In this document: piece by piece, positions 1 through 46,332 of the stretch
Layout: every line of letters begins with the position of its first letter
How positions within the stretch are numbered: position 1 is the stretch's first letter
NCBI GenBank assembly: GCA_016935015.1
Contig: JAFGRT010000141.1
Span: 1-46,332, forward strand
Length of the DNA stretch: 46,332 nt
Direction of reading: 5' to 3'
From: Acidobacteriota bacterium
Lineage (GTDB): Bacteria > Acidobacteriota > JAAYUB01
Position numbers and translations under genes: made by a program
Notes under the pieces: generated by a model
Told to the model about the DNA's origin: nothing
The model's database searches: none
Seen by the model: only the letters and a program-made list of their open reading frames with translations

Positions 1-125
1 CAAAGCGGCGCTCCGCGCCGCACTCCACAGGCGCGCAACCATCAGCCGTTCGTTCGCCCGTTCGCCCCGCGCCCGGCAGGCGCGGGCGACGCCCCCCGTC
101 CCCCGCCTTCGGCGAAGGCGGAGGA
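1..125. repeat. Cluster of GC-rich stem-loops
   Basis: No gene is seen here. Three inverted repeats lie close together: GCGGCGC/GCGCCGC at 5-21, CCCGCGCC/GGCGCGGG near 67-87, and CCGCCTTC/GAAGGCGG at 103-121. The last sits directly downstream of the minus-strand aldolase stop codon and could help end its transcript, but no U-tract follows it on that strand. A short direct repeat of CGTTCGCC lies near 49-66. Confidence 0.5.
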
Positions 126-884
126 CTATTCCTGTTCCTTGAGCTCCATCGCCAGGCGTTGGGCCGTCTGACCCAGCAGATGCGCGTCCACGCCGGCCAC
201 CACCAGGGTGTAGCCACGCCCGAGCCAGGGACGCAGCGCCTCGGCCGACATCCCGAAAATGCCCAGGGGCATGCCGGCGGCGCGGCAAATTTCCGTGACC
301 CGGCCGATGGCCGCCGTCACCTCGGGATGGTTCACCTGCCCCAGCCGTCCCAGGCTGGCCGACAGATCATACGGCCCCACGAAGACCGCGTCCAGCCCAG
401 GCACGGCCACGATCTCGGCCATGTTCTCCACCGCTTCGATGTGCTCGGCCTGCACGATGACCGCGGTCTGCTCGTGGGCAACAGCGATATACTCCACCAT
501 ACGGAGGCCGTAACCCTGGGCGCGCCCCGGCCCCACCCCGCGTGACCCATGGGGCGCATACCGGGCCCAGCGCACGACGCGGGCGGCGTGCGCGGCGCTG
601 TTGACCATGGGGGCGATGATACCGGCCGCGCCGCTGTCCAGCGCTTTCTTGACGTGGATCTCCTCCCCGGCCGCCAGCCGGACCACACAGGGCGTCGACG
701 GACCGGCCGCCTGCATCAGACGCTGCAGGGTGAGGGGATCCAGCGGGCTGTGCTCGCCGTCCAAAAAAAGCCAGTCGAACCCGGCCTGGCCCAGAATCTC
801 CGCCACCTCGGGCGCCGCCAGGGTCACCATGGTCCCCACCAGCCGCTCACCGGCCCGCAATCGTTCTCTGAAATGGTTGGTCAT
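126..884 (-). CDS. HpcH/HpaI family aldolase
   Basis: This 252-residue protein matches the HpcH/HpaI class II aldolase family, metal-dependent cytosolic enzymes that cleave or form 2-keto-3-deoxy acids into pyruvate (or a keto acid) plus an aldehyde. Visible family marks are WLFLDGEHSP near residue 38, the VRLAAGEE and KKALDSGAAGIIAPMV segments, the RGVGPGRAQGYG stretch, and DAVFVGPYDLSASLG with its conserved Asp and Gly residues. The length is normal for the family. The start ATG is preceded by a strong GGAAGGAGG. An extended -10 element lies about 40 bases upstream. The gene stands alone, so the true substrate (glucarate, hydroxyheptanedioate, rhamnonate type) cannot be told from context. 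Confidence 0.9.
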   Translation of the reverse strand: MTNHFRERLRAGERLVGTMVTLAAPEVAEILGQAGFDWLFLDGEHSPLDPLTLQRLMQAAGPSTPCVVRLAAGEEIHVKKALDSGAAGIIAPMVNSAAHAARVVRWARYAPHGSRGVGPGRAQGYGLRMVEYIAVAHEQTAVIVQAEHIEAVENMAEIVAVPGLDAVFVGPYDLSASLGRLGQVNHPEVTAAIGRVTEICRAAGMPLGIFGMSAEALRPWLGRGYTLVVAGVDAHLLGQTAQRLAMELKEQE

Positions 885-923
885 GGTCCATCCTCCTTCC
901 AGGGATATGCGCCGACAAGCCCC

Positions 924-932
924 ATTCTAGCA
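924..932 (-). promoter_or_regulatory. Extended -10 promoter element for the aldolase
   Basis: On the minus strand the sequence reads TGTGCTAGAATG, an extended -10 (TGn-TAGAAT) with no convincing -35. It sits about 40 bases before the aldolase start. The same block with one base changed occurs before mutM. Confidence 0.45.
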
Positions 933-997
933 CAGACCGGTCGCCATGGGCCGCCGGTTGCGGCGCCCCCGTCACGGGCGCCGCCGGCAAACAGCAC

Positions 998-1026
998 TTG
1001 ATTTCAGGCCACCAAGCTTTTAGAGT
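998..1026 (+). promoter_or_regulatory. Sigma-70-like promoter of the NIF3 gene
   Basis: TTGATT at 998-1003 and TAGAGT at 1021-1026 are separated by exactly 17 bases. The start codon of the NIF3-family gene lies 40 bases further on, preceded by GGGGAGG. A GC-rich stem-loop (GGCGCCC/GGGCGCC, about 962-983) lies just upstream. Confidence 0.5.
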
Positions 1027-1065
1027 GCAGGTGAAGCATTCTGACATTCACTCCGGGGAGGCATC

Positions 1066-2166
1066 ATGACACAGGCGACGATCAAGGTCAGCGATCTGGT
1101 GGACGTGATGGAACGGCTGGCGCCCGCCGGCCTGGCCCTCGACTGGGACAATGTCGGTTTGCAGCTGGGCGAGCCCGATTGGCCGGTGTCGCGCGTCCTG
1201 CTCACCCTGGACGTCACCCCCGGCGCCGTGGAGCACGCCGTGGCGCTGGGCGCCGACCTCATCATCACCCACCATCCCCTCATCTTCAAACCCCTGCCGC
1301 GACTGACCGACGCCCGCCTGCTGCGTCTGGCCGAGCGCCGCATCGCCGTCTTTTGCGCCCACACCAACCTGGATGTCGCCCCCGCGGGCGTCAACGCCGC
1401 CCTGGCCCGCCGGCTGGAACTGGCTGACTGTGTCTTTCTGTCGGACCAGAGCGGCACGGAATGGTTTCATGTCTCCGTGTATGTCCCCATCGAGGCGACC
1501 GACACTTTGGCCGAAGCCGTTCACCGGGCCGGCGCCGGCCGGATCGGCCACTATGACCGTTGCTCGGTGCGCCACGAGGTCAGCGGCGCCTATCGCCCGC
1601 TGCCCGGCAGCCGTCCGGTCGTCGGCCAGGCGGGCCAAGAGGTCCGCCGCGCGGAGACCGAACTGGAATTCATGGTGGACGGGGTGCATCTGCCGGCCGT
1701 CATGGAATCCCTGAAGGCCGCCCACCCGTACGAGACCCCGGCCTACGGGATCCACACCCTCCACAATCCCAGCCCCAACTATGGCCTGGGCCTCATCGGC
1801 CGTCTTCCGGCGCCCCAGCCTCTCCGCGACTTCGCCCGGACGGTCAAGAGCCGCTTGAACGCGCCCATGGTCCGGCTGTGGCCGGCCAGCCGCAAGACGG
1901 ATTTCCCGGTTCAGCGCGTGGCCGTGGTGGGCGGATCGGGCAAGAACCTGCTCCGGCAGGCGGCCGGCCGGGCCGATGTCCTGGTCACGGCGGACATGGA
2001 CTACCACAGCCTCCTCGACAGCCCCCTGCCCGTCATCGACGCCGGCCATTTCCACACCGAATACCCGGTGCTGGAGGACCTGCAGGCGCATGTGCAGGCC
2101 CTGGGACTGGCCGCCGAAATCTTGGGCCCGGACGACCACGAGATCCATCGCTTGCTCTGGATTTGA
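1066..2166 (+). CDS. NIF3-like dinuclear metal-centre protein (YqfO type)
   Basis: This 366-residue protein belongs to the NIF3/YbgI/DUF34 family, hexameric proteins with a two-metal centre, often annotated as GTP cyclohydrolase I type 2 although the cellular role is unsettled. The N-terminal half carries LALDWDNVGLQLG and the metal-ligand motifs IITHHPLIFK and HTNLDVAPAG. The C-terminal part carries DAGHFHTEYPVL with the remaining His and Glu ligands. Between them is an insertion of about 110 residues around AHPYETPAYGIH, as in the longer YqfO-type members that carry a PII/CutA-like domain, so length and layout are normal for that subgroup. The start ATG follows a GGGGAGG site and a 17-spaced promoter. 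The gene converges with mutM, with 19 bases between the two stop codons. Confidence 0.9.
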   Translation: MTQATIKVSDLVDVMERLAPAGLALDWDNVGLQLGEPDWPVSRVLLTLDVTPGAVEHAVALGADLIITHHPLIFKPLPRLTDARLLRLAERRIAVFCAHTNLDVAPAGVNAALARRLELADCVFLSDQSGTEWFHVSVYVPIEATDTLAEAVHRAGAGRIGHYDRCSVRHEVSGAYRPLPGSRPVVGQAGQEVRRAETELEFMVDGVHLPAVMESLKAAHPYETPAYGIHTLHNPSPNYGLGLIGRLPAPQPLRDFARTVKSRLNAPMVRLWPASRKTDFPVQRVAVVGGSGKNLLRQAAGRADVLVTADMDYHSLLDSPLPVIDAGHFHTEYPVLEDLQAHVQALGLAAEILGPDDHEIHRLLWI

Positions 2167-2185
2167 AACAAGGGGAATCGCGCGC

Positions 2186-2983
2186 TCATCGCTGGCAGCG
2201 CGGACAAAAACAGGTGGACCGCCCCCCCAGCATCACCCGCTCGATGTTCGCGCCGCACGTGAAGCATGCCTCGCTTTCCCGGCCGTACACCTGGAAATGG
2301 TTCTGGAATTCACCGCCCCGATAGACGGAGTCCAGGCTGGAGCCCTTGTGTACGATTCCGTGGCCCAGCGTCCGGCGGATGGCATGATAGAGGCGCGCCA
2401 CCTCTTCATCCCTGAGACCGGAGATCGGGCGGCGCGGGTCCAGGCCGGCCAGGAAACAGGCCTCACTAGCGTAGATGTTGCCCAGTCCGGCCAGAAACTC
2501 CTGATTCAGCAGGAGCGCCTTGAGGACGCCCCGGCGGCCGCGGCACAGGGCCAGGAAATCCGCCACGCTGAAATCATCGGCCAGCGGTTCGGGTCCCAGC
2601 CGCCCGAGCACGGTGTCGGGAGCGGTGGTCAGGTAGACCCGGCCGAACTTGCGGGGATCGCGCAAGCGCAGCTGGTGCCCGTTGTCCAGCTGAAAGACGG
2701 TGTGCATGTAGGGATCGCGCGGCGCGTGGTCGGGCTCCACCAGCAGGTTGCCGCTCATCTTCAGATGGATGAGCAGGGTTCGCGGATCATCGAGGCGGAA
2801 CACGAGGTACTTGCCGCGGCGGTCGATGGCCTCTACGCGCCGGCCGGGCAGGCCGCGCCGCAGGGCCTCCGCCCCGGTGACGACACTCCGGGCCCAGCGC
2901 ACCTCCACATCGAGGAACGTTCGTTCCAGCAACGGGCCGCGCAGGCCGCGCACAACGGTTTCCACTTCGGGCAGTTCCGGCAT
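2186..2983 (-). CDS. mutM: Formamidopyrimidine-DNA glycosylase
   Basis: The product removes oxidised purines such as 8-oxoguanine and formamidopyrimidines from DNA and cuts the strand by beta,delta-elimination in base excision repair. The mature N-terminus is the catalytic PELPEVETV with Pro2 and Glu3. HLKMSGNLL holds the conserved Lys. DPRKFGR and the helix-two-turns-helix around LGNIYASEACFLAGLDP are present. The C-terminal zinc finger with four Cys (CFTCGANIERV through CPRC) is complete. At 265 residues the length is normal. An extended -10 lies only 8 bases before the ATG, so the mRNA may have almost no leader. The gene is divergent from the CAP-domain gene. Confidence 0.95.
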   Translation of the reverse strand: MPELPEVETVVRGLRGPLLERTFLDVEVRWARSVVTGAEALRRGLPGRRVEAIDRRGKYLVFRLDDPRTLLIHLKMSGNLLVEPDHAPRDPYMHTVFQLDNGHQLRLRDPRKFGRVYLTTAPDTVLGRLGPEPLADDFSVADFLALCRGRRGVLKALLLNQEFLAGLGNIYASEACFLAGLDPRRPISGLRDEEVARLYHAIRRTLGHGIVHKGSSLDSVYRGGEFQNHFQVYGRESEACFTCGANIERVMLGGRSTCFCPRCQR

Positions 2984-2991
2984 GGCCGCTC

Positions 2992-3000
2992 ATTGTAGCA
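2992..3000 (-). promoter_or_regulatory. Extended -10 element for mutM
   Basis: The minus strand reads TGTGCTACAATG, an extended -10 (TGn-TACAAT). It differs by one base from the block before the aldolase gene. It lies so close to the mutM ATG that initiation about 7 bases downstream would give a leader of only a few bases. Confidence 0.4.
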
Positions 3001-3125
3001 CAGACGACGGGCCGGGGAGCCATTGGTTTTCATTGGCGTCCTGGCGGCGGTCGGGGGACCGTCCAGCCCGCCCTTTTGAAACATTCCCCTTCGAATCGGA
3101 GTCTAATTCCTAAGGAGGGAAAGCA

Positions 3126-3887
3126 TTGATCATTTCACGATTCCGTCGCACGAGATGCTTCTTCGCCCCGCTTCTGGGGCTGATTCTGGCGTCGGGCGCC
3201 ATTGCCGGCCCACCGGCCGCCTATGACGAGTTCGACTATGAATCGCTGACCATCGGCCAGTTCAAGGAATACGCCCCGGCCAACGCCATCATCGATTTCT
3301 CCCGGGTGGACTACGGCCTGCTGCATGCCGCCATCTTTTTCGAGACCAACCGCATGCGCCGGCTGTACGAACTGAAGGAGCTGCGACACTGGACGGCGCT
3401 GGAGAAGGCCGCCTTCCGTCATTCGCAGGATATGGTGGAGCAGGGCTTTTACAGCCACATCCATCCCACCGACGAGAAAAAACAGTTTCCGGCCCAGCGG
3501 ATTTTTCTGGCCGGCGCCCCGCTGGGCAGCACCGCCGAAAACATCGCCTCCACCTTCGGCATCCGCTACCGGTCGGGCGAGCACGTCCGCCCCCCCCGCG
3601 AACGGACCGAGCCGTTCGTCGATCCCGCCACCAACGCCCCCATCCCGCCCCATACGTACAACAGCCTGGCAGAGAGCGTGGTGGGCGGCTGGATGACGTC
3701 ACCCCAGCATCGGGAAAACATCCTGCACAAGAACTTCCACTTTATGGGCTGCGGGGCCTATTTCTATCGGGACGAACAATTTCACGGCATGCCCCTGTTC
3801 CGTGTCACCCAGACGTTCTGGGGGCCGCCCCATATTCGTAACCAGGAGATACGCCGCCCCGCGGACATCCAATCCGGGCGATTCTGA
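3126..3887 (+). CDS. Secreted CAP (SCP/PR1)-domain protein
   Basis: The 253-residue product has an N-terminal signal peptide (basic start, hydrophobic core LLGLILASGAIA) and a CAP domain, so it should act outside the cytoplasm. Family marks are FETNRMRRLYELKEL at the domain start, HSQDMVEQGFYSHIHP with the conserved His, AENIAS, and the signature SPQHRENILHKNFHFMG-type segment near the C-terminus. CAP proteins are widespread secreted proteins of mostly unknown biochemical role in bacteria. A roughly 35-residue insertion with many charged residues and prolines (near residues 155-180) interrupts the domain before the HRENIL motif. The start is a TTG, chosen because AAGGAGGGA lies at the right distance upstream and no ATG gives the signal peptide. 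Confidence 0.82.
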   Translation: MIISRFRRTRCFFAPLLGLILASGAIAGPPAAYDEFDYESLTIGQFKEYAPANAIIDFSRVDYGLLHAAIFFETNRMRRLYELKELRHWTALEKAAFRHSQDMVEQGFYSHIHPTDEKKQFPAQRIFLAGAPLGSTAENIASTFGIRYRSGEHVRPPRERTEPFVDPATNAPIPPHTYNSLAESVVGGWMTSPQHRENILHKNFHFMGCGAYFYRDEQFHGMPLFRVTQTFWGPPHIRNQEIRRPADIQSGRF

Positions 3888-3943
3888 CCGGGACCCTTCC
3901 AACCCTCCAGCCATCCCCGCTCGCATCGCCGGCCTCTTCGCGC

Positions 3944-3972
3944 TTGTGCGGGGCCAAAGGAGGCCGTATAAT
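3944..3972 (+). promoter_or_regulatory. Sigma-70 promoter of the rnr operon
   Basis: TTGTGC at 3944-3949 and a perfect TATAAT at 3967-3972 are separated by 17 bases. The rnr ATG is 36 bases downstream of the -10, with AAAGGAAA as ribosome binding site. The three following genes are tightly packed, so this promoter probably drives all of them. Confidence 0.75.
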
Positions 3973-4007
3973 GCACAAGTAAATCAATCAAAGGAAATTA
4001 TTCTTTC

Positions 4008-6260
4008 ATGAAAGAAAAAACCGAAAACATCATCCGCCGGCACAAGGAAAGCCACATTTCCCGCCGCCAGATTGCCCAGAAGCTGAACCTCGGTCCCGAC
4101 GACAAGGCCGCCTTCCGCAAGATCATCCAGGAACTGGAAGAGGAGGGCCGGCTGATCCGCACCAAAAAGAATTACTACATGATTCCGGGCCGCGCCGACA
4201 CCGTCACCGGCAAACTGCAGTGTCATCGCAGCGGCTTCGGCTTTCTGATCCCCGACCCTGAATACAGCGGCCTGGGCGACGTGTTCCTGCCCGCCTCCCG
4301 GCTGGGCGACGCCACCCACGGCGACCGCGTGCTGGTGCAGATCAGCGATGCGCCGGCCACACGCGGCAAGCGGGGCGGTCCGCCGCCCAAACTCTTCAGC
4401 CGGGGACCCCGCAAGGAAGGCAAGGTCGTCAAGATCCTGGAACGAAGCCACAAAAAGGTCATCGGCAAGCTGCTCTTCCTCAAGCGTCCGGTGGTCATCC
4501 CCCTGGACAGCCGCTTCCACTATTCCGTCAACGTGACCAACACCGACGAATTCGACCTTCAGGACGAGGATATCGTGCTGGTGGAACTGACCACCGAACC
4601 GTCCCAGCAGACGCGGCCCGAGGGCCGCATCGTCACCTTCGTCGGCAAACCGGACGATCCCGACCTTCCCTTCAAGATCACCATCGCCAAACACGACATC
4701 CCCCTGGAATTCTCCCGCGAGGCCCAGTGGGAAGCCCGACAGATTCCCAATGTGGTGCCCGCCGACGAGATCGCCCGCCGCACGGACTACCGCGATCTGC
4801 CGGCCGTCACCATCGACGGTGAAACGGCCTTCGACTTCGACGACGCCGTCAACGTGGAACAGACCCCGGACGGCAATTTCCGGCTCTACGTGCATATCGC
4901 CGACGTTTCCCATTATGTCGTTACCGGTACGGCCCTCGACAACGAAGCATTTCAACGGGGCACATCCGTCTATTTCCCCGACCGGGCCATTCCCATGCTG
5001 CCGTCGGAGCTTTCGTCCACCATCTGCTCCCTGCTGCCCGAACAGGACCGCCTGACCCTGACCGCCGTGCTGACCATCCACGCCGGGTCCGGCAAAACCA
5101 TGAAAACCGAATTTCACGCCGCCGTCATCCGCAGCCGGGCGCGCATGACGTACACCGAGGTGGCGCGCATTCTGGACGGCGACGAGGAGACCCGCCGCCG
5201 CCACGAGGCGCTGCTGTCCCAGTTCGAGCTGATGCACGCCCTCTTCACGCTGCTCCATCGCCGCCGCCGCCGCCGGGGCGCCATCGATTTCGACCTGCCC
5301 GAGGAGGAGGTCCGCTTCGACCAGATGGACAACGTCATCGGCATCTTTAAGGCCCAGCGGAACGTAGCCCACCGGATCATCGAGGAGTTCATGCTGGCCG
5401 CCAATGAAGCGGTGGCCCAGCGCTTCGCCGGTGCCGACCTGCCATTCATCTACCGCATTCATGAACAGCCCGATCCGGTGAAGGTAGCGGAGTTTTCCGA
5501 AATCGCCGCCCAGTTCGGCAAGGACTTCCAGCCCGATCTCGAAAACCTGCAGCCGCGTGATTTCCAGCAGCTGGCCGACGGCTTCGACGATTCCCCTCTC
5601 GGCAAATATCTTACCTACCTGATGCTCCGTTCGTTCAAGCTGGCGGTCTACTCCGAGAAGAACGTCGGCCACTTCGGACTGGCGGCCAAGGACTACACCC
5701 ATTTCACTTCCCCCATCCGCCGCTACCCCGACCTCATCGTCCACCGCCTGCTGCGGGCGAAATTCCTCCACCGGAAAGGCGCCCGGCCGGACGTGCCCGA
5801 CGAGGCCGGCCTGGGTGAGATCGCCCGTCATGCCTCCGAGCGGGAGCGGGCGGCCGTGGAGGCCGAACGGGAGATCATGGCCTGGAAAAAGGCCGAATTC
5901 ATGAACGAGCATATCGGCGAGGAGTTCGAGGGCTTCGTGTCCAGCGTGCGGGCCAACGGCTTCTACGTCGAACTGCTGGACTTCTTCATCGAGGGCTTCG
6001 TCAACCTGTCCACCATGATCGACGATTATTACGAATTCCGCGAGGAGGAGCTGGCCTTCCGCGGCGAGCGCACCAACCGGGTGTTCCGGCTGGGCACGCC
6101 CGTTCTGGTCAAGGTGGACCGGGTGGACATGCAGCGCTTTCTCCTCGATTTTTCCGTGTCGAAAGTGCTACGAGATCCGCAGGCGCCACCGGCCGGGAAA
6201 CCAAAAGCCGTCGGTCCACGTAAAAAAGGCAGTCGCAAAAAGGGAGGCAAAAAGAAATGA
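4008..6260 (+). CDS. rnr: Ribonuclease R
   Basis: RNase R is a 3'-to-5' hydrolytic exoribonuclease of the RNB (RNase II) superfamily that degrades structured RNA in the cytoplasm. Domains in order: an N-terminal winged-helix region (residues 1-65), cold-shock-type OB folds (about 65-240), the RNB catalytic domain starting around residue 255 with the Asp-rich FDFDDAVN motif and LYVHIADVSHYV, the HFTSPIRRYPDLIVHR segment, and a C-terminal S1 domain (about 645-725, EEFEGFVSSVRANGFYVEL). The tail is very rich in Lys and Arg, as is common in RNase R. The length of 750 residues is typical. It overlaps the next gene by four bases, which suggests translational coupling. Confidence 0.95.
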   Translation: MKEKTENIIRRHKESHISRRQIAQKLNLGPDDKAAFRKIIQELEEEGRLIRTKKNYYMIPGRADTVTGKLQCHRSGFGFLIPDPEYSGLGDVFLPASRLGDATHGDRVLVQISDAPATRGKRGGPPPKLFSRGPRKEGKVVKILERSHKKVIGKLLFLKRPVVIPLDSRFHYSVNVTNTDEFDLQDEDIVLVELTTEPSQQTRPEGRIVTFVGKPDDPDLPFKITIAKHDIPLEFSREAQWEARQIPNVVPADEIARRTDYRDLPAVTIDGETAFDFDDAVNVEQTPDGNFRLYVHIADVSHYVVTGTALDNEAFQRGTSVYFPDRAIPMLPSELSSTICSLLPEQDRLTLTAVLTIHAGSGKTMKTEFHAAVIRSRARMTYTEVARILDGDEETRRRHEALLSQFELMHALFTLLHRRRRRRGAIDFDLPEEEVRFDQMDNVIGIFKAQRNVAHRIIEEFMLAANEAVAQRFAGADLPFIYRIHEQPDPVKVAEFSEIAAQFGKDFQPDLENLQPRDFQQLADGFDDSPLGKYLTYLMLRSFKLAVYSEKNVGHFGLAAKDYTHFTSPIRRYPDLIVHRLLRAKFLHRKGARPDVPDEAGLGEIARHASERERAAVEAEREIMAWKKAEFMNEHIGEEFEGFVSSVRANGFYVELLDFFIEGFVNLSTMIDDYYEFREEELAFRGERTNRVFRLGTPVLVKVDRVDMQRFLLDFSVSKVLRDPQAPPAGKPKAVGPRKKGSRKKGGKKK

Positions 6261-7003
6261 CCGGACGTCGGATGGCAATCGTGTGGATCGGGTTTGTTTT
6301 CGTGGCCGGATGCAGTGTGTGGGCCGATGAGAAGGCGGATATCCGCCAGGCGGAATCCCTCTTCGAAAAAGGCGTAAAGGAGGAGCGCCAGCAAAAATTC
6401 GACGAGGCCGAGCGGCTCTTTCGGGAGGCGCTGGAGACCTACCCGCTGCTCCCCGGCGCCTGGGTGGAACTGGGCCAGGTGGCCATGACGCGGCGTGACT
6501 ACGAAACCGCGGTGGAGTGTTACCAGCGGGCGGAGGCAACCTATCTGGCCCTGCACGACAAGAAACGGATGGAGCTCCAGCAAATCCAGAACAAAACCCT
6601 CGACTATCTCCAGCGTGCCGACGATTATTACGGCATCGGCGTCCGCGGCGGCGGCGGATTTGCACGCTCGGAGGGTTTGGCGGCCAAGGACAACCATGTG
6701 CTCGACAAGCGCCGGGTGATTCCCGAGAACCTGGAGGCCGAGATCCCAGCGCTGCTGTACCTCTACCTGGCCGGCGCCTACCTGCGGCTGGGGGAGCTGG
6801 AGCCGGCCGAGCAGGAGCTGCTCAAGGGGATTCGCCGCGATCCCGAGCTGGCGCCGCTGCATTTCAACCTGGCCGTCATCCACCTCGCCCGCGGCGAATA
6901 CCCCCAGGCGGCCGAGGCCGCCCGCACCGCCCGGGACAAGGGCTTCCAGGTCCCGGCGCCGTTCATCCAGGATCTGGAGACGCGCGGCAAACTGAAATTC
7001 TGA
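6257..7003 (+). CDS. TPR-repeat lipoprotein
   Basis: The 248-residue product begins with a short basic region, a hydrophobic core and the lipobox-like VAGC at residues 16-19, so it is probably a lipoprotein facing the periplasm. The rest is helical with tetratricopeptide-like repeats: KFDEAERLFREALETYPLLP and RRDYETAVECYQRAE near the N-terminus, and a second set around LRLGELEPAEQELLKGIRRD and ARGEYPQAAEAARTARDKG. TPR proteins act as scaffolds. No partner is known here. Its ATG overlaps the rnr stop and the radical SAM gene starts one base after its stop, so the three genes form an operon. Confidence 0.75.
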   Translation: MTGRRMAIVWIGFVFVAGCSVWADEKADIRQAESLFEKGVKEERQQKFDEAERLFREALETYPLLPGAWVELGQVAMTRRDYETAVECYQRAEATYLALHDKKRMELQQIQNKTLDYLQRADDYYGIGVRGGGGFARSEGLAAKDNHVLDKRRVIPENLEAEIPALLYLYLAGAYLRLGELEPAEQELLKGIRRDPELAPLHFNLAVIHLARGEYPQAAEAARTARDKGFQVPAPFIQDLETRGKLKF

Positions 7004-7004
7004 G

Positions 7005-8747
7005 ATGCGCGTCCTGCTCATCCAGCCGCCCGTCGAGGATTTTTACACCACGGCCGTGCGGACCTATCCCTTGGGGCTGGCTTGCCTGGCCACCGTCCTG
7101 GAGACGGCGGGACACACTGTCGCCATCCTCGATGCCCACCGCCCCCGACAATGTGCGCCTCGGCCGCTGCCGGCCGAGTTCGGCCATCTGCACCGTTATT
7201 ATCCCCCCGCCGCCGCCGCCCCGTACAAGCTGTTCCGGCAGTACCGACGCTTCGGGCTGTCCACCGAGGAAATCCGGGTATCCATTCGTCAATACGATCC
7301 GGCGGTGGTGGGCGTCGCCGCCATGTTTTCGGCCTACGCCGACCAGGCGCTGGAATGCGCCCGGGTGGTCAAGGAGCTGGACATGAACATCCCGGTGGTC
7401 ATGGGCGGCGCCCATGCCACCGTGGCGCCGGAGCACCTGCTGGCCGACCCGGCCGTGGACTGGGTGATCATGGGCGAAGGCGAACGCCCCCTCGCCGCCC
7501 TCATGGCCTATTTCACCACCGGTGCCCCCCGGCCCGAACAGATCACGGGCTTGGGCTGGAAGGCACCGGGCGGCCTGCGCCTTCAGCCGGAGCTGGATCT
7601 CATCCAGGACGGTGCCCGGCTGCCAACACCGGCCCGTCATCTGCTGGACCCGACCGACTATACCATCGCCGGGCGGCGTTATACGGCCCTGCAAACCAGT
7701 CGCGGCTGCCCGCACCGTTGTGGCTTCTGTACCGTGCATTGCCTGAGCGGGACAGGTGTCCGCCGCCGGCCGACGGCCGACGTGGTGGCGGAAATGCAGG
7801 CCTGTGTCCGCCGCTGGGATATCCGTCATTTCGACCTCGAAGATGACCATTTTCCCCTGAACCGCCAGGCGGCACTGGAACTGGCGGCGGCTGTAAGGGG
7901 CTGTCCGGAACTGGAAGGTGTGGAATTCACCGCCATGAACGGCATGCCCACCCGCCCGCTGGACCAGGAGGTGCTCGCGGCTCTGCGGGACATGGGTTTC
8001 CGGCACCTCGATCTGGCCATGGTATCCGCCAGCGCCGCCACGCTGGACCGATTGGGCCGCCCCGACAACCCCCGGCATTTTTATCACGTCCTCGACCGCG
8101 CCGCCGCCCTCGGCCTGGCAACAGTGTCCTATTTCATCATCGGTCTACCCGGCGAACTCCCGCCGGTCACCTTGACCACCCTGGTCCGTCTCATGGCCCG
8201 GCCGGGCATTCTGGGCGGGAGCGTCCTGTATCTGACGCCCGGTACAGAGCTGTACCGGCAGTGGCCCCACCGTCTCGCTTACCGGCAAATGCGCTCCACC
8301 GCCGCCGCCTGCGCCCGGCCCGACTTCACGCCGGACCAGCAGCTCACCATCCTGATGCTGGTGCGTCTGGTCAATTACCTGAAGTCCCTGCTCCCGCCCG
8401 GCACACGTCGCCCGTTCAAGGAACTTCGGGATGAATTGCAGACCCGTTATGCCCTGACCGACACCTGGCAAGGCCCCTTCGGCGTCACCGCCGCCATGGG
8501 CGACGCCGGCCGGGTGGCCGCCGCCACCTCGCTGGCCACGGGACGCCTCCTCGGCCTGCGCCGCGTAAGCCGCCGTCCCCATCGTTTCCTGCTGGCGGAG
8601 GAACCGCTGGACCATGGCCTGTTTCGGGATTTCCTGGATACGGCCGTCGCTTTTTCCATCGCCGCGGCCCAGCCGGCGGGCGCCAACCGGCCGGTCCCCA
8701 GCCATCCAACCGGCGCCCCCGGCCGGATTGCATCATCTGAAACCTGA
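7005..8747 (+). CDS. B12-binding-type radical SAM protein
   Basis: The 580-residue protein has an N-terminal cobalamin-binding-like Rossmann domain (MRVLLIQPP, LGLACLATVLE, IPVVMGGAHATVAPE and DWVIMGEGE) followed by a radical SAM domain. The iron-sulphur motif is Cys235-PHR-Cys239-GF-Cys242. This is the class of BchE, HpnP/HpnR and many methyltransferases or cyclases. The classical DxHxxG cobalamin His motif is not evident, as in many members. The C-terminal 200 residues (MFRDFL-like, Arg-rich, LLPPGTRRPFKEL) give no function. Translation probably follows from the TPR gene one base upstream. A Pro/Ala-rich tail of about 30 residues looks disordered. The substrate cannot be named. Confidence 0.85.
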   Translation: MRVLLIQPPVEDFYTTAVRTYPLGLACLATVLETAGHTVAILDAHRPRQCAPRPLPAEFGHLHRYYPPAAAAPYKLFRQYRRFGLSTEEIRVSIRQYDPAVVGVAAMFSAYADQALECARVVKELDMNIPVVMGGAHATVAPEHLLADPAVDWVIMGEGERPLAALMAYFTTGAPRPEQITGLGWKAPGGLRLQPELDLIQDGARLPTPARHLLDPTDYTIAGRRYTALQTSRGCPHRCGFCTVHCLSGTGVRRRPTADVVAEMQACVRRWDIRHFDLEDDHFPLNRQAALELAAAVRGCPELEGVEFTAMNGMPTRPLDQEVLAALRDMGFRHLDLAMVSASAATLDRLGRPDNPRHFYHVLDRAAALGLATVSYFIIGLPGELPPVTLTTLVRLMARPGILGGSVLYLTPGTELYRQWPHRLAYRQMRSTAAACARPDFTPDQQLTILMLVRLVNYLKSLLPPGTRRPFKELRDELQTRYALTDTWQGPFGVTAAMGDAGRVAAATSLATGRLLGLRRVSRRPHRFLLAEEPLDHGLFRDFLDTAVAFSIAAAQPAGANRPVPSHPTGAPGRIASSET

Positions 8748-8792
8748 TATCGTTTCGGTTCATCCCAAACAGGAGGAACGGCATCTGTCGCC

Positions 8793-8819
8793 CCGGAATC
8801 GGCCGGGCCCGGATTCCGG
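8793..8819 (+). terminator. Possible stem-loop after the rnr operon
   Basis: CCGGAATC at 8793-8800 pairs with GGATTCCGG at 8811-8819. It lies 45 bases past the radical SAM stop codon. No T-run follows, so it is only a candidate end of transcription or an mRNA-stabilising structure. Confidence 0.3.
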
Positions 8820-8868
8820 ATGAAATTCGGCGGCAATGGATGATCCCACGAAAGGAAAGCATCCCCAC

Positions 8869-9057
8869 ATGGCAGAAAACAGGAAATCCGGCTGCGGCTG
8901 TTTCGGCGGCGGCGTCTTTGGCAGCATCGGCGCCGTGCTGGCGGCCATCCTCAGCTGGCAGGTCAACCACAGCATCCTCTGGGCCCTGGTGCACGCCTTC
9001 TTCAGCTGGTTCTACGTCATCTACCACTGGTTGAAATACGGCCGGCTGCTTCCCTAG
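8869..9057 (+). CDS. Small membrane protein of unknown function
   Basis: The 62-residue product starts with a charged segment, then SGCGCFGGGVFGS (two Cys in a Gly-rich patch), a hydrophobic stretch (SIGAVLAAILSW) and a second one (ILWALVHAFFSWFYVIYHW), ending in a short basic tail. It is probably an inner-membrane protein with two short membrane-spanning or membrane-associated helices. An upstream ATG at 8836 would add 11 residues. The internal ATG was preferred because AAAGGAAAG lies just before it and the added residues are polar and poorly structured. Its TAG stop overlaps the stop of the convergent methyltransferase gene in a shared CTAG. The family was not recognised. Confidence 0.55.
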   Translation: MAENRKSGCGCFGGGVFGSIGAVLAAILSWQVNHSILWALVHAFFSWFYVIYHWLKYGRLLP

Positions 9058-9878
9058 CCGGATGAAGTTCTTCCCCCGCCAATCACCGGCCTCGATTCGG
9101 CCGGCTTGACGGCTGACCACAGATCAAAAATGATTTCCGTCTCCAGTACCAGCGATCGACCGGCCGCCTCCGCCGCGCGTACGGCCGTGTCGATCCTTCG
9201 CCGGCCGGCGGCGTATTCCGCCTCTGTCAGCATGGTCAGCTGGGAGCAGGCCTCCTTCTCCAGAAAGGGATCTTGCCCAACCTCGGCCCCGGCAAACCGG
9301 GCATACGATCGCTCAGCCTCCTGCCGCGGAGCCGGTACGAGACCGGCCGCGTCCGCCCAGCGGTTCATCTCCTCCCAGGCGGGAAAGCGGTCCAGATCCC
9401 GGGCAAAGGTCCCCTCGAAAAAACGGTACGGATACCATTGGGCGGCGCCGCGCCGCGGATCCATGCCCACTACGGCCAGGGTTCCGCCCGGTCGCAAGAT
9501 CCGGGCGGCTTCGATGACAAAGCCGTGCGGACTGGAAAAATGGTGAATGGCGTTGACACAGTATACCAGGTCGATGCTGTGGTCCCGCAGCGGCAAGGGG
9601 GTATCCCGTCCGCAGACCAGATGAAAGGTCTCCCCTTTATCGGCGGCCCGGCGCAGCATTTCCGTAAAGGGATCCACACCGATTACCCGGGGAGCACGGC
9701 CGGCGCATTCCGTCAGCCAGCGCCCGGTGCCGCAGCCCACCTCCAGCACCGCCGCCGGACGCAGCCGGTCCAGGAGCCGGTGGAGGGCCGCGGCGATGCC
9801 CGGCAGGCGGTTCAGGAGATAGCGCCGGTCATACGAATCGGCGATCAGGGAATAATCGGTTCGTCGTCGTTTCGCCAT
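9054..9878 (-). CDS. Class I SAM-dependent methyltransferase
   Basis: The 274-residue protein has a Rossmann-fold methyltransferase core of the Methyltransf_11 type. Motif I is VLEVGCGTGRWL near residue 45. The acidic loop after strand 2 is VIGVDPFTEML. The motif IV region is DLVYCVNAIHHF, and the post-motif ILRPGGTLAVVGMDPR is clear. Such enzymes transfer the methyl of SAM to small molecules. The acceptor is unknown. The open frame extends 30 codons upstream, but those residues look non-coding, so MAKRRR at 9878 is taken as start. The gene converges with the small membrane protein gene and shares the palindromic stop CTAG. It lies 86 bases downstream of the peptidase stop on the same strand. 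Confidence 0.85.
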   Translation of the reverse strand: MAKRRRTDYSLIADSYDRRYLLNRLPGIAAALHRLLDRLRPAAVLEVGCGTGRWLTECAGRAPRVIGVDPFTEMLRRAADKGETFHLVCGRDTPLPLRDHSIDLVYCVNAIHHFSSPHGFVIEAARILRPGGTLAVVGMDPRRGAAQWYPYRFFEGTFARDLDRFPAWEEMNRWADAAGLVPAPRQEAERSYARFAGAEVGQDPFLEKEACSQLTMLTEAEYAAGRRRIDTAVRAAEAAGRSLVLETEIIFDLWSAVKPAESRPVIGGGRTSSG

Positions 9879-9964
9879 GAGCCAGCCCCGGCGGGGACAA
9901 GACGGCGGTCCGGTGGCCATCCGGGGAGGACGCTCACCGGCCGCCTGTGTTGACAGCCAGTGCC

Positions 9965-11257
9965 TCATTCCACCGCCGCTGCTTCCAGCCGGGGGAGAAT
10001 GTCCGCCAGGGCATCCTTGTGCACGGCGAAAAAGAGCATTTTCAGGCGGACGTAATCATCCCGGAACAGGTAATAGCCCTCGTACTGGCCCCAGGTGGCG
10101 GAGCTGCCGGAGTCCTTGATGAGGTACCAGTCGAAGTCGCCCACCCGGGTGTGGCCCACGGCATGAATGGCGTGATCGTCGGTGGTGCTTTTGTTGACCA
10201 TGCGGTATTCGCGGGCGCTCTGATCGATATGCGCCGCCGGGATGTCGAAGGTGGGCACGAAGGCCACATCGGCCATCCCCAGCTTGCCCGGTTCGGATAC
10301 GTCACCGCCCAGAACGGCCGTGTAACCGCCGGCCAGGGCCGCCTGCAGGGTGGCGTACCACTCGTCGAGCGGCAGATTGATGAAGTCGTCGCAGTGCCAC
10401 CAGTTGTCCGGGGCCCGCAGCTCCTGGCAGGTGTAGAAGGGAAAGTAGAGGGTGGACATGACGGCATGGTAGTCGTCCATGTGGAGCCCCGTTGCCTCGG
10501 CCAGGAACTGCCGTGGCGTCCATTGCCGGCCGTTATACGTGAATTCCCGCGGCGGCGGTCCGAGATACTTGTCGAGGATCAGGGCCACATGCCGCAGATT
10601 GTCATCCTCGTCCCACATATCCTTTGCCTTGACCATGTCCAGGTAAGCTTCCAGTTCGTCCATCAGCGCCGAATGGTCATGGCGCGTTTTCCCCTCCGGC
10701 AGACCCGGATAGGCTGCGGCGGGCACCATGCCGTAGGAGTCCCATATCTTCAGCACCGACGTGAATTCGGAACCATGGGAGACGTAGGAAGCTCCCCGCT
10801 CGCGGATGAAACGCCGGGATTTCTCCAGGAACTCGTAATAGACCGTCCAAATTTCCGACAATTTGATTTTCTTGCCCGTCAGGCGGAAGATCTCCGCCTC
10901 GAAGAAGGAGGTGGCGGAAAAGCTCCAGCACGAGCCCGTCAGGTGCTGGCGGACAGGGGCGAAGTGGAAGGGCGCCTCAAACTCGGCCACGGACCCGGGG
11001 GGCGTCACCCCACTCAGATCCGACACCAGGGCCCGCCGTTCCTGTCGCTCGGCCTCCTTCTCCTCTTTCTGCCTCTCGCGGATTGCCGTGGTCTCCTTCT
11101 GCCGCTCCGCCGCTGCCTTCTTGTTGTCTTCCGACATCTGCTTCAGCACAGGATCTTCCTTATGTTTGTCATATCTCGCCCTGTTACGCTCATCGTCGGC
11201 CCGGACCAGCACCGCCGCCATCATCACCAGGATGAGGCCATAACCTATTCGTCTCAT
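9965..11257 (-). CDS. Secreted papain-like (C1) cysteine peptidase
   Basis: The 430-residue product has a signal peptide (residues 1-20, ending near VRA) and then a long charged, Lys/Glu/Arg-rich helical stretch (about 21-78). The catalytic domain of the C1/bleomycin-hydrolase type follows. Gln104 and Cys110 lie in RQHLTGSCWSF, and the His motif is DDHAIHAVGH (His362). Where classical papains have the Asn of NSWG, this protein has IKDSGSSATWG, so the third catalytic residue is Asp382 or another residue. The ending GYYLFRDDYVRLKMLFFAV resembles bacterial C1 peptidases. The start at 11257 is set by AGAGGTGG just upstream. The gene lies 76 bases behind the lipoprotein gene on the same strand and is probably co-transcribed with it. 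Confidence 0.8.
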   Translation of the reverse strand: MRRIGYGLILVMMAAVLVRADDERNRARYDKHKEDPVLKQMSEDNKKAAAERQKETTAIRERQKEEKEAERQERRALVSDLSGVTPPGSVAEFEAPFHFAPVRQHLTGSCWSFSATSFFEAEIFRLTGKKIKLSEIWTVYYEFLEKSRRFIRERGASYVSHGSEFTSVLKIWDSYGMVPAAAYPGLPEGKTRHDHSALMDELEAYLDMVKAKDMWDEDDNLRHVALILDKYLGPPPREFTYNGRQWTPRQFLAEATGLHMDDYHAVMSTLYFPFYTCQELRAPDNWWHCDDFINLPLDEWYATLQAALAGGYTAVLGGDVSEPGKLGMADVAFVPTFDIPAAHIDQSAREYRMVNKSTTDDHAIHAVGHTRVGDFDWYLIKDSGSSATWGQYEGYYLFRDDYVRLKMLFFAVHKDALADILPRLEAAAVE

Positions 11258-11333
11258 GTTTCCACCTCTTGTAAAATTTGCGTTTCGCCATCCTTCGGTT
11301 TGCGGATTCCCGCGGCCGATCCAGCCGACCGGT

Positions 11334-11828
11334 CTATTGAACCGACAGGGTGGCCGACGCATGGATCTGCCCCCCGCCCCGCAGGTCCCACACACGAAAG
11401 GAGAACCTGTATTCTCCGCCGCTGCGCATGGGTTCGCCGACGGTGCAGGATATGGTCAGTGTACGGCCAGCCTCTGGTGTAACCCCCGTCGTCTCGTACT
11501 GGGCGAACAGATTGGGCTCATCCAGAATAATACTTCCGGTGGTGTCCTTCACCTGGAGGGATGCGCCGGGGAAGACCCGCCCCTCGATCTCAGTGAAGCC
11601 TTGCACGCCTTCCAGGGAGAGAACCAGGTCCTCGCCTCGGGACAGCGTGCGCTTTTGCAGTTTGGCACCGCCCACGACCAGGTAGGCGTCCTCCAGACTC
11701 AGCCCATTATTCTGCACCGACAGCCCACTCATAAAATCAGAGCGGGTGCCTACGTTGAAATTGCAGCCGCCCATCCCCGCCAGCATCACCACCAGCAAGA
11801 AAAGACCCAGCCATATCCCGTAACGCAT
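11334..11828 (-). CDS. Lipoprotein of unknown function
   Basis: The 164-residue product has a clear lipoprotein signal: hydrophobic core LGLFLLVVMLAGMGGC, with the lipid-acceptor Cys at residue 22. The mature part is rich in beta-prone, polar segments and ends in EYRFSFRVWDLRGGGQIHA. This suggests a compact beta-sandwich, perhaps resembling the small accessory domains that accompany secreted enzymes. No named family was recognised. It is preceded by GGAGGG and by a promoter with 17-base spacing at 11911-11939. It is the first gene of a two-gene unit with the papain-like peptidase, so an inhibitor or chaperone role is conceivable, but this is inference. Confidence 0.7.
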   Translation of the reverse strand: MRYGIWLGLFLLVVMLAGMGGCNFNVGTRSDFMSGLSVQNNGLSLEDAYLVVGGAKLQKRTLSRGEDLVLSLEGVQGFTEIEGRVFPGASLQVKDTTGSIILDEPNLFAQYETTGVTPEAGRTLTISCTVGEPMRSGGEYRFSFRVWDLRGGGQIHASATLSVQ

Positions 11829-11910
11829 CTTTCCCTCCTTCGGGGGCGCTCATGGTCCCACATACCAGCTCCGACACCGATCCAACTTCCGGCCGCGCCC
11901 GCTGGTTGAA

Positions 11911-11939
11911 AGTATACAGTGCCGCCGGCGCCCGTTCAA
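11911..11939 (-). promoter_or_regulatory. Sigma-70 promoter of the lipoprotein-peptidase unit
   Basis: On the minus strand TTGAAC (11939-11934) and TATACT (11916-11911) are separated by 17 bases. Transcription would begin near 11904, giving a leader of about 75 bases before the lipoprotein ATG. Confidence 0.65.
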
Positions 11940-12017
11940 CCGGGAATCAAGTCACCGGCCGGGAAAACATGTCACCCGGACGGCGGTTGTCGATTCATCG
12001 GCTTCTCCGGTCAGGCG

Positions 12018-12047
12018 TTGACAAAAGCCGGCCCAGATGGTTACATT
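12018..12047 (+). promoter_or_regulatory. Sigma-70 promoter of the hybrid kinase gene
   Basis: A consensus TTGACA at 12018-12023 and TACATT at 12042-12047 are separated by 18 bases. The kinase start at 12104 follows with AGGAAAGGGG as ribosome binding site. It is divergent from the lipoprotein promoter about 80 bases away. Confidence 0.65.
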
Positions 12048-12103
12048 AGAGCGCACCTGACCTCCCTTCGGGGAATACGCACCAGGAAAGGGGATCTGCC
12101 TGT

Positions 12104-15004
12104 TTGCTGAGCCGCGTGGAAAACAAACTGCTGGCGTTGATGGTGGGCATCTGCCTGGTCGTATCGCTGGGGGCCATGCACATCATGTTCATCGTGGAGA
12201 AGGATCGGCAATACGCCGGCGCACGGCAACGCCTGCAGAATATCGCCCGGCGCAATGCCCTTCTGCAACGCGAACTATTCAGTCACAAACTGGCCAAGGC
12301 AACGACGGCCAGCCGGCTGGTGCGCCAGATCCTGCCGCAGCCACCGTCTCTCACAACAAAAGCGCCCCCGGCGGCCGAGGGGAGGAGCGCCCGGCGCGGT
12401 ACCGATTCGGCCGGGGTCTCCGGATTCTTCATTTCCGAACTTGCCCCTCCCGCACCACACATCCAGGAGCTGATCCGCTCGACGGAAACATTGTGGCAAA
12501 TTCTCGGCCCCCTCATGCGGGAAGATTTTCTCGATTTCTACCTCATCACGGCCGACCAGTTCATCCGGATCACCCCGCCCGACTGGGCCATGGAGATCGA
12601 ACGCGATCATGATTTCACCCGGGATATTTTCTATTATCCAGCCACGCCCGAACAGAACCCGGCCGGCAAACCCGTCTGGACCCCCGTCTATTACGATTCC
12701 ATCCACAAACACTGGATGATCAGCCTGCTGGTGCCTGTCTCCATTGAGGGGCAATTCCTGGGCATCACCGGCTCCGACTTCATCCTGGACAGCCTGTTCG
12801 CCCGGATCAACCGGTGGTCGATTCTGGAGAACTTCGGCACCATCTGCCTGTTCGACCACGAGGGGAATATCATCGTCCACCCGCGCTACATGGGCCTGAT
12901 TCAGCAACGGCACGCTGAAATGAACGATACGCTTTCCTTCCGGGACATCCCCCAGCAGGGACTGGCGGCGACCATCTCCAACTATCTGGAGGACATACCA
13001 CCGGACGGTGACTTCTATGATTTCAGGGACGCCGGGGAGCAGCAGCTGGCCTACCTCCAACCGCTGGGCGTCAGCGGCTGGCACCTGGTCGTCTATGTTC
13101 CCCACTCCACCATCAGCGCCCCCCTGGTGGCCAATCGATGGAACATCGTCATCACCACCCTGCTCATCGCCCTGGTGCTGATCCTGGTTCTGCGCTTCGG
13201 CATCCGGCGCATCATCCTGGCCCGGGTTCTCGGCCTGGAAAGAGCCAGCCGGGCCCTGACCCACGACGAGCCCGTCACGTTTCCCCAGCCGGGCAACGAT
13301 GAGATCGGCAGCCTCATCCGGGCCTTCCAGGAGATGGCCCGTACACTGCGCCGGCGGGAACAGGAACTGCAGGAGCACAACCGGATTCTGGCCGAGTTCA
13401 ACGAAAAACTCAAAGTGAACGAACGCCATTTAAAAACCAAGAAAGATGAACTGCAGGCCATTCTCGACAACGCGACAGCGGTCATTTACGTCAAGGACCT
13501 GCAGGGCCGATATGTCCTGGTGAACCGGAATTATGAAAAGATGTTCGGCGTCGACCGGCAGAACATCACCGGAGCGACGGTGCATGACATTTTCCCGCCC
13601 GAGGATGCCCACCGCTATGAGACCGTGGACCAGCGGGTCATCGAGACCGAAGTCCCGGTAGAGATCGAGGAGATGGCGGGGCGGGGCGGAGAGGAGCGCT
13701 TTTTCCTGTCGCTGAAATTTCCCCTGTATGACGCCGATGATCACCTGAATGGTGTCTGCAGCATCTCCACCGATATTTCCGAACGTAAAAAAGCCGAGGA
13801 GGAGCGGCGACGGCTGGAGCAGCAGATCCAGCATACCCAGAAACTGGAAAGCCTGGGCGTGCTCGCCGGTGGTATCGCTCACGATTTCAACAACCTGCTG
13901 GTGGGCATTCTCGGCAATGCCGATCTGGCCCTTACCGATGACTCCTTGTCGGTGCAGGCCCGCCACAACGTCCGTGAAATCGAGCGTTCGGCCCTGCAGG
14001 CGGCGGACTTGTGCCGGCAGATGCTGGCCTATGCCGGCAAAGGCAAACTGGTGGTGGAGCCCCTCTCTCTCAACGAACTCATCAAAGAGATGAAGCATCT
14101 GCTGGAACTCACCGTTTTCCGGAAGGCCCGGCTCTCGGTCCACCTGGCGCCCCGGCTGCGAACCATCACCGGGGACATCAGCCAGATCCGCCAGGTGATC
14201 ATGAATCTGCTGATAAACGCCGCCGAAGCCTTGCCGGCGGCCGGCGGTGAAATCCAGATCCGGACGGGGATGCGGCCGTGTGACCAGTCGTTCGGACAGG
14301 ACGCTTTCGGGGCGGAAAATTTCCAGCCGGGGGAATACATCTTTCTGGAGGTCACCGATTCGGGTGACGGCCTGTCGCCGAATGACATCCCCAAAATTTT
14401 TGAACCGTTTTACACCACCAAATTTACCGGCCGGGGACTCGGCCTGGCGGCGGTACTCGGCATCGTCCGCGGGCATCACGGCATGCTGACCGTGGCCAGT
14501 GCACCGGGCCAGGGCAGCACGTTCACTGTCTTCTTCCCGGCGGCGGATCAGTCCCGGTTGACCGAAGCGACCGTGGGCGCCACTGTGGACGTCTGCAAGG
14601 ATTCGGGGACGGTCCTCTTGGTGGATGACGATGCCACGGTCCGCCAGGTGGGGCAACTGATGCTGGATCGCCTTGGATTTACCGTCCTGACGGCGACGGA
14701 CGGACTGTCCGCCGTCGAGATTTTTCGCCGGCATGCGGATCGCATCGATTGCATTCTGCTGGATCTGACCATGCCCAACCTGAGCGGGGAAAAGACCTAT
14801 CTCGAGCTGCAGCGGATCCGGCCGGGCGTCCCCACCGTGATCATGAGCGGCTTCGCGGCCGAGGAAATCAACGACCGTTTTCCGAATGAAGCGGCGGTGG
14901 GTTTTTTGCAGAAGCCGTTCCAGCTGGCTTCCCTGAGCCTCTGCCTGCAACGGGCCATGACCAGTCGTCGCCGGGGATCCGGCGCGCCGGAGGCACCGTT
15001 ATGA
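12104..15004 (+). CDS. Hybrid sensor histidine kinase with Cache, PAS and receiver domains
   Basis: This 966-residue membrane kinase has a first membrane helix (about 8-28), a large periplasmic dCache-like sensor (about 30-340, with FLDFYLITADQFIRI and FLGITGSDFILDSLFARI), a second helix (about 345-368) and a HAMP/coiled-coil linker. A PAS domain follows (about 448-565, VIYVKDLQGRYVLVNRNYEK). The histidine kinase has His593 in the NtrB-like motif GGIAHDFNN, an N box (INAAEAL), and G boxes (DSGDG, GRGLGLA). A C-terminal receiver domain has DDD, the phospho-acceptor in LLDLTMPNLSGE and Lys in FLQKPF. Phosphate may pass from His593 to its own receiver. No output regulator lies next to it. The start is a TTG, preferred because of the upstream AGGAAAGGGG. 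Confidence 0.9.
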   Translation: MLSRVENKLLALMVGICLVVSLGAMHIMFIVEKDRQYAGARQRLQNIARRNALLQRELFSHKLAKATTASRLVRQILPQPPSLTTKAPPAAEGRSARRGTDSAGVSGFFISELAPPAPHIQELIRSTETLWQILGPLMREDFLDFYLITADQFIRITPPDWAMEIERDHDFTRDIFYYPATPEQNPAGKPVWTPVYYDSIHKHWMISLLVPVSIEGQFLGITGSDFILDSLFARINRWSILENFGTICLFDHEGNIIVHPRYMGLIQQRHAEMNDTLSFRDIPQQGLAATISNYLEDIPPDGDFYDFRDAGEQQLAYLQPLGVSGWHLVVYVPHSTISAPLVANRWNIVITTLLIALVLILVLRFGIRRIILARVLGLERASRALTHDEPVTFPQPGNDEIGSLIRAFQEMARTLRRREQELQEHNRILAEFNEKLKVNERHLKTKKDELQAILDNATAVIYVKDLQGRYVLVNRNYEKMFGVDRQNITGATVHDIFPPEDAHRYETVDQRVIETEVPVEIEEMAGRGGEERFFLSLKFPLYDADDHLNGVCSISTDISERKKAEEERRRLEQQIQHTQKLESLGVLAGGIAHDFNNLLVGILGNADLALTDDSLSVQARHNVREIERSALQAADLCRQMLAYAGKGKLVVEPLSLNELIKEMKHLLELTVFRKARLSVHLAPRLRTITGDISQIRQVIMNLLINAAEALPAAGGEIQIRTGMRPCDQSFGQDAFGAENFQPGEYIFLEVTDSGDGLSPNDIPKIFEPFYTTKFTGRGLGLAAVLGIVRGHHGMLTVASAPGQGSTFTVFFPAADQSRLTEATVGATVDVCKDSGTVLLVDDDATVRQVGQLMLDRLGFTVLTATDGLSAVEIFRRHADRIDCILLDLTMPNLSGEKTYLELQRIRPGVPTVIMSGFAAEEINDRFPNEAAVGFLQKPFQLASLSLCLQRAMTSRRRGSGAPEAPL

Positions 15005-15114
15005 TTCGGTTCAGCCGGGAGAAACACCGCCGCCGATTTCAGAGGCCGCGGACGACGATCCCGGTGGCCGTCATCATCGGGAATGAAATCCATCCGGATG
15101 CGTATCTGAACTGA
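15001..15114 (+). CDS. Possible 37-residue coupled open reading frame
   Basis: An ATG overlapping the kinase stop codon (ATGA) opens a 37-codon frame with a basic N-terminal half (MIRFSREKHRRRFQRPRTTI) and a short hydrophobic stretch. The overlap is typical of translational coupling, but there is no separate ribosome binding site and no recognised family. It may be chance. Nothing else is seen between the kinase and rnhA. Confidence 0.2.
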   Translation: MIRFSREKHRRRFQRPRTTIPVAVIIGNEIHPDAYLN

Positions 15115-15216
15115 AGGAACATGGACAGGCCGTGATCCGGCCGAAGGGTGAATACCCCGCCAGAAAAAAATGAACCTCTGGCCGAGGCTCCGCATGATCT
15201 TGCCCAAGGAAAATGG

Positions 15217-15921
15217 ATGAAAAAAAACAACATCGAGTCCGATTCCCCCCCCACCCCGGTGATTCACCTGTACACCGACGGCGCCTGCTCGGGCAATCCC
15301 GGCCCCGGGGGCTGGGGCGTGGTGATGGAGACACCGGGCGGCGTCCGTGAATACGGCGGCCATGAACCCCACACCACCAACAACCGCATGGAGCTGCGCG
15401 CCGCCATCGAGGGTCTTCGCCGCGCGCCGGTCGAGACCCTTGTCGTTGTAACGGACAGCCTTTACGTGTATAAAGGTATCCGCGAATGGATTCATCAATG
15501 GAAACGGCGCGGCTGGCAAACCGCCGGCGGCGCGGCGGTGCTGAACCAGGATTTGTGGCAGGAACTCGACCGCCTGAACGCGGCGAATGTCCGCTGGGAA
15601 TGGACCCGCGGCCATGCCGGTCATCCGGGCAACGAGCGGGCCAACCGCATCGCCCAGTGGTTCGCCCGGGGACCGCGGGCGGACATGCCGCCGCCGGATG
15701 TCCCGCCGACCCGGCCCACCGCCAGGAAGAAACACCTGCCGCTCCTAGACCACCGCCCGCCGGGCGTCACCTACCTCAGCCTGGTGGGCGGCGAACTGCG
15801 CCGACACCAGACGTGGGAGGAGTGCCGCCACCGCACCCAGGGTTGTTCCGGCGCCCGCTACAAGAAATGTCGCTCCCGCGAGGAGGAAGAGGCAACGCTG
15901 GCCGGTTGGGGTTTCCATTGA
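15217..15921 (+). CDS. rnhA: Ribonuclease HI with C-terminal viroplasmin-like domain
   Basis: The product cuts the RNA strand of RNA-DNA hybrids. Residues 14-150 form the RNase HI domain with Asp21 in YTDGACSGNPG, Glu59 in NNRMEL, Asp80 in VVTDSLYVYKG and His133 in RGHAGHPGNE. The fourth acidic position is Asn143 (NERANR) rather than the usual Asp. After a Pro-rich linker, residues 184-234 (YLSLVGGELRRHQTWEEC, then SGARYKK) resemble the caulimovirus viroplasmin/RNase H N-terminal hybrid-binding domain. Here it sits at the C-terminus. The start ATG follows AAGGAAA. An upstream GTG at 15148 would add 23 residues but has no ribosome binding site. Confidence 0.88.
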   Translation: MKKNNIESDSPPTPVIHLYTDGACSGNPGPGGWGVVMETPGGVREYGGHEPHTTNNRMELRAAIEGLRRAPVETLVVVTDSLYVYKGIREWIHQWKRRGWQTAGGAAVLNQDLWQELDRLNAANVRWEWTRGHAGHPGNERANRIAQWFARGPRADMPPPDVPPTRPTARKKHLPLLDHRPPGVTYLSLVGGELRRHQTWEECRHRTQGCSGARYKKCRSREEEEATLAGWGFH

Positions 15922-15991
15922 CCGGGCGGCGCCGGCCGCGAATGAATTCGCGCGCAAGACCGGACCAGTCAATCCCTGAAGAGGAGGAAAC

Positions 15992-18040
15992 ATGGAGCCA
16001 TTGACGCCGAGCCCCTGGTTAACCAGGCTGCGCCGGAAACGTTGGATTCACGCCCTGCTGGCCGGCCTGGCAGCCCTGCTGGCGGGCCTGGTCATCGAAT
16101 GGCTGGCCGGCGGACCGACCCTGCCCGGTTCTATCCTGCAAGTCCTGGGTATCGTGCTGATGCTGCTGATCCTGCTCAGCCGGCTGTTCCTGGCGTTGCG
16201 CTGGCTCATCCGGAAAATGTTCTTCAAGGTGCGCAACCGCATTATCGCCAACTATTTCCTCACCGGTCTTCTGCCACTCTTCCTGCTGGCCCTGCTGGTG
16301 TTCATCACCGGCAACCTGTTCCTGGTCCAGCTGGCCAGTTATCATCTGAAACAACTCATGGCCGATGAATTTTCCACCGCCGAACAGGCGGCTTTCGAAC
16401 TGTCCGTCGTGGCGGCCACCGGTGATCCCGACGCCGGACTGGCTGCCGAGGTCATCACCCATTACCGTACTCTCCTGCCGGGGCTGCAGGCGACAGTTCC
16501 CGAAGAGCCGGTTACCGCCAAACCCGGCTGGACATCCGACGATCCCCTGCCCTGGCTGGCGCTGCCGGCCAAGACCCTTCAAACCTATATCGTCACCGGC
16601 GACATCATTCATCTCGTGGTCCAGCTGACACCCGAAAACTCGCGGGCCCGGCGGCCCGTGCAGGTGAGCGTACCGCTGGCGGCACCGCTGCTGACCCGAC
16701 TGGAAAAGGACATGGATGGGTTCATCCTCTTCATCCACGGCGAAGGCGACATGACGTCCACCGATACTTCGGCTGATCAAGAATCACCCCCGTCAGCGCG
16801 CTACGGATCCGGCCTCAGGATATCCATCGATTCGTCGGCGGAGGATGAAAACAGATTGACAGCATGGCTGGCCGGTCTGCCCGACGGCCTGGCCTACCTC
16901 GATTCCTACACCATCGCCCTGGGATTCTCCCTCAAACCGGACAGTGAGATCGAGGAGATGATGGTGCTGGGGATCGTCCGGACGAAATATTCGGCCATCC
17001 TGGGCAAGTACATCCAGGGCTCCCTGCCGGCCGACGTACCCGCCCACAAGCTGTTTCTCTGGCTGGGATTTATCGTGGGCGGCTTCTTCGCTTTCATTGA
17101 GCTCATCGCCTTCGCCATCAGCCTGGTTTTCTCGCGCTCCATCACCAAGGTCATCGGCCAGCTCCATCGCAAGACCCGCCTCCTGGCCCAGGGCGATTTC
17201 GATTACCGCATCGATTCGAAGCGGCGGGACCAGCTGGGTGAACTAGCCCGTTCCTTCGACGGGATGTCCGACGACCTGCAACACCTCCTGATCGAAGTCA
17301 AGGAAAAGGAACGCATGGAGCGGGAGCTCGCCATCGCCCAGGAGCTGCAGAACACCTTCTTCCCCAAGAGCCTGCCCGATATCCAGGGAGTGAACCTGTG
17401 GGGCAAGTGCCTGCCCGCCCGCAAGGTGAGTGGCGACTATTACGATTTCATCCAACACGCAGACGGTTCCGTCGATTTCTACATCGGCGACATCAGCGGC
17501 AAGGGGATTTCGGCCGCTCTCCTCATGGCCAGCACCCAGACCTTCCTGCGCCTGGAATCGGCCAAGCACCCCCGCCTGCCGGTCCACAAAATCGTGGCCA
17601 ACTACAACAATTACTTGCTGAACTACAGCGCCCACGGTAAATTCAGCACCCTTTTCTTCGGCCGACTGGACAAGGCGAGAAACACCCTTTCCTATTGCAA
17701 CGCCGGCCACAATCCGCCCTTCCTTTTCCGGCAGGGGCAGGTCCTGCTCCTGGAAACGGGCGGCATGATTACGGGGATCTTCGAGGATACGCCGTACGAA
17801 TCCGAAACGGTGCTGCTGCAGCCCAAAGATTTGCTCCTCGCCTATACCGACGGCTTCACCGAAGTGTTCAACCAGGAGCAGGAGGAATTCGGCGCCGACC
17901 GTCTGTGTGACCTGGTGTGTGCCGCCGGCGAATTCCAGTTGCACCAGCTGTACGACAATCTGGTGTCGGCCGTCCGGCAGTGGTCGGCCGTCAGTGAACA
18001 GGCCGATGACATGACTATGCTGATGGTCATGATTCAATAA
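15992..18040 (+). CDS. Membrane HAMP-SpoIIE (RsbU-type) serine phosphatase
   Basis: This 682-residue protein has three hydrophobic helices at the N-terminus (about 20-40, 45-68, 88-112), an extracytoplasmic region (about 115-350), a further helix (353-377), a HAMP domain (378-430) and a PP2C-like SpoIIE domain (about 465-680). Catalytic marks are CLPARKVSGDYYDF, YIGDISGKGISAALLMA and AGHNPPF, plus the late YTDGFTEVFN and DDMTMLMV. The linker ELAIAQELQNTFFPKSLP is typical of RsbU-like phosphatases. Such enzymes dephosphorylate STAS-domain anti-anti-sigma factors. No STAS protein or anti-sigma kinase is encoded in this window. The start follows GAGGAGG. The MATE gene starts two bases after its stop, so the two are co-transcribed. 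Confidence 0.9.
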   Translation: MEPLTPSPWLTRLRRKRWIHALLAGLAALLAGLVIEWLAGGPTLPGSILQVLGIVLMLLILLSRLFLALRWLIRKMFFKVRNRIIANYFLTGLLPLFLLALLVFITGNLFLVQLASYHLKQLMADEFSTAEQAAFELSVVAATGDPDAGLAAEVITHYRTLLPGLQATVPEEPVTAKPGWTSDDPLPWLALPAKTLQTYIVTGDIIHLVVQLTPENSRARRPVQVSVPLAAPLLTRLEKDMDGFILFIHGEGDMTSTDTSADQESPPSARYGSGLRISIDSSAEDENRLTAWLAGLPDGLAYLDSYTIALGFSLKPDSEIEEMMVLGIVRTKYSAILGKYIQGSLPADVPAHKLFLWLGFIVGGFFAFIELIAFAISLVFSRSITKVIGQLHRKTRLLAQGDFDYRIDSKRRDQLGELARSFDGMSDDLQHLLIEVKEKERMERELAIAQELQNTFFPKSLPDIQGVNLWGKCLPARKVSGDYYDFIQHADGSVDFYIGDISGKGISAALLMASTQTFLRLESAKHPRLPVHKIVANYNNYLLNYSAHGKFSTLFFGRLDKARNTLSYCNAGHNPPFLFRQGQVLLLETGGMITGIFEDTPYESETVLLQPKDLLLAYTDGFTEVFNQEQEEFGADRLCDLVCAAGEFQLHQLYDNLVSAVRQWSAVSEQADDMTMLMVMIQ

Positions 18041-18041
18041 C

Positions 18042-19442
18042 ATGAGTCGTCCGCGAAACCTCAACCTGCTGCAGGGCGACCTGCTGCCGACCATCATCCG
18101 TCTGGGGTATCCCACGGCGCTGGCCTCAGCAGCGCAAACCCTTTACAACCTGGCCGATACCTTCTGGCTCGGCAAGCTGGGCCGCCAGGCCCTGGCCGCA
18201 CCGGTCATCTCCTTTCACATCATCTTTTTCATCATCGCCATCGGCATGGGCTTCTCCCTGACAGCCACCGCCCTGGTGTCCCAATATACCGGCGCCGGAC
18301 AGCCGGAAAAGGCACGCCAGGCGGCCGGCAATATCCTGGTCTACTCCGTCGGTTTTTCCTTTGTCCTGGCCGCCCTGGGCCTCATCTTCGAGCGGTCGCT
18401 GCTCCGCTTTCTCGGCACACCGGAGGATACGTTCTACCCGACCCTGATCTACTTGCGCATCATGCTGTGGGGGATGCCTCTTGCCTTCCCCTTCTTCGTT
18501 TACCAGTCCACCATGCATGGCTATGGCGATACCATGTCGCCACTGAAAGTGGAGCTGATTTCCGTCGGTCTCAACCTGGCGGTGGACCCCATCCTGATCT
18601 TCGGCTGGCTGGGGATGCCGGCCCTGGGCGTGGCCGGCGCCGCACTGGCCACGGTGTTCACGCGTGGCCTGTCGTCCCTCATCGGATTGCACTTCCTCTT
18701 TTCCCGAACGAAAGGACTGTCCCTGAACCTGCACCACCTGCGGCCGGAAACGAAAATACTGCCCCTCATGTTCCGGATCGGCCTGCCGTCGTCAGTCGGC
18801 ATGTCGGGCACCTCGCTGGGTTTTTTGGTGCTGCTCGGCATCGTCAATGCCTTCGGCTCCGTCATCATCTCCGCCTACGGAATCTCCACCCGGGTGGTCC
18901 ACCTATTCATGATGCCGTCCCTGGGTGTCTCCCACGCCGTCACGGCCATCGTCGGCCAGAACCTGGGGGCGCGCCGGCCCGATCGGGCCAAAGCCGCCGT
19001 CCGCCTGGGAATCCGCCTGGTCCTATTGATCATCGTGCCGTCCATGATCCTCGTTGCCGCCCTGGGAAAGCAGCTGACCATCTTTTTCATCCCCGACGAC
19101 CCGTTGGTGCACGAAATCGGCGGGCCCATGTTTCTTCTCGTCGCCCCGGCGGTGCTCTTCTTCAGCCTGGCGGCGGTGCTCAACGGCGCCTTCCAGGGAT
19201 CGGGCTTCACTGTGCCGGTGATGGTGTCCAACCTTTCACGGATCTGGCTTTTCCGGATCCCCGCCGTCTATCTTCTCTGCATGCTGGTTCTCGGCGGACC
19301 CGGCACGAGCGGCGCCGCCCTGGGGATCTGGTGGGGCATGCTGCTGTCGAATTTTTTGGCCTTCGTGATGATCGGGATCTGGTACGGACGGGGCGCCTGG
19401 ACCCGGGCCCGGATCACGCTCTCCGATCCGCCCGTCGGATAG
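18042..19442 (+). CDS. MATE family multidrug/solute exporter
   Basis: A 466-residue polytopic inner-membrane protein of the MATE (NorM/DinF-like) family. Members export cationic or other small molecules in exchange for Na+ or H+. The first helix region TIIRLGYPTALASAAQTLYN leads into ADTFWLGKLGRQALAA, a typical MATE start. About twelve membrane helices can be traced in two halves, with the second half starting near PLMFRIGLPSSVGMS. SHAVTAIVGQNLGARRPDRA is the conserved connecting loop. The length is normal. It follows the SpoIIE phosphatase after one base, so it is expressed with it. No substrate can be inferred. Confidence 0.92.
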   Translation: MSRPRNLNLLQGDLLPTIIRLGYPTALASAAQTLYNLADTFWLGKLGRQALAAPVISFHIIFFIIAIGMGFSLTATALVSQYTGAGQPEKARQAAGNILVYSVGFSFVLAALGLIFERSLLRFLGTPEDTFYPTLIYLRIMLWGMPLAFPFFVYQSTMHGYGDTMSPLKVELISVGLNLAVDPILIFGWLGMPALGVAGAALATVFTRGLSSLIGLHFLFSRTKGLSLNLHHLRPETKILPLMFRIGLPSSVGMSGTSLGFLVLLGIVNAFGSVIISAYGISTRVVHLFMMPSLGVSHAVTAIVGQNLGARRPDRAKAAVRLGIRLVLLIIVPSMILVAALGKQLTIFFIPDDPLVHEIGGPMFLLVAPAVLFFSLAAVLNGAFQGSGFTVPVMVSNLSRIWLFRIPAVYLLCMLVLGGPGTSGAALGIWWGMLLSNFLAFVMIGIWYGRGAWTRARITLSDPPVG

Positions 19443-19469
19443 GCATCGGCTGGACGGGCTGCCGGACGA

Positions 19470-19797
19470 TCACCAGATAACCATGCGCACGTCGTCGACA
19501 AGGACGTGCAGGTACTCCTCGCCGGCAAAGAGGCCCAGGAAACGTCTGTCGGCCGTCAGGGAGAACGGGGCATAGTCCGGTTTATCGGCCGGACGGGCGT
19601 CCAGCCGGAGCACCAGATATCCTCCCGGCCGGGATCACCAGTTCGGCCGGCAGGGGCCAGACCAGCGGATCGGCCGGAGCATCGGGCAGCCACAGGCTGG
19701 CGCCCAGCAGGATCCGGGCCGTTCCGCCGCCCGCCTGCGATCGATCATCCGTTGTCGTGTCGTTGCGCCCCGGCCCGCTTCCTAGCGCCCCCCGTCA
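19470..19797 (-). pseudogene. Frameshifted remnant of a lamin-tail-like (LTD) protein
   Basis: On the minus strand two frames together read as the end of a lamin-tail-type domain. The upstream part is ARILLGASLWLPDAP and LVWPLPAELVIPAG. After a one-base shift near 19621-19632 the text continues GYLVLRLDARPADKP, FSLTADRRFLGLFAG and a short tail ending in a TGA. The join IPAG/GYLVLRLDA and the following LTADRRFLGLF match the usual LTD pattern (IPAGGYLVV, then LSADGETLGLF). No start codon or signal peptide survives, and an upstream stop closes the frame near 19797. LTD proteins are normally secreted. This one looks dead. Confidence 0.6.
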
Positions 19798-19910
19798 GGA
19801 ACCGGCCGACCGGCTGCGCCGGTGATTGTCTATCCGCACGGGAATCATTGACCGGTCTTTGTTTTTCATTTTAGAGACCGGCAGCCCGTCGCGCAACCGC
19901 CGCGGTGCGA

Positions 19911-19940
19911 AACAAAAAACGGGGAAGGCGCCTTCCCCGT
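19911..19940 (-). terminator. Intrinsic terminator of the Spy-like gene
   Basis: A perfect 22-base palindrome, ACGGGGAAGGC/GCCTTCCCCGT, occupies 19919-19940. On the minus strand it is followed directly by a TTTTTT tract. It lies 30 bases past the stop codon of the Spy/CpxP-like gene. Confidence 0.85.
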
Positions 19941-19969
19941 CGGAAATGAACCGATGGCCATCCGGCACA

Positions 19970-20848
19970 CTAGAACAACTCGTGCATAATCGTCCGGACG
20001 GCCTCGCGGCGCCGCGCCTGACGTTCGTCGCGGCGTTCGCCGAACAGCTTCACCAGCAGCCGCTGCGGTCCGTTCAGCTCCTGCATCACGTCCGCGTACA
20101 ACACCCCAATGGTTGCCGCCAGCCGGTTTTCGGCCCTGGCCACCATCCCCGCCGCTCCGACCGCCGCTGCCTCGGATCCACCCGGGCCCTGGATGGCGGC
20201 GAACAGTTCCTCATGGGCGTTCAGCACGTCCATGAGCTGTGCCTCGATAGCGGGGGCATGCCGCTGCACGGCCGCCCGAATCGCTGCGGATTGCTCGGTG
20301 GTGATTCCCAGCCAGTCGGCGGCCAGCCGGGCCATAACAGCATGGAACGGACCGGTTGTTTCGCTGCCCAGCCGGACGGACACGACCGCTATCCGCTGCC
20401 GGGCTCCGGAGAATCGTTCCTCACGAAATGCGGCGAGGACGCCGTATTGCTCCACCGTGAGGATGGGCGCCAGATCCACCCACAACCCGGCCCGCTCCCG
20501 GGCCAGGTTGACCTCGGCGTCCACGTGCGCCTGTTCCGCTGCCGCCCGGGCCGCCCCGTCCTCCGACGACGCGCGGACCAGGTCCCGCAACTGATCATGG
20601 GCGGCCCGATTCAGATCCGCCGCCTCTTCCAGGGCGTCACGATGAGTGCGGATCACGGCCCGGGCTGCCTCCTTCTGCTCATCCGTCAGCTCCAGGCGAC
20701 GCAGCAGATCCGCGAACACTTCCACGGGCGAAGGATGGTGCCAGGCGTCCAACGCCACCGTGCCCGCCGTCGGCCGTCGCGGCGCCGCCAGCAGAACTCC
20801 CAGGACAACACTCAGGATCAGTACTCCAATTGCCAATTTCTTGCTCAT
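19970..20848 (-). CDS. Spy/CpxP-like periplasmic protein
   Basis: The 292-residue product has an N-terminal signal peptide (MSKKLAIGVLILSVVLGVLLAA) and is otherwise almost wholly alpha-helical and rich in Ala, Glu and Arg. It carries LELTDEQKEAARAVI and ILTVEQYGVLAAFREER, which match the LTxxQ-type motif of Spy and CpxP. It seems to contain two such helical units, so it is about twice the size of E. coli Spy. Spy is a periplasmic chaperone and CpxP a feedback inhibitor of CpxA. It is divergent from a CpxR/CpxA-like pair with a CpxR-type box between them, which supports a Cpx-linked role. The start follows GGAGGAAAACC. A good terminator follows the stop. Confidence 0.75.
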   Translation of the reverse strand: MSKKLAIGVLILSVVLGVLLAAPRRPTAGTVALDAWHHPSPVEVFADLLRRLELTDEQKEAARAVIRTHRDALEEAADLNRAAHDQLRDLVRASSEDGAARAAAEQAHVDAEVNLARERAGLWVDLAPILTVEQYGVLAAFREERFSGARQRIAVVSVRLGSETTGPFHAVMARLAADWLGITTEQSAAIRAAVQRHAPAIEAQLMDVLNAHEELFAAIQGPGGSEAAAVGAAGMVARAENRLAATIGVLYADVMQELNGPQRLLVKLFGERRDERQARRREAVRTIMHELF

Positions 20849-20991
20849 GGTTTTCCTCCTTTGCCGGACCGTCGCCCCGGGGCACGCCCGGCTTTCGTGG
20901 ATTTTGCGAATGAGAAGGCTTCTCAAAAATCTATCTGTACATACTCTACGGATTTTCGAAATGAAATGGCGTTAAGTCTTTGAAAACAAAT

Positions 20992-21006
20992 GTAAAGTTT
21001 TGTAAA
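20992..21006 (+). promoter_or_regulatory. CpxR-type operator GTAAA-N5-GTAAA
   Basis: GTAAA at 20992-20996 and GTAAA at 21002-21006 are separated by five bases, an exact match to the known CpxR binding consensus of enterobacteria. It lies in the 223-base space between the Spy-like gene and the CpxR-like gene. It is centred about 52 bases before the likely transcription start of the regulator gene, a position suited to activation. Confidence 0.7.
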
Positions 21007-21035
21007 GTGCGGCCGGCCCGACCGAATGCACCGTA

Positions 21036-21044
21036 TGATAGAAT
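21036..21044 (+). promoter_or_regulatory. Extended -10 element of the CpxR-like gene
   Basis: TGA-TAGAAT at 21036-21044 forms an extended -10 with no recognisable -35. This is common for promoters that depend on an activator. It lies 28 bases before the chosen start codon and 30 bases after the CpxR-type box. Confidence 0.5.
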
Positions 21045-21071
21045 GAGAACAGTACCCGGGTGGAACCATTC

Positions 21072-21791
21072 ATGACGGATATTTTGCTGATCGATGACGA
21101 TACGGAACTGGGCGAGTTGCTCACGGAATGGCTGGCCGATGAAGGCTTCCGGGTGACGGTGGCCACCGACGGCCGTCAGGGTCTGGCCGCCGCGCTGACG
21201 CAGACCCATGCTTTGGTGGTGCTGGATGTCATGCTTCCCGCCCTGAACGGACTGGAGGTTCTGCGGGCCATCCGCCGGGAGTCGTCCATTCCCGTCATCA
21301 TGCTCACCGCCCGGGGAGAAGATATCGACCGGATCATCGGCCTGGAAATCGGTGCCGATGACTATCTGCCCAAGCCCTTCAATCCCCGGGAGCTGGTGGC
21401 CCGTATCCGGGCCATCCTGCGCCGCCAGGCCGGCGGCCCGGCGGCCGCCGGTTCCGCCGACACGTTGCGGGTCGATGACGTGGTGCTCGACAGTACCACC
21501 CGGAGCGTGGAACTGGCTGGCCGGCCCATCCGCCTGACCATGGTGGAGTTCGAGCTGCTGGCCCTGTTCCTGCGCCATGCCGGCCAGGTGATCCGGCGCG
21601 AACAGATCTCGACGCAGATCCTCGGCCGCGAACTGGCGCCTTTTGACCGCAGCGTCGATGTCCACGTCAGCAGCCTGCGCCGCAAGCTGGGGCCGGGCGG
21701 GCCGGAACGGGAACGCATCCGCGCGGTGCGGGGCGTGGGATATCTCTACCTGGCCGCCGGCAAATCCGCGATGCTGCCGGCCGATCAATGA
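21072..21791 (+). CDS. CpxR-like OmpR-family response regulator
   Basis: The 239-residue regulator has a receiver domain with the acidic pocket IDDD (8-10), phospho-acceptor Asp52 in VVLDVMLP, and a Lys in YLPKPFN. Its C-terminal winged-helix DNA-binding domain (about 135-235) carries [20 protein letters not shown] and the recognition helix region [15 protein letters not shown]. The stretch [44 protein letters not shown] follows E. coli CpxR closely. The ATG at 21072 was preferred over a GTG four codons earlier because it restores the usual family N-terminus. The kinase gene follows after 24 bases. A perfect CpxR-type box in the promoter points to autoregulation. Confidence 0.9.
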   Translation: [239 protein letters not shown]

Positions 21792-21815
21792 TCCTTACCG
21801 CGAGGTTTAGCCGTC

Positions 21816-23237
21816 ATGCGCAGCTTGTTCCTGAAAATTTTTCTCTGGTTCCTGGCCGTGCTGGCCCTGGTGTTCGTGGTGCTGACCGCGTTCACCCTCA
21901 TCACCGAATCGGGCCCCATCAACCGGGTCTGGACCGAGACCCTGGCCGAAGTGGTCCGCCAGCATGCCGGATTGGCCATCCGGAAATTCGAGTCGGATGG
22001 GACGCGCGGCCTGACGGAGTATCTGTACCAGCTCGAACGGGACACCGGTGTACGGCTGTTCCTGCTGGATGACCGTGACCATGACCTGTTGGGCCGTCCG
22101 CTCCCCGACTGGGCCGCCCGGTCACTGTCCGGTCTGCCGGCGTCTACCCGCCGGCAAACATGGCAAAACCTGTCCCGGGTCGTTTTCTATTTCCGGCTGG
22201 ACCAGGACCGGTCACCTGTGTCCGCCCTGGCCCGCCTCAGCCGCAGCGATTTTTACCGGCAGATCCACGCCGACCGGCTCTGGCTGCAGCGTCTGCTCCT
22301 GTTTCTCGTGGCCGCCGGCCTCGGTTGTTTCTGGCTGGCACGGCACCTGACCCGTCCCATCCTGATGCTGCAACGGGCCTCCCGCCGGCTGGCCGGGGGT
22401 GAACTGGACGTTCGGGTCCGGCCGACCATGCCGGGACGCCGCGACGAGATCGGCCAGCTCGCCCGGGATTTCGATTCCATGGCCGCCCGTCTGGCCGCTC
22501 TGCGCGAACTGCAGCAACGACTGTTCCGCGATATTTCCCATGAATTGCGCTCGCCCCTGGCTCGCCTCGGCGTAGCGCTGGAACTGGTCCGCAAGCGCAC
22601 GCCGCCCGAGGCCGAAACGGCTGTCGGACGGATCGAACGGGAGATGGGGCGTATCGATGACCTGGTGAGTCGATTGCTGGACCTGGCGGCCCTGGAAAGC
22701 GACGGCGAGGCGGTTATCCGGCAACGGACGGATTTCCGTACGCTGGTCACGGCGGTGACGACGGATGCCGCGTTCGAAGCCACGGCCCGGGCCGCAAGGG
22801 TGGTGCTGGATGCACCCGGGGAGGATCCGCTCCCCGTATGGGGCTCGGCCGAATTCCTGCGCCGGGCGGTGGAGAACGTCGTGCGTAACGCCGTCCGTTT
22901 CACCCCCGCCGGCACCTGCGTCGAGTTATCCCTCCACCCGGCGGAACTGAACCGGCAACCGGCCGTGCGGTTGCGCGTGCGTGATCACGGCCCGGGTGTA
23001 CCTGAAGCCGAATTGTCGGATATTTTCCTGCCTTTCTATCGCGTTTCCGCCGCCCGTGAACGAACGACCGGCGGCTCGGGCATCGGTCTGGCCATCACGG
23101 AGCGAACCGTTCGGTTGCACCAGGGCGAAATCGCCGCCCGGAACATGACCGACGGCGGCCTGGCCGTGGATATCGTCCTCCCGCTCATTCACCCGGATCA
23201 GCGGGAAACCACTCCGCCACCGGGTGACGGGGGATGA
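21816..23237 (+). CDS. CpxA-like sensor histidine kinase
   Basis: The 473-residue kinase has a first membrane helix (about 6-28), a periplasmic sensor of about 130 residues, a second helix (about 155-175) and a HAMP domain (about 176-230). The dimerisation domain has His242 in QQRLFRDISHELRSPLARLG, the CpxA-type H box. A C-terminal ATPase domain has an N box (ENVVRNAVRF), DHGPGVPE and GGSGIGLAIT. It should phosphorylate the regulator encoded 24 bases upstream. In the Cpx model it senses envelope stress and is restrained by a periplasmic CpxP-type protein, here possibly the divergent Spy-like gene product. The length is close to CpxA (457 residues). Confidence 0.9.
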   Translation: MRSLFLKIFLWFLAVLALVFVVLTAFTLITESGPINRVWTETLAEVVRQHAGLAIRKFESDGTRGLTEYLYQLERDTGVRLFLLDDRDHDLLGRPLPDWAARSLSGLPASTRRQTWQNLSRVVFYFRLDQDRSPVSALARLSRSDFYRQIHADRLWLQRLLLFLVAAGLGCFWLARHLTRPILMLQRASRRLAGGELDVRVRPTMPGRRDEIGQLARDFDSMAARLAALRELQQRLFRDISHELRSPLARLGVALELVRKRTPPEAETAVGRIEREMGRIDDLVSRLLDLAALESDGEAVIRQRTDFRTLVTAVTTDAAFEATARAARVVLDAPGEDPLPVWGSAEFLRRAVENVVRNAVRFTPAGTCVELSLHPAELNRQPAVRLRVRDHGPGVPEAELSDIFLPFYRVSAARERTTGGSGIGLAITERTVRLHQGEIAARNMTDGGLAVDIVLPLIHPDQRETTPPPGDGG

Positions 23238-23262
23238 TACTTCCTCATTTTTGGGAAATAAT

Positions 23263-23279
23263 CCGGCAGGAAATGCCGG
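23263..23279 (-). terminator. Possible stem-loop between convergent genes
   Basis: CCGGCA and TGCCGG pair across a five-base loop. The element lies between the CpxA-like gene and the small convergent gene. On the minus strand it is followed by ATTATTT, a weak U-rich tract, so it may end the small gene. Confidence 0.3.
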
Positions 23280-23303
23280 GCACGCGCCCGGTGGGTGTCG
23301 GCC

Positions 23304-23462
23304 TCAGGACCTCAGCTCGAATGACCGGTCATCTTCCAAGAAATCCTCCTGCCGGCGGCGGGACTGCCGTCGCTCCAGCCGGTCGGAAAAGACCAGGGCC
23401 AGCACCAGAATCAGGTAAAAACCCAGAAAAACCGCAAAAAATAACGTATAGCCCAGTGCCAT
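23304..23462 (-). CDS. 52-residue single-pass membrane protein
   Basis: A short open frame starts at an ATG preceded by AGGGGGA. The product has an N-terminal hydrophobic helix (residues 5-26, LFFAVFLGFYLILVLALVF), then a charged tail with SDRLERRQSRRRQEDFLEDD. The sharp change from one membrane helix to a polar tail, plus the ribosome binding site, supports a real gene although it is small. Its topology recalls small assembly or anchoring subunits such as CcmD, but there is no sequence identity to claim this. It converges with the CpxA-like gene. Confidence 0.5.
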   Translation of the reverse strand: MALGYTLFFAVFLGFYLILVLALVFSDRLERRQSRRRQEDFLEDDRSFELRS

Positions 23463-23786
23463 AGATCCCCCTCGTTTTGCCAGATACTCACCGGATTTAT
23501 CGGTACGACCGCAATAAAGTTGCTGCCAGTTCCGATATTCGCCGGGCTTTCACCAATAGATGCACGACATAACCAAAAGGTTTACCTGACTCTCCGATGC
23601 CACCATGACCCGCCGGTGCCGTCAGGAAAGGGATCTCCCCCGGGCGGGCGGCCGAAAATCGATCCTTTGGTCAGCGAGGGTGGCCCGGCCGGATCTCGCA
23701 TCGACCTGACCAGGGTCGGCAACCCGGTGCCGCTTGGGACTGATTTCCGGCGGCGAATCTGGTACAATCGGGCCAGGAGGGTGAAT
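23463..23786. other. Intergenic region between divergent envelope genes
   Basis: No gene is seen in these 324 bases. On the plus strand a TACAAT (-10-like) lies at about 23763-23768, followed by AGGAGGG and the next ATG. No good -35 pairs with it. The region probably holds the promoters of the divergent 52-residue protein and the following lipoprotein-like gene. Confidence 0.4.
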
Positions 23787-24665
23787 ATGGGACCACGCAT
23801 ACGCACCTGGCTACTGATCACGATCGTGGGTGGCGGGCTGAGCGTCGCCTGTGGTGTTCACCACGCCGGCAGTGATCCGCCCGCCGGCCGGCTGGGCGGT
23901 CCCTGCCGCTACGACACTTTCGCCGGCACGGCCGTCATCACCCGGGTGGAGCGGACCGCCGCCAGCACTGCCCAGGCCGAGGCCGCCGGCGGTCCCGGTT
24001 ATGCCGGTTACGCCGTCTATTTCCGGTTCGAGGCGGCGGGTGAACTGCCGGTCGACGCTGCACCACTGGCCGGCGAACATTTCTGGCAACTGCGCAATTC
24101 GTGGTATCCGGGTCAATGCTACCTGGACAAGTATGATCTGCGGCCGGATCGACGCTTCCCGGCGGCCGCCCGCCTGTTGCGGCAGGGTGCCTGCACGCCC
24201 GTGCTCTTCGAACTGGCGGGCCTGGATGCCGCCGATTACTTCGAGTCACGTGCCGCCGGGGTGACGGGGACGATCCGCATCGTCTACGATGTGGGTGGCC
24301 TGAACACCCTGGTCATCGAAGATCAGTTCTGTCGCTATACCCATGCCGTTTACAAGGGGACCAATCCCGTAGCCGCCGGGACCCTGGCCGATTATGAAAA
24401 AACCACCACAACCGGCACCATCACCCCGGCGGTGATCGCTCACCTCATCCGTGTGTTCCGGGAGAATGAGTTCTGGCGACTGCCCGCAGAACTGGGCGAT
24501 CTGGCGCCCGGTGAACGGTATTATGCCCACCGCATCACCATCACCCTGGGTGGTCATCGCAAAACGGTGACCTTTAAAAGCAATCCCCGGCTGACGACCC
24601 CACCGGCCTTTCGCGCCGTGGAAGAAGGACTGCGCCAGGTCATCCGGGACCAATTCGGCTATTGA
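23787..24665 (+). CDS. Exported protein with DUF6438-like C-terminus
   Basis: The 292-residue product begins with a signal sequence (RTWLLITIVGGGLSVACG). The Cys could be a lipid acceptor, but the residue three before it is not ideal. The N-terminal half has scattered Cys and beta-prone segments. The C-terminal half (from TLVIEDQFCRYTHAVYKG, through ITPAVIAHLIRVFRENEFWRLP, to HRITITLGGHRKTVTFKS) resembles DUF6438-type domains in bacterial exported proteins. The function is unknown. The start ATG is preceded by AGGAGGG and by a TACAAT. The Nudix gene follows after nine bases, so the two are probably co-transcribed. Confidence 0.65.
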   Translation: MGPRIRTWLLITIVGGGLSVACGVHHAGSDPPAGRLGGPCRYDTFAGTAVITRVERTAASTAQAEAAGGPGYAGYAVYFRFEAAGELPVDAAPLAGEHFWQLRNSWYPGQCYLDKYDLRPDRRFPAAARLLRQGACTPVLFELAGLDAADYFESRAAGVTGTIRIVYDVGGLNTLVIEDQFCRYTHAVYKGTNPVAAGTLADYEKTTTTGTITPAVIAHLIRVFRENEFWRLPAELGDLAPGERYYAHRITITLGGHRKTVTFKSNPRLTTPPAFRAVEEGLRQVIRDQFGY

Positions 24666-24674
24666 CGGAGCATC

Positions 24675-25352
24675 ATGGATCAGGCATTTCTTGAGCGGGT
24701 CATTCAGTCACTGCCCAGAACGCCCGGCATCAGCGGAAGGGACGACTACCTGAATTCCGCCGTGCTGGTGCCGCTGGTGCACTGGCAGGGTCAGTGGCAA
24801 CTCCTGTTCGAAAAACGAACGGCCGGTATCCGCCAGGGCGGCGAGATCTGTTTCCCGGGCGGAGTCATCCGCCGCGGGCGTGAATCGGCGGAGGAAACGG
24901 CCGTTCGCGAAACCATGGAGGAGCTGGGTCTCCCCGCGGCCGACATCCGCCGGCTGGGCCGGCTGGACACGTTCGTATCCCCCACCGGCCTGATCGTCGA
25001 TGTGGTGGTCGGTTGTCTGCCCCGGACCGATCCGACGACACTGGTGATCAATCCCGGCGAAGTGGAACGAATTTTTACCGTTCCTCTCACTTTTTTTCTG
25101 GAGCACGAACCGGAACGCCATCAGGTCCTGGTCCAGGCCCATCCCTATATCGAAAAGGAAGGCGGCCACCGCGAAATCCTTTTCCCGGCAAAGGCATTGG
25201 GCCTGCCCGACCGCTATGACAGTCCCTGGACCGGCATGCACACGACGGTCCTGATCTATCGTTTTAACAGCGAGATCATCTGGGGCATCACCGCCGCCAT
25301 CGTCGCCGATCTTGTCCGTCGGCTGCCATTCGATGCCGCCGCCACGCCCTGA
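24675..25352 (+). CDS. CoA pyrophosphatase-like Nudix hydrolase
   Basis: The 225-residue protein has a Nudix fold with the variant box seen in NudL/CoA-type enzymes: LLFEKRTAGIRQGGEICFPGG, followed by ESAEETAVRETMEELGL. That subfamily splits CoA and its derivatives into 4'-phosphopantetheine and 3',5'-ADP. Conserved later features are the GLIVDVVVGCL strand and NPGEVERIFTVPLTFFLE, also typical of NudL-like proteins. The exact substrate is inferred from subfamily likeness. It follows the exported protein gene by nine bases. Confidence 0.85.
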   Translation: MDQAFLERVIQSLPRTPGISGRDDYLNSAVLVPLVHWQGQWQLLFEKRTAGIRQGGEICFPGGVIRRGRESAEETAVRETMEELGLPAADIRRLGRLDTFVSPTGLIVDVVVGCLPRTDPTTLVINPGEVERIFTVPLTFFLEHEPERHQVLVQAHPYIEKEGGHREILFPAKALGLPDRYDSPWTGMHTTVLIYRFNSEIIWGITAAIVADLVRRLPFDAAATP

Positions 25353-25450
25353 CCGGTGCAACCGATGGCAGTAATATTTTAAAAAATCATTGCATTCTAT
25401 GGTTTACAGAGATACACTTGGGGGAAGAGTCATCCCGGGAGCACCTCGCG

Positions 25451-25831
25451 ATGAAAAATTCCGACGAACGGCGTCAATCTCCCCGATTTTACTTCACCAA
25501 AGAGGACGGAATTCACGCCGATTTCATCCACTCCGCCGATCCCGATTTCTGCATGTCGGTGCATATCCTGAGCCTCTCCGAGGACGGGTTAAGTTTCGTG
25601 GTGCCCCGCTCCGAGATGGAGGACGCCGTCGAGGGGGATGAACTGACCCTGGTCCGCATTTCTCACGACTCCCGCCTGTGCGAGTTGCAGGACATCAAGC
25701 TGGAGATCCGCCACCTGATCCAGGGTGCCGAAAACCTCATCTGCGGCGCCGCCTTCCGGCGGATGAAACTCGAGCATGCCGTGGCCCTGCGGGATTTCAT
25801 CTTGAACAACCTCAGTCGTTATCGTTCATAA
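25451..25831 (+). CDS. PilZ-domain protein
   Basis: The 126-residue product is a single PilZ domain, which binds cyclic di-GMP in many proteins. The arginine motif ERRQSPR (RxxxR) is near the N-terminus. The second motif is LSLSEDGLSFVV, where Ser replaces the usual Asp/Asn of [DN]xSxxG. ICGAAFRRM is the typical late strand. The domain start, with the RxxxR motif eight residues in, supports the ATG at 25451, with GGGAG upstream, over a TTG 11 codons earlier. The odd second motif means cyclic di-GMP binding should be tested. The YceH gene follows after 43 bases. Confidence 0.78.
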   Translation: MKNSDERRQSPRFYFTKEDGIHADFIHSADPDFCMSVHILSLSEDGLSFVVPRSEMEDAVEGDELTLVRISHDSRLCELQDIKLEIRHLIQGAENLICGAAFRRMKLEHAVALRDFILNNLSRYRS

Positions 25832-25874
25832 CGTCAACCCGGCGACGGCGAATCATCCAAAAGGAGAACTCTGT

Positions 25875-26630
25875 ATGGGTAGTGGATACCGTCAGCTGAT
25901 CAACTGGAACCGGGAAAACCCCGAAGATGCGGCGGCCGGCTGGCAGCCGGTGTCCGATCCCCTCGACACGGCGGAAATCCGCGTCCTGGGCGCCCTGTTG
26001 GAGAAGGAAATCACGACGCCCGACTATTACCCCCTCAGCCTCAACGCCCTGGTCAATGCCTGCAATCAGAGGTCCAACCGGAATCCGGTGGTGGACTACA
26101 GCGAAGCGGACGTGGCGGCCACCCTGGAATCGTTGAAGGCAAAGGGGCTGGCCCATCGCGTCACCAGTCGCGAGCAGCGCGTGCCCAAGTTCAAGCAGCA
26201 GTTCACCCGGCGGCTTACCCTGACGCCGGCCCAGACGGCGGTGCTGGGGGTGCTTATGCTGCGCGGCCCCCTGACCCCGGGCGAAATCCGCAGCTGCAGC
26301 GGCCGCCTGCACGAGTTCGCCGATCTCGAGGAAGTGGACACCACCCTGGCCGAATTGGCCGAGCGGCCGGACACCGCCCTGGTGGTCCGCTTGGCCCGGC
26401 AACCCGGTCAGAAGGAAGCGCGGTTCGCCCATTGTCTGGCCGGAACGCCGGATGCGATCGAGGACGGCGGAGACACTCCGTCCGCCACGGCACCGGCCGG
26501 ACCAAAACGCGCTGCGCCGCCGGCCGCCGATGACCGGCTGGCCGAGCTGGCGGCCGAAATGACCCGGCTGCGGGAAGATCTGGACGAGTTGGTCCGGCAG
26601 TTCGCCGAATTTCGACGGCAATTCGACTAA
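25875..26630 (+). CDS. YceH family protein (DUF480/UPF0502)
   Basis: The 251-residue product matches the YceH/DUF480 family, which has two winged-helix domains and an unknown role. Family marks are LDTAEIRVLGALLEKE, TTPDYYPLSLNALVNACNQRSNR and the following VVDYSEADV segment, plus TLTPAQTAVLGVLMLRGPLTPGE in the second domain. The C-terminal 50 residues are variable, ending in a coiled-coil-like segment (LAELAAEMTRLREDLDELVR). The start ATG follows AAGGAGAAC. The gene converges with the GNAT-aminotransferase gene. Confidence 0.9.
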   Translation: MGSGYRQLINWNRENPEDAAAGWQPVSDPLDTAEIRVLGALLEKEITTPDYYPLSLNALVNACNQRSNRNPVVDYSEADVAATLESLKAKGLAHRVTSREQRVPKFKQQFTRRLTLTPAQTAVLGVLMLRGPLTPGEIRSCSGRLHEFADLEEVDTTLAELAERPDTALVVRLARQPGQKEARFAHCLAGTPDAIEDGGDTPSATAPAGPKRAAPPAADDRLAELAAEMTRLREDLDELVRQFAEFRRQFD

Positions 26631-26658
26631 CAATTCCACAAGGTATGTTAGGAATGGT

Positions 26659-26685
26659 GCCGGGAAAACCGCCGGTTCTCCCGGC
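26659..26685. terminator. Stem-loop between convergent genes
   Basis: GCCGGGA pairs with TCCCGGC, extended by AACC/GGTT inside the stem. It occupies the space between the convergent YceH and GNAT-aminotransferase genes and could act in both directions. No T-run follows on either side. Confidence 0.35.
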
Positions 26686-26690
26686 CGGTG

Positions 26691-28319
26691 CTAGGATGGT
26701 TCGGATACGGGAATCCGGCCGCTCACCTTGCGCAGGGCTTCCAGAAACGGTTCCAGCACCTTCTCGGTGAATTCACCCATCAGGCAGACCTGGATTACAT
26801 TCCGTCGCAGGAGGTACTCACTCTTGTAGCTGAGGAAGAAACCGGTTTCCTCCAGCCGGCGGCCGATCTCCTCGGAATTCAGGCCGGCCGGCAACTCGAT
26901 GCTGATGACCGCCGGCGACGAATGCTCCCAGGGGGTCAGAATCCGAAAATTCATCTTTTCCATCTCTTCACGCAAGCGGCGGGAGAAAGAGGCGATTTTT
27001 TCGAAGCGGACTTCGGGTTCGATGTTGTCCATGGCCTTTTTAAGGGCATAGACCAGGTTGGATGAGATGGTGAAAGGCACCCCGTTCTTGCTGGCATAGT
27101 AACCCAGGTCGAAATAGCGCGGCAACCGGTGGGGGGCCGGTTCGAGTGCGTGGTTGTAAAACACCATGGACAGGCCCGGCAGGGACCCCAGGCCCTTGCC
27201 GCTGACGCCCGAGGCCAGGTAGATGCCTTGCAGATCGACTGGCACGGTGCCCAGCGAGCTGATGCAATCGAGACATAGCTTCAGCTCCCGCGCGCGGCAT
27301 ATCCGTTTCAGCGTCTCCAGTGCGTTCAGCACGCCGCTGGATGTCTCGCAATGAACGGCCCACACCCAACGGATGCCCGGCGCGCGGTCCAGGCGGGCGG
27401 CGATTTCATCGTAGTCGTAGATTTCGCCCCAGTTGAGACGGATCTCTTCGAACTCCAGGCCGGCGCGGCGGGCGTGATCGATAATCCGGTCACCGAACTC
27501 GCCGTTGCTCAGCATAAGCCCCTTTTCCGCCAGCAGGGCCAGGTGGGCGGCGACCACGTCATTGGACAGGCTACCCGAGCCCATGAGAATTTCCACGTGG
27601 GCCGCCCGGGTAAAATCGCACAACAGGGATTTCAGCTCGGCGAAATCCCGCATGAACTGATCGGAGCGGTGGGAGGTGGGCGTATCGGAGAATACCTGGA
27701 ACACTTTGTGATTAATATTCACCGGCCCCGGCAGCAGATTGACGATGGGCTGCTTGTCCAGGTTCTGCAGGGAAGTCCGGAAAAAATCCAGAGCGTTGCG
27801 CTTGTATTTCTCCAGCGAAAGATACATGGGCTGATAGCGGGCCTTGTCCGTGCCCACTTCCGGACCGAAGGGCACAAAGCCGAGATGTTTGTAAAGCTTC
27901 AGCTGACGTGTCGTTCCCGATATCACCCCCAGATCATAATCCTGGGAAAGGCAATACTGGGTCACTTCTTTGAGCAGACCGTAAAAAATCTGGCGCCCCC
28001 GCCCCACCTTCTCCACCGAAAGGAGTCGGATTTCACAGACGCTTCGCCCTTCGGGCAGATAGGTATCCAGGTCGACCAGTTTCTCATCCAGGGAGAAGGG
28101 CCGCCGGCCGCGCACCGCCACCATGCCCAGCAACTTGTTGTTCTGGAGGCAGATGATATAGGTGTTTTCGTCGTGGAACTTGTCCACCAGCCGGCCGGAC
28201 GGATCGTCTTCATGCTGGGGGATTTCCTCCACGAACGTCTTGTAGTTCAGGCGATGAATCTGTTCGAATTCGTCTTCCGACGATGCAATCTTGAAAACAA
28301 GGGGGGCCGATTCGATCAT
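26691..28319 (-). CDS. GNAT acyltransferase-class V aminotransferase fusion
   Basis: The 542-residue protein joins two enzymes. Residues 1-175 look like a GNAT N-acyltransferase of the N-acyl amino acid synthase/autoinducer-synthase type (IHRLNYKTFVEEIPQHE, CEIRLLSVEKVGRGRQIFYGLLKE, LYKHLGFVPFG). Residues 190-530 are a class V PLP-dependent aminotransferase like alanine-glyoxylate or serine aminotransferases: LLPGPVNINHKVF, TSHRSDQF, the PLP-ring Asp351 in LCLDCISSLG and the Schiff-base Lys375 in SGKGLGSLPG. Both active sites look intact. The plsY stop is 26 bases before its ATG, so it is probably co-transcribed with that acyl-transfer gene. The product might be an acylated amino compound, but that is inference. 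Confidence 0.85.
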   Translation of the reverse strand: MIESAPLVFKIASSEDEFEQIHRLNYKTFVEEIPQHEDDPSGRLVDKFHDENTYIICLQNNKLLGMVAVRGRRPFSLDEKLVDLDTYLPEGRSVCEIRLLSVEKVGRGRQIFYGLLKEVTQYCLSQDYDLGVISGTTRQLKLYKHLGFVPFGPEVGTDKARYQPMYLSLEKYKRNALDFFRTSLQNLDKQPIVNLLPGPVNINHKVFQVFSDTPTSHRSDQFMRDFAELKSLLCDFTRAAHVEILMGSGSLSNDVVAAHLALLAEKGLMLSNGEFGDRIIDHARRAGLEFEEIRLNWGEIYDYDEIAARLDRAPGIRWVWAVHCETSSGVLNALETLKRICRARELKLCLDCISSLGTVPVDLQGIYLASGVSGKGLGSLPGLSMVFYNHALEPAPHRLPRYFDLGYYASKNGVPFTISSNLVYALKKAMDNIEPEVRFEKIASFSRRLREEMEKMNFRILTPWEHSSPAVISIELPAGLNSEEIGRRLEETGFFLSYKSEYLLRRNVIQVCLMGEFTEKVLEPFLEALRKVSGRIPVSEPS

Positions 28320-28345
28320 GAACGGATGTTCCTCCTGGTTGGTAG

Positions 28346-28948
28346 TCAGTGTTTGCCCACACGTCCGGACGTGAATTCACGGTAAATCATCCGGATATTG
28401 CCGCGATGGGCGATGAGGACGATGGCGGCCAATCCGGCGATTTCCGACACGATCAGCTTGGGGTGGTCCCACCCCCAGGCGACCAGCGGGGCCAGCGCCG
28501 AGACCAGCAAACCGCTCAGGGTAAACTCCCGTGACAGGGCCAGCAGCACGGTGAACATCAGCAGGAAGGTCAGCGCGATTCGCCAGTCGAACAGAACAAT
28601 CCCGCCCATGGCGGTAGCAATGCCCTTGCCGCCGCGGAAACTCAGCTGGATGGGCCAGATGTGGCCGGCCGTTACGGCGAACAGCACCAGCATCACTTTC
28701 CACGACTCGAAACCGAGCAGAATGGCCACACCGACGGGAATCATCCCCTTGACGAAATCACCGGCATAGGTAATGGCGAATCCATACGGCCCAAGTACCC
28801 GGCTGGTGTTGCGGGCACCTACGGCGCCGCTGCCGTGGGTGCGTACATCTTCGCCGCGCCGCCAGCGCACCAGATAGTAACCGGTGGTCAGACAACCCAG
28901 CAGGTAGCTACCGCTGATCAACAAGATCTCTTCGATGAACTGCGTCAT
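28346..28948 (-). CDS. plsY: Acyl-phosphate:glycerol-3-phosphate acyltransferase
   Basis: PlsY is an inner-membrane enzyme that moves the acyl group of acyl-phosphate to glycerol-3-phosphate, the first step of phospholipid synthesis in most bacteria. Several membrane helices are seen. Family motifs are SYLLGCLTTGYYLV, THGSGAVGARNTSRVLG with the Ser and Arg residues, and FRGGKGIATAMG. LWMKPS-type late motifs are not obvious, though the final TSGRVGKH follows a hydrophilic tail. The length of 200 residues is normal. An ATG at 28981 would add 11 residues without a clear ribosome binding site. The later start matches the family better. A 17-spaced promoter lies at 29004-29032. Confidence 0.9.
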   Translation of the reverse strand: MTQFIEEILLISGSYLLGCLTTGYYLVRWRRGEDVRTHGSGAVGARNTSRVLGPYGFAITYAGDFVKGMIPVGVAILLGFESWKVMLVLFAVTAGHIWPIQLSFRGGKGIATAMGGIVLFDWRIALTFLLMFTVLLALSREFTLSGLLVSALAPLVAWGWDHPKLIVSEIAGLAAIVLIAHRGNIRMIYREFTSGRVGKH

Positions 28949-29003
28949 GGCCGATTTCGGTCCGGATTCTTTCCCTAACATTCTCTAAAGGCAATGTCGC
29001 TTC

Positions 29004-29032
29004 ATTCTACAGACGTCGGGCTGGAAGTGCAA
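29004..29032 (-). promoter_or_regulatory. Sigma-70 promoter of plsY and the GNAT fusion
   Basis: On the minus strand TTGCAC (29032-29027) and TAGAAT (29009-29004) are separated by 17 bases. Transcription should start near 28997, upstream of both possible plsY start codons. The promoter begins inside the short gap after the hydrolase gene. Confidence 0.6.
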
Positions 29033-29053
29033 GCAAATGTAAGCGCCGCCCGT

Positions 29054-31462
29054 TCACTTTGCGAAGCCGACATTGTCCAGCAGGATAACGGCTTCCGGCG
29101 TCCGGTCGAACACGAACCGGATTTCGCGGAGCCGCTCCGGTGCAAAGGATGGATTCCGCTCCCGGAAGGCCGCCAGGGGAATCTCGCAGGTCTGAAAGCA
29201 GACCTCCCATGCTTGCCCAAACAACGATTCCGCCGGCGGCAGGCGGGTGAATTGCGATTTGAGCACCGGCGGCAACCGGCGGAAGGAACTCAGCGGTCGG
29301 GACACCGCCGTGCCGTCATCGAGGACCAACTGCAGGGTCATATCGGGCGGTGCCGCCTTCTCCCCGGTGTCGCTCTCGCCCTTTTCCACCGCCTTCTCCC
29401 CAGCGGCCGCCGACGGCTCTATGGAGGATGGATCGGTCTCATCGCCGTCATCAACCGGCGCCTCCCCTGTCGTGTCATCCTCCTCGGGCACTTTCTCGTC
29501 GGGATTGGCCACGGCAAACACCAGGCGACTGGTGTCGTCCAGGCCCAGTTCCGCCACCTGTTCGGCGGTCACCCGCAGCACGTAACCGGGTACCCGGGCG
29601 GGATCGGGGGCGTCCCCGGCCCAGCGCCAGCCCAGGCTCACGGCGTTGTTCTCCTGGCTGCCGGAGGAGCGGAAGGTGACCCGTTCTTCGTGCCAGACAT
29701 CCAGATTCTCGCCGGCCAGGCGAGCGCCGGCCCGGGCGGCGGTGGTCAGGTCCACGTCCTCCTCGAAATCGGCCAACAGCCGCCGGGTGGAGTCGGCGAA
29801 GCGGGTGACGTAATGATCCACGGGCAGCCAGTCCCGGCCGCGGCGGTGATCGCGCAGAAAATCCACGTAGGCCAGGTTCTCGTGCAAGGCCGCCTCCAGA
29901 AAGGCCGTCATGAAAACCTTGCCGATCCGTTCCTGGTCGGCCGCCGGGTGCAGTGGCTGCCGGTTGAGGAACAGGCCCGTGGGCCAGCCCCAGTCGCTGT
30001 CGCCCCAGACGGTGTTGAACTGGCCATGGTTGGCTCGATACACATAAATGGAACTCTTGAACCAGTACCGGTCGTCATGGAAACGGACCCGCTGGTACTG
30101 TCGCGTCCCCACGAAAATGGACACATCCGAATCATGGGCACCCTGCAGCACCATGTAGTTCACATTCTCCAGCGGCGTGGGCCGGCCGGCGGGCGAGTAC
30201 TGCCCATCGCTGGGGGCGATGGCGATGATGCCCCGGATGTTGAAATTGAAGTCGAAGGTCTCCTTGGCATCGTCGGGATAGCACGGCAACCGGTTGAAGG
30301 CCCCGGCGATAGCCGCCGCCTCGCCGCCGCGGGAATGCCCGATGAGGGCGATATGCTCCAGATCCACCTTGCCCTGGAACGGATTTCCCTCCGATTTGTT
30401 CCATTTCCGCCAGACCTCCAGGTGCTTCAGCAGCAGCCATCCCCGGGCGTCGTTTTCCCGCTCCGGCCCCCCGACGAACGAGCTGTTGAAAAAATTCTCG
30501 TCCACCGTCACCGCGATGAAGCCGCGACCGGCCAGGTGCCGGCCCAGATAGGCGTAGCCGGGATCCGAATCCTCCGCCATGTTGTGGTTCCCATGGACCA
30601 TCAGGACCAGCGGAAAACGCCCCGCGGACCGGGGATACCAGACCCGTCCGTTGAGAGGCACATGCTCCATGTCGAAGCCTTCCAGCCATTGGCGGACACG
30701 CATAATCCACCCCGTGCTGCCCTTGGTGAATGGGGAGGCATTCACCGTCTCCGTCTGCAGTTCGGCCCCTTCGCCGAATTCGGGCCGCCGGCGGGACACA
30801 CCGCTGCCGTAAGTGAGTTCCGCCACTTCGTACGGCCCCGCCGCGCCCGGATCGGGCAGGTCCAGCGGACGGACCGCCGTCGTATCCTCCGGCGGCGGCA
30901 CCAGATGGTCGTCACTGCCCGGCTGAAACAGCCAGCACACGCCGGCGATATTCAGAGCCACTCCCAGGGTGATGAGGGCGATGATACCGCTTTTGCGGGC
31001 CGGCGGTGCCTCGAAGAAGTCCCAGCGGGTCACGGCGCCGATGGCCGCGGCGAATATCGCTTCTCCCGCCGCCACAACTGCGCCAAGAAGCGGACCCATC
31101 GGCGGCGGAATGAACAGGGAAAAAGCGCCGATGATACCACCGGCCAGCAGCAGGCCTGTCCAGCTGAAAAAGCGGGGGATCAGCGTGGTCAATTTCACGA
31201 TGATCACGACCAGCAGACCCACCAGGGCGCTGATGATCAGCATGATGATGAAGGCGGCCGGCGGGTCGAACCAGGCGCCGATTCCCAGCGGAACAACGGC
31301 GGCGATGGCGGTGACCAGGATGAACAGCACTACCAGCAGGCCCCAGGCGGCATGCCGGCGGGCTTCGGGACCAGGCTGCAGTTTTTCCCAGATCCGACCG
31401 AACCAGCGCCGAGTGCGCCGCCAACGGGATTCTCTTTCTACCGGAAAAAAGGGATTCGTCAT
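29054..31462 (-). CDS. Membrane-anchored alpha/beta hydrolase
   Basis: The 802-residue protein has about five N-terminal membrane helices (between residues 33 and 170), then a large alpha/beta hydrolase domain that probably faces the periplasm or outside. The oxyanion-region motif is LVLMVHGNHNM and the nucleophile elbow is IGHSRGGEAAAIAGA. The order recalls dienelactone/PETase-like and chlorophyllase-type hydrolases. A C-terminal third of about 300 residues includes an acidic Glu/Asp/Thr-rich low-complexity stretch and a final beta-rich module. Its substrate is unknown, though it is likely an ester or amide. The ATG at 31462 follows AAGGAGGAG. The longer open frame upstream has no such site. 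Confidence 0.78.
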   Translation of the reverse strand: MTNPFFPVERESRWRRTRRWFGRIWEKLQPGPEARRHAAWGLLVVLFILVTAIAAVVPLGIGAWFDPPAAFIIMLIISALVGLLVVIIVKLTTLIPRFFSWTGLLLAGGIIGAFSLFIPPPMGPLLGAVVAAGEAIFAAAIGAVTRWDFFEAPPARKSGIIALITLGVALNIAGVCWLFQPGSDDHLVPPPEDTTAVRPLDLPDPGAAGPYEVAELTYGSGVSRRRPEFGEGAELQTETVNASPFTKGSTGWIMRVRQWLEGFDMEHVPLNGRVWYPRSAGRFPLVLMVHGNHNMAEDSDPGYAYLGRHLAGRGFIAVTVDENFFNSSFVGGPERENDARGWLLLKHLEVWRKWNKSEGNPFQGKVDLEHIALIGHSRGGEAAAIAGAFNRLPCYPDDAKETFDFNFNIRGIIAIAPSDGQYSPAGRPTPLENVNYMVLQGAHDSDVSIFVGTRQYQRVRFHDDRYWFKSSIYVYRANHGQFNTVWGDSDWGWPTGLFLNRQPLHPAADQERIGKVFMTAFLEAALHENLAYVDFLRDHRRGRDWLPVDHYVTRFADSTRRLLADFEEDVDLTTAARAGARLAGENLDVWHEERVTFRSSGSQENNAVSLGWRWAGDAPDPARVPGYVLRVTAEQVAELGLDDTSRLVFAVANPDEKVPEEDDTTGEAPVDDGDETDPSSIEPSAAAGEKAVEKGESDTGEKAAPPDMTLQLVLDDGTAVSRPLSSFRRLPPVLKSQFTRLPPAESLFGQAWEVCFQTCEIPLAAFRERNPSFAPERLREIRFVFDRTPEAVILLDNVGFAK

Positions 31463-31596
31463 ACCGACTCCTCCTTGGGTGACGGGAATCATCTTACCGA
31501 AATACCAAACGATACGATATCGGCCGGCTTCTGGTTCACAGCGAGGGTGCACGTGTGTCGCTCCACGGGAGCGGAGCGCATCCAACCGGCAATCCT

Positions 31597-32187
31597 TCAG
31601 GTCAGGTCCCGCACCTGCCGATGCCGAAAGCAGCCCAGAAGATGATCATTGACCATGCCGGTGGCCTGCATGTGGGCATAGACCACCGTTGGTCCGAGGA
31701 AGCGGAATCCATGGCGACGCAGCTCGGCACTGATGGTTTCGGCCAGGGGCGTAGTAGCCGGCACCTCGGCCATGGTGGACCACTGGTTGGTGACGGGCCG
31801 GTTGTCCACAAACCGCCAGATGTAGCGGTGAAAACCGTCCCATTTTTCCTGGAGATCGATAAAGAGCCGGGCATTGTGGATGGCCGCCTCGATTTTACGC
31901 CGGTTGCGAACGATGCCGGCATCGGCCAGCAGGCGGCTCACGTCCGCCTCGCCGAACGACGCCACCCGTGCGGGGTCGAAGCCGACAAAGGCGTGCCGGA
32001 AACGGGGTCTCTTGCGCAGGATGGTCAGCCAGCTCAATCCGGCCTGAAACGCCTCCAGGACCAGGAATTCGAAAATGGTGTCGTCATCCCGCACCGGCAC
32101 GCCCCACTCCTCATCATGATAACGGACATACAGCTCGCTGCCGTAACACCAGTCACAGCGGACCCGCCCATCTCCCGTCGGCGTCAT
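31597..32187 (-). CDS. tag: DNA-3-methyladenine glycosylase I
   Basis: Tag removes 3-methyladenine from alkylated DNA. The 196-residue product shows the zinc-binding start RCDWCYGSELYVRYHDEEWG, with Cys and His ligands, and the end HLLGCFRH with the remaining ligands. The helix-hairpin-helix core has FEFLVLEAFQAGLSWLTILRKR and the Trp/Glu-rich aromatic pocket WKFVDN-like segment (IWRFVDNRPVTNQW). The ATG at 32187 is preceded by AAAGGAGAGG, which is better than the upstream ATG nine codons earlier. An AT-rich stretch at 32221-32270 could hold its promoter. Confidence 0.93.
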   Translation of the reverse strand: MTPTGDGRVRCDWCYGSELYVRYHDEEWGVPVRDDDTIFEFLVLEAFQAGLSWLTILRKRPRFRHAFVGFDPARVASFGEADVSRLLADAGIVRNRRKIEAAIHNARLFIDLQEKWDGFHRYIWRFVDNRPVTNQWSTMAEVPATTPLAETISAELRRHGFRFLGPTVVYAHMQATGMVNDHLLGCFRHRQVRDLT

Positions 32188-32220
32188 GCCCTCTCCTTTC
32201 AGGGACCGGAACACTTCCGG

Positions 32221-32270
32221 TTGTGCAATATTCCGTCCAGTATACTATAATCGTCCCGGCGCGGCGTCAA
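32221..32270. promoter_or_regulatory. AT-rich divergent promoter region
   Basis: On the plus strand TTGTGC at 32221-32226 is followed by overlapping TATACT and TATAAT near 32241-32251. The spacing of 14 or 19 bases is not ideal. On the minus strand TTGACG lies upstream of TATAGT with 15-base spacing. The region separates tag from the divergent cysteine-rich orphan and may serve both. Confidence 0.4.
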
Positions 32271-32315
32271 TCTTCACTCCGGAAGATGGGCAATTTCGGC
32301 GCCGGACGGATTTGG

Positions 32316-33179
32316 ATGTCCGCATCCCCTTTTGACACGGACGATATCGGCTGGCGGGAATGGCTTTACCTGCCCGTCTACGCCCTGCGCCGGCTGCCCA
32401 TGTCCCTGCGCCTGGCCATCCCCTTCGGGCAGCACCCGCTGACGGCCCTGCGCAACGTGCCCCGTCTCCTGCGCCGGAATCGGGACGCCTTCGCCGGCCA
32501 CTGTCTCGGTGTGGCCGACCGCAGCGAATTCCTGGCCTATGTCGCCGGGTTGTCCGAGGCCTGGCATGCCGGGCGCCTGCCCCGCAAACCGGAAGTCTGG
32601 CTGATGCAGGCCTATTGCCAGAAACCCGTCCGCTGCGCCTGTGCGCCGCCCGCCGATTCCCCCTATCGACGCCCCGGTGCCCAGCGCCGGTTCAACGAAA
32701 CTTGCGTATTCGACGCCGGCCGGCCCGGACCCGTCTGTGACGGCGGCACCTGCCGCATCGGCCTCACCGCGCCTCTCACCGGTCCGGGACCCTACCTGGA
32801 CCTCCGTCTGAAGATCATGTTGGACGAGCGTCAGATGGCCGATTTCTGGCAGGAAATGCTGGCCTTCCAGGCCCGTCACGGGTTCCCTATCCCGTATGTA
32901 ATGGAGCTGTGTCCCTTCGCCCTGTGGCTGGCCCGCCGGACCCTGTTTCAGCTGAAATGTCCCGTCGGCGTGGCCTTTTTCTTCGAAGGGGCGCACCGCT
33001 GCCGCACGTTCGCCGAGTACGTCCGCGCCGATGCCGGCCGCAAGGAACCGACGGCACCCACCGTCCTCATCGACTCCGCCCAGGCAGCCCGGGATGACCT
33101 GGTGCGCCGGTTGCGGGTCCTGGCACACGACGGTCCGCAGTCAACGGGCATCCCCGGCCCCGCGACGGATCACCATTGA
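32316..33179 (+). CDS. Cysteine-rich protein of unknown function
   Basis: The 287-residue product has no recognised family. The N-terminal half is helical and basic (LRRLPMSLRLAIPFGQHPLTAL). Its centre carries a Cys cluster: YCQKPVRCAC, then CVFD and CDGGTC within about 45 residues. LCPFALWLARR, KCPVGVAFFFEG and RCRTF follow. About ten Cys in total could bind iron-sulphur clusters or zinc. This is inference from spacing. The start is uncertain: the ATG at 32316 has only a weak GGACGG site, and an earlier ATG at 32286 would add ten residues. The gene converges with the kinase-ATPase gene. Confidence 0.65.
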   Translation: MSASPFDTDDIGWREWLYLPVYALRRLPMSLRLAIPFGQHPLTALRNVPRLLRRNRDAFAGHCLGVADRSEFLAYVAGLSEAWHAGRLPRKPEVWLMQAYCQKPVRCACAPPADSPYRRPGAQRRFNETCVFDAGRPGPVCDGGTCRIGLTAPLTGPGPYLDLRLKIMLDERQMADFWQEMLAFQARHGFPIPYVMELCPFALWLARRTLFQLKCPVGVAFFFEGAHRCRTFAEYVRADAGRKEPTAPTVLIDSAQAARDDLVRRLRVLAHDGPQSTGIPGPATDHH

Positions 33180-33215
33180 CCATTCAGGAAGATCGGCTTG
33201 CGGCGCGGGACGCCG

Positions 33216-35210
33216 TCAGTCCCGCAGGGTCCGGGTGCGCAGGAAACGCTGCAGATCCAGCCGCAGCTCGGTAGCCGAGGGGTAGCGCCGCTCGGAATCC
33301 TTTTCCAGGACGTGACCGATGATGCGCTGCAGTTCGGGCGGTACGACTGTGGGCAAAGCCCGGGGGCTTTTGTACAGGATGGCGTGCATGATGCCGATAT
33401 AATTCTCCCCCTCAAAGGGATAGGCGCCGCTGGCCAATTCGTACAGCACGATCCCCAGCGAGAAGAGATCCGTGCGGTGATCCACCGTACCACCGGCCAG
33501 CTGCTCGGGTGACATGTAGTTGACCGTGCCCAGGATAGCCCCCTGCTCGGTAAGGCCGGTGGCCACGGTCCGCTTCATCTCCTCCCCTTCCAGGATCTTG
33601 ACCAGACCGAAATCGAGGATTTTCACCCGGCCTTCGGTGCTGATCATGATGTTGGCCGGCTTGATGTCGCGGTGGATCATTCGCCGCGAATGGGCATGCT
33701 CCAGCGCCTCGGCGATCTGGATACCGATGCGGCACAGGGCATCGGGCTCGAACGCCCCTTCCCGGATGAGTTCCTTGAGGGTCTGCCCCTCGACGTACTC
33801 CATGACGATAAAGTCGAGACCGCTTTCCTGGCCGACCTGGAAGATGGTGCAGATATTGGGATGATTGAGGGCTGAGGCCGAGCGGGCCTCCTTGAGAAAA
33901 CGCTGGCGGACCACCGTATCGTTGATGTTGCGCGGCGAGATCAGCTTGATGGCCACGTGGCGTTTGAGCTGGGTATCCAGGGCCTTATAAACCGTGCCCA
34001 TGCCGCCCTCGCCGAGCTTGCGGAGCACCTTGAACGAGCCCAGCCGCTCGGGTCCGCCGCTGGCGGCATCCCGAAAGAAATCCTCCAGTTCCATGGCCGA
34101 GGGGCCGCCGGTGATGGTCCGGGAAACATCCTGCACGGTGGCGGCCTCCGGCGAAGTCTTGCCGGGGGCCGGCACCGGCCGTGCCGCCCGTTCCTGTTCC
34201 TGGTGAATTTTTTCATCGAGAAATTCGGCGAAAATGGTGGAGAAGAGCACCGCTTCATCCCCCGACTGGCGGATGTAGCCCGCCTTTTTCAGATTGCGGG
34301 CCAGGTAGGCCAGCCGCGGCGGGATTTCCTCGCCGCGCCGCACCAGATGCAGCACTTCCTTTTCATCGGCCGACAGGTTCTCCCACACGTAATTGAAATG
34401 GGGCGTCACCTCCTCGCGGAAACTCTCCGCGACCTGCTCCTCGTCCACGTCTACGCCGTCCAGCACCAGATTCTCGAAAAAGGCGCTGCAAGCGATCTGC
34501 AGGTAGAAGGGGAAGTAACCGGCGAATTCGATGATCCGGTCGGTGTACGATTCCAGGGGCAGACCGGCCTTCATGGAAGGGATGTTGATGAGCTGCTGCG
34601 CCTCTTCCGGTGAAAAGACACCGAGATTCAGGGTGCTGAAGATATTGAAAAAGGGTGAATCGGCTACCTTGGAGGTGTGGCACAGTTCCTGGAGGTCCCG
34701 GCCGGAGCTGGTGATAAAAGCCAGGTCGTAGTTGTTGGCCAGGGAGCGGAAAAAAGAAAAAAACTCTTCGCCGAAGCGGGGATTGGACGTGACCACATCG
34801 AATTCATCGAACAGGATCACGATCTTGCGGCCGTGTTTCTGGTGGGAGACCACCGCCTTGCGGACACCCTCGAAATCGGAAGTCAGGGTGCTGGAAAAAT
34901 CCGCCGAAGAAAGCATCAGCAGGATGAGTTCGCGGAAAAACTCCTCCAGGGAAATGTTGCGGCGCTCCTGCAAATCCATCTTGATGAACACGTAGTTTTC
35001 CGGGTCGGGCAACATCTTCCGGCGGATCTCGGGGAAGGAGATGTGGTTAAGGAGCGACGACTTGCCGATCCGCCGCTCGCCGACCACCGACACCGATTGC
35101 GGCCGCGCCGCGCCGATGCGGGAAAAGATGCGGGCCGCCTCACGCTGGCGGCCGTAAAAACGCGACACATCGCGGATGGATACCCGATCGAGATAGGGAT
35201 TCAGATTCAT
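33216..35210 (-). CDS. P-loop ATPase-Ser/Thr protein kinase fusion
   Basis: The 664-residue protein joins an N-terminal AAA/STAND-like ATPase to a C-terminal Hanks-type Ser/Thr kinase. Residues 5-50 hold the NPYL and FYGRQREA lead-in, then the P-loop VVGERRIGKSS (42-52). The Walker B is VILFDEFD (131-138). A winged-helix-like region follows (about 265-325). After a linker, the kinase (about 390-660) has GEGGMGTVY, the VAIK lysine (422), HRDIKPAN, DFG and SPEQ, so it should be active. The order (ATPase first, kinase last) is the reverse of many such fusions. Its ATG overlaps the stop of the upstream receptor gene, which points to coupled synthesis of the two partners. Confidence 0.9.
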   Translation of the reverse strand: MNLNPYLDRVSIRDVSRFYGRQREAARIFSRIGAARPQSVSVVGERRIGKSSLLNHISFPEIRRKMLPDPENYVFIKMDLQERRNISLEEFFRELILLMLSSADFSSTLTSDFEGVRKAVVSHQKHGRKIVILFDEFDVVTSNPRFGEEFFSFFRSLANNYDLAFITSSGRDLQELCHTSKVADSPFFNIFSTLNLGVFSPEEAQQLINIPSMKAGLPLESYTDRIIEFAGYFPFYLQIACSAFFENLVLDGVDVDEEQVAESFREEVTPHFNYVWENLSADEKEVLHLVRRGEEIPPRLAYLARNLKKAGYIRQSGDEAVLFSTIFAEFLDEKIHQEQERAARPVPAPGKTSPEAATVQDVSRTITGGPSAMELEDFFRDAASGGPERLGSFKVLRKLGEGGMGTVYKALDTQLKRHVAIKLISPRNINDTVVRQRFLKEARSASALNHPNICTIFQVGQESGLDFIVMEYVEGQTLKELIREGAFEPDALCRIGIQIAEALEHAHSRRMIHRDIKPANIMISTEGRVKILDFGLVKILEGEEMKRTVATGLTEQGAILGTVNYMSPEQLAGGTVDHRTDLFSLGIVLYELASGAYPFEGENYIGIMHAILYKSPRALPTVVPPELQRIIGHVLEKDSERRYPSATELRLDLQRFLRTRTLRD

Positions 35211-37660
35211 TGTGCCCGTCCGTTTCTGGATTCACCGACGATCTGCCAGGGGGAATGCTCCCGCTGAACCCAGATGCGCAGGAGATCCATGCGGTAATGA
35301 TAGTCGCCGCCACGCTTGAGCAACACATCCCGGCTGCACAAATTCTCCAGGGAGGTCATCACCGTCTCGTGGTCCAGAGCGACGGGTAACTGCAACGTTT
35401 CGACGTGGGCCATGATCTCCTCCGGACCCTCGCCCGGCACATTGTGGGCCGTCAAGGCATCGGCCAGGACGGCCAAAACCAGCTTTTCCGGCTGGGTAAA
35501 GTTCTCCCACAGGTAGAGGATCTGGGGCAGCGGATTCTCCACCATCTGCTCCAGCACCGCGTCCAGGTCGTCCTCGTTGACCACATTCCGGCGCACTTCG
35601 TTCAGGTGATCGACGCAATTCATGCAGATGGCCTGGGTAAAGAACGGCTGACCGGCCGTCAGTCGGTAGATGCGCTCGGGCACACCGCTCTCGTAATAGA
35701 CCAGCCCCGCCAGCGGTTCTTCGATGAGGCGGAAGGTATCCCGTTGCGTCAGATAGCTGATCTTGCGGTACATACTCTTGGCGATGAGATGCTGCCAAAC
35801 GGCGCCGTCCCGGTCCTCCAGCCGGGTGGAACCGGTGAGCACGTAGCTCAGCGACGGATGGCGCTCCAGCAACCCGGCCAGAAGCCCGATGACGGAGGGA
35901 TGGAGGATGCCCTGCCGGATCAGGTTTTCCATAATTTCATACTCGTCGAGGAGGAGGAGTATTTTTCGGTCTGGATGCGTCCGGATCAGAAAATTGAGCA
36001 TGTTTTCAAAGCCGCGAAATCCGGCGGCCAGGGCCTCTTCCGGCGTAGCCAGATCCCGCCGGCGCAGGCTTTCGATGATGTCCCGCACCATGATCTGGAA
36101 AAATTCGTCCGTCTCGCGTACATTGCCGTAGAGCTGAAAATCGATGAGAGACGGGAAATAACCTTCACCCAGCCGACCGTTGAGGATCTGGTACAGGATG
36201 GACGTCTTGCCACTGCGGCGCTCGCCGCAAATGACCAGGCAGATGCCGGCCGTCTCGTGTTCCAGGTGTTTGCGGATAAAATCGAAATCGTCCTGCCGCC
36301 CGAAGAACATGTTCTCTTCACGCACCGGATTGCCGACAATGTAAGGATTGACGGTAATGGGCGTATACCGCTCCAGGGCCCGTTTCTTGCGGCGCAGCCG
36401 CACCAGGCGCCGCATCAGCACCCAACCCCAGCTGCCCAGCAGCACCACCGCCAGGATGGACACCCCGGTGATGATGGTCCACAAGCGTTCGCGCCGTTCC
36501 TCCAGCAGTTGCCGTGCCGGCAGGAAACGACCGTCCTGGACCACGATCACACCCACCTCCTTGATGACGTCACCGTTGGACTTGAAATTGAAATTGCCGG
36601 TGAGTCCGGGGAAGTTTTCCGTAGCGTACAGGGCGTCGCGCAGGTACTGGCCGTAGGGGAGACGCACCCGTCGCATGGCGTGGAGCAGAATGCGGACGGC
36701 GTCATAGGACCGGGCGGCAATGGGACCCGGCTCCTCGCCGAAGCGGTCCCGGTAGCGGGCGACAAATTCCTGGACGCTCTTTTTCTGGCGATGGACATAA
36801 AACGAGTCGGTGGAGATCATGCCGGCCACGCCCTCGGTCTCCGGGGCGATATACCGCTCGTTGACACCCGGCGCGAAGAGCTGGAAATCATGGCCCAGGC
36901 GGGCATACTGCGAAGCGATGCGCAGGTTGTCGCTGGTGATACCGAACAGGCCGAGGGCCTGGATGCCCTGTTGCTCGGCCTCGCGCAGGGCGGCGGAGAA
37001 ATCCTTGTGCCCGCGCTGGAAGGGGAAGGAGTAGGCGATGCCCAGCTCATAGCGTCGCAGGGTGTCCTCGAGATCGGTGCGCAGACCGCGGCCGTACTCG
37101 TCATCCTCGAACAGGACACCGATGCGCTCGACCTGCAGCTCCTCCACCAGATACTGGCTGAGAGCGGCCAGGCGAAAGTAGTCCGATTCCACGCAGCGGA
37201 ACACCCAGCGGTTGCCCATGGAAGTGATGCGCGTCGCCGTGGCATCGGCGGTGAGCAGGGGCACGTTGTAGTAAGCGGCCACCTGCATGTCCACCAGGGT
37301 GCAGGAGCTGTTGTTGGGACCAATGATGGCCACGGCGCCCTTGCGGATGAGGGAGGCAACGCCCATTTCCGACCGCTCGGGCCAGCCGCGGTCGTCTTCG
37401 TGGATCACTTCCACGCGCCGTCCGTGGATGCCCCCCTCGTCATTGACCTCCTGTGCGGCCAGCAACACACCGTTCAGCTCCTGAGGTCCGACGAAACCAC
37501 TGGGTCCGGTAAAGGGACCAATGACCCCGATCACGATGGGATCCTGGCTGAGCGGCTCGGGCTCCGTGTCCCGCAGCTGGGTTCCGGGCGAACCGCCCAA
37601 TGCCGCCAGCAACAGCGCCGTGACCATGATCCGACTGAACCGTCGCGTCTGTTGGGACAT
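35207..37660 (-). CDS. Periplasmic-binding-domain receptor with cytoplasmic ATPase
   Basis: The 817-residue protein starts with a hydrophobic signal/anchor (about 11-22). A type I periplasmic binding domain of the Leu/Ile/Val family (Peripla_BP_6) follows at 42-385, with IVIGVIGPFTGPSGFVGPQ, IIGPNNSSCTL and EDDEYGRG. One membrane helix (394-416) and a basic linker lead to a cytoplasmic P-loop ATPase with NPYIVGNP and FFGRQDDF, Walker A CGERRSGKTS (478-487) and Walker B ILLLLDEYE (567-575), ending in a winged-helix-like region. Such binding domains normally serve ABC transporters. Here no permease is near, so ligand binding is probably transduced inward. The next gene overlaps by four bases. 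The start is set by family N-terminus and the promoter. Confidence 0.88.
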   Translation of the reverse strand: MSQQTRRFSRIMVTALLLAALGGSPGTQLRDTEPEPLSQDPIVIGVIGPFTGPSGFVGPQELNGVLLAAQEVNDEGGIHGRRVEVIHEDDRGWPERSEMGVASLIRKGAVAIIGPNNSSCTLVDMQVAAYYNVPLLTADATATRITSMGNRWVFRCVESDYFRLAALSQYLVEELQVERIGVLFEDDEYGRGLRTDLEDTLRRYELGIAYSFPFQRGHKDFSAALREAEQQGIQALGLFGITSDNLRIASQYARLGHDFQLFAPGVNERYIAPETEGVAGMISTDSFYVHRQKKSVQEFVARYRDRFGEEPGPIAARSYDAVRILLHAMRRVRLPYGQYLRDALYATENFPGLTGNFNFKSNGDVIKEVGVIVVQDGRFLPARQLLEERRERLWTIITGVSILAVVLLGSWGWVLMRRLVRLRRKKRALERYTPITVNPYIVGNPVREENMFFGRQDDFDFIRKHLEHETAGICLVICGERRSGKTSILYQILNGRLGEGYFPSLIDFQLYGNVRETDEFFQIMVRDIIESLRRRDLATPEEALAAGFRGFENMLNFLIRTHPDRKILLLLDEYEIMENLIRQGILHPSVIGLLAGLLERHPSLSYVLTGSTRLEDRDGAVWQHLIAKSMYRKISYLTQRDTFRLIEEPLAGLVYYESGVPERIYRLTAGQPFFTQAICMNCVDHLNEVRRNVVNEDDLDAVLEQMVENPLPQILYLWENFTQPEKLVLAVLADALTAHNVPGEGPEEIMAHVETLQLPVALDHETVMTSLENLCSRDVLLKRGGDYHYRMDLLRIWVQREHSPWQIVGESRNGRAQ

Positions 37661-37798
37661 ACCCCGCCACACCCCGTCTGAAGGTCCAACCATCCGGCAC
37701 CGGAATCGCGCCGTCCAATCCCTGGCCGCGTCCCGGCCAGTGACTTCCGCCTCAGCATCGCCCGCCGGGGTACCACCCCCCGACGGCCGCGAACTATC

Positions 37799-37828
37799 AT
37801 TATAAAGATTTTTCACGGATTCGTCCAA
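37799..37828 (-). promoter_or_regulatory. Sigma-70 promoter of the receptor-kinase unit
   Basis: On the minus strand TTGGAC (37828-37823) and a perfect TATAAT (37804-37799) are separated by 18 bases. Transcription should start near 37792, leaving a leader of about 130 bases before the receptor ATG. This separates the unit from radA and gltX. Confidence 0.7.
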
Positions 37829-37901
37829 TGATTCACCGGACGCCGGCTTCTTCGTTTGAACATCGCTGAAAACAGGCAGATGTCCGGCGGCGCCGGATGG
37901 T

Positions 37902-39272
37902 TCAGAAAAGCTGATCCAGCAACTGGTTGATCCCCTTGACCGGGACGATGTCCAGGTCCTTCGGCGCGGGCTGGAGGGGCAGGTTACCCGCCGGCAGGAA
38001 GCACCGGCCGAAACCCATGGTCGCCGCCTCCCGCACCCGCAGCGCGCTGTGGGGCACCGCCCGCACCTCCCCGGCCAAGCCCACCTCGCCGATGAACACC
38101 GCCTCGGCCGGCAGCGGCCGGTTGTGCCAGCTGCTGACGATGGCCGCCACCACGCCGAGATCGGCGGCCGGTTCATCCACTTGCATACCGCCGGCCATGT
38201 TGACATAGACGTCCGCACCCAGCAGATCGAGACCGGCCACGCGTTCCAGCATGGCCAGGAGCAGGGAGATCCGGTTGCGGTCGAAGCCCTGGGTCATTCG
38301 CCGGCCGGCGCTGAAATTGGACTGGCTGACCAGGGATTGCACCTCCACCAGGATGGGCCGCGTCCCTTCCATACTGCAAATGACGGCCGTTCCGGCCACC
38401 CCCGCCGGCCGCTCCGCCAGAAAAAGGGCTGACGGGTTGGCCACTTCCCGCATTCCCCGGTCGGTCATCTCGTAGATGGCCACCTCACTGGTGGCGCCGA
38501 AGCGGTTCTTCACGGCGCGGACGATGCGGTGGTTGTGGTGGCGCTCCCCCTCAAAATAGAGGACGGTGTCTACGATATGCTCCAGGGCCTTGGGCCCGGC
38601 GATGGCGCCCTCCTTGGTGATGTGACCGATGAGGAAAACGGGGATTCCGCTGGATTTGGCCAGGTAGAGAAAGCGGGTGGCGCACTCCCGGATCTGGCTG
38701 ATGCCGCCCGGCGCCGAATCCAGTTCGGCGGTGTAGATGGTCTGGATGGAATCGGCCACCACCAGGGCCGGCCGCAGGTGCTGCACTTCCGCCTCGATCT
38801 GCTCCAGCTGCGTCTCGGGCATGATGTAGAGCTCCGGGGCCGCCAGGCCAAGGCGCTGGCCGCGCAGTTTGAGCTGCCGCTCCGATTCCTCGCCCGAGAC
38901 GTAGAGCACCGTCCGCCCGGCGGCGGCCACCGTGGCCGCCACCTGCAGCAGCAGGGTGGACTTGCCCACCCCCGGCTCGCCGCCGATGAGCACCAGGGAA
39001 CCGGGCACCACGCCGCCGCCCAGGACCCGGTCGAACTCCGGGCAGCCGCTGGGCGAGCGGATGTCCGCCTGGCTGTCGATCTCGTCGTAACGCAGCAGGC
39101 GCGCCCGGGCCGCCTTGCCGCCGGACGGTATGCCGCGACGGGGCGCCGCCTGCACCACGACCTCCTCCACCAGGCTTTCCCAGGCGCCGCACTCGGGGCA
39201 GCGGCCCATCCATTTGCCGCTTTGCCAGCCGCAACTCTGGCAGGTGTAGACGGTTTTTGTTTTTTTGGCCAA
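37902..39272 (-). CDS. radA: DNA repair protein RadA
   Basis: RadA (Sms) is a RecA-like ATPase that drives branch migration in homologous recombination. The 456-residue product has the N-terminal zinc finger CQSCGWQSGKWMGRCPECG, Walker A GGEPGVGKSTLL, the RadA signature KNRFGATSE, and a C-terminal Lon-like domain (from about residue 290). The length is normal. It follows gltX by 33 bases on the same strand and probably shares its promoter. Confidence 0.95.
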   Translation of the reverse strand: MAKKTKTVYTCQSCGWQSGKWMGRCPECGAWESLVEEVVVQAAPRRGIPSGGKAARARLLRYDEIDSQADIRSPSGCPEFDRVLGGGVVPGSLVLIGGEPGVGKSTLLLQVAATVAAAGRTVLYVSGEESERQLKLRGQRLGLAAPELYIMPETQLEQIEAEVQHLRPALVVADSIQTIYTAELDSAPGGISQIRECATRFLYLAKSSGIPVFLIGHITKEGAIAGPKALEHIVDTVLYFEGERHHNHRIVRAVKNRFGATSEVAIYEMTDRGMREVANPSALFLAERPAGVAGTAVICSMEGTRPILVEVQSLVSQSNFSAGRRMTQGFDRNRISLLLAMLERVAGLDLLGADVYVNMAGGMQVDEPAADLGVVAAIVSSWHNRPLPAEAVFIGEVGLAGEVRAVPHSALRVREAATMGFGRCFLPAGNLPLQPAPKDLDIVPVKGINQLLDQLF

Positions 39273-39305
39273 GTGCGTTCCTGTCGGTAAATTTGCCGCC
39301 CGCCG

Positions 39306-40766
39306 CTAGAACTCCCAGGGATGCCGCTCGACGAACCGCCGCAGGCGCGTCACGCACCGCGCGCGGCCCAGGACGTGCATCATCTCGAAGAGCCCCGGGC
39401 CGGCAATGCGGCCGCTGAGGGCCAGTCGCGTCGGATGGATCACCTTGCCGGCGCCCATGCCGCGTGCCTCGGCCAGCTGGCGGACGGCGGCCTCGATGCC
39501 CGCCTCGTCGAAGGGTTCCGTTGTCGCCAGCGCAGCCGCCAGATCTTCCATTACCGCCGCCAGATCGGGCGTCTTGGCGGCCTTGGCCAGCCCCTTCTCG
39601 TCGTACTCTGCGGGCTCGTGAAAGAAATAGCCGGCGGCGTCCGTGATCTCCGTCAACAGCTCGATGCGTTCGCGCAGCTGGCGGGCGATCTCCACCCGCT
39701 GCTCGCGGCTGTAGTCGCCCGGGTACCCCTCCAGGGTCGACAGGAAGGGTTCGGCGCGATCCAGCATCTCCGCGGGGGAGAGCTGGCGAATATACATCCC
39801 GTTCATCCATTTCAGCTTGTTGATGTCGAAGATGGCGCCGCTGGGCGAGACCCGGTCCAGGCTGAACCGCCGCACCACCTCGTCCCGGGTGAAAATCTCC
39901 TGGTCATCGGACGGCGACCAGCCCAGCAGGGTCATGAAGTTGAAGAAGGCCTCGGACAGATAGCCCTGTCGCTCGTATTCCACCACGTTGGTGGAGCCGT
40001 GGCGCTTGCTCATCTTGGAGCGGTCCTCGCCCAGGATCATGGGGATGTGGGCGAAACGGGGCGGCGTTGCCCCCAGAGCGCGGTAGATGAGGATCTGCTT
40101 GGGGGTGTTGGAGATGTGGTCCTCGCCGCGGATGACATGGCTGATGCCCATGGTGATGTCGTCCACCACCACGGCGAAGTTGTAGGTTGGATAGCCGTCG
40201 GACTTGGCCACCACAATGTCGTCCAGCATCTCGGGGCCGATGCTGACCAGCCCCTTGCACAGGTCGGTCCATTCCACGGATTCCAGTCTGGCGGCCTTGA
40301 TGCGCAGGGCGAACGGCTCGCCGGCGGCGATGCGTTGCGCCACCTCGTCGTCCGCCAGCGCCAGACAGCGCCCGTCGTAGCGGGGGTTCTGCTTGGCGCT
40401 CAGCTGGGCGGTGCGCAGGTCCTGCAGCCGCTCGGGGGTGCAGAAGCAGGGATAGACCTTCCCCTCGTGCCGCAGGCGCTGCAGCGCCTCGTCGTAGAAA
40501 GACCGCCGCCGGGACTGGAAATAGGGGCCGCAGTCGCCCCCCGCCTCGGGGCCCTCGTCCCAGTCGACGCCCAGCCAGCGCAGGCCGTCGAGGATGGCCC
40601 GGGTATATTCGGGTTTGGATCGCTCCTGGTCCGTATCCTCGATGCGCAAAATAAACGTTCCCTGGTGATGGCGGGCGAACAGCCAGTTGAAGATGGCGGT
40701 GCGGGCGCTGCCCACATGCAGATTCCCCGTGGGCGACGGGGCGAACCGAACGCGGATGTCACTCAT
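39306..40766 (-). CDS. gltX: Glutamyl-tRNA synthetase
   Basis: GltX charges tRNA-Glu with glutamate, and often tRNA-Gln too in bacteria. The 486-residue product has the class I signatures RFAPSPTGNLHVGSARTA (HIGH-type) and KMSKRHGSTNV (KMSKS-type), plus the helical C-terminal anticodon-binding region. The open frame could start at 40853, but that lies beyond the likely transcription start, so the ATG at 40766, preceded by AGGAGG, is used. It begins a unit with radA. The next feature upstream is the repeat-rich island. Confidence 0.95.
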   Translation of the reverse strand: MSDIRVRFAPSPTGNLHVGSARTAIFNWLFARHHQGTFILRIEDTDQERSKPEYTRAILDGLRWLGVDWDEGPEAGGDCGPYFQSRRRSFYDEALQRLRHEGKVYPCFCTPERLQDLRTAQLSAKQNPRYDGRCLALADDEVAQRIAAGEPFALRIKAARLESVEWTDLCKGLVSIGPEMLDDIVVAKSDGYPTYNFAVVVDDITMGISHVIRGEDHISNTPKQILIYRALGATPPRFAHIPMILGEDRSKMSKRHGSTNVVEYERQGYLSEAFFNFMTLLGWSPSDDQEIFTRDEVVRRFSLDRVSPSGAIFDINKLKWMNGMYIRQLSPAEMLDRAEPFLSTLEGYPGDYSREQRVEIARQLRERIELLTEITDAAGYFFHEPAEYDEKGLAKAAKTPDLAAVMEDLAAALATTEPFDEAGIEAAVRQLAEARGMGAGKVIHPTRLALSGRIAGPGLFEMMHVLGRARCVTRLRRFVERHPWEF

Positions 40767-40837
40767 ATCTCTTGGCCTCCTGGATTCGACAACGGGTAGC
40801 CGGCCGGGTCCGCTCGGTCCGGGTGGCCGGTCAGTGT

Positions 40838-40866
40838 ATGATAGGCAGAACATGGCGTAAATTCAA
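40838..40866 (-). promoter_or_regulatory. Sigma-70 promoter of gltX
   Basis: On the minus strand TTGAAT (40866-40861) and TATCAT (40843-40838) are separated by 17 bases. Initiation near 40831 supports the gltX ATG at 40766 and rules out the earlier in-frame ATG. Confidence 0.65.
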
Positions 40867-40951
40867 TACCTTTGTCGGGCATCGCCGACGTCAGGTCGAG
40901 CAGGATTGGAATACGACCGGCTGCCCGTTCTCCTTCTCTCTCTCAATCGCT

Positions 40952-41144
40952 GTCGTGGTCGTAGTCGCTTTCATCGTCGTTGTCGTAGTCGTTGTCGTAG
41001 TCGTTGTCGTAGTCGTTGTCGTAGTCGAACGTCGGGATCGAACCATCAAGAAATCCTGTCCTTCCCCAAATAACCTTGCCGCATGACCAGAGCGATTCGG
41101 AAATCGATTACGATTACGATCACGACATCGATAGCGACAACGAT
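40952..41144 (+). repeat. Inverted-arm repeat element, copy 1
   Basis: The left arm GTCGTGGTCGTAGTCG (40952-40967) is nearly the reverse complement of the right arm CGATTACGATCACGAC (41111-41126, 14 of 16 matches). Between them are four exact tandem copies of a 12-base unit (40976-41023) and a core with GAAATCCTGTCCT. A degenerate extension of the right arm (to 41144) follows. Copy 2 at 44114-44297 shares the right arm exactly, plus part of the core. No gene is coded here; the poly-Val frame across it is an artefact of the repeat. Confidence 0.8.
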
Positions 41145-41275
41145 CTATCTCGTTTCTCCATCACCTTCGCCCCGGCGGGAGAAAAGAAGTTATTTCTCGC
41201 GGTGACGCCGAGACGCGGGGAAGAATAAGGCACAGGAGTTTCATAGCAGTGACTTTTCTTCTCTAGCCACCGCGC

Positions 41276-41365
41276 CACGGCGAGAGAAAATGATTCGGTT
41301 GTTGTCATCCCGATCACACTCGCCTCGTTGTCGTGGTCGTTGTCGTCGTCGAATGTCGTAACCAA
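41276..41365 (-). repeat. Partial repeat element sharing an end with the window terminus
   Basis: The 16-base block GCGAGAGAAAATGATT at 41281-41296 occurs exactly, in the opposite orientation, at 46277-46292. It is followed by CGATCACAC and then by a GTCGT tract (41331-41346) like the left arm of the inverted-arm element. Read on the minus strand, the order (arm, GATCGGGATGA-like stretch, 16-base block) matches the decayed copy at 46221-46292. Confidence 0.6.
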
Positions 41366-41445
41366 ATGATTACAAATGCATTCAGGCCTTTCATCGCCGA
41401 GCAGCCCAGCGGCGATACAGGAGAATGAATCCATCCTCGTGGTCT

Positions 41446-42530
41446 TTGCCGGCCACCCCGGGCAGGGGTGGCGGGCCAGTAGCCGGTGGCGGCGCCGGAG
41501 GCGCGGCCACCGGAAAGGATGGTGTAAGGAAATGGCCGCCCCGGGCAGGGGCGGCCGGACATTCTTCGTTATCGGTCTGGCAGAATCAGGAGGACCATCC
41601 ACCGCGATGGAGAGCGGTCGTCATTGGGCTGCAGTTTCCCCGCGCCCCGGCCCGGGGCACGAAAAAACCAGTCCGGACTCACCCACCGGGACCGCACCGC
41701 CGGCCGCCCAGGACAACGCACCCTGAAGCTCTTGAATCATTGGTCCCGCAGGGACCGCCGCCGGCAGCCCAGGACGAGCGCAGCGAGTCCTGGGTGAGGT
41801 CGGAGGGGTGGAGAACGCCTCCTGAAGGGAGGCCCGTCTCCTCGGAAATTCATCGCCCCTTTAAGCTTCCGTCATCATTATTTCGCCCCTGGCAGGGCTC
41901 TTCTCTCTTCCTGCGTCCTTTTCCAGGGCGGCGGGCGGCCGCGCGCGTCAGACGCGCGGCCCCCCTTGCCCTTCGCTATACAATCGCCGCCTTGCAGGCG
42001 GCAAAAACAGGAAATGAAGGATTTGAGCGGACTTTTCTATCGCTCTAGAATGTCAATTCTGCGGGCGACGAAAGAGGTCACACTCTCTGGGCTTTGAGGT
42101 AGACCCGGCGGAATCTTTGGGGCGACTGGAGGGCGGAAGCAGCCAAACGGTTCACGCCCGGAAGGATGGACGGGCGTTCCTTCAGAACGCTTTTCCATTA
42201 TCCCCGTCCTACCCAGGACTCGCTTCGCGTCGTCCTGGGCTTTCGCCGGGCGTCCCTGCAGGACTCAGGCAGGAGCTCTATTCAGTTGACATGGTCAACC
42301 ATGACAGTAGAATCCGCAAGCCCAGACTTCCGCCACTGATGAATACCCTGTTGGATATCGAAGCCCCACAGGGCCGCCCCGATGATAGCCGTGGGCGAAT
42401 GCAGCGAGCCCATTTAAGGCGATTTCTGTTGAAAAGAGGCCCGCAGGGCCGTTCCGTCTGCTAGCCGGGGGCGAGCAACGTGAGCCCCCGGAAAAGGCAC
42501 CCCAAAAAAATCCGGAGGCCTGAAAGGCCG
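41446..42530. repeat. Mosaic of GC-rich stem-loops
   Basis: No real gene is seen. Many palindromes occur: GGCCACCCC/GGGGTGGC (41451-41472) and its near copy GGCCGCCCC/GGGGCGGCC (41534-41556), CCGGTGGC/GCCACCGG (41483-41512), GGTCCC/GGGACC (41740-41754), CCGGGGGC/GCCCCCGG (42465-42491) and GGCCTGAAAGGCC (42517-42529). The hairpin CCCAGGAC/GTCCTGGG occurs twice (41768-41794 and 42211-42238), with reversed loops, so the two copies are in inverted orientation. This resembles a REP- or BIME-like island, possibly the trace of a lost mobile element. Confidence 0.6.
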
Positions 42531-42826
42531 GCCAGAATTACGGGTGCAACGACACATTGTGGTGAATGTGGCCCGCATCCAGCGGCTCTCGAGCGGATCT
42601 GCCTGGGGCCATCCATTAAAATAACCCCCATTTTTCCCCTAAAAAGTGCCTTTTAAGGCCCAAAATCCTGTGGAAATCTCAATTAATGTACATTTTTTCA
42701 ATTATTTGGGCAGGTCCGACCCCATTCTAACCCATTCTACACACCACACCGCAAATTCAACCACTTTTGTGGATAGGCGTCTGTGATTTTTTGTCAGCAG
42801 GCTGGTGGCCGAACACCGGCCGAGGG
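42531..42826. other. Gene-free stretch before the rhomboid gene
   Basis: No gene is seen. The region is less GC-rich than its surroundings. It contains AATTAATGTACATTTTTTCAA and, near 42709-42725, GGCAGGTCCGACCCC, a motif often seen beside RAYT-type transposase genes. No transposase is present. The minus-strand rhomboid gene ends at 42827, so this stretch is its 3' flank. Confidence 0.4.
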
Positions 42827-43996
42827 TCACCCATCGCCCAGCAGTTCCTGCCTTACGGCGTCGGGCAGTTCGGTGTGCACCCGGACCAGTTCCAAGACCC
42901 GTTGGTCGGTTTTCCCCAGGCGCGCCAGCATCCGGCCGAACTGGATCAGCAGACCGGGTGCCCATTCGACGGGCAGCCGGGTCAGGATTTCGTCCGCCAC
43001 GGCCGCGGCTTCCGTCACCAGGCCCAGACCCAGCAGGTATTCCATCAGTCGCAGCCGGACGGACGGCCCACATTCTTCCGCGCCGTTGTGTGCCTGCACC
43101 AGCCGGTAGATTCCGAGAGCCGCCGCCAGATCGCCCCGCCTTGTCAGGACTTCCGTAAGCTGCCGGGCCAGGCGGAGCACCTTCACCCGCCGGGCCGGCG
43201 TCGCCGCGTGCGCCAGGCAGGCATGGACGAGTTCCGCCGGCGGCGGATCCGACTCTTCCGGCTCGATCATCGCCCGGATGACTTCGTCGCCGCGCCCTTC
43301 GTCCAGCAGGGCGAAAACATCGGCCACGTCCTCCGCCTGCCAGCTTTGCCGCCGGGCCGCCGGCAACTGCCCGGCCCGCTCCCCCACCCGCAGCCATTTG
43401 AGCGTCAGGGCCACGGTCACGCCGAAACCGAAGCCCCCCACGTGGGCCCAGTGTCCGACGCCGGTGACCATGATCCCGGCATCCGTCATCACGCCGAAAA
43501 GAATTTCCCGTCCGATCCACAGCAACAGCATGATCCAGGCCGGTGCGCTGAATCGTCCCATGAAGAAGAGATACCAGTAGAAAAACTCGATCTTTGTCCG
43601 CCAGAAACAGACCAGAAAAGCCCCCATCACGCCGGCGATGGCCCCCGATGCCCCAATGGCCGGCACCGTCAGATCCGGGCGCAGCCAGGCGAAAAGAACC
43701 GCCGCGAATATACCGGCACCCAGGTAAAACAGCAGGAACAGAAAATGGCCCCAGCGATCCTCGATGAACGGGCCGCACAGGTAGAAGAAAAACAGATTGC
43801 TCAACAGATGCAGAAGGCTGCCATGGAAAAACATGCTGGTGAAGGACTGCAGAAGGGTCGGCTCCGCGGCGACGAACGCCCAGGGCCGGACGTCGTCTAC
43901 CAGAAAAAAAACGGCGATACAGCTGGCCATAATGGCAAAACTGACCCACGGGAAATTGCGGACAGTGAACCGGTCGTGGCTGATGGGAATCAGCAT
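42827..43996 (-). CDS. Rhomboid family intramembrane protease
   Basis: The 389-residue protein has a rhomboid core of about six membrane helices in residues 15-200. Conserved marks are His58 and His63 with Asn67 in the HGSLLHLLSNL loop, the nucleophile Ser117 in IGASGAIAGVMG, and His185 in GHWAHVGGFGFG, so the Ser-His dyad is complete. It should cut membrane proteins within the bilayer. About 190 residues of soluble helical sequence follow the core, with repeat-like pairs such as VLRLARQLTEVLTRRGDLAA that resemble TPRs. The ATG at 43996 is chosen because GGGGGAGAGC precedes it. A TGATATCAT extended -10 lies at 44023-44031. The gene stands in a repeat-rich island. Confidence 0.85.
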   Translation of the reverse strand: MLIPISHDRFTVRNFPWVSFAIMASCIAVFFLVDDVRPWAFVAAEPTLLQSFTSMFFHGSLLHLLSNLFFFYLCGPFIEDRWGHFLFLLFYLGAGIFAAVLFAWLRPDLTVPAIGASGAIAGVMGAFLVCFWRTKIEFFYWYLFFMGRFSAPAWIMLLLWIGREILFGVMTDAGIMVTGVGHWAHVGGFGFGVTVALTLKWLRVGERAGQLPAARRQSWQAEDVADVFALLDEGRGDEVIRAMIEPEESDPPPAELVHACLAHAATPARRVKVLRLARQLTEVLTRRGDLAAALGIYRLVQAHNGAEECGPSVRLRLMEYLLGLGLVTEAAAVADEILTRLPVEWAPGLLIQFGRMLARLGKTDQRVLELVRVHTELPDAVRQELLGDG

Positions 43997-44113
43997 GCTC
44001 TCCCCCTTTGGCCGATCGCTGGATGATATCATTCCGACTGTTTCCGCACTCGACACAAGATAGCATCTCTTACCCCTGTATTGCTCAGGCCACCCGGCCC
44101 GATCTCTCCAGCT

Positions 44114-44297
44114 GTCGTTGTCGTAGTCGTTGTCATGGTCGCTTTCGTGGTCGTTGTCGAAGTCGTCGTCGAAACATCGTGATCGACCGATGACGAAATC
44201 CTATCCTCCAAAATGTCAATGACTAAAAAATTCCTGCCGCGCGTTCGGGCCGTTTCGAAAAATCGATTACGATCACGACAACGACAGCGACAACGAT
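44114..44297 (+). repeat. Inverted-arm repeat element, copy 2
   Basis: The left arm GTCGTTGTCGTAGTCG (44114-44129) and the right arm CGATTACGATCACGAC (44264-44279) flank a core that contains GAAATCCTATCCTCC. The right arm is identical in all 16 bases to that of copy 1 at 41111-41126. The core shares GATCGA and GAAATCCTxTCCT with copy 1. Unlike copy 1, the left arm is not followed by perfect 12-base tandems. The element lies between the rhomboid gene and the SUMF1-like gene. Confidence 0.75.
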
Positions 44298-44389
44298 TTT
44301 TCTTCTGTACAATATTTTCTCTGCGCGCTCTCCGCGAGAAACATGTTCCTTGGCTAACATCAGACGCCAAGGGCCCAAGGGCCAAGGAC

Positions 44390-45997
44390 TCAATACACGG
44401 ACCGGCAGAGGCGGAAACCGAAGTTAAAGTAACGGTAGTACGGAATGCTGCTGCTGCGATTCGCGGATCGGCAGTAGTAGGCGTAGTAGAGCCAGCAGCC
44501 GCCACGGATAACCCGGTAGGAGCCACTACTCGCACCCCGATCATCCGTGGCGCTGCCCGATGGATAAGTGCCGTACCAATCCCAGCACCACTCCCACACG
44601 TTGCCATGCACATCAACCAGGCCCCAGGGATTGCTATCTTTCATAGCGACCGGGTGGGTCTGACTGCCGGCATTGGCACAGAACCACGCCACGCTCTCCA
44701 GGTTGGGTAGAGCACCGGCACTGCAATACCAATCGCAGCTCGTGAAATTCGGCTCCTCCACCGAAAAAGGCGTCGTCGTCCCCGCCCGGCAGAAATATTC
44801 CCACTCCCCCTCCGCCGGCAGGCGGTAGCCATCGGCCGACCAGTCACAGTAAAACGGGCCCGTCGTGTAATTGCCGTCATCGACGGGGACGGTGAAGGCA
44901 TCATCCTTGTAGTAGCAACGCCTGAACCCCTGCTCCACGCTCAGCAGATTGGCGAACAGCACCGCCTCGTACCACGTCACCGACACCACTGGGTTGTCCA
45001 TCCCCGTGCCGTCGGCCTCCTGCGTCGGGTCGGACGGCAACGACGCCTGCTGCGCCTTCAGCGCCGCCCACATGCCCCGCGTCACCTCCGTCGCCATCAC
45101 CGCCAGATTCTTGGTCAGCGTGTGGGTGAAGGGCGTCTCATAGGAATAACTGCATGGATCATTGGGTCCGCGACCCTGTTGAAACGTCCCCGCCGGCACG
45201 TACATCAGGTCGCCGACAATGGAGTCGGTGGCGTACAGCACGGGACAGGGACTGGTTTGCGCCGTCACGGCGGCGTTGAAAAACAGGTGGCGGTCCTGGG
45301 CGTCGTTGCCGGTGATGGCCATGGGCGGCGGAAACGACCGCTGGCAGCTGTAGATGCGCACCTGGTCGAAATCGGTATAGCCCAGGCCCGCCCAGAAACC
45401 GTCGGACAAGCGCACGTACTTCGTCCGGGCCGGAATGTCGGCGATCTCGCTCTGACCGACCATCACACCGGCCTGAAATGCCTCCACCACCACTGTCAAC
45501 GGCACGTCGAACGGATTCATCAGCGCCATCCCCGTCCAGCTGAAGTGGTCCTCCACCGTGTTGGGCAACACGTACTCCCAACCCAGGGTGCCGGTCAGGA
45601 AAAACTCGCACAGCGACTCGCTGTCCCCGTAGCGGAAGGCCAGCTTGGGCCGCAGCCGGGCGTTGTCCGTGTCAATGACAAAGGTGCCTTCCACCGGGTC
45701 GAGCAGCACATCACCCGCCGCCGGCACGAACCCGGCGAAGGCCGACAGGACGACCCGCAGCGACGCCGTGGGCGGCACATCGTAGGTCGCCTGGTGATGC
45801 ACGGCCCCGTCCGCGTCCCAGACCGTGAGCTCGAACGTGCCCGTGGTATCACCATTGTTGAGCACCTGGATGGTGGTGATCCACGGCGCCTGGACCGTCA
45901 CGTGGGGACCGTAATAACGGTAGACGGCTGCGGAGGCCAGAACCCCGCTCCCTGACAGACAAAACACCACCAACAGCAGCCGAACGAATTTGTTCAT
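44390..45997 (-). CDS. Secreted SUMF1/FGE-like protein
   Basis: The 535-residue product has a signal peptide (KFVRLLLVVFCLSGSGVLASA). Residues 25-265 form a beta-rich region of unknown family. The C-terminal 270 residues are a formylglycine-generating-enzyme-like (SUMF1) domain: GTFQQGRG, EVTRGMWAALKAQQ, VVSVTWYEAVLFANLLS, YRLPAEGEWEYFCRAG, GLVDVHGNVWEWCWDWYG and GSYRVIRGGCW, ending in NFGFRLC. Bacterial SUMF1-like proteins include true sulphatase activators but also many with other binding roles. No sulphatase is encoded nearby, so a true FGE role is not supported. The start at 45997 follows AAGGAG. A TATAAT lies upstream at 46035-46040 on this strand. Confidence 0.85.
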   Translation of the reverse strand: MNKFVRLLLVVFCLSGSGVLASAAVYRYYGPHVTVQAPWITTIQVLNNGDTTGTFELTVWDADGAVHHQATYDVPPTASLRVVLSAFAGFVPAAGDVLLDPVEGTFVIDTDNARLRPKLAFRYGDSESLCEFFLTGTLGWEYVLPNTVEDHFSWTGMALMNPFDVPLTVVVEAFQAGVMVGQSEIADIPARTKYVRLSDGFWAGLGYTDFDQVRIYSCQRSFPPPMAITGNDAQDRHLFFNAAVTAQTSPCPVLYATDSIVGDLMYVPAGTFQQGRGPNDPCSYSYETPFTHTLTKNLAVMATEVTRGMWAALKAQQASLPSDPTQEADGTGMDNPVVSVTWYEAVLFANLLSVEQGFRRCYYKDDAFTVPVDDGNYTTGPFYCDWSADGYRLPAEGEWEYFCRAGTTTPFSVEEPNFTSCDWYCSAGALPNLESVAWFCANAGSQTHPVAMKDSNPWGLVDVHGNVWEWCWDWYGTYPSGSATDDRGASSGSYRVIRGGCWLYYAYYCRSANRSSSIPYYRYFNFGFRLCRSVY

Positions 45998-46030
45998 GCC
46001 ACACTCCTTTTTGTGAGCTGATTCAATCAC

Positions 46031-46332
46031 GATAATTATAGCGGTCAGAGACCAATAGCCATAGCAATTCGCAGATCAATCTCACAATTTTTCGGTCGTG
46101 GTTTCCGTTTTCCTCAATCTTTCCGTTGTCGTTGTCTAACATCTCGCCCCATGGCTCTCCCGGCAATCTTGTCCCCCTTCCATCGCCATTCTCCATCACC
46201 ATCAGGCCATTTCGAAGAATCGATTGCGTTCACGATTGCGACAGCGATTCGAGTCCGATCGGGATGATAAAAACCAAATCATTTTCTCTCGCCGATACGC
46301 GGTGGCGCAGAGTGCAGAGAACATTCTTTGGC
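46031..46332. repeat. Decayed repeat copy at the window end
   Basis: No gene is seen. A TATAAT for the SUMF1-like gene lies at 46035-46040 (minus strand). A degraded left arm (CGTTGTCGTTGTC, 46124-46136) and right arm (46221-46249, beginning CGATTGCGTTCACGATTGCG) resemble the inverted-arm elements. The right arm is followed by GATCGGGATGA and the exact block AATCATTTTCTCTCGC (46277-46292), the reverse complement of 41281-41296, then a CGCGGTGG segment and CGCAGAG. The window ends within this element. Confidence 0.55.

Follow-up and report, generated by a model that had tools for sequence, protein, structure and literature searches.

Partner STAND ATPases probably couple a one-helix receptor to a Ser/Thr kinase in an Acidobacteriota bacterium

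The window analysed here is the whole 46,332-nucleotide stretch of contig JAFGRT010000141.1 of an Acidobacteriota bacterium, which is contig C158 in a draft genome of 4.75 Mb and 97% completeness. On its reverse strand lie two genes, A and B (table 1), which share four bases (35207-35210, ATGA), as the preliminary description of this DNA had reported. Its account of their anatomy was also borne out: gene A, which starts with an ATG codon, encodes a signal-like helix followed by a periplasmic binding protein (PBP) domain of the Peripla_BP_6 family, one transmembrane (TM) helix and a P-loop ATPase, and gene B an nSTAND2 ATPase fused to an intact Ser/Thr kinase. A possible promoter is marked by a consensus match (10/12) located 139 bases 5' of the ATG of gene A. 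The preliminary description had called it a strong promoter of the pair's own; the match is there, but the region holds two promoter-like sites where chance would give 0.9, and the consensus scan is the sole basis for the assignment.

Table 1. Features of the A/B locus, in coordinates of the window.
Feature	Position	Strand	Basis
Possible sigma-70-type promoter, TGGACG-17-TATAAT	37799..37827	-	consensus scan, 10/12
Gene A, receptor, PBP-TM-divergent nSTAND ATPase, 817 aa	35207..37660	-	ORF + Pfam
Peripla_BP_6/leucine-binding-protein-like extracellular domain of A, aa 42-382	36515..37537	-	Pfam, E 1.7e-56
Transmembrane helix of A, aa 396-414	36419..36475	-	hydropathy scan
A-type nSTAND ATPase, aa 432-812	35225..36367	-	profile alignment
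Walker A of A, GERRSGKT, aa 479-486	36203..36226	-	sequence
Walker B of A, LLLLDEYE, aa 568-575	35936..35959	-	sequence
Gene B, nSTAND2 ATPase + Ser/Thr kinase, 664 aa	33216..35210	-	ORF + Pfam
B-type nSTAND2 domain, aa 1-345	34176..35210	-	PF20702, E 1.5e-62, + alignment
Walker A of B, GERRIGKS, aa 44-51	35058..35081	-	sequence
Arg155 of B, candidate arginine finger	34746..34748	-	invariant in B domain alignment
Ser/Thr kinase domain of B, aa 393-645, PknB-like, catalytic residues intact	33276..34034	-	Pfam, alignment, structure comparison

The PBP of gene A finds its best matches in LivK, LivJ and the leucine-binding protein (LBP) with both Foldseek and hmmsearch, and it combines the Peripla_BP_6 domain with the leucine-binding-protein fold that mark the LIV type. 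In the leucine-binding protein, we take Ser79 and Thr102 to bind the ligand carboxylate and the acid at position 226 (E226) to bind the amino group. Equivalents of the two carboxylate-site residues are kept in all five PBPs compared (that of the window and four relatives). At the amine site, the alignment shows Asp in each of the four relatives and Gly265 in the window protein, and Tyr202 is replaced by Ile or Val in the aligned gene A PBPs. From these residues the ligand of gene A is plausibly amino-acid-like; the presence of Gly265 in place of the amine-binding acid may indicate that it is not an amino acid, or that the site has decayed.

The ATPase of gene A remained below every Pfam cut-off (AAA_16, 22.7 bits with 32.6 needed) and was not among the PF20702 (nSTAND2) matches above the curated cut-off. 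On profile comparison it is a divergent STAND domain, the A-type and B-type ATPase families being related with an hhalign probability of 99.8%. The nearest solved sequence relative of both types is the archaeal-type ATPase 2fna, the matches being weak (E values of 1e-4 and 1e-8). AF2 models of the window proteins, built from 5-6 sequences, reached pLDDT values of 67 and 72; they are usable for the PBP and the kinase and weak for the gene A ATPase, so that the geometry of an arginine finger was not derived from them.

Gene B matches nSTAND2 with 211.9 bits (cut-off, 24) over profile positions 2-277 of 279. Its Pkinase match (E 5e-54) contains complete VAIK, Glu, HRD, Asn and DFG elements, and the Lys, Glu, HRD Asp, Asn and DFG Asp by which an active Hanks-type Ser/Thr kinase is recognized from its sequence are all in place. 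In structure this kinase is nearest to M. tuberculosis PknB (Z 33, 38% identity), and kinases alone are found among the matches listed for the gene B model, which therefore do not bear on the fold of nSTAND2. Histidine kinase and receiver domains were not found by Pfam in A or B. The genome of the window carries at least 20 Ser/Thr kinase genes, a single one of which is fused to nSTAND2. PADLOC matches on the gene B kinase (PD-T4-6, mad6) were set aside as generic kinase matches that are not evidence of defence, and in a plasmid search 1015 records matched, none covering 80% of the query, with the five listed matching chiefly over the kinase region.

Full-length gene A (PBP-TM-nSTAND) was found in the three other members of the family that were searched, at 54% identity, and in the two members of the same order, at 40-41% identity, each time with B following it; in the fetched flanks, the A-B pair is the sole content of the window common to these relatives. 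Outside the order of the window, the ATPase half of A is kept at 40-45% identity and the sensor is a different one. Thus, the conserved core is the ATPase pair rather than the PBP, which gives way to other sensors.

In a survey of 297 genomes of the phylum, with matches counted at E<=1e-80, A was found in 20, B in 20 and both in 19, in single copy each. The two genes therefore co-occur in 19 of 21 carrier genomes, the two exceptions being fragmented assemblies (1130 and 650 contigs), with Fisher p-values, which ignore phylogeny, of 9e-28 for the whole set and 1.5e-20 without the window's order. A and B are unlinked, being far apart or on different contigs, in eight of the 19 genomes. All seven unlinked B genes that were fetched encode nSTAND2-kinase proteins, and so does the one B found without A. 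Operon hitch-hiking cannot explain co-occurrence of genes that are both present though unlinked, and such co-retention is the strongest sign of joint function. The preliminary description had named separation in relatives as an argument against its reading, and here the outcome is mixed: the PBP-ATPase gene is kept in the window's order with B co-present, but the PBP is swapped outside it and linkage is lost in the eight genomes. One genome that has the main pair also carries a second, divergent A/B-like pair (L049, G053 C92:51763-54507), whose A-type protein has several TM helices.

Run against one genome from each of 84,980 species, the A ATPase profile returned 63 A loci from about a dozen phyla, with Acidobacteriota, Calditrichota, Latescibacterota, Krumholzibacteriota, Spirochaetales, Desulfobacterales, Glassbacteria, KSB1, Gemmatimonadales, Eisenbacteria and Myxococcales represented, and with more distant loci in Cyanobacteria and Anaerolineales. 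In 32 of the 49 strong loci (L052-L100), a B-type domain lies near A on the same strand; as to the other 17, two contigs end within a kinase directly or shortly downstream of A, five loci end at a contig edge and ten are unlinked. The conserved gene pair that the preliminary description had set beforehand as a condition for its reading is thus found both within the phylum, as co-occurrence, and elsewhere, as same-strand neighbours.

What varies is attached to this pair. On the A side, the sensors include Peripla_BP_6, CarboxypepD_reg with a Reg_prop/Y_Y_Y propeller, PEGA, TPR, RHS repeats, BNR/sortilin-like and multi-TM modules, and in an Anabaena locus a PBP is placed C-terminal to the A ATPase in a mirror topology. 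On the B side, the output is a kinase, C-terminal in Acidobacteriota and N-terminal in Latescibacterota, Krumholzibacteriota, Glassbacteria and others, a class III nucleotide (guanylate/adenylate) cyclase in eight Spirochaetales loci and one of Desulfobacterales, a kinase together with a cyclase in Calditrichota, or a TIR domain in Aggregatilineales; a distant exception (L111) carries TIR on both the A and the B proteins. By hydropathy alone, nearly every complete A protein has a TM segment adjoining its nSTAND domain, a few falling under the threshold, and nearly all B proteins are devoid of one. The predicted division of labour is thus nearly always that of a membrane protein A with the sensor and a soluble B with the output. 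A residue-level alignment found the catalytic Lys, Glu, Asp, Asn and Asp intact in 26 of 27 B kinase domains; 11 of 26 kinases had seemed atypical by the HRDxKxxN pattern, an impression that the alignment removed save for one duplicated domain. In a Calditrichia protein (L100, 14225-17836), two kinase domains precede nSTAND2, the second being a pseudokinase that lacks the catalytic Glu, Asp and DFG Asp.

Several loci contain additional genes. In nine loci (L068, 14253-19298; L072, 14124-19112; L077, 12422-17440; and six more), the gene directly 3' of B encodes a secreted protein of approximately 1670 residues with GDVDxDGDLDL-type (FG-GAP-like) repeats, and in eight the gene 5' of A encodes one of approximately 250 residues; both recur in several phyla. 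Eight Spirochaetales loci, among them L074 (11956-12873), have a gene for a secreted protein of approximately 305 residues, repeat-like and then strand-rich, that separates A from a pair of B-type genes, one of which has no output domain. Such secreted companions recur beside A in Latescibacterota, Krumholzibacteriota and Glassbacteria and in Spirochaetales, in agreement with extracellular sensing, and the second, output-less B-type ATPase of some spirochaete and other loci suggests that the stoichiometry may be more complex than one to one. An Anaerolineales contig (L107, 1-15389) has an array of eight consecutive nSTAND genes, three of the A type and five of the B type, with a kinase on one of the latter: a local amplification of the A/B pair. 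Between A and the B-kinase of two loci (L054, 6625-8582; L056, 11230-12174) stands what from its sequence appears to be a Dam-like DNA methyltransferase, accompanied in L054 by a gene that may encode a restriction enzyme, an apparent insertion of a restriction-modification system inside the signalling pair. In the restriction-modification-like cluster of L051, an N6 DNA methylase/specificity protein carries an A-type nSTAND at its C-terminal end (5615-11349), and the next gene (11339-16383) encodes a 535-residue B-type nSTAND protein, so that here the ATPase pair is found in a DNA-modification context.

The A and B ATPases are paralogues: a tree built from 71 domains of the A type and 55 of the B type resolves two clades with none of the 126 domains misplaced (support 0.989, midpoint view); the A and B labels had been set by profile before the tree was built, the independent fact being that the loci carry one of each. 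Degraded ATPase sites in homologues would have spoken against the preliminary description, and the sites are not degraded: Walker A is intact in 70 of 71 A and 51 of 55 B domains, and the Walker B Asp is kept in 71 of 71 (as DE in all of them) and 54 of 55, respectively. Arg155 of B, which follows Walker B, is invariant in the 55 B domains, and the corresponding column in A is Ala or Ser in 50 of 71 domains and Arg in 12; the A domains carry another, mostly conserved Arg (52/71). Such an asymmetry would be expected of a mixed complex in which B completes a nucleotide site. The distances within the A and B sets also correlate (r=0.65, 34 pairs) in a mirror-tree comparison that is uncorrected for species phylogeny.

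With the architecture, the intact active sites, the pairing, the membrane/soluble split and the interchangeable sensors and outputs all legible in the sequences, A and B probably (we would say at about 70%) make up a transmembrane signalling system of two proteins, the signal passing from receptor to kinase by way of partner STAND ATPases. The main argument for signalling is that the ATPase pair is constant, while sensors are attached to A and enzymes of the signalling type to B. According to this proposal, A would be a one-helix receptor that uses its LIV-binding-protein-like domain to sense a small, probably amino-acid-like molecule outside the cell and whose cytoplasmic nSTAND ATPase would report the state of that domain. 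B would be a soluble transducer, its nSTAND2 ATPase being the dedicated partner of that of A, and we infer that the two are in physical contact. Ligand binding would most likely alter the nucleotide state of the A:B assembly, with Arg155 of B as the candidate finger of a shared site, and the altered assembly would re-position or cluster the kinase and so switch it, either on or off. Receptor-to-kinase signalling through paired ATPases, as put forward in the preliminary description, is thus the best-supported reading by taking into account the conserved pair and its intact sites, but the part that is conserved is the ATPase pair and not the PBP.

Other explanations account for part of these data. 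Peripla_BP_6 proteins normally hand their ligand to LIV/HAAT transporters, and the presence of this domain in A could betray the remnant of an ABC-type uptake system in which the PBP still feeds a transporter powered by the P-loop ATPase. The preliminary description had seen no permease nearby, which holds for the whole genome: the LIV/HAAT permease family BPD_transp_2 (PF02653) is absent from the entire 97%-complete assembly and was detected in 12 of 14 control genomes, so that the version with a LIV permease is already refuted. With, moreover, no match of gene A to an ABC ATPase in Pfam, a PBP fused in cis to a TM helix and a STAND domain, and other sensors at the position of the PBP in relatives, a transport role is most improbable. 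That A and B are neighbours without joint work, A being a ligand-gated ATPase that acts elsewhere and B an independent ATP-regulated kinase, would agree with their lack of linkage in eight of the 19 genomes. However, even the unlinked genes strictly co-occur in one copy each, the two ATPases are paralogues with co-varying distances, and in 32 loci, spread over many phyla and differing in sensor and output, A and B are neighbours on the same strand; independence is therefore an unlikely reading.

Slightly less unlikely, but still well behind the signalling pair, is a variant of the published nSTAND2 operon in which the STAND pair would sense an invader, such as a phage, and the kinase would be a toxic or abortive effector. 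The nSTAND2 family was defined on the basis of a mobile operon of two genes, the products of which both have a STAND NTPase core (eLife 2021, PMC8195603, Fig. 6C). This is a predicted system for which a toroidal hetero-multimer and a counter-invader role were proposed, with a conserved arginine finger in both proteins as a criterion, and one of the STAND domains is eroded and bears a GT4 or HEPN effector. Membership of B in the same Pfam family, the use of Ser/Thr kinases, TIR domains and cyclases as known conflict effectors (with TIR on both proteins of L111), the methylase-A fusion in the restriction-modification-like cluster of L051 and the patchy distribution in the phylum (20/297) would all fit a conflict system. 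Against it, close relatives carry extracellular sensors of the kind used for metabolites or surfaces (PBP, propeller, PEGA), there is a single copy per genome with the same architecture kept at the order level, both ATPases are intact, in contrast to the eroded, effector-fused one of the operon, and the kinases are catalytically intact, whereas those of related ternary conflict systems are mostly degenerate.

If signalling through the A/B pair is correct, STAND ATPases, which are familiar mainly from immunity and cell death, would also serve as transmembrane signal couplers. To our knowledge, few bacterial Ser/Thr kinases have known extracellular inputs and what activates these kinases is an open question; here, one branch of kinases would be matched with a receptor of its own, present in single copy and with exchangeable sensors, and inputs and outputs would become testable by domain swaps. 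The recurrence of the ATPase pair with different sensors and outputs looks like an unnoticed general route for signals across the membrane, and there is a real chance that the pair represents a new class of transmembrane signalling. We would give even odds to the broader proposal that it is an ancient heteromeric universal coupler, with any sensor on A driving any output on B, and hence a further general class beside histidine kinases and one-protein receptors.

Among known systems, the two-component hybrid sensors with Reg_prop/Y_Y_Y propellers share the propeller modules and the one-helix logic with A-type relatives, which differ from them in having neither histidine kinase nor receiver and an nSTAND ATPase as the cytoplasmic part. 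The PknB-type PASTA receptor kinases have a similar kinase domain; gene B differs in lacking PASTA and TM segments, its regulation being assigned to a separate receptor. For the STAND-like archaeal ATPase_2 protein (PDB 2fna), the weakly matching nearest solved relative, neither a receptor nor a kinase is known to us as a partner.

The literature searched, the scope of which left subscription papers and preprints outside, yielded no PBP receptor built on a STAND domain and paired with a kinase. The preliminary description, whose author knew of no described one-helix receptor of this form with a partner kinase, had missed two precedents, the nSTAND2 operon (PMC8195603) and, in function, the GlnH-GlnX-PknG system (PMC6069109). 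The former is similar in having adjacent genes with a STAND core in both products, B of the window belonging to the same Pfam family. A and B differ from it in that both NTPases have intact Walker A and B motifs with the effector on the intact B, in that the output is a kinase, cyclase or TIR domain instead of GT4 or HEPN, and in that A is a transmembrane receptor with extracellular sensors, unlike the soluble design of the operon; the section of the article's text that deals with the operon does not mention transmembrane receptors, PBPs or kinases for it. By analogy of function, the closest known system to A/B would be GlnH-GlnX-PknG of Actinobacteria, encoded in a conserved operon, in which a periplasmic amino-acid-binding protein steers a cytoplasmic Ser/Thr kinase via a membrane protein (PMC6069109, PMC9769921). 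The likeness is one of function, as GlnH-GlnX-PknG consists of three separate proteins without STAND ATPases, with another membrane protein and with a TPR domain in PknG, whereas in A/B the binding domain, the helix and an ATPase are joined in one receptor and the kinase is fused to the partner ATPase.
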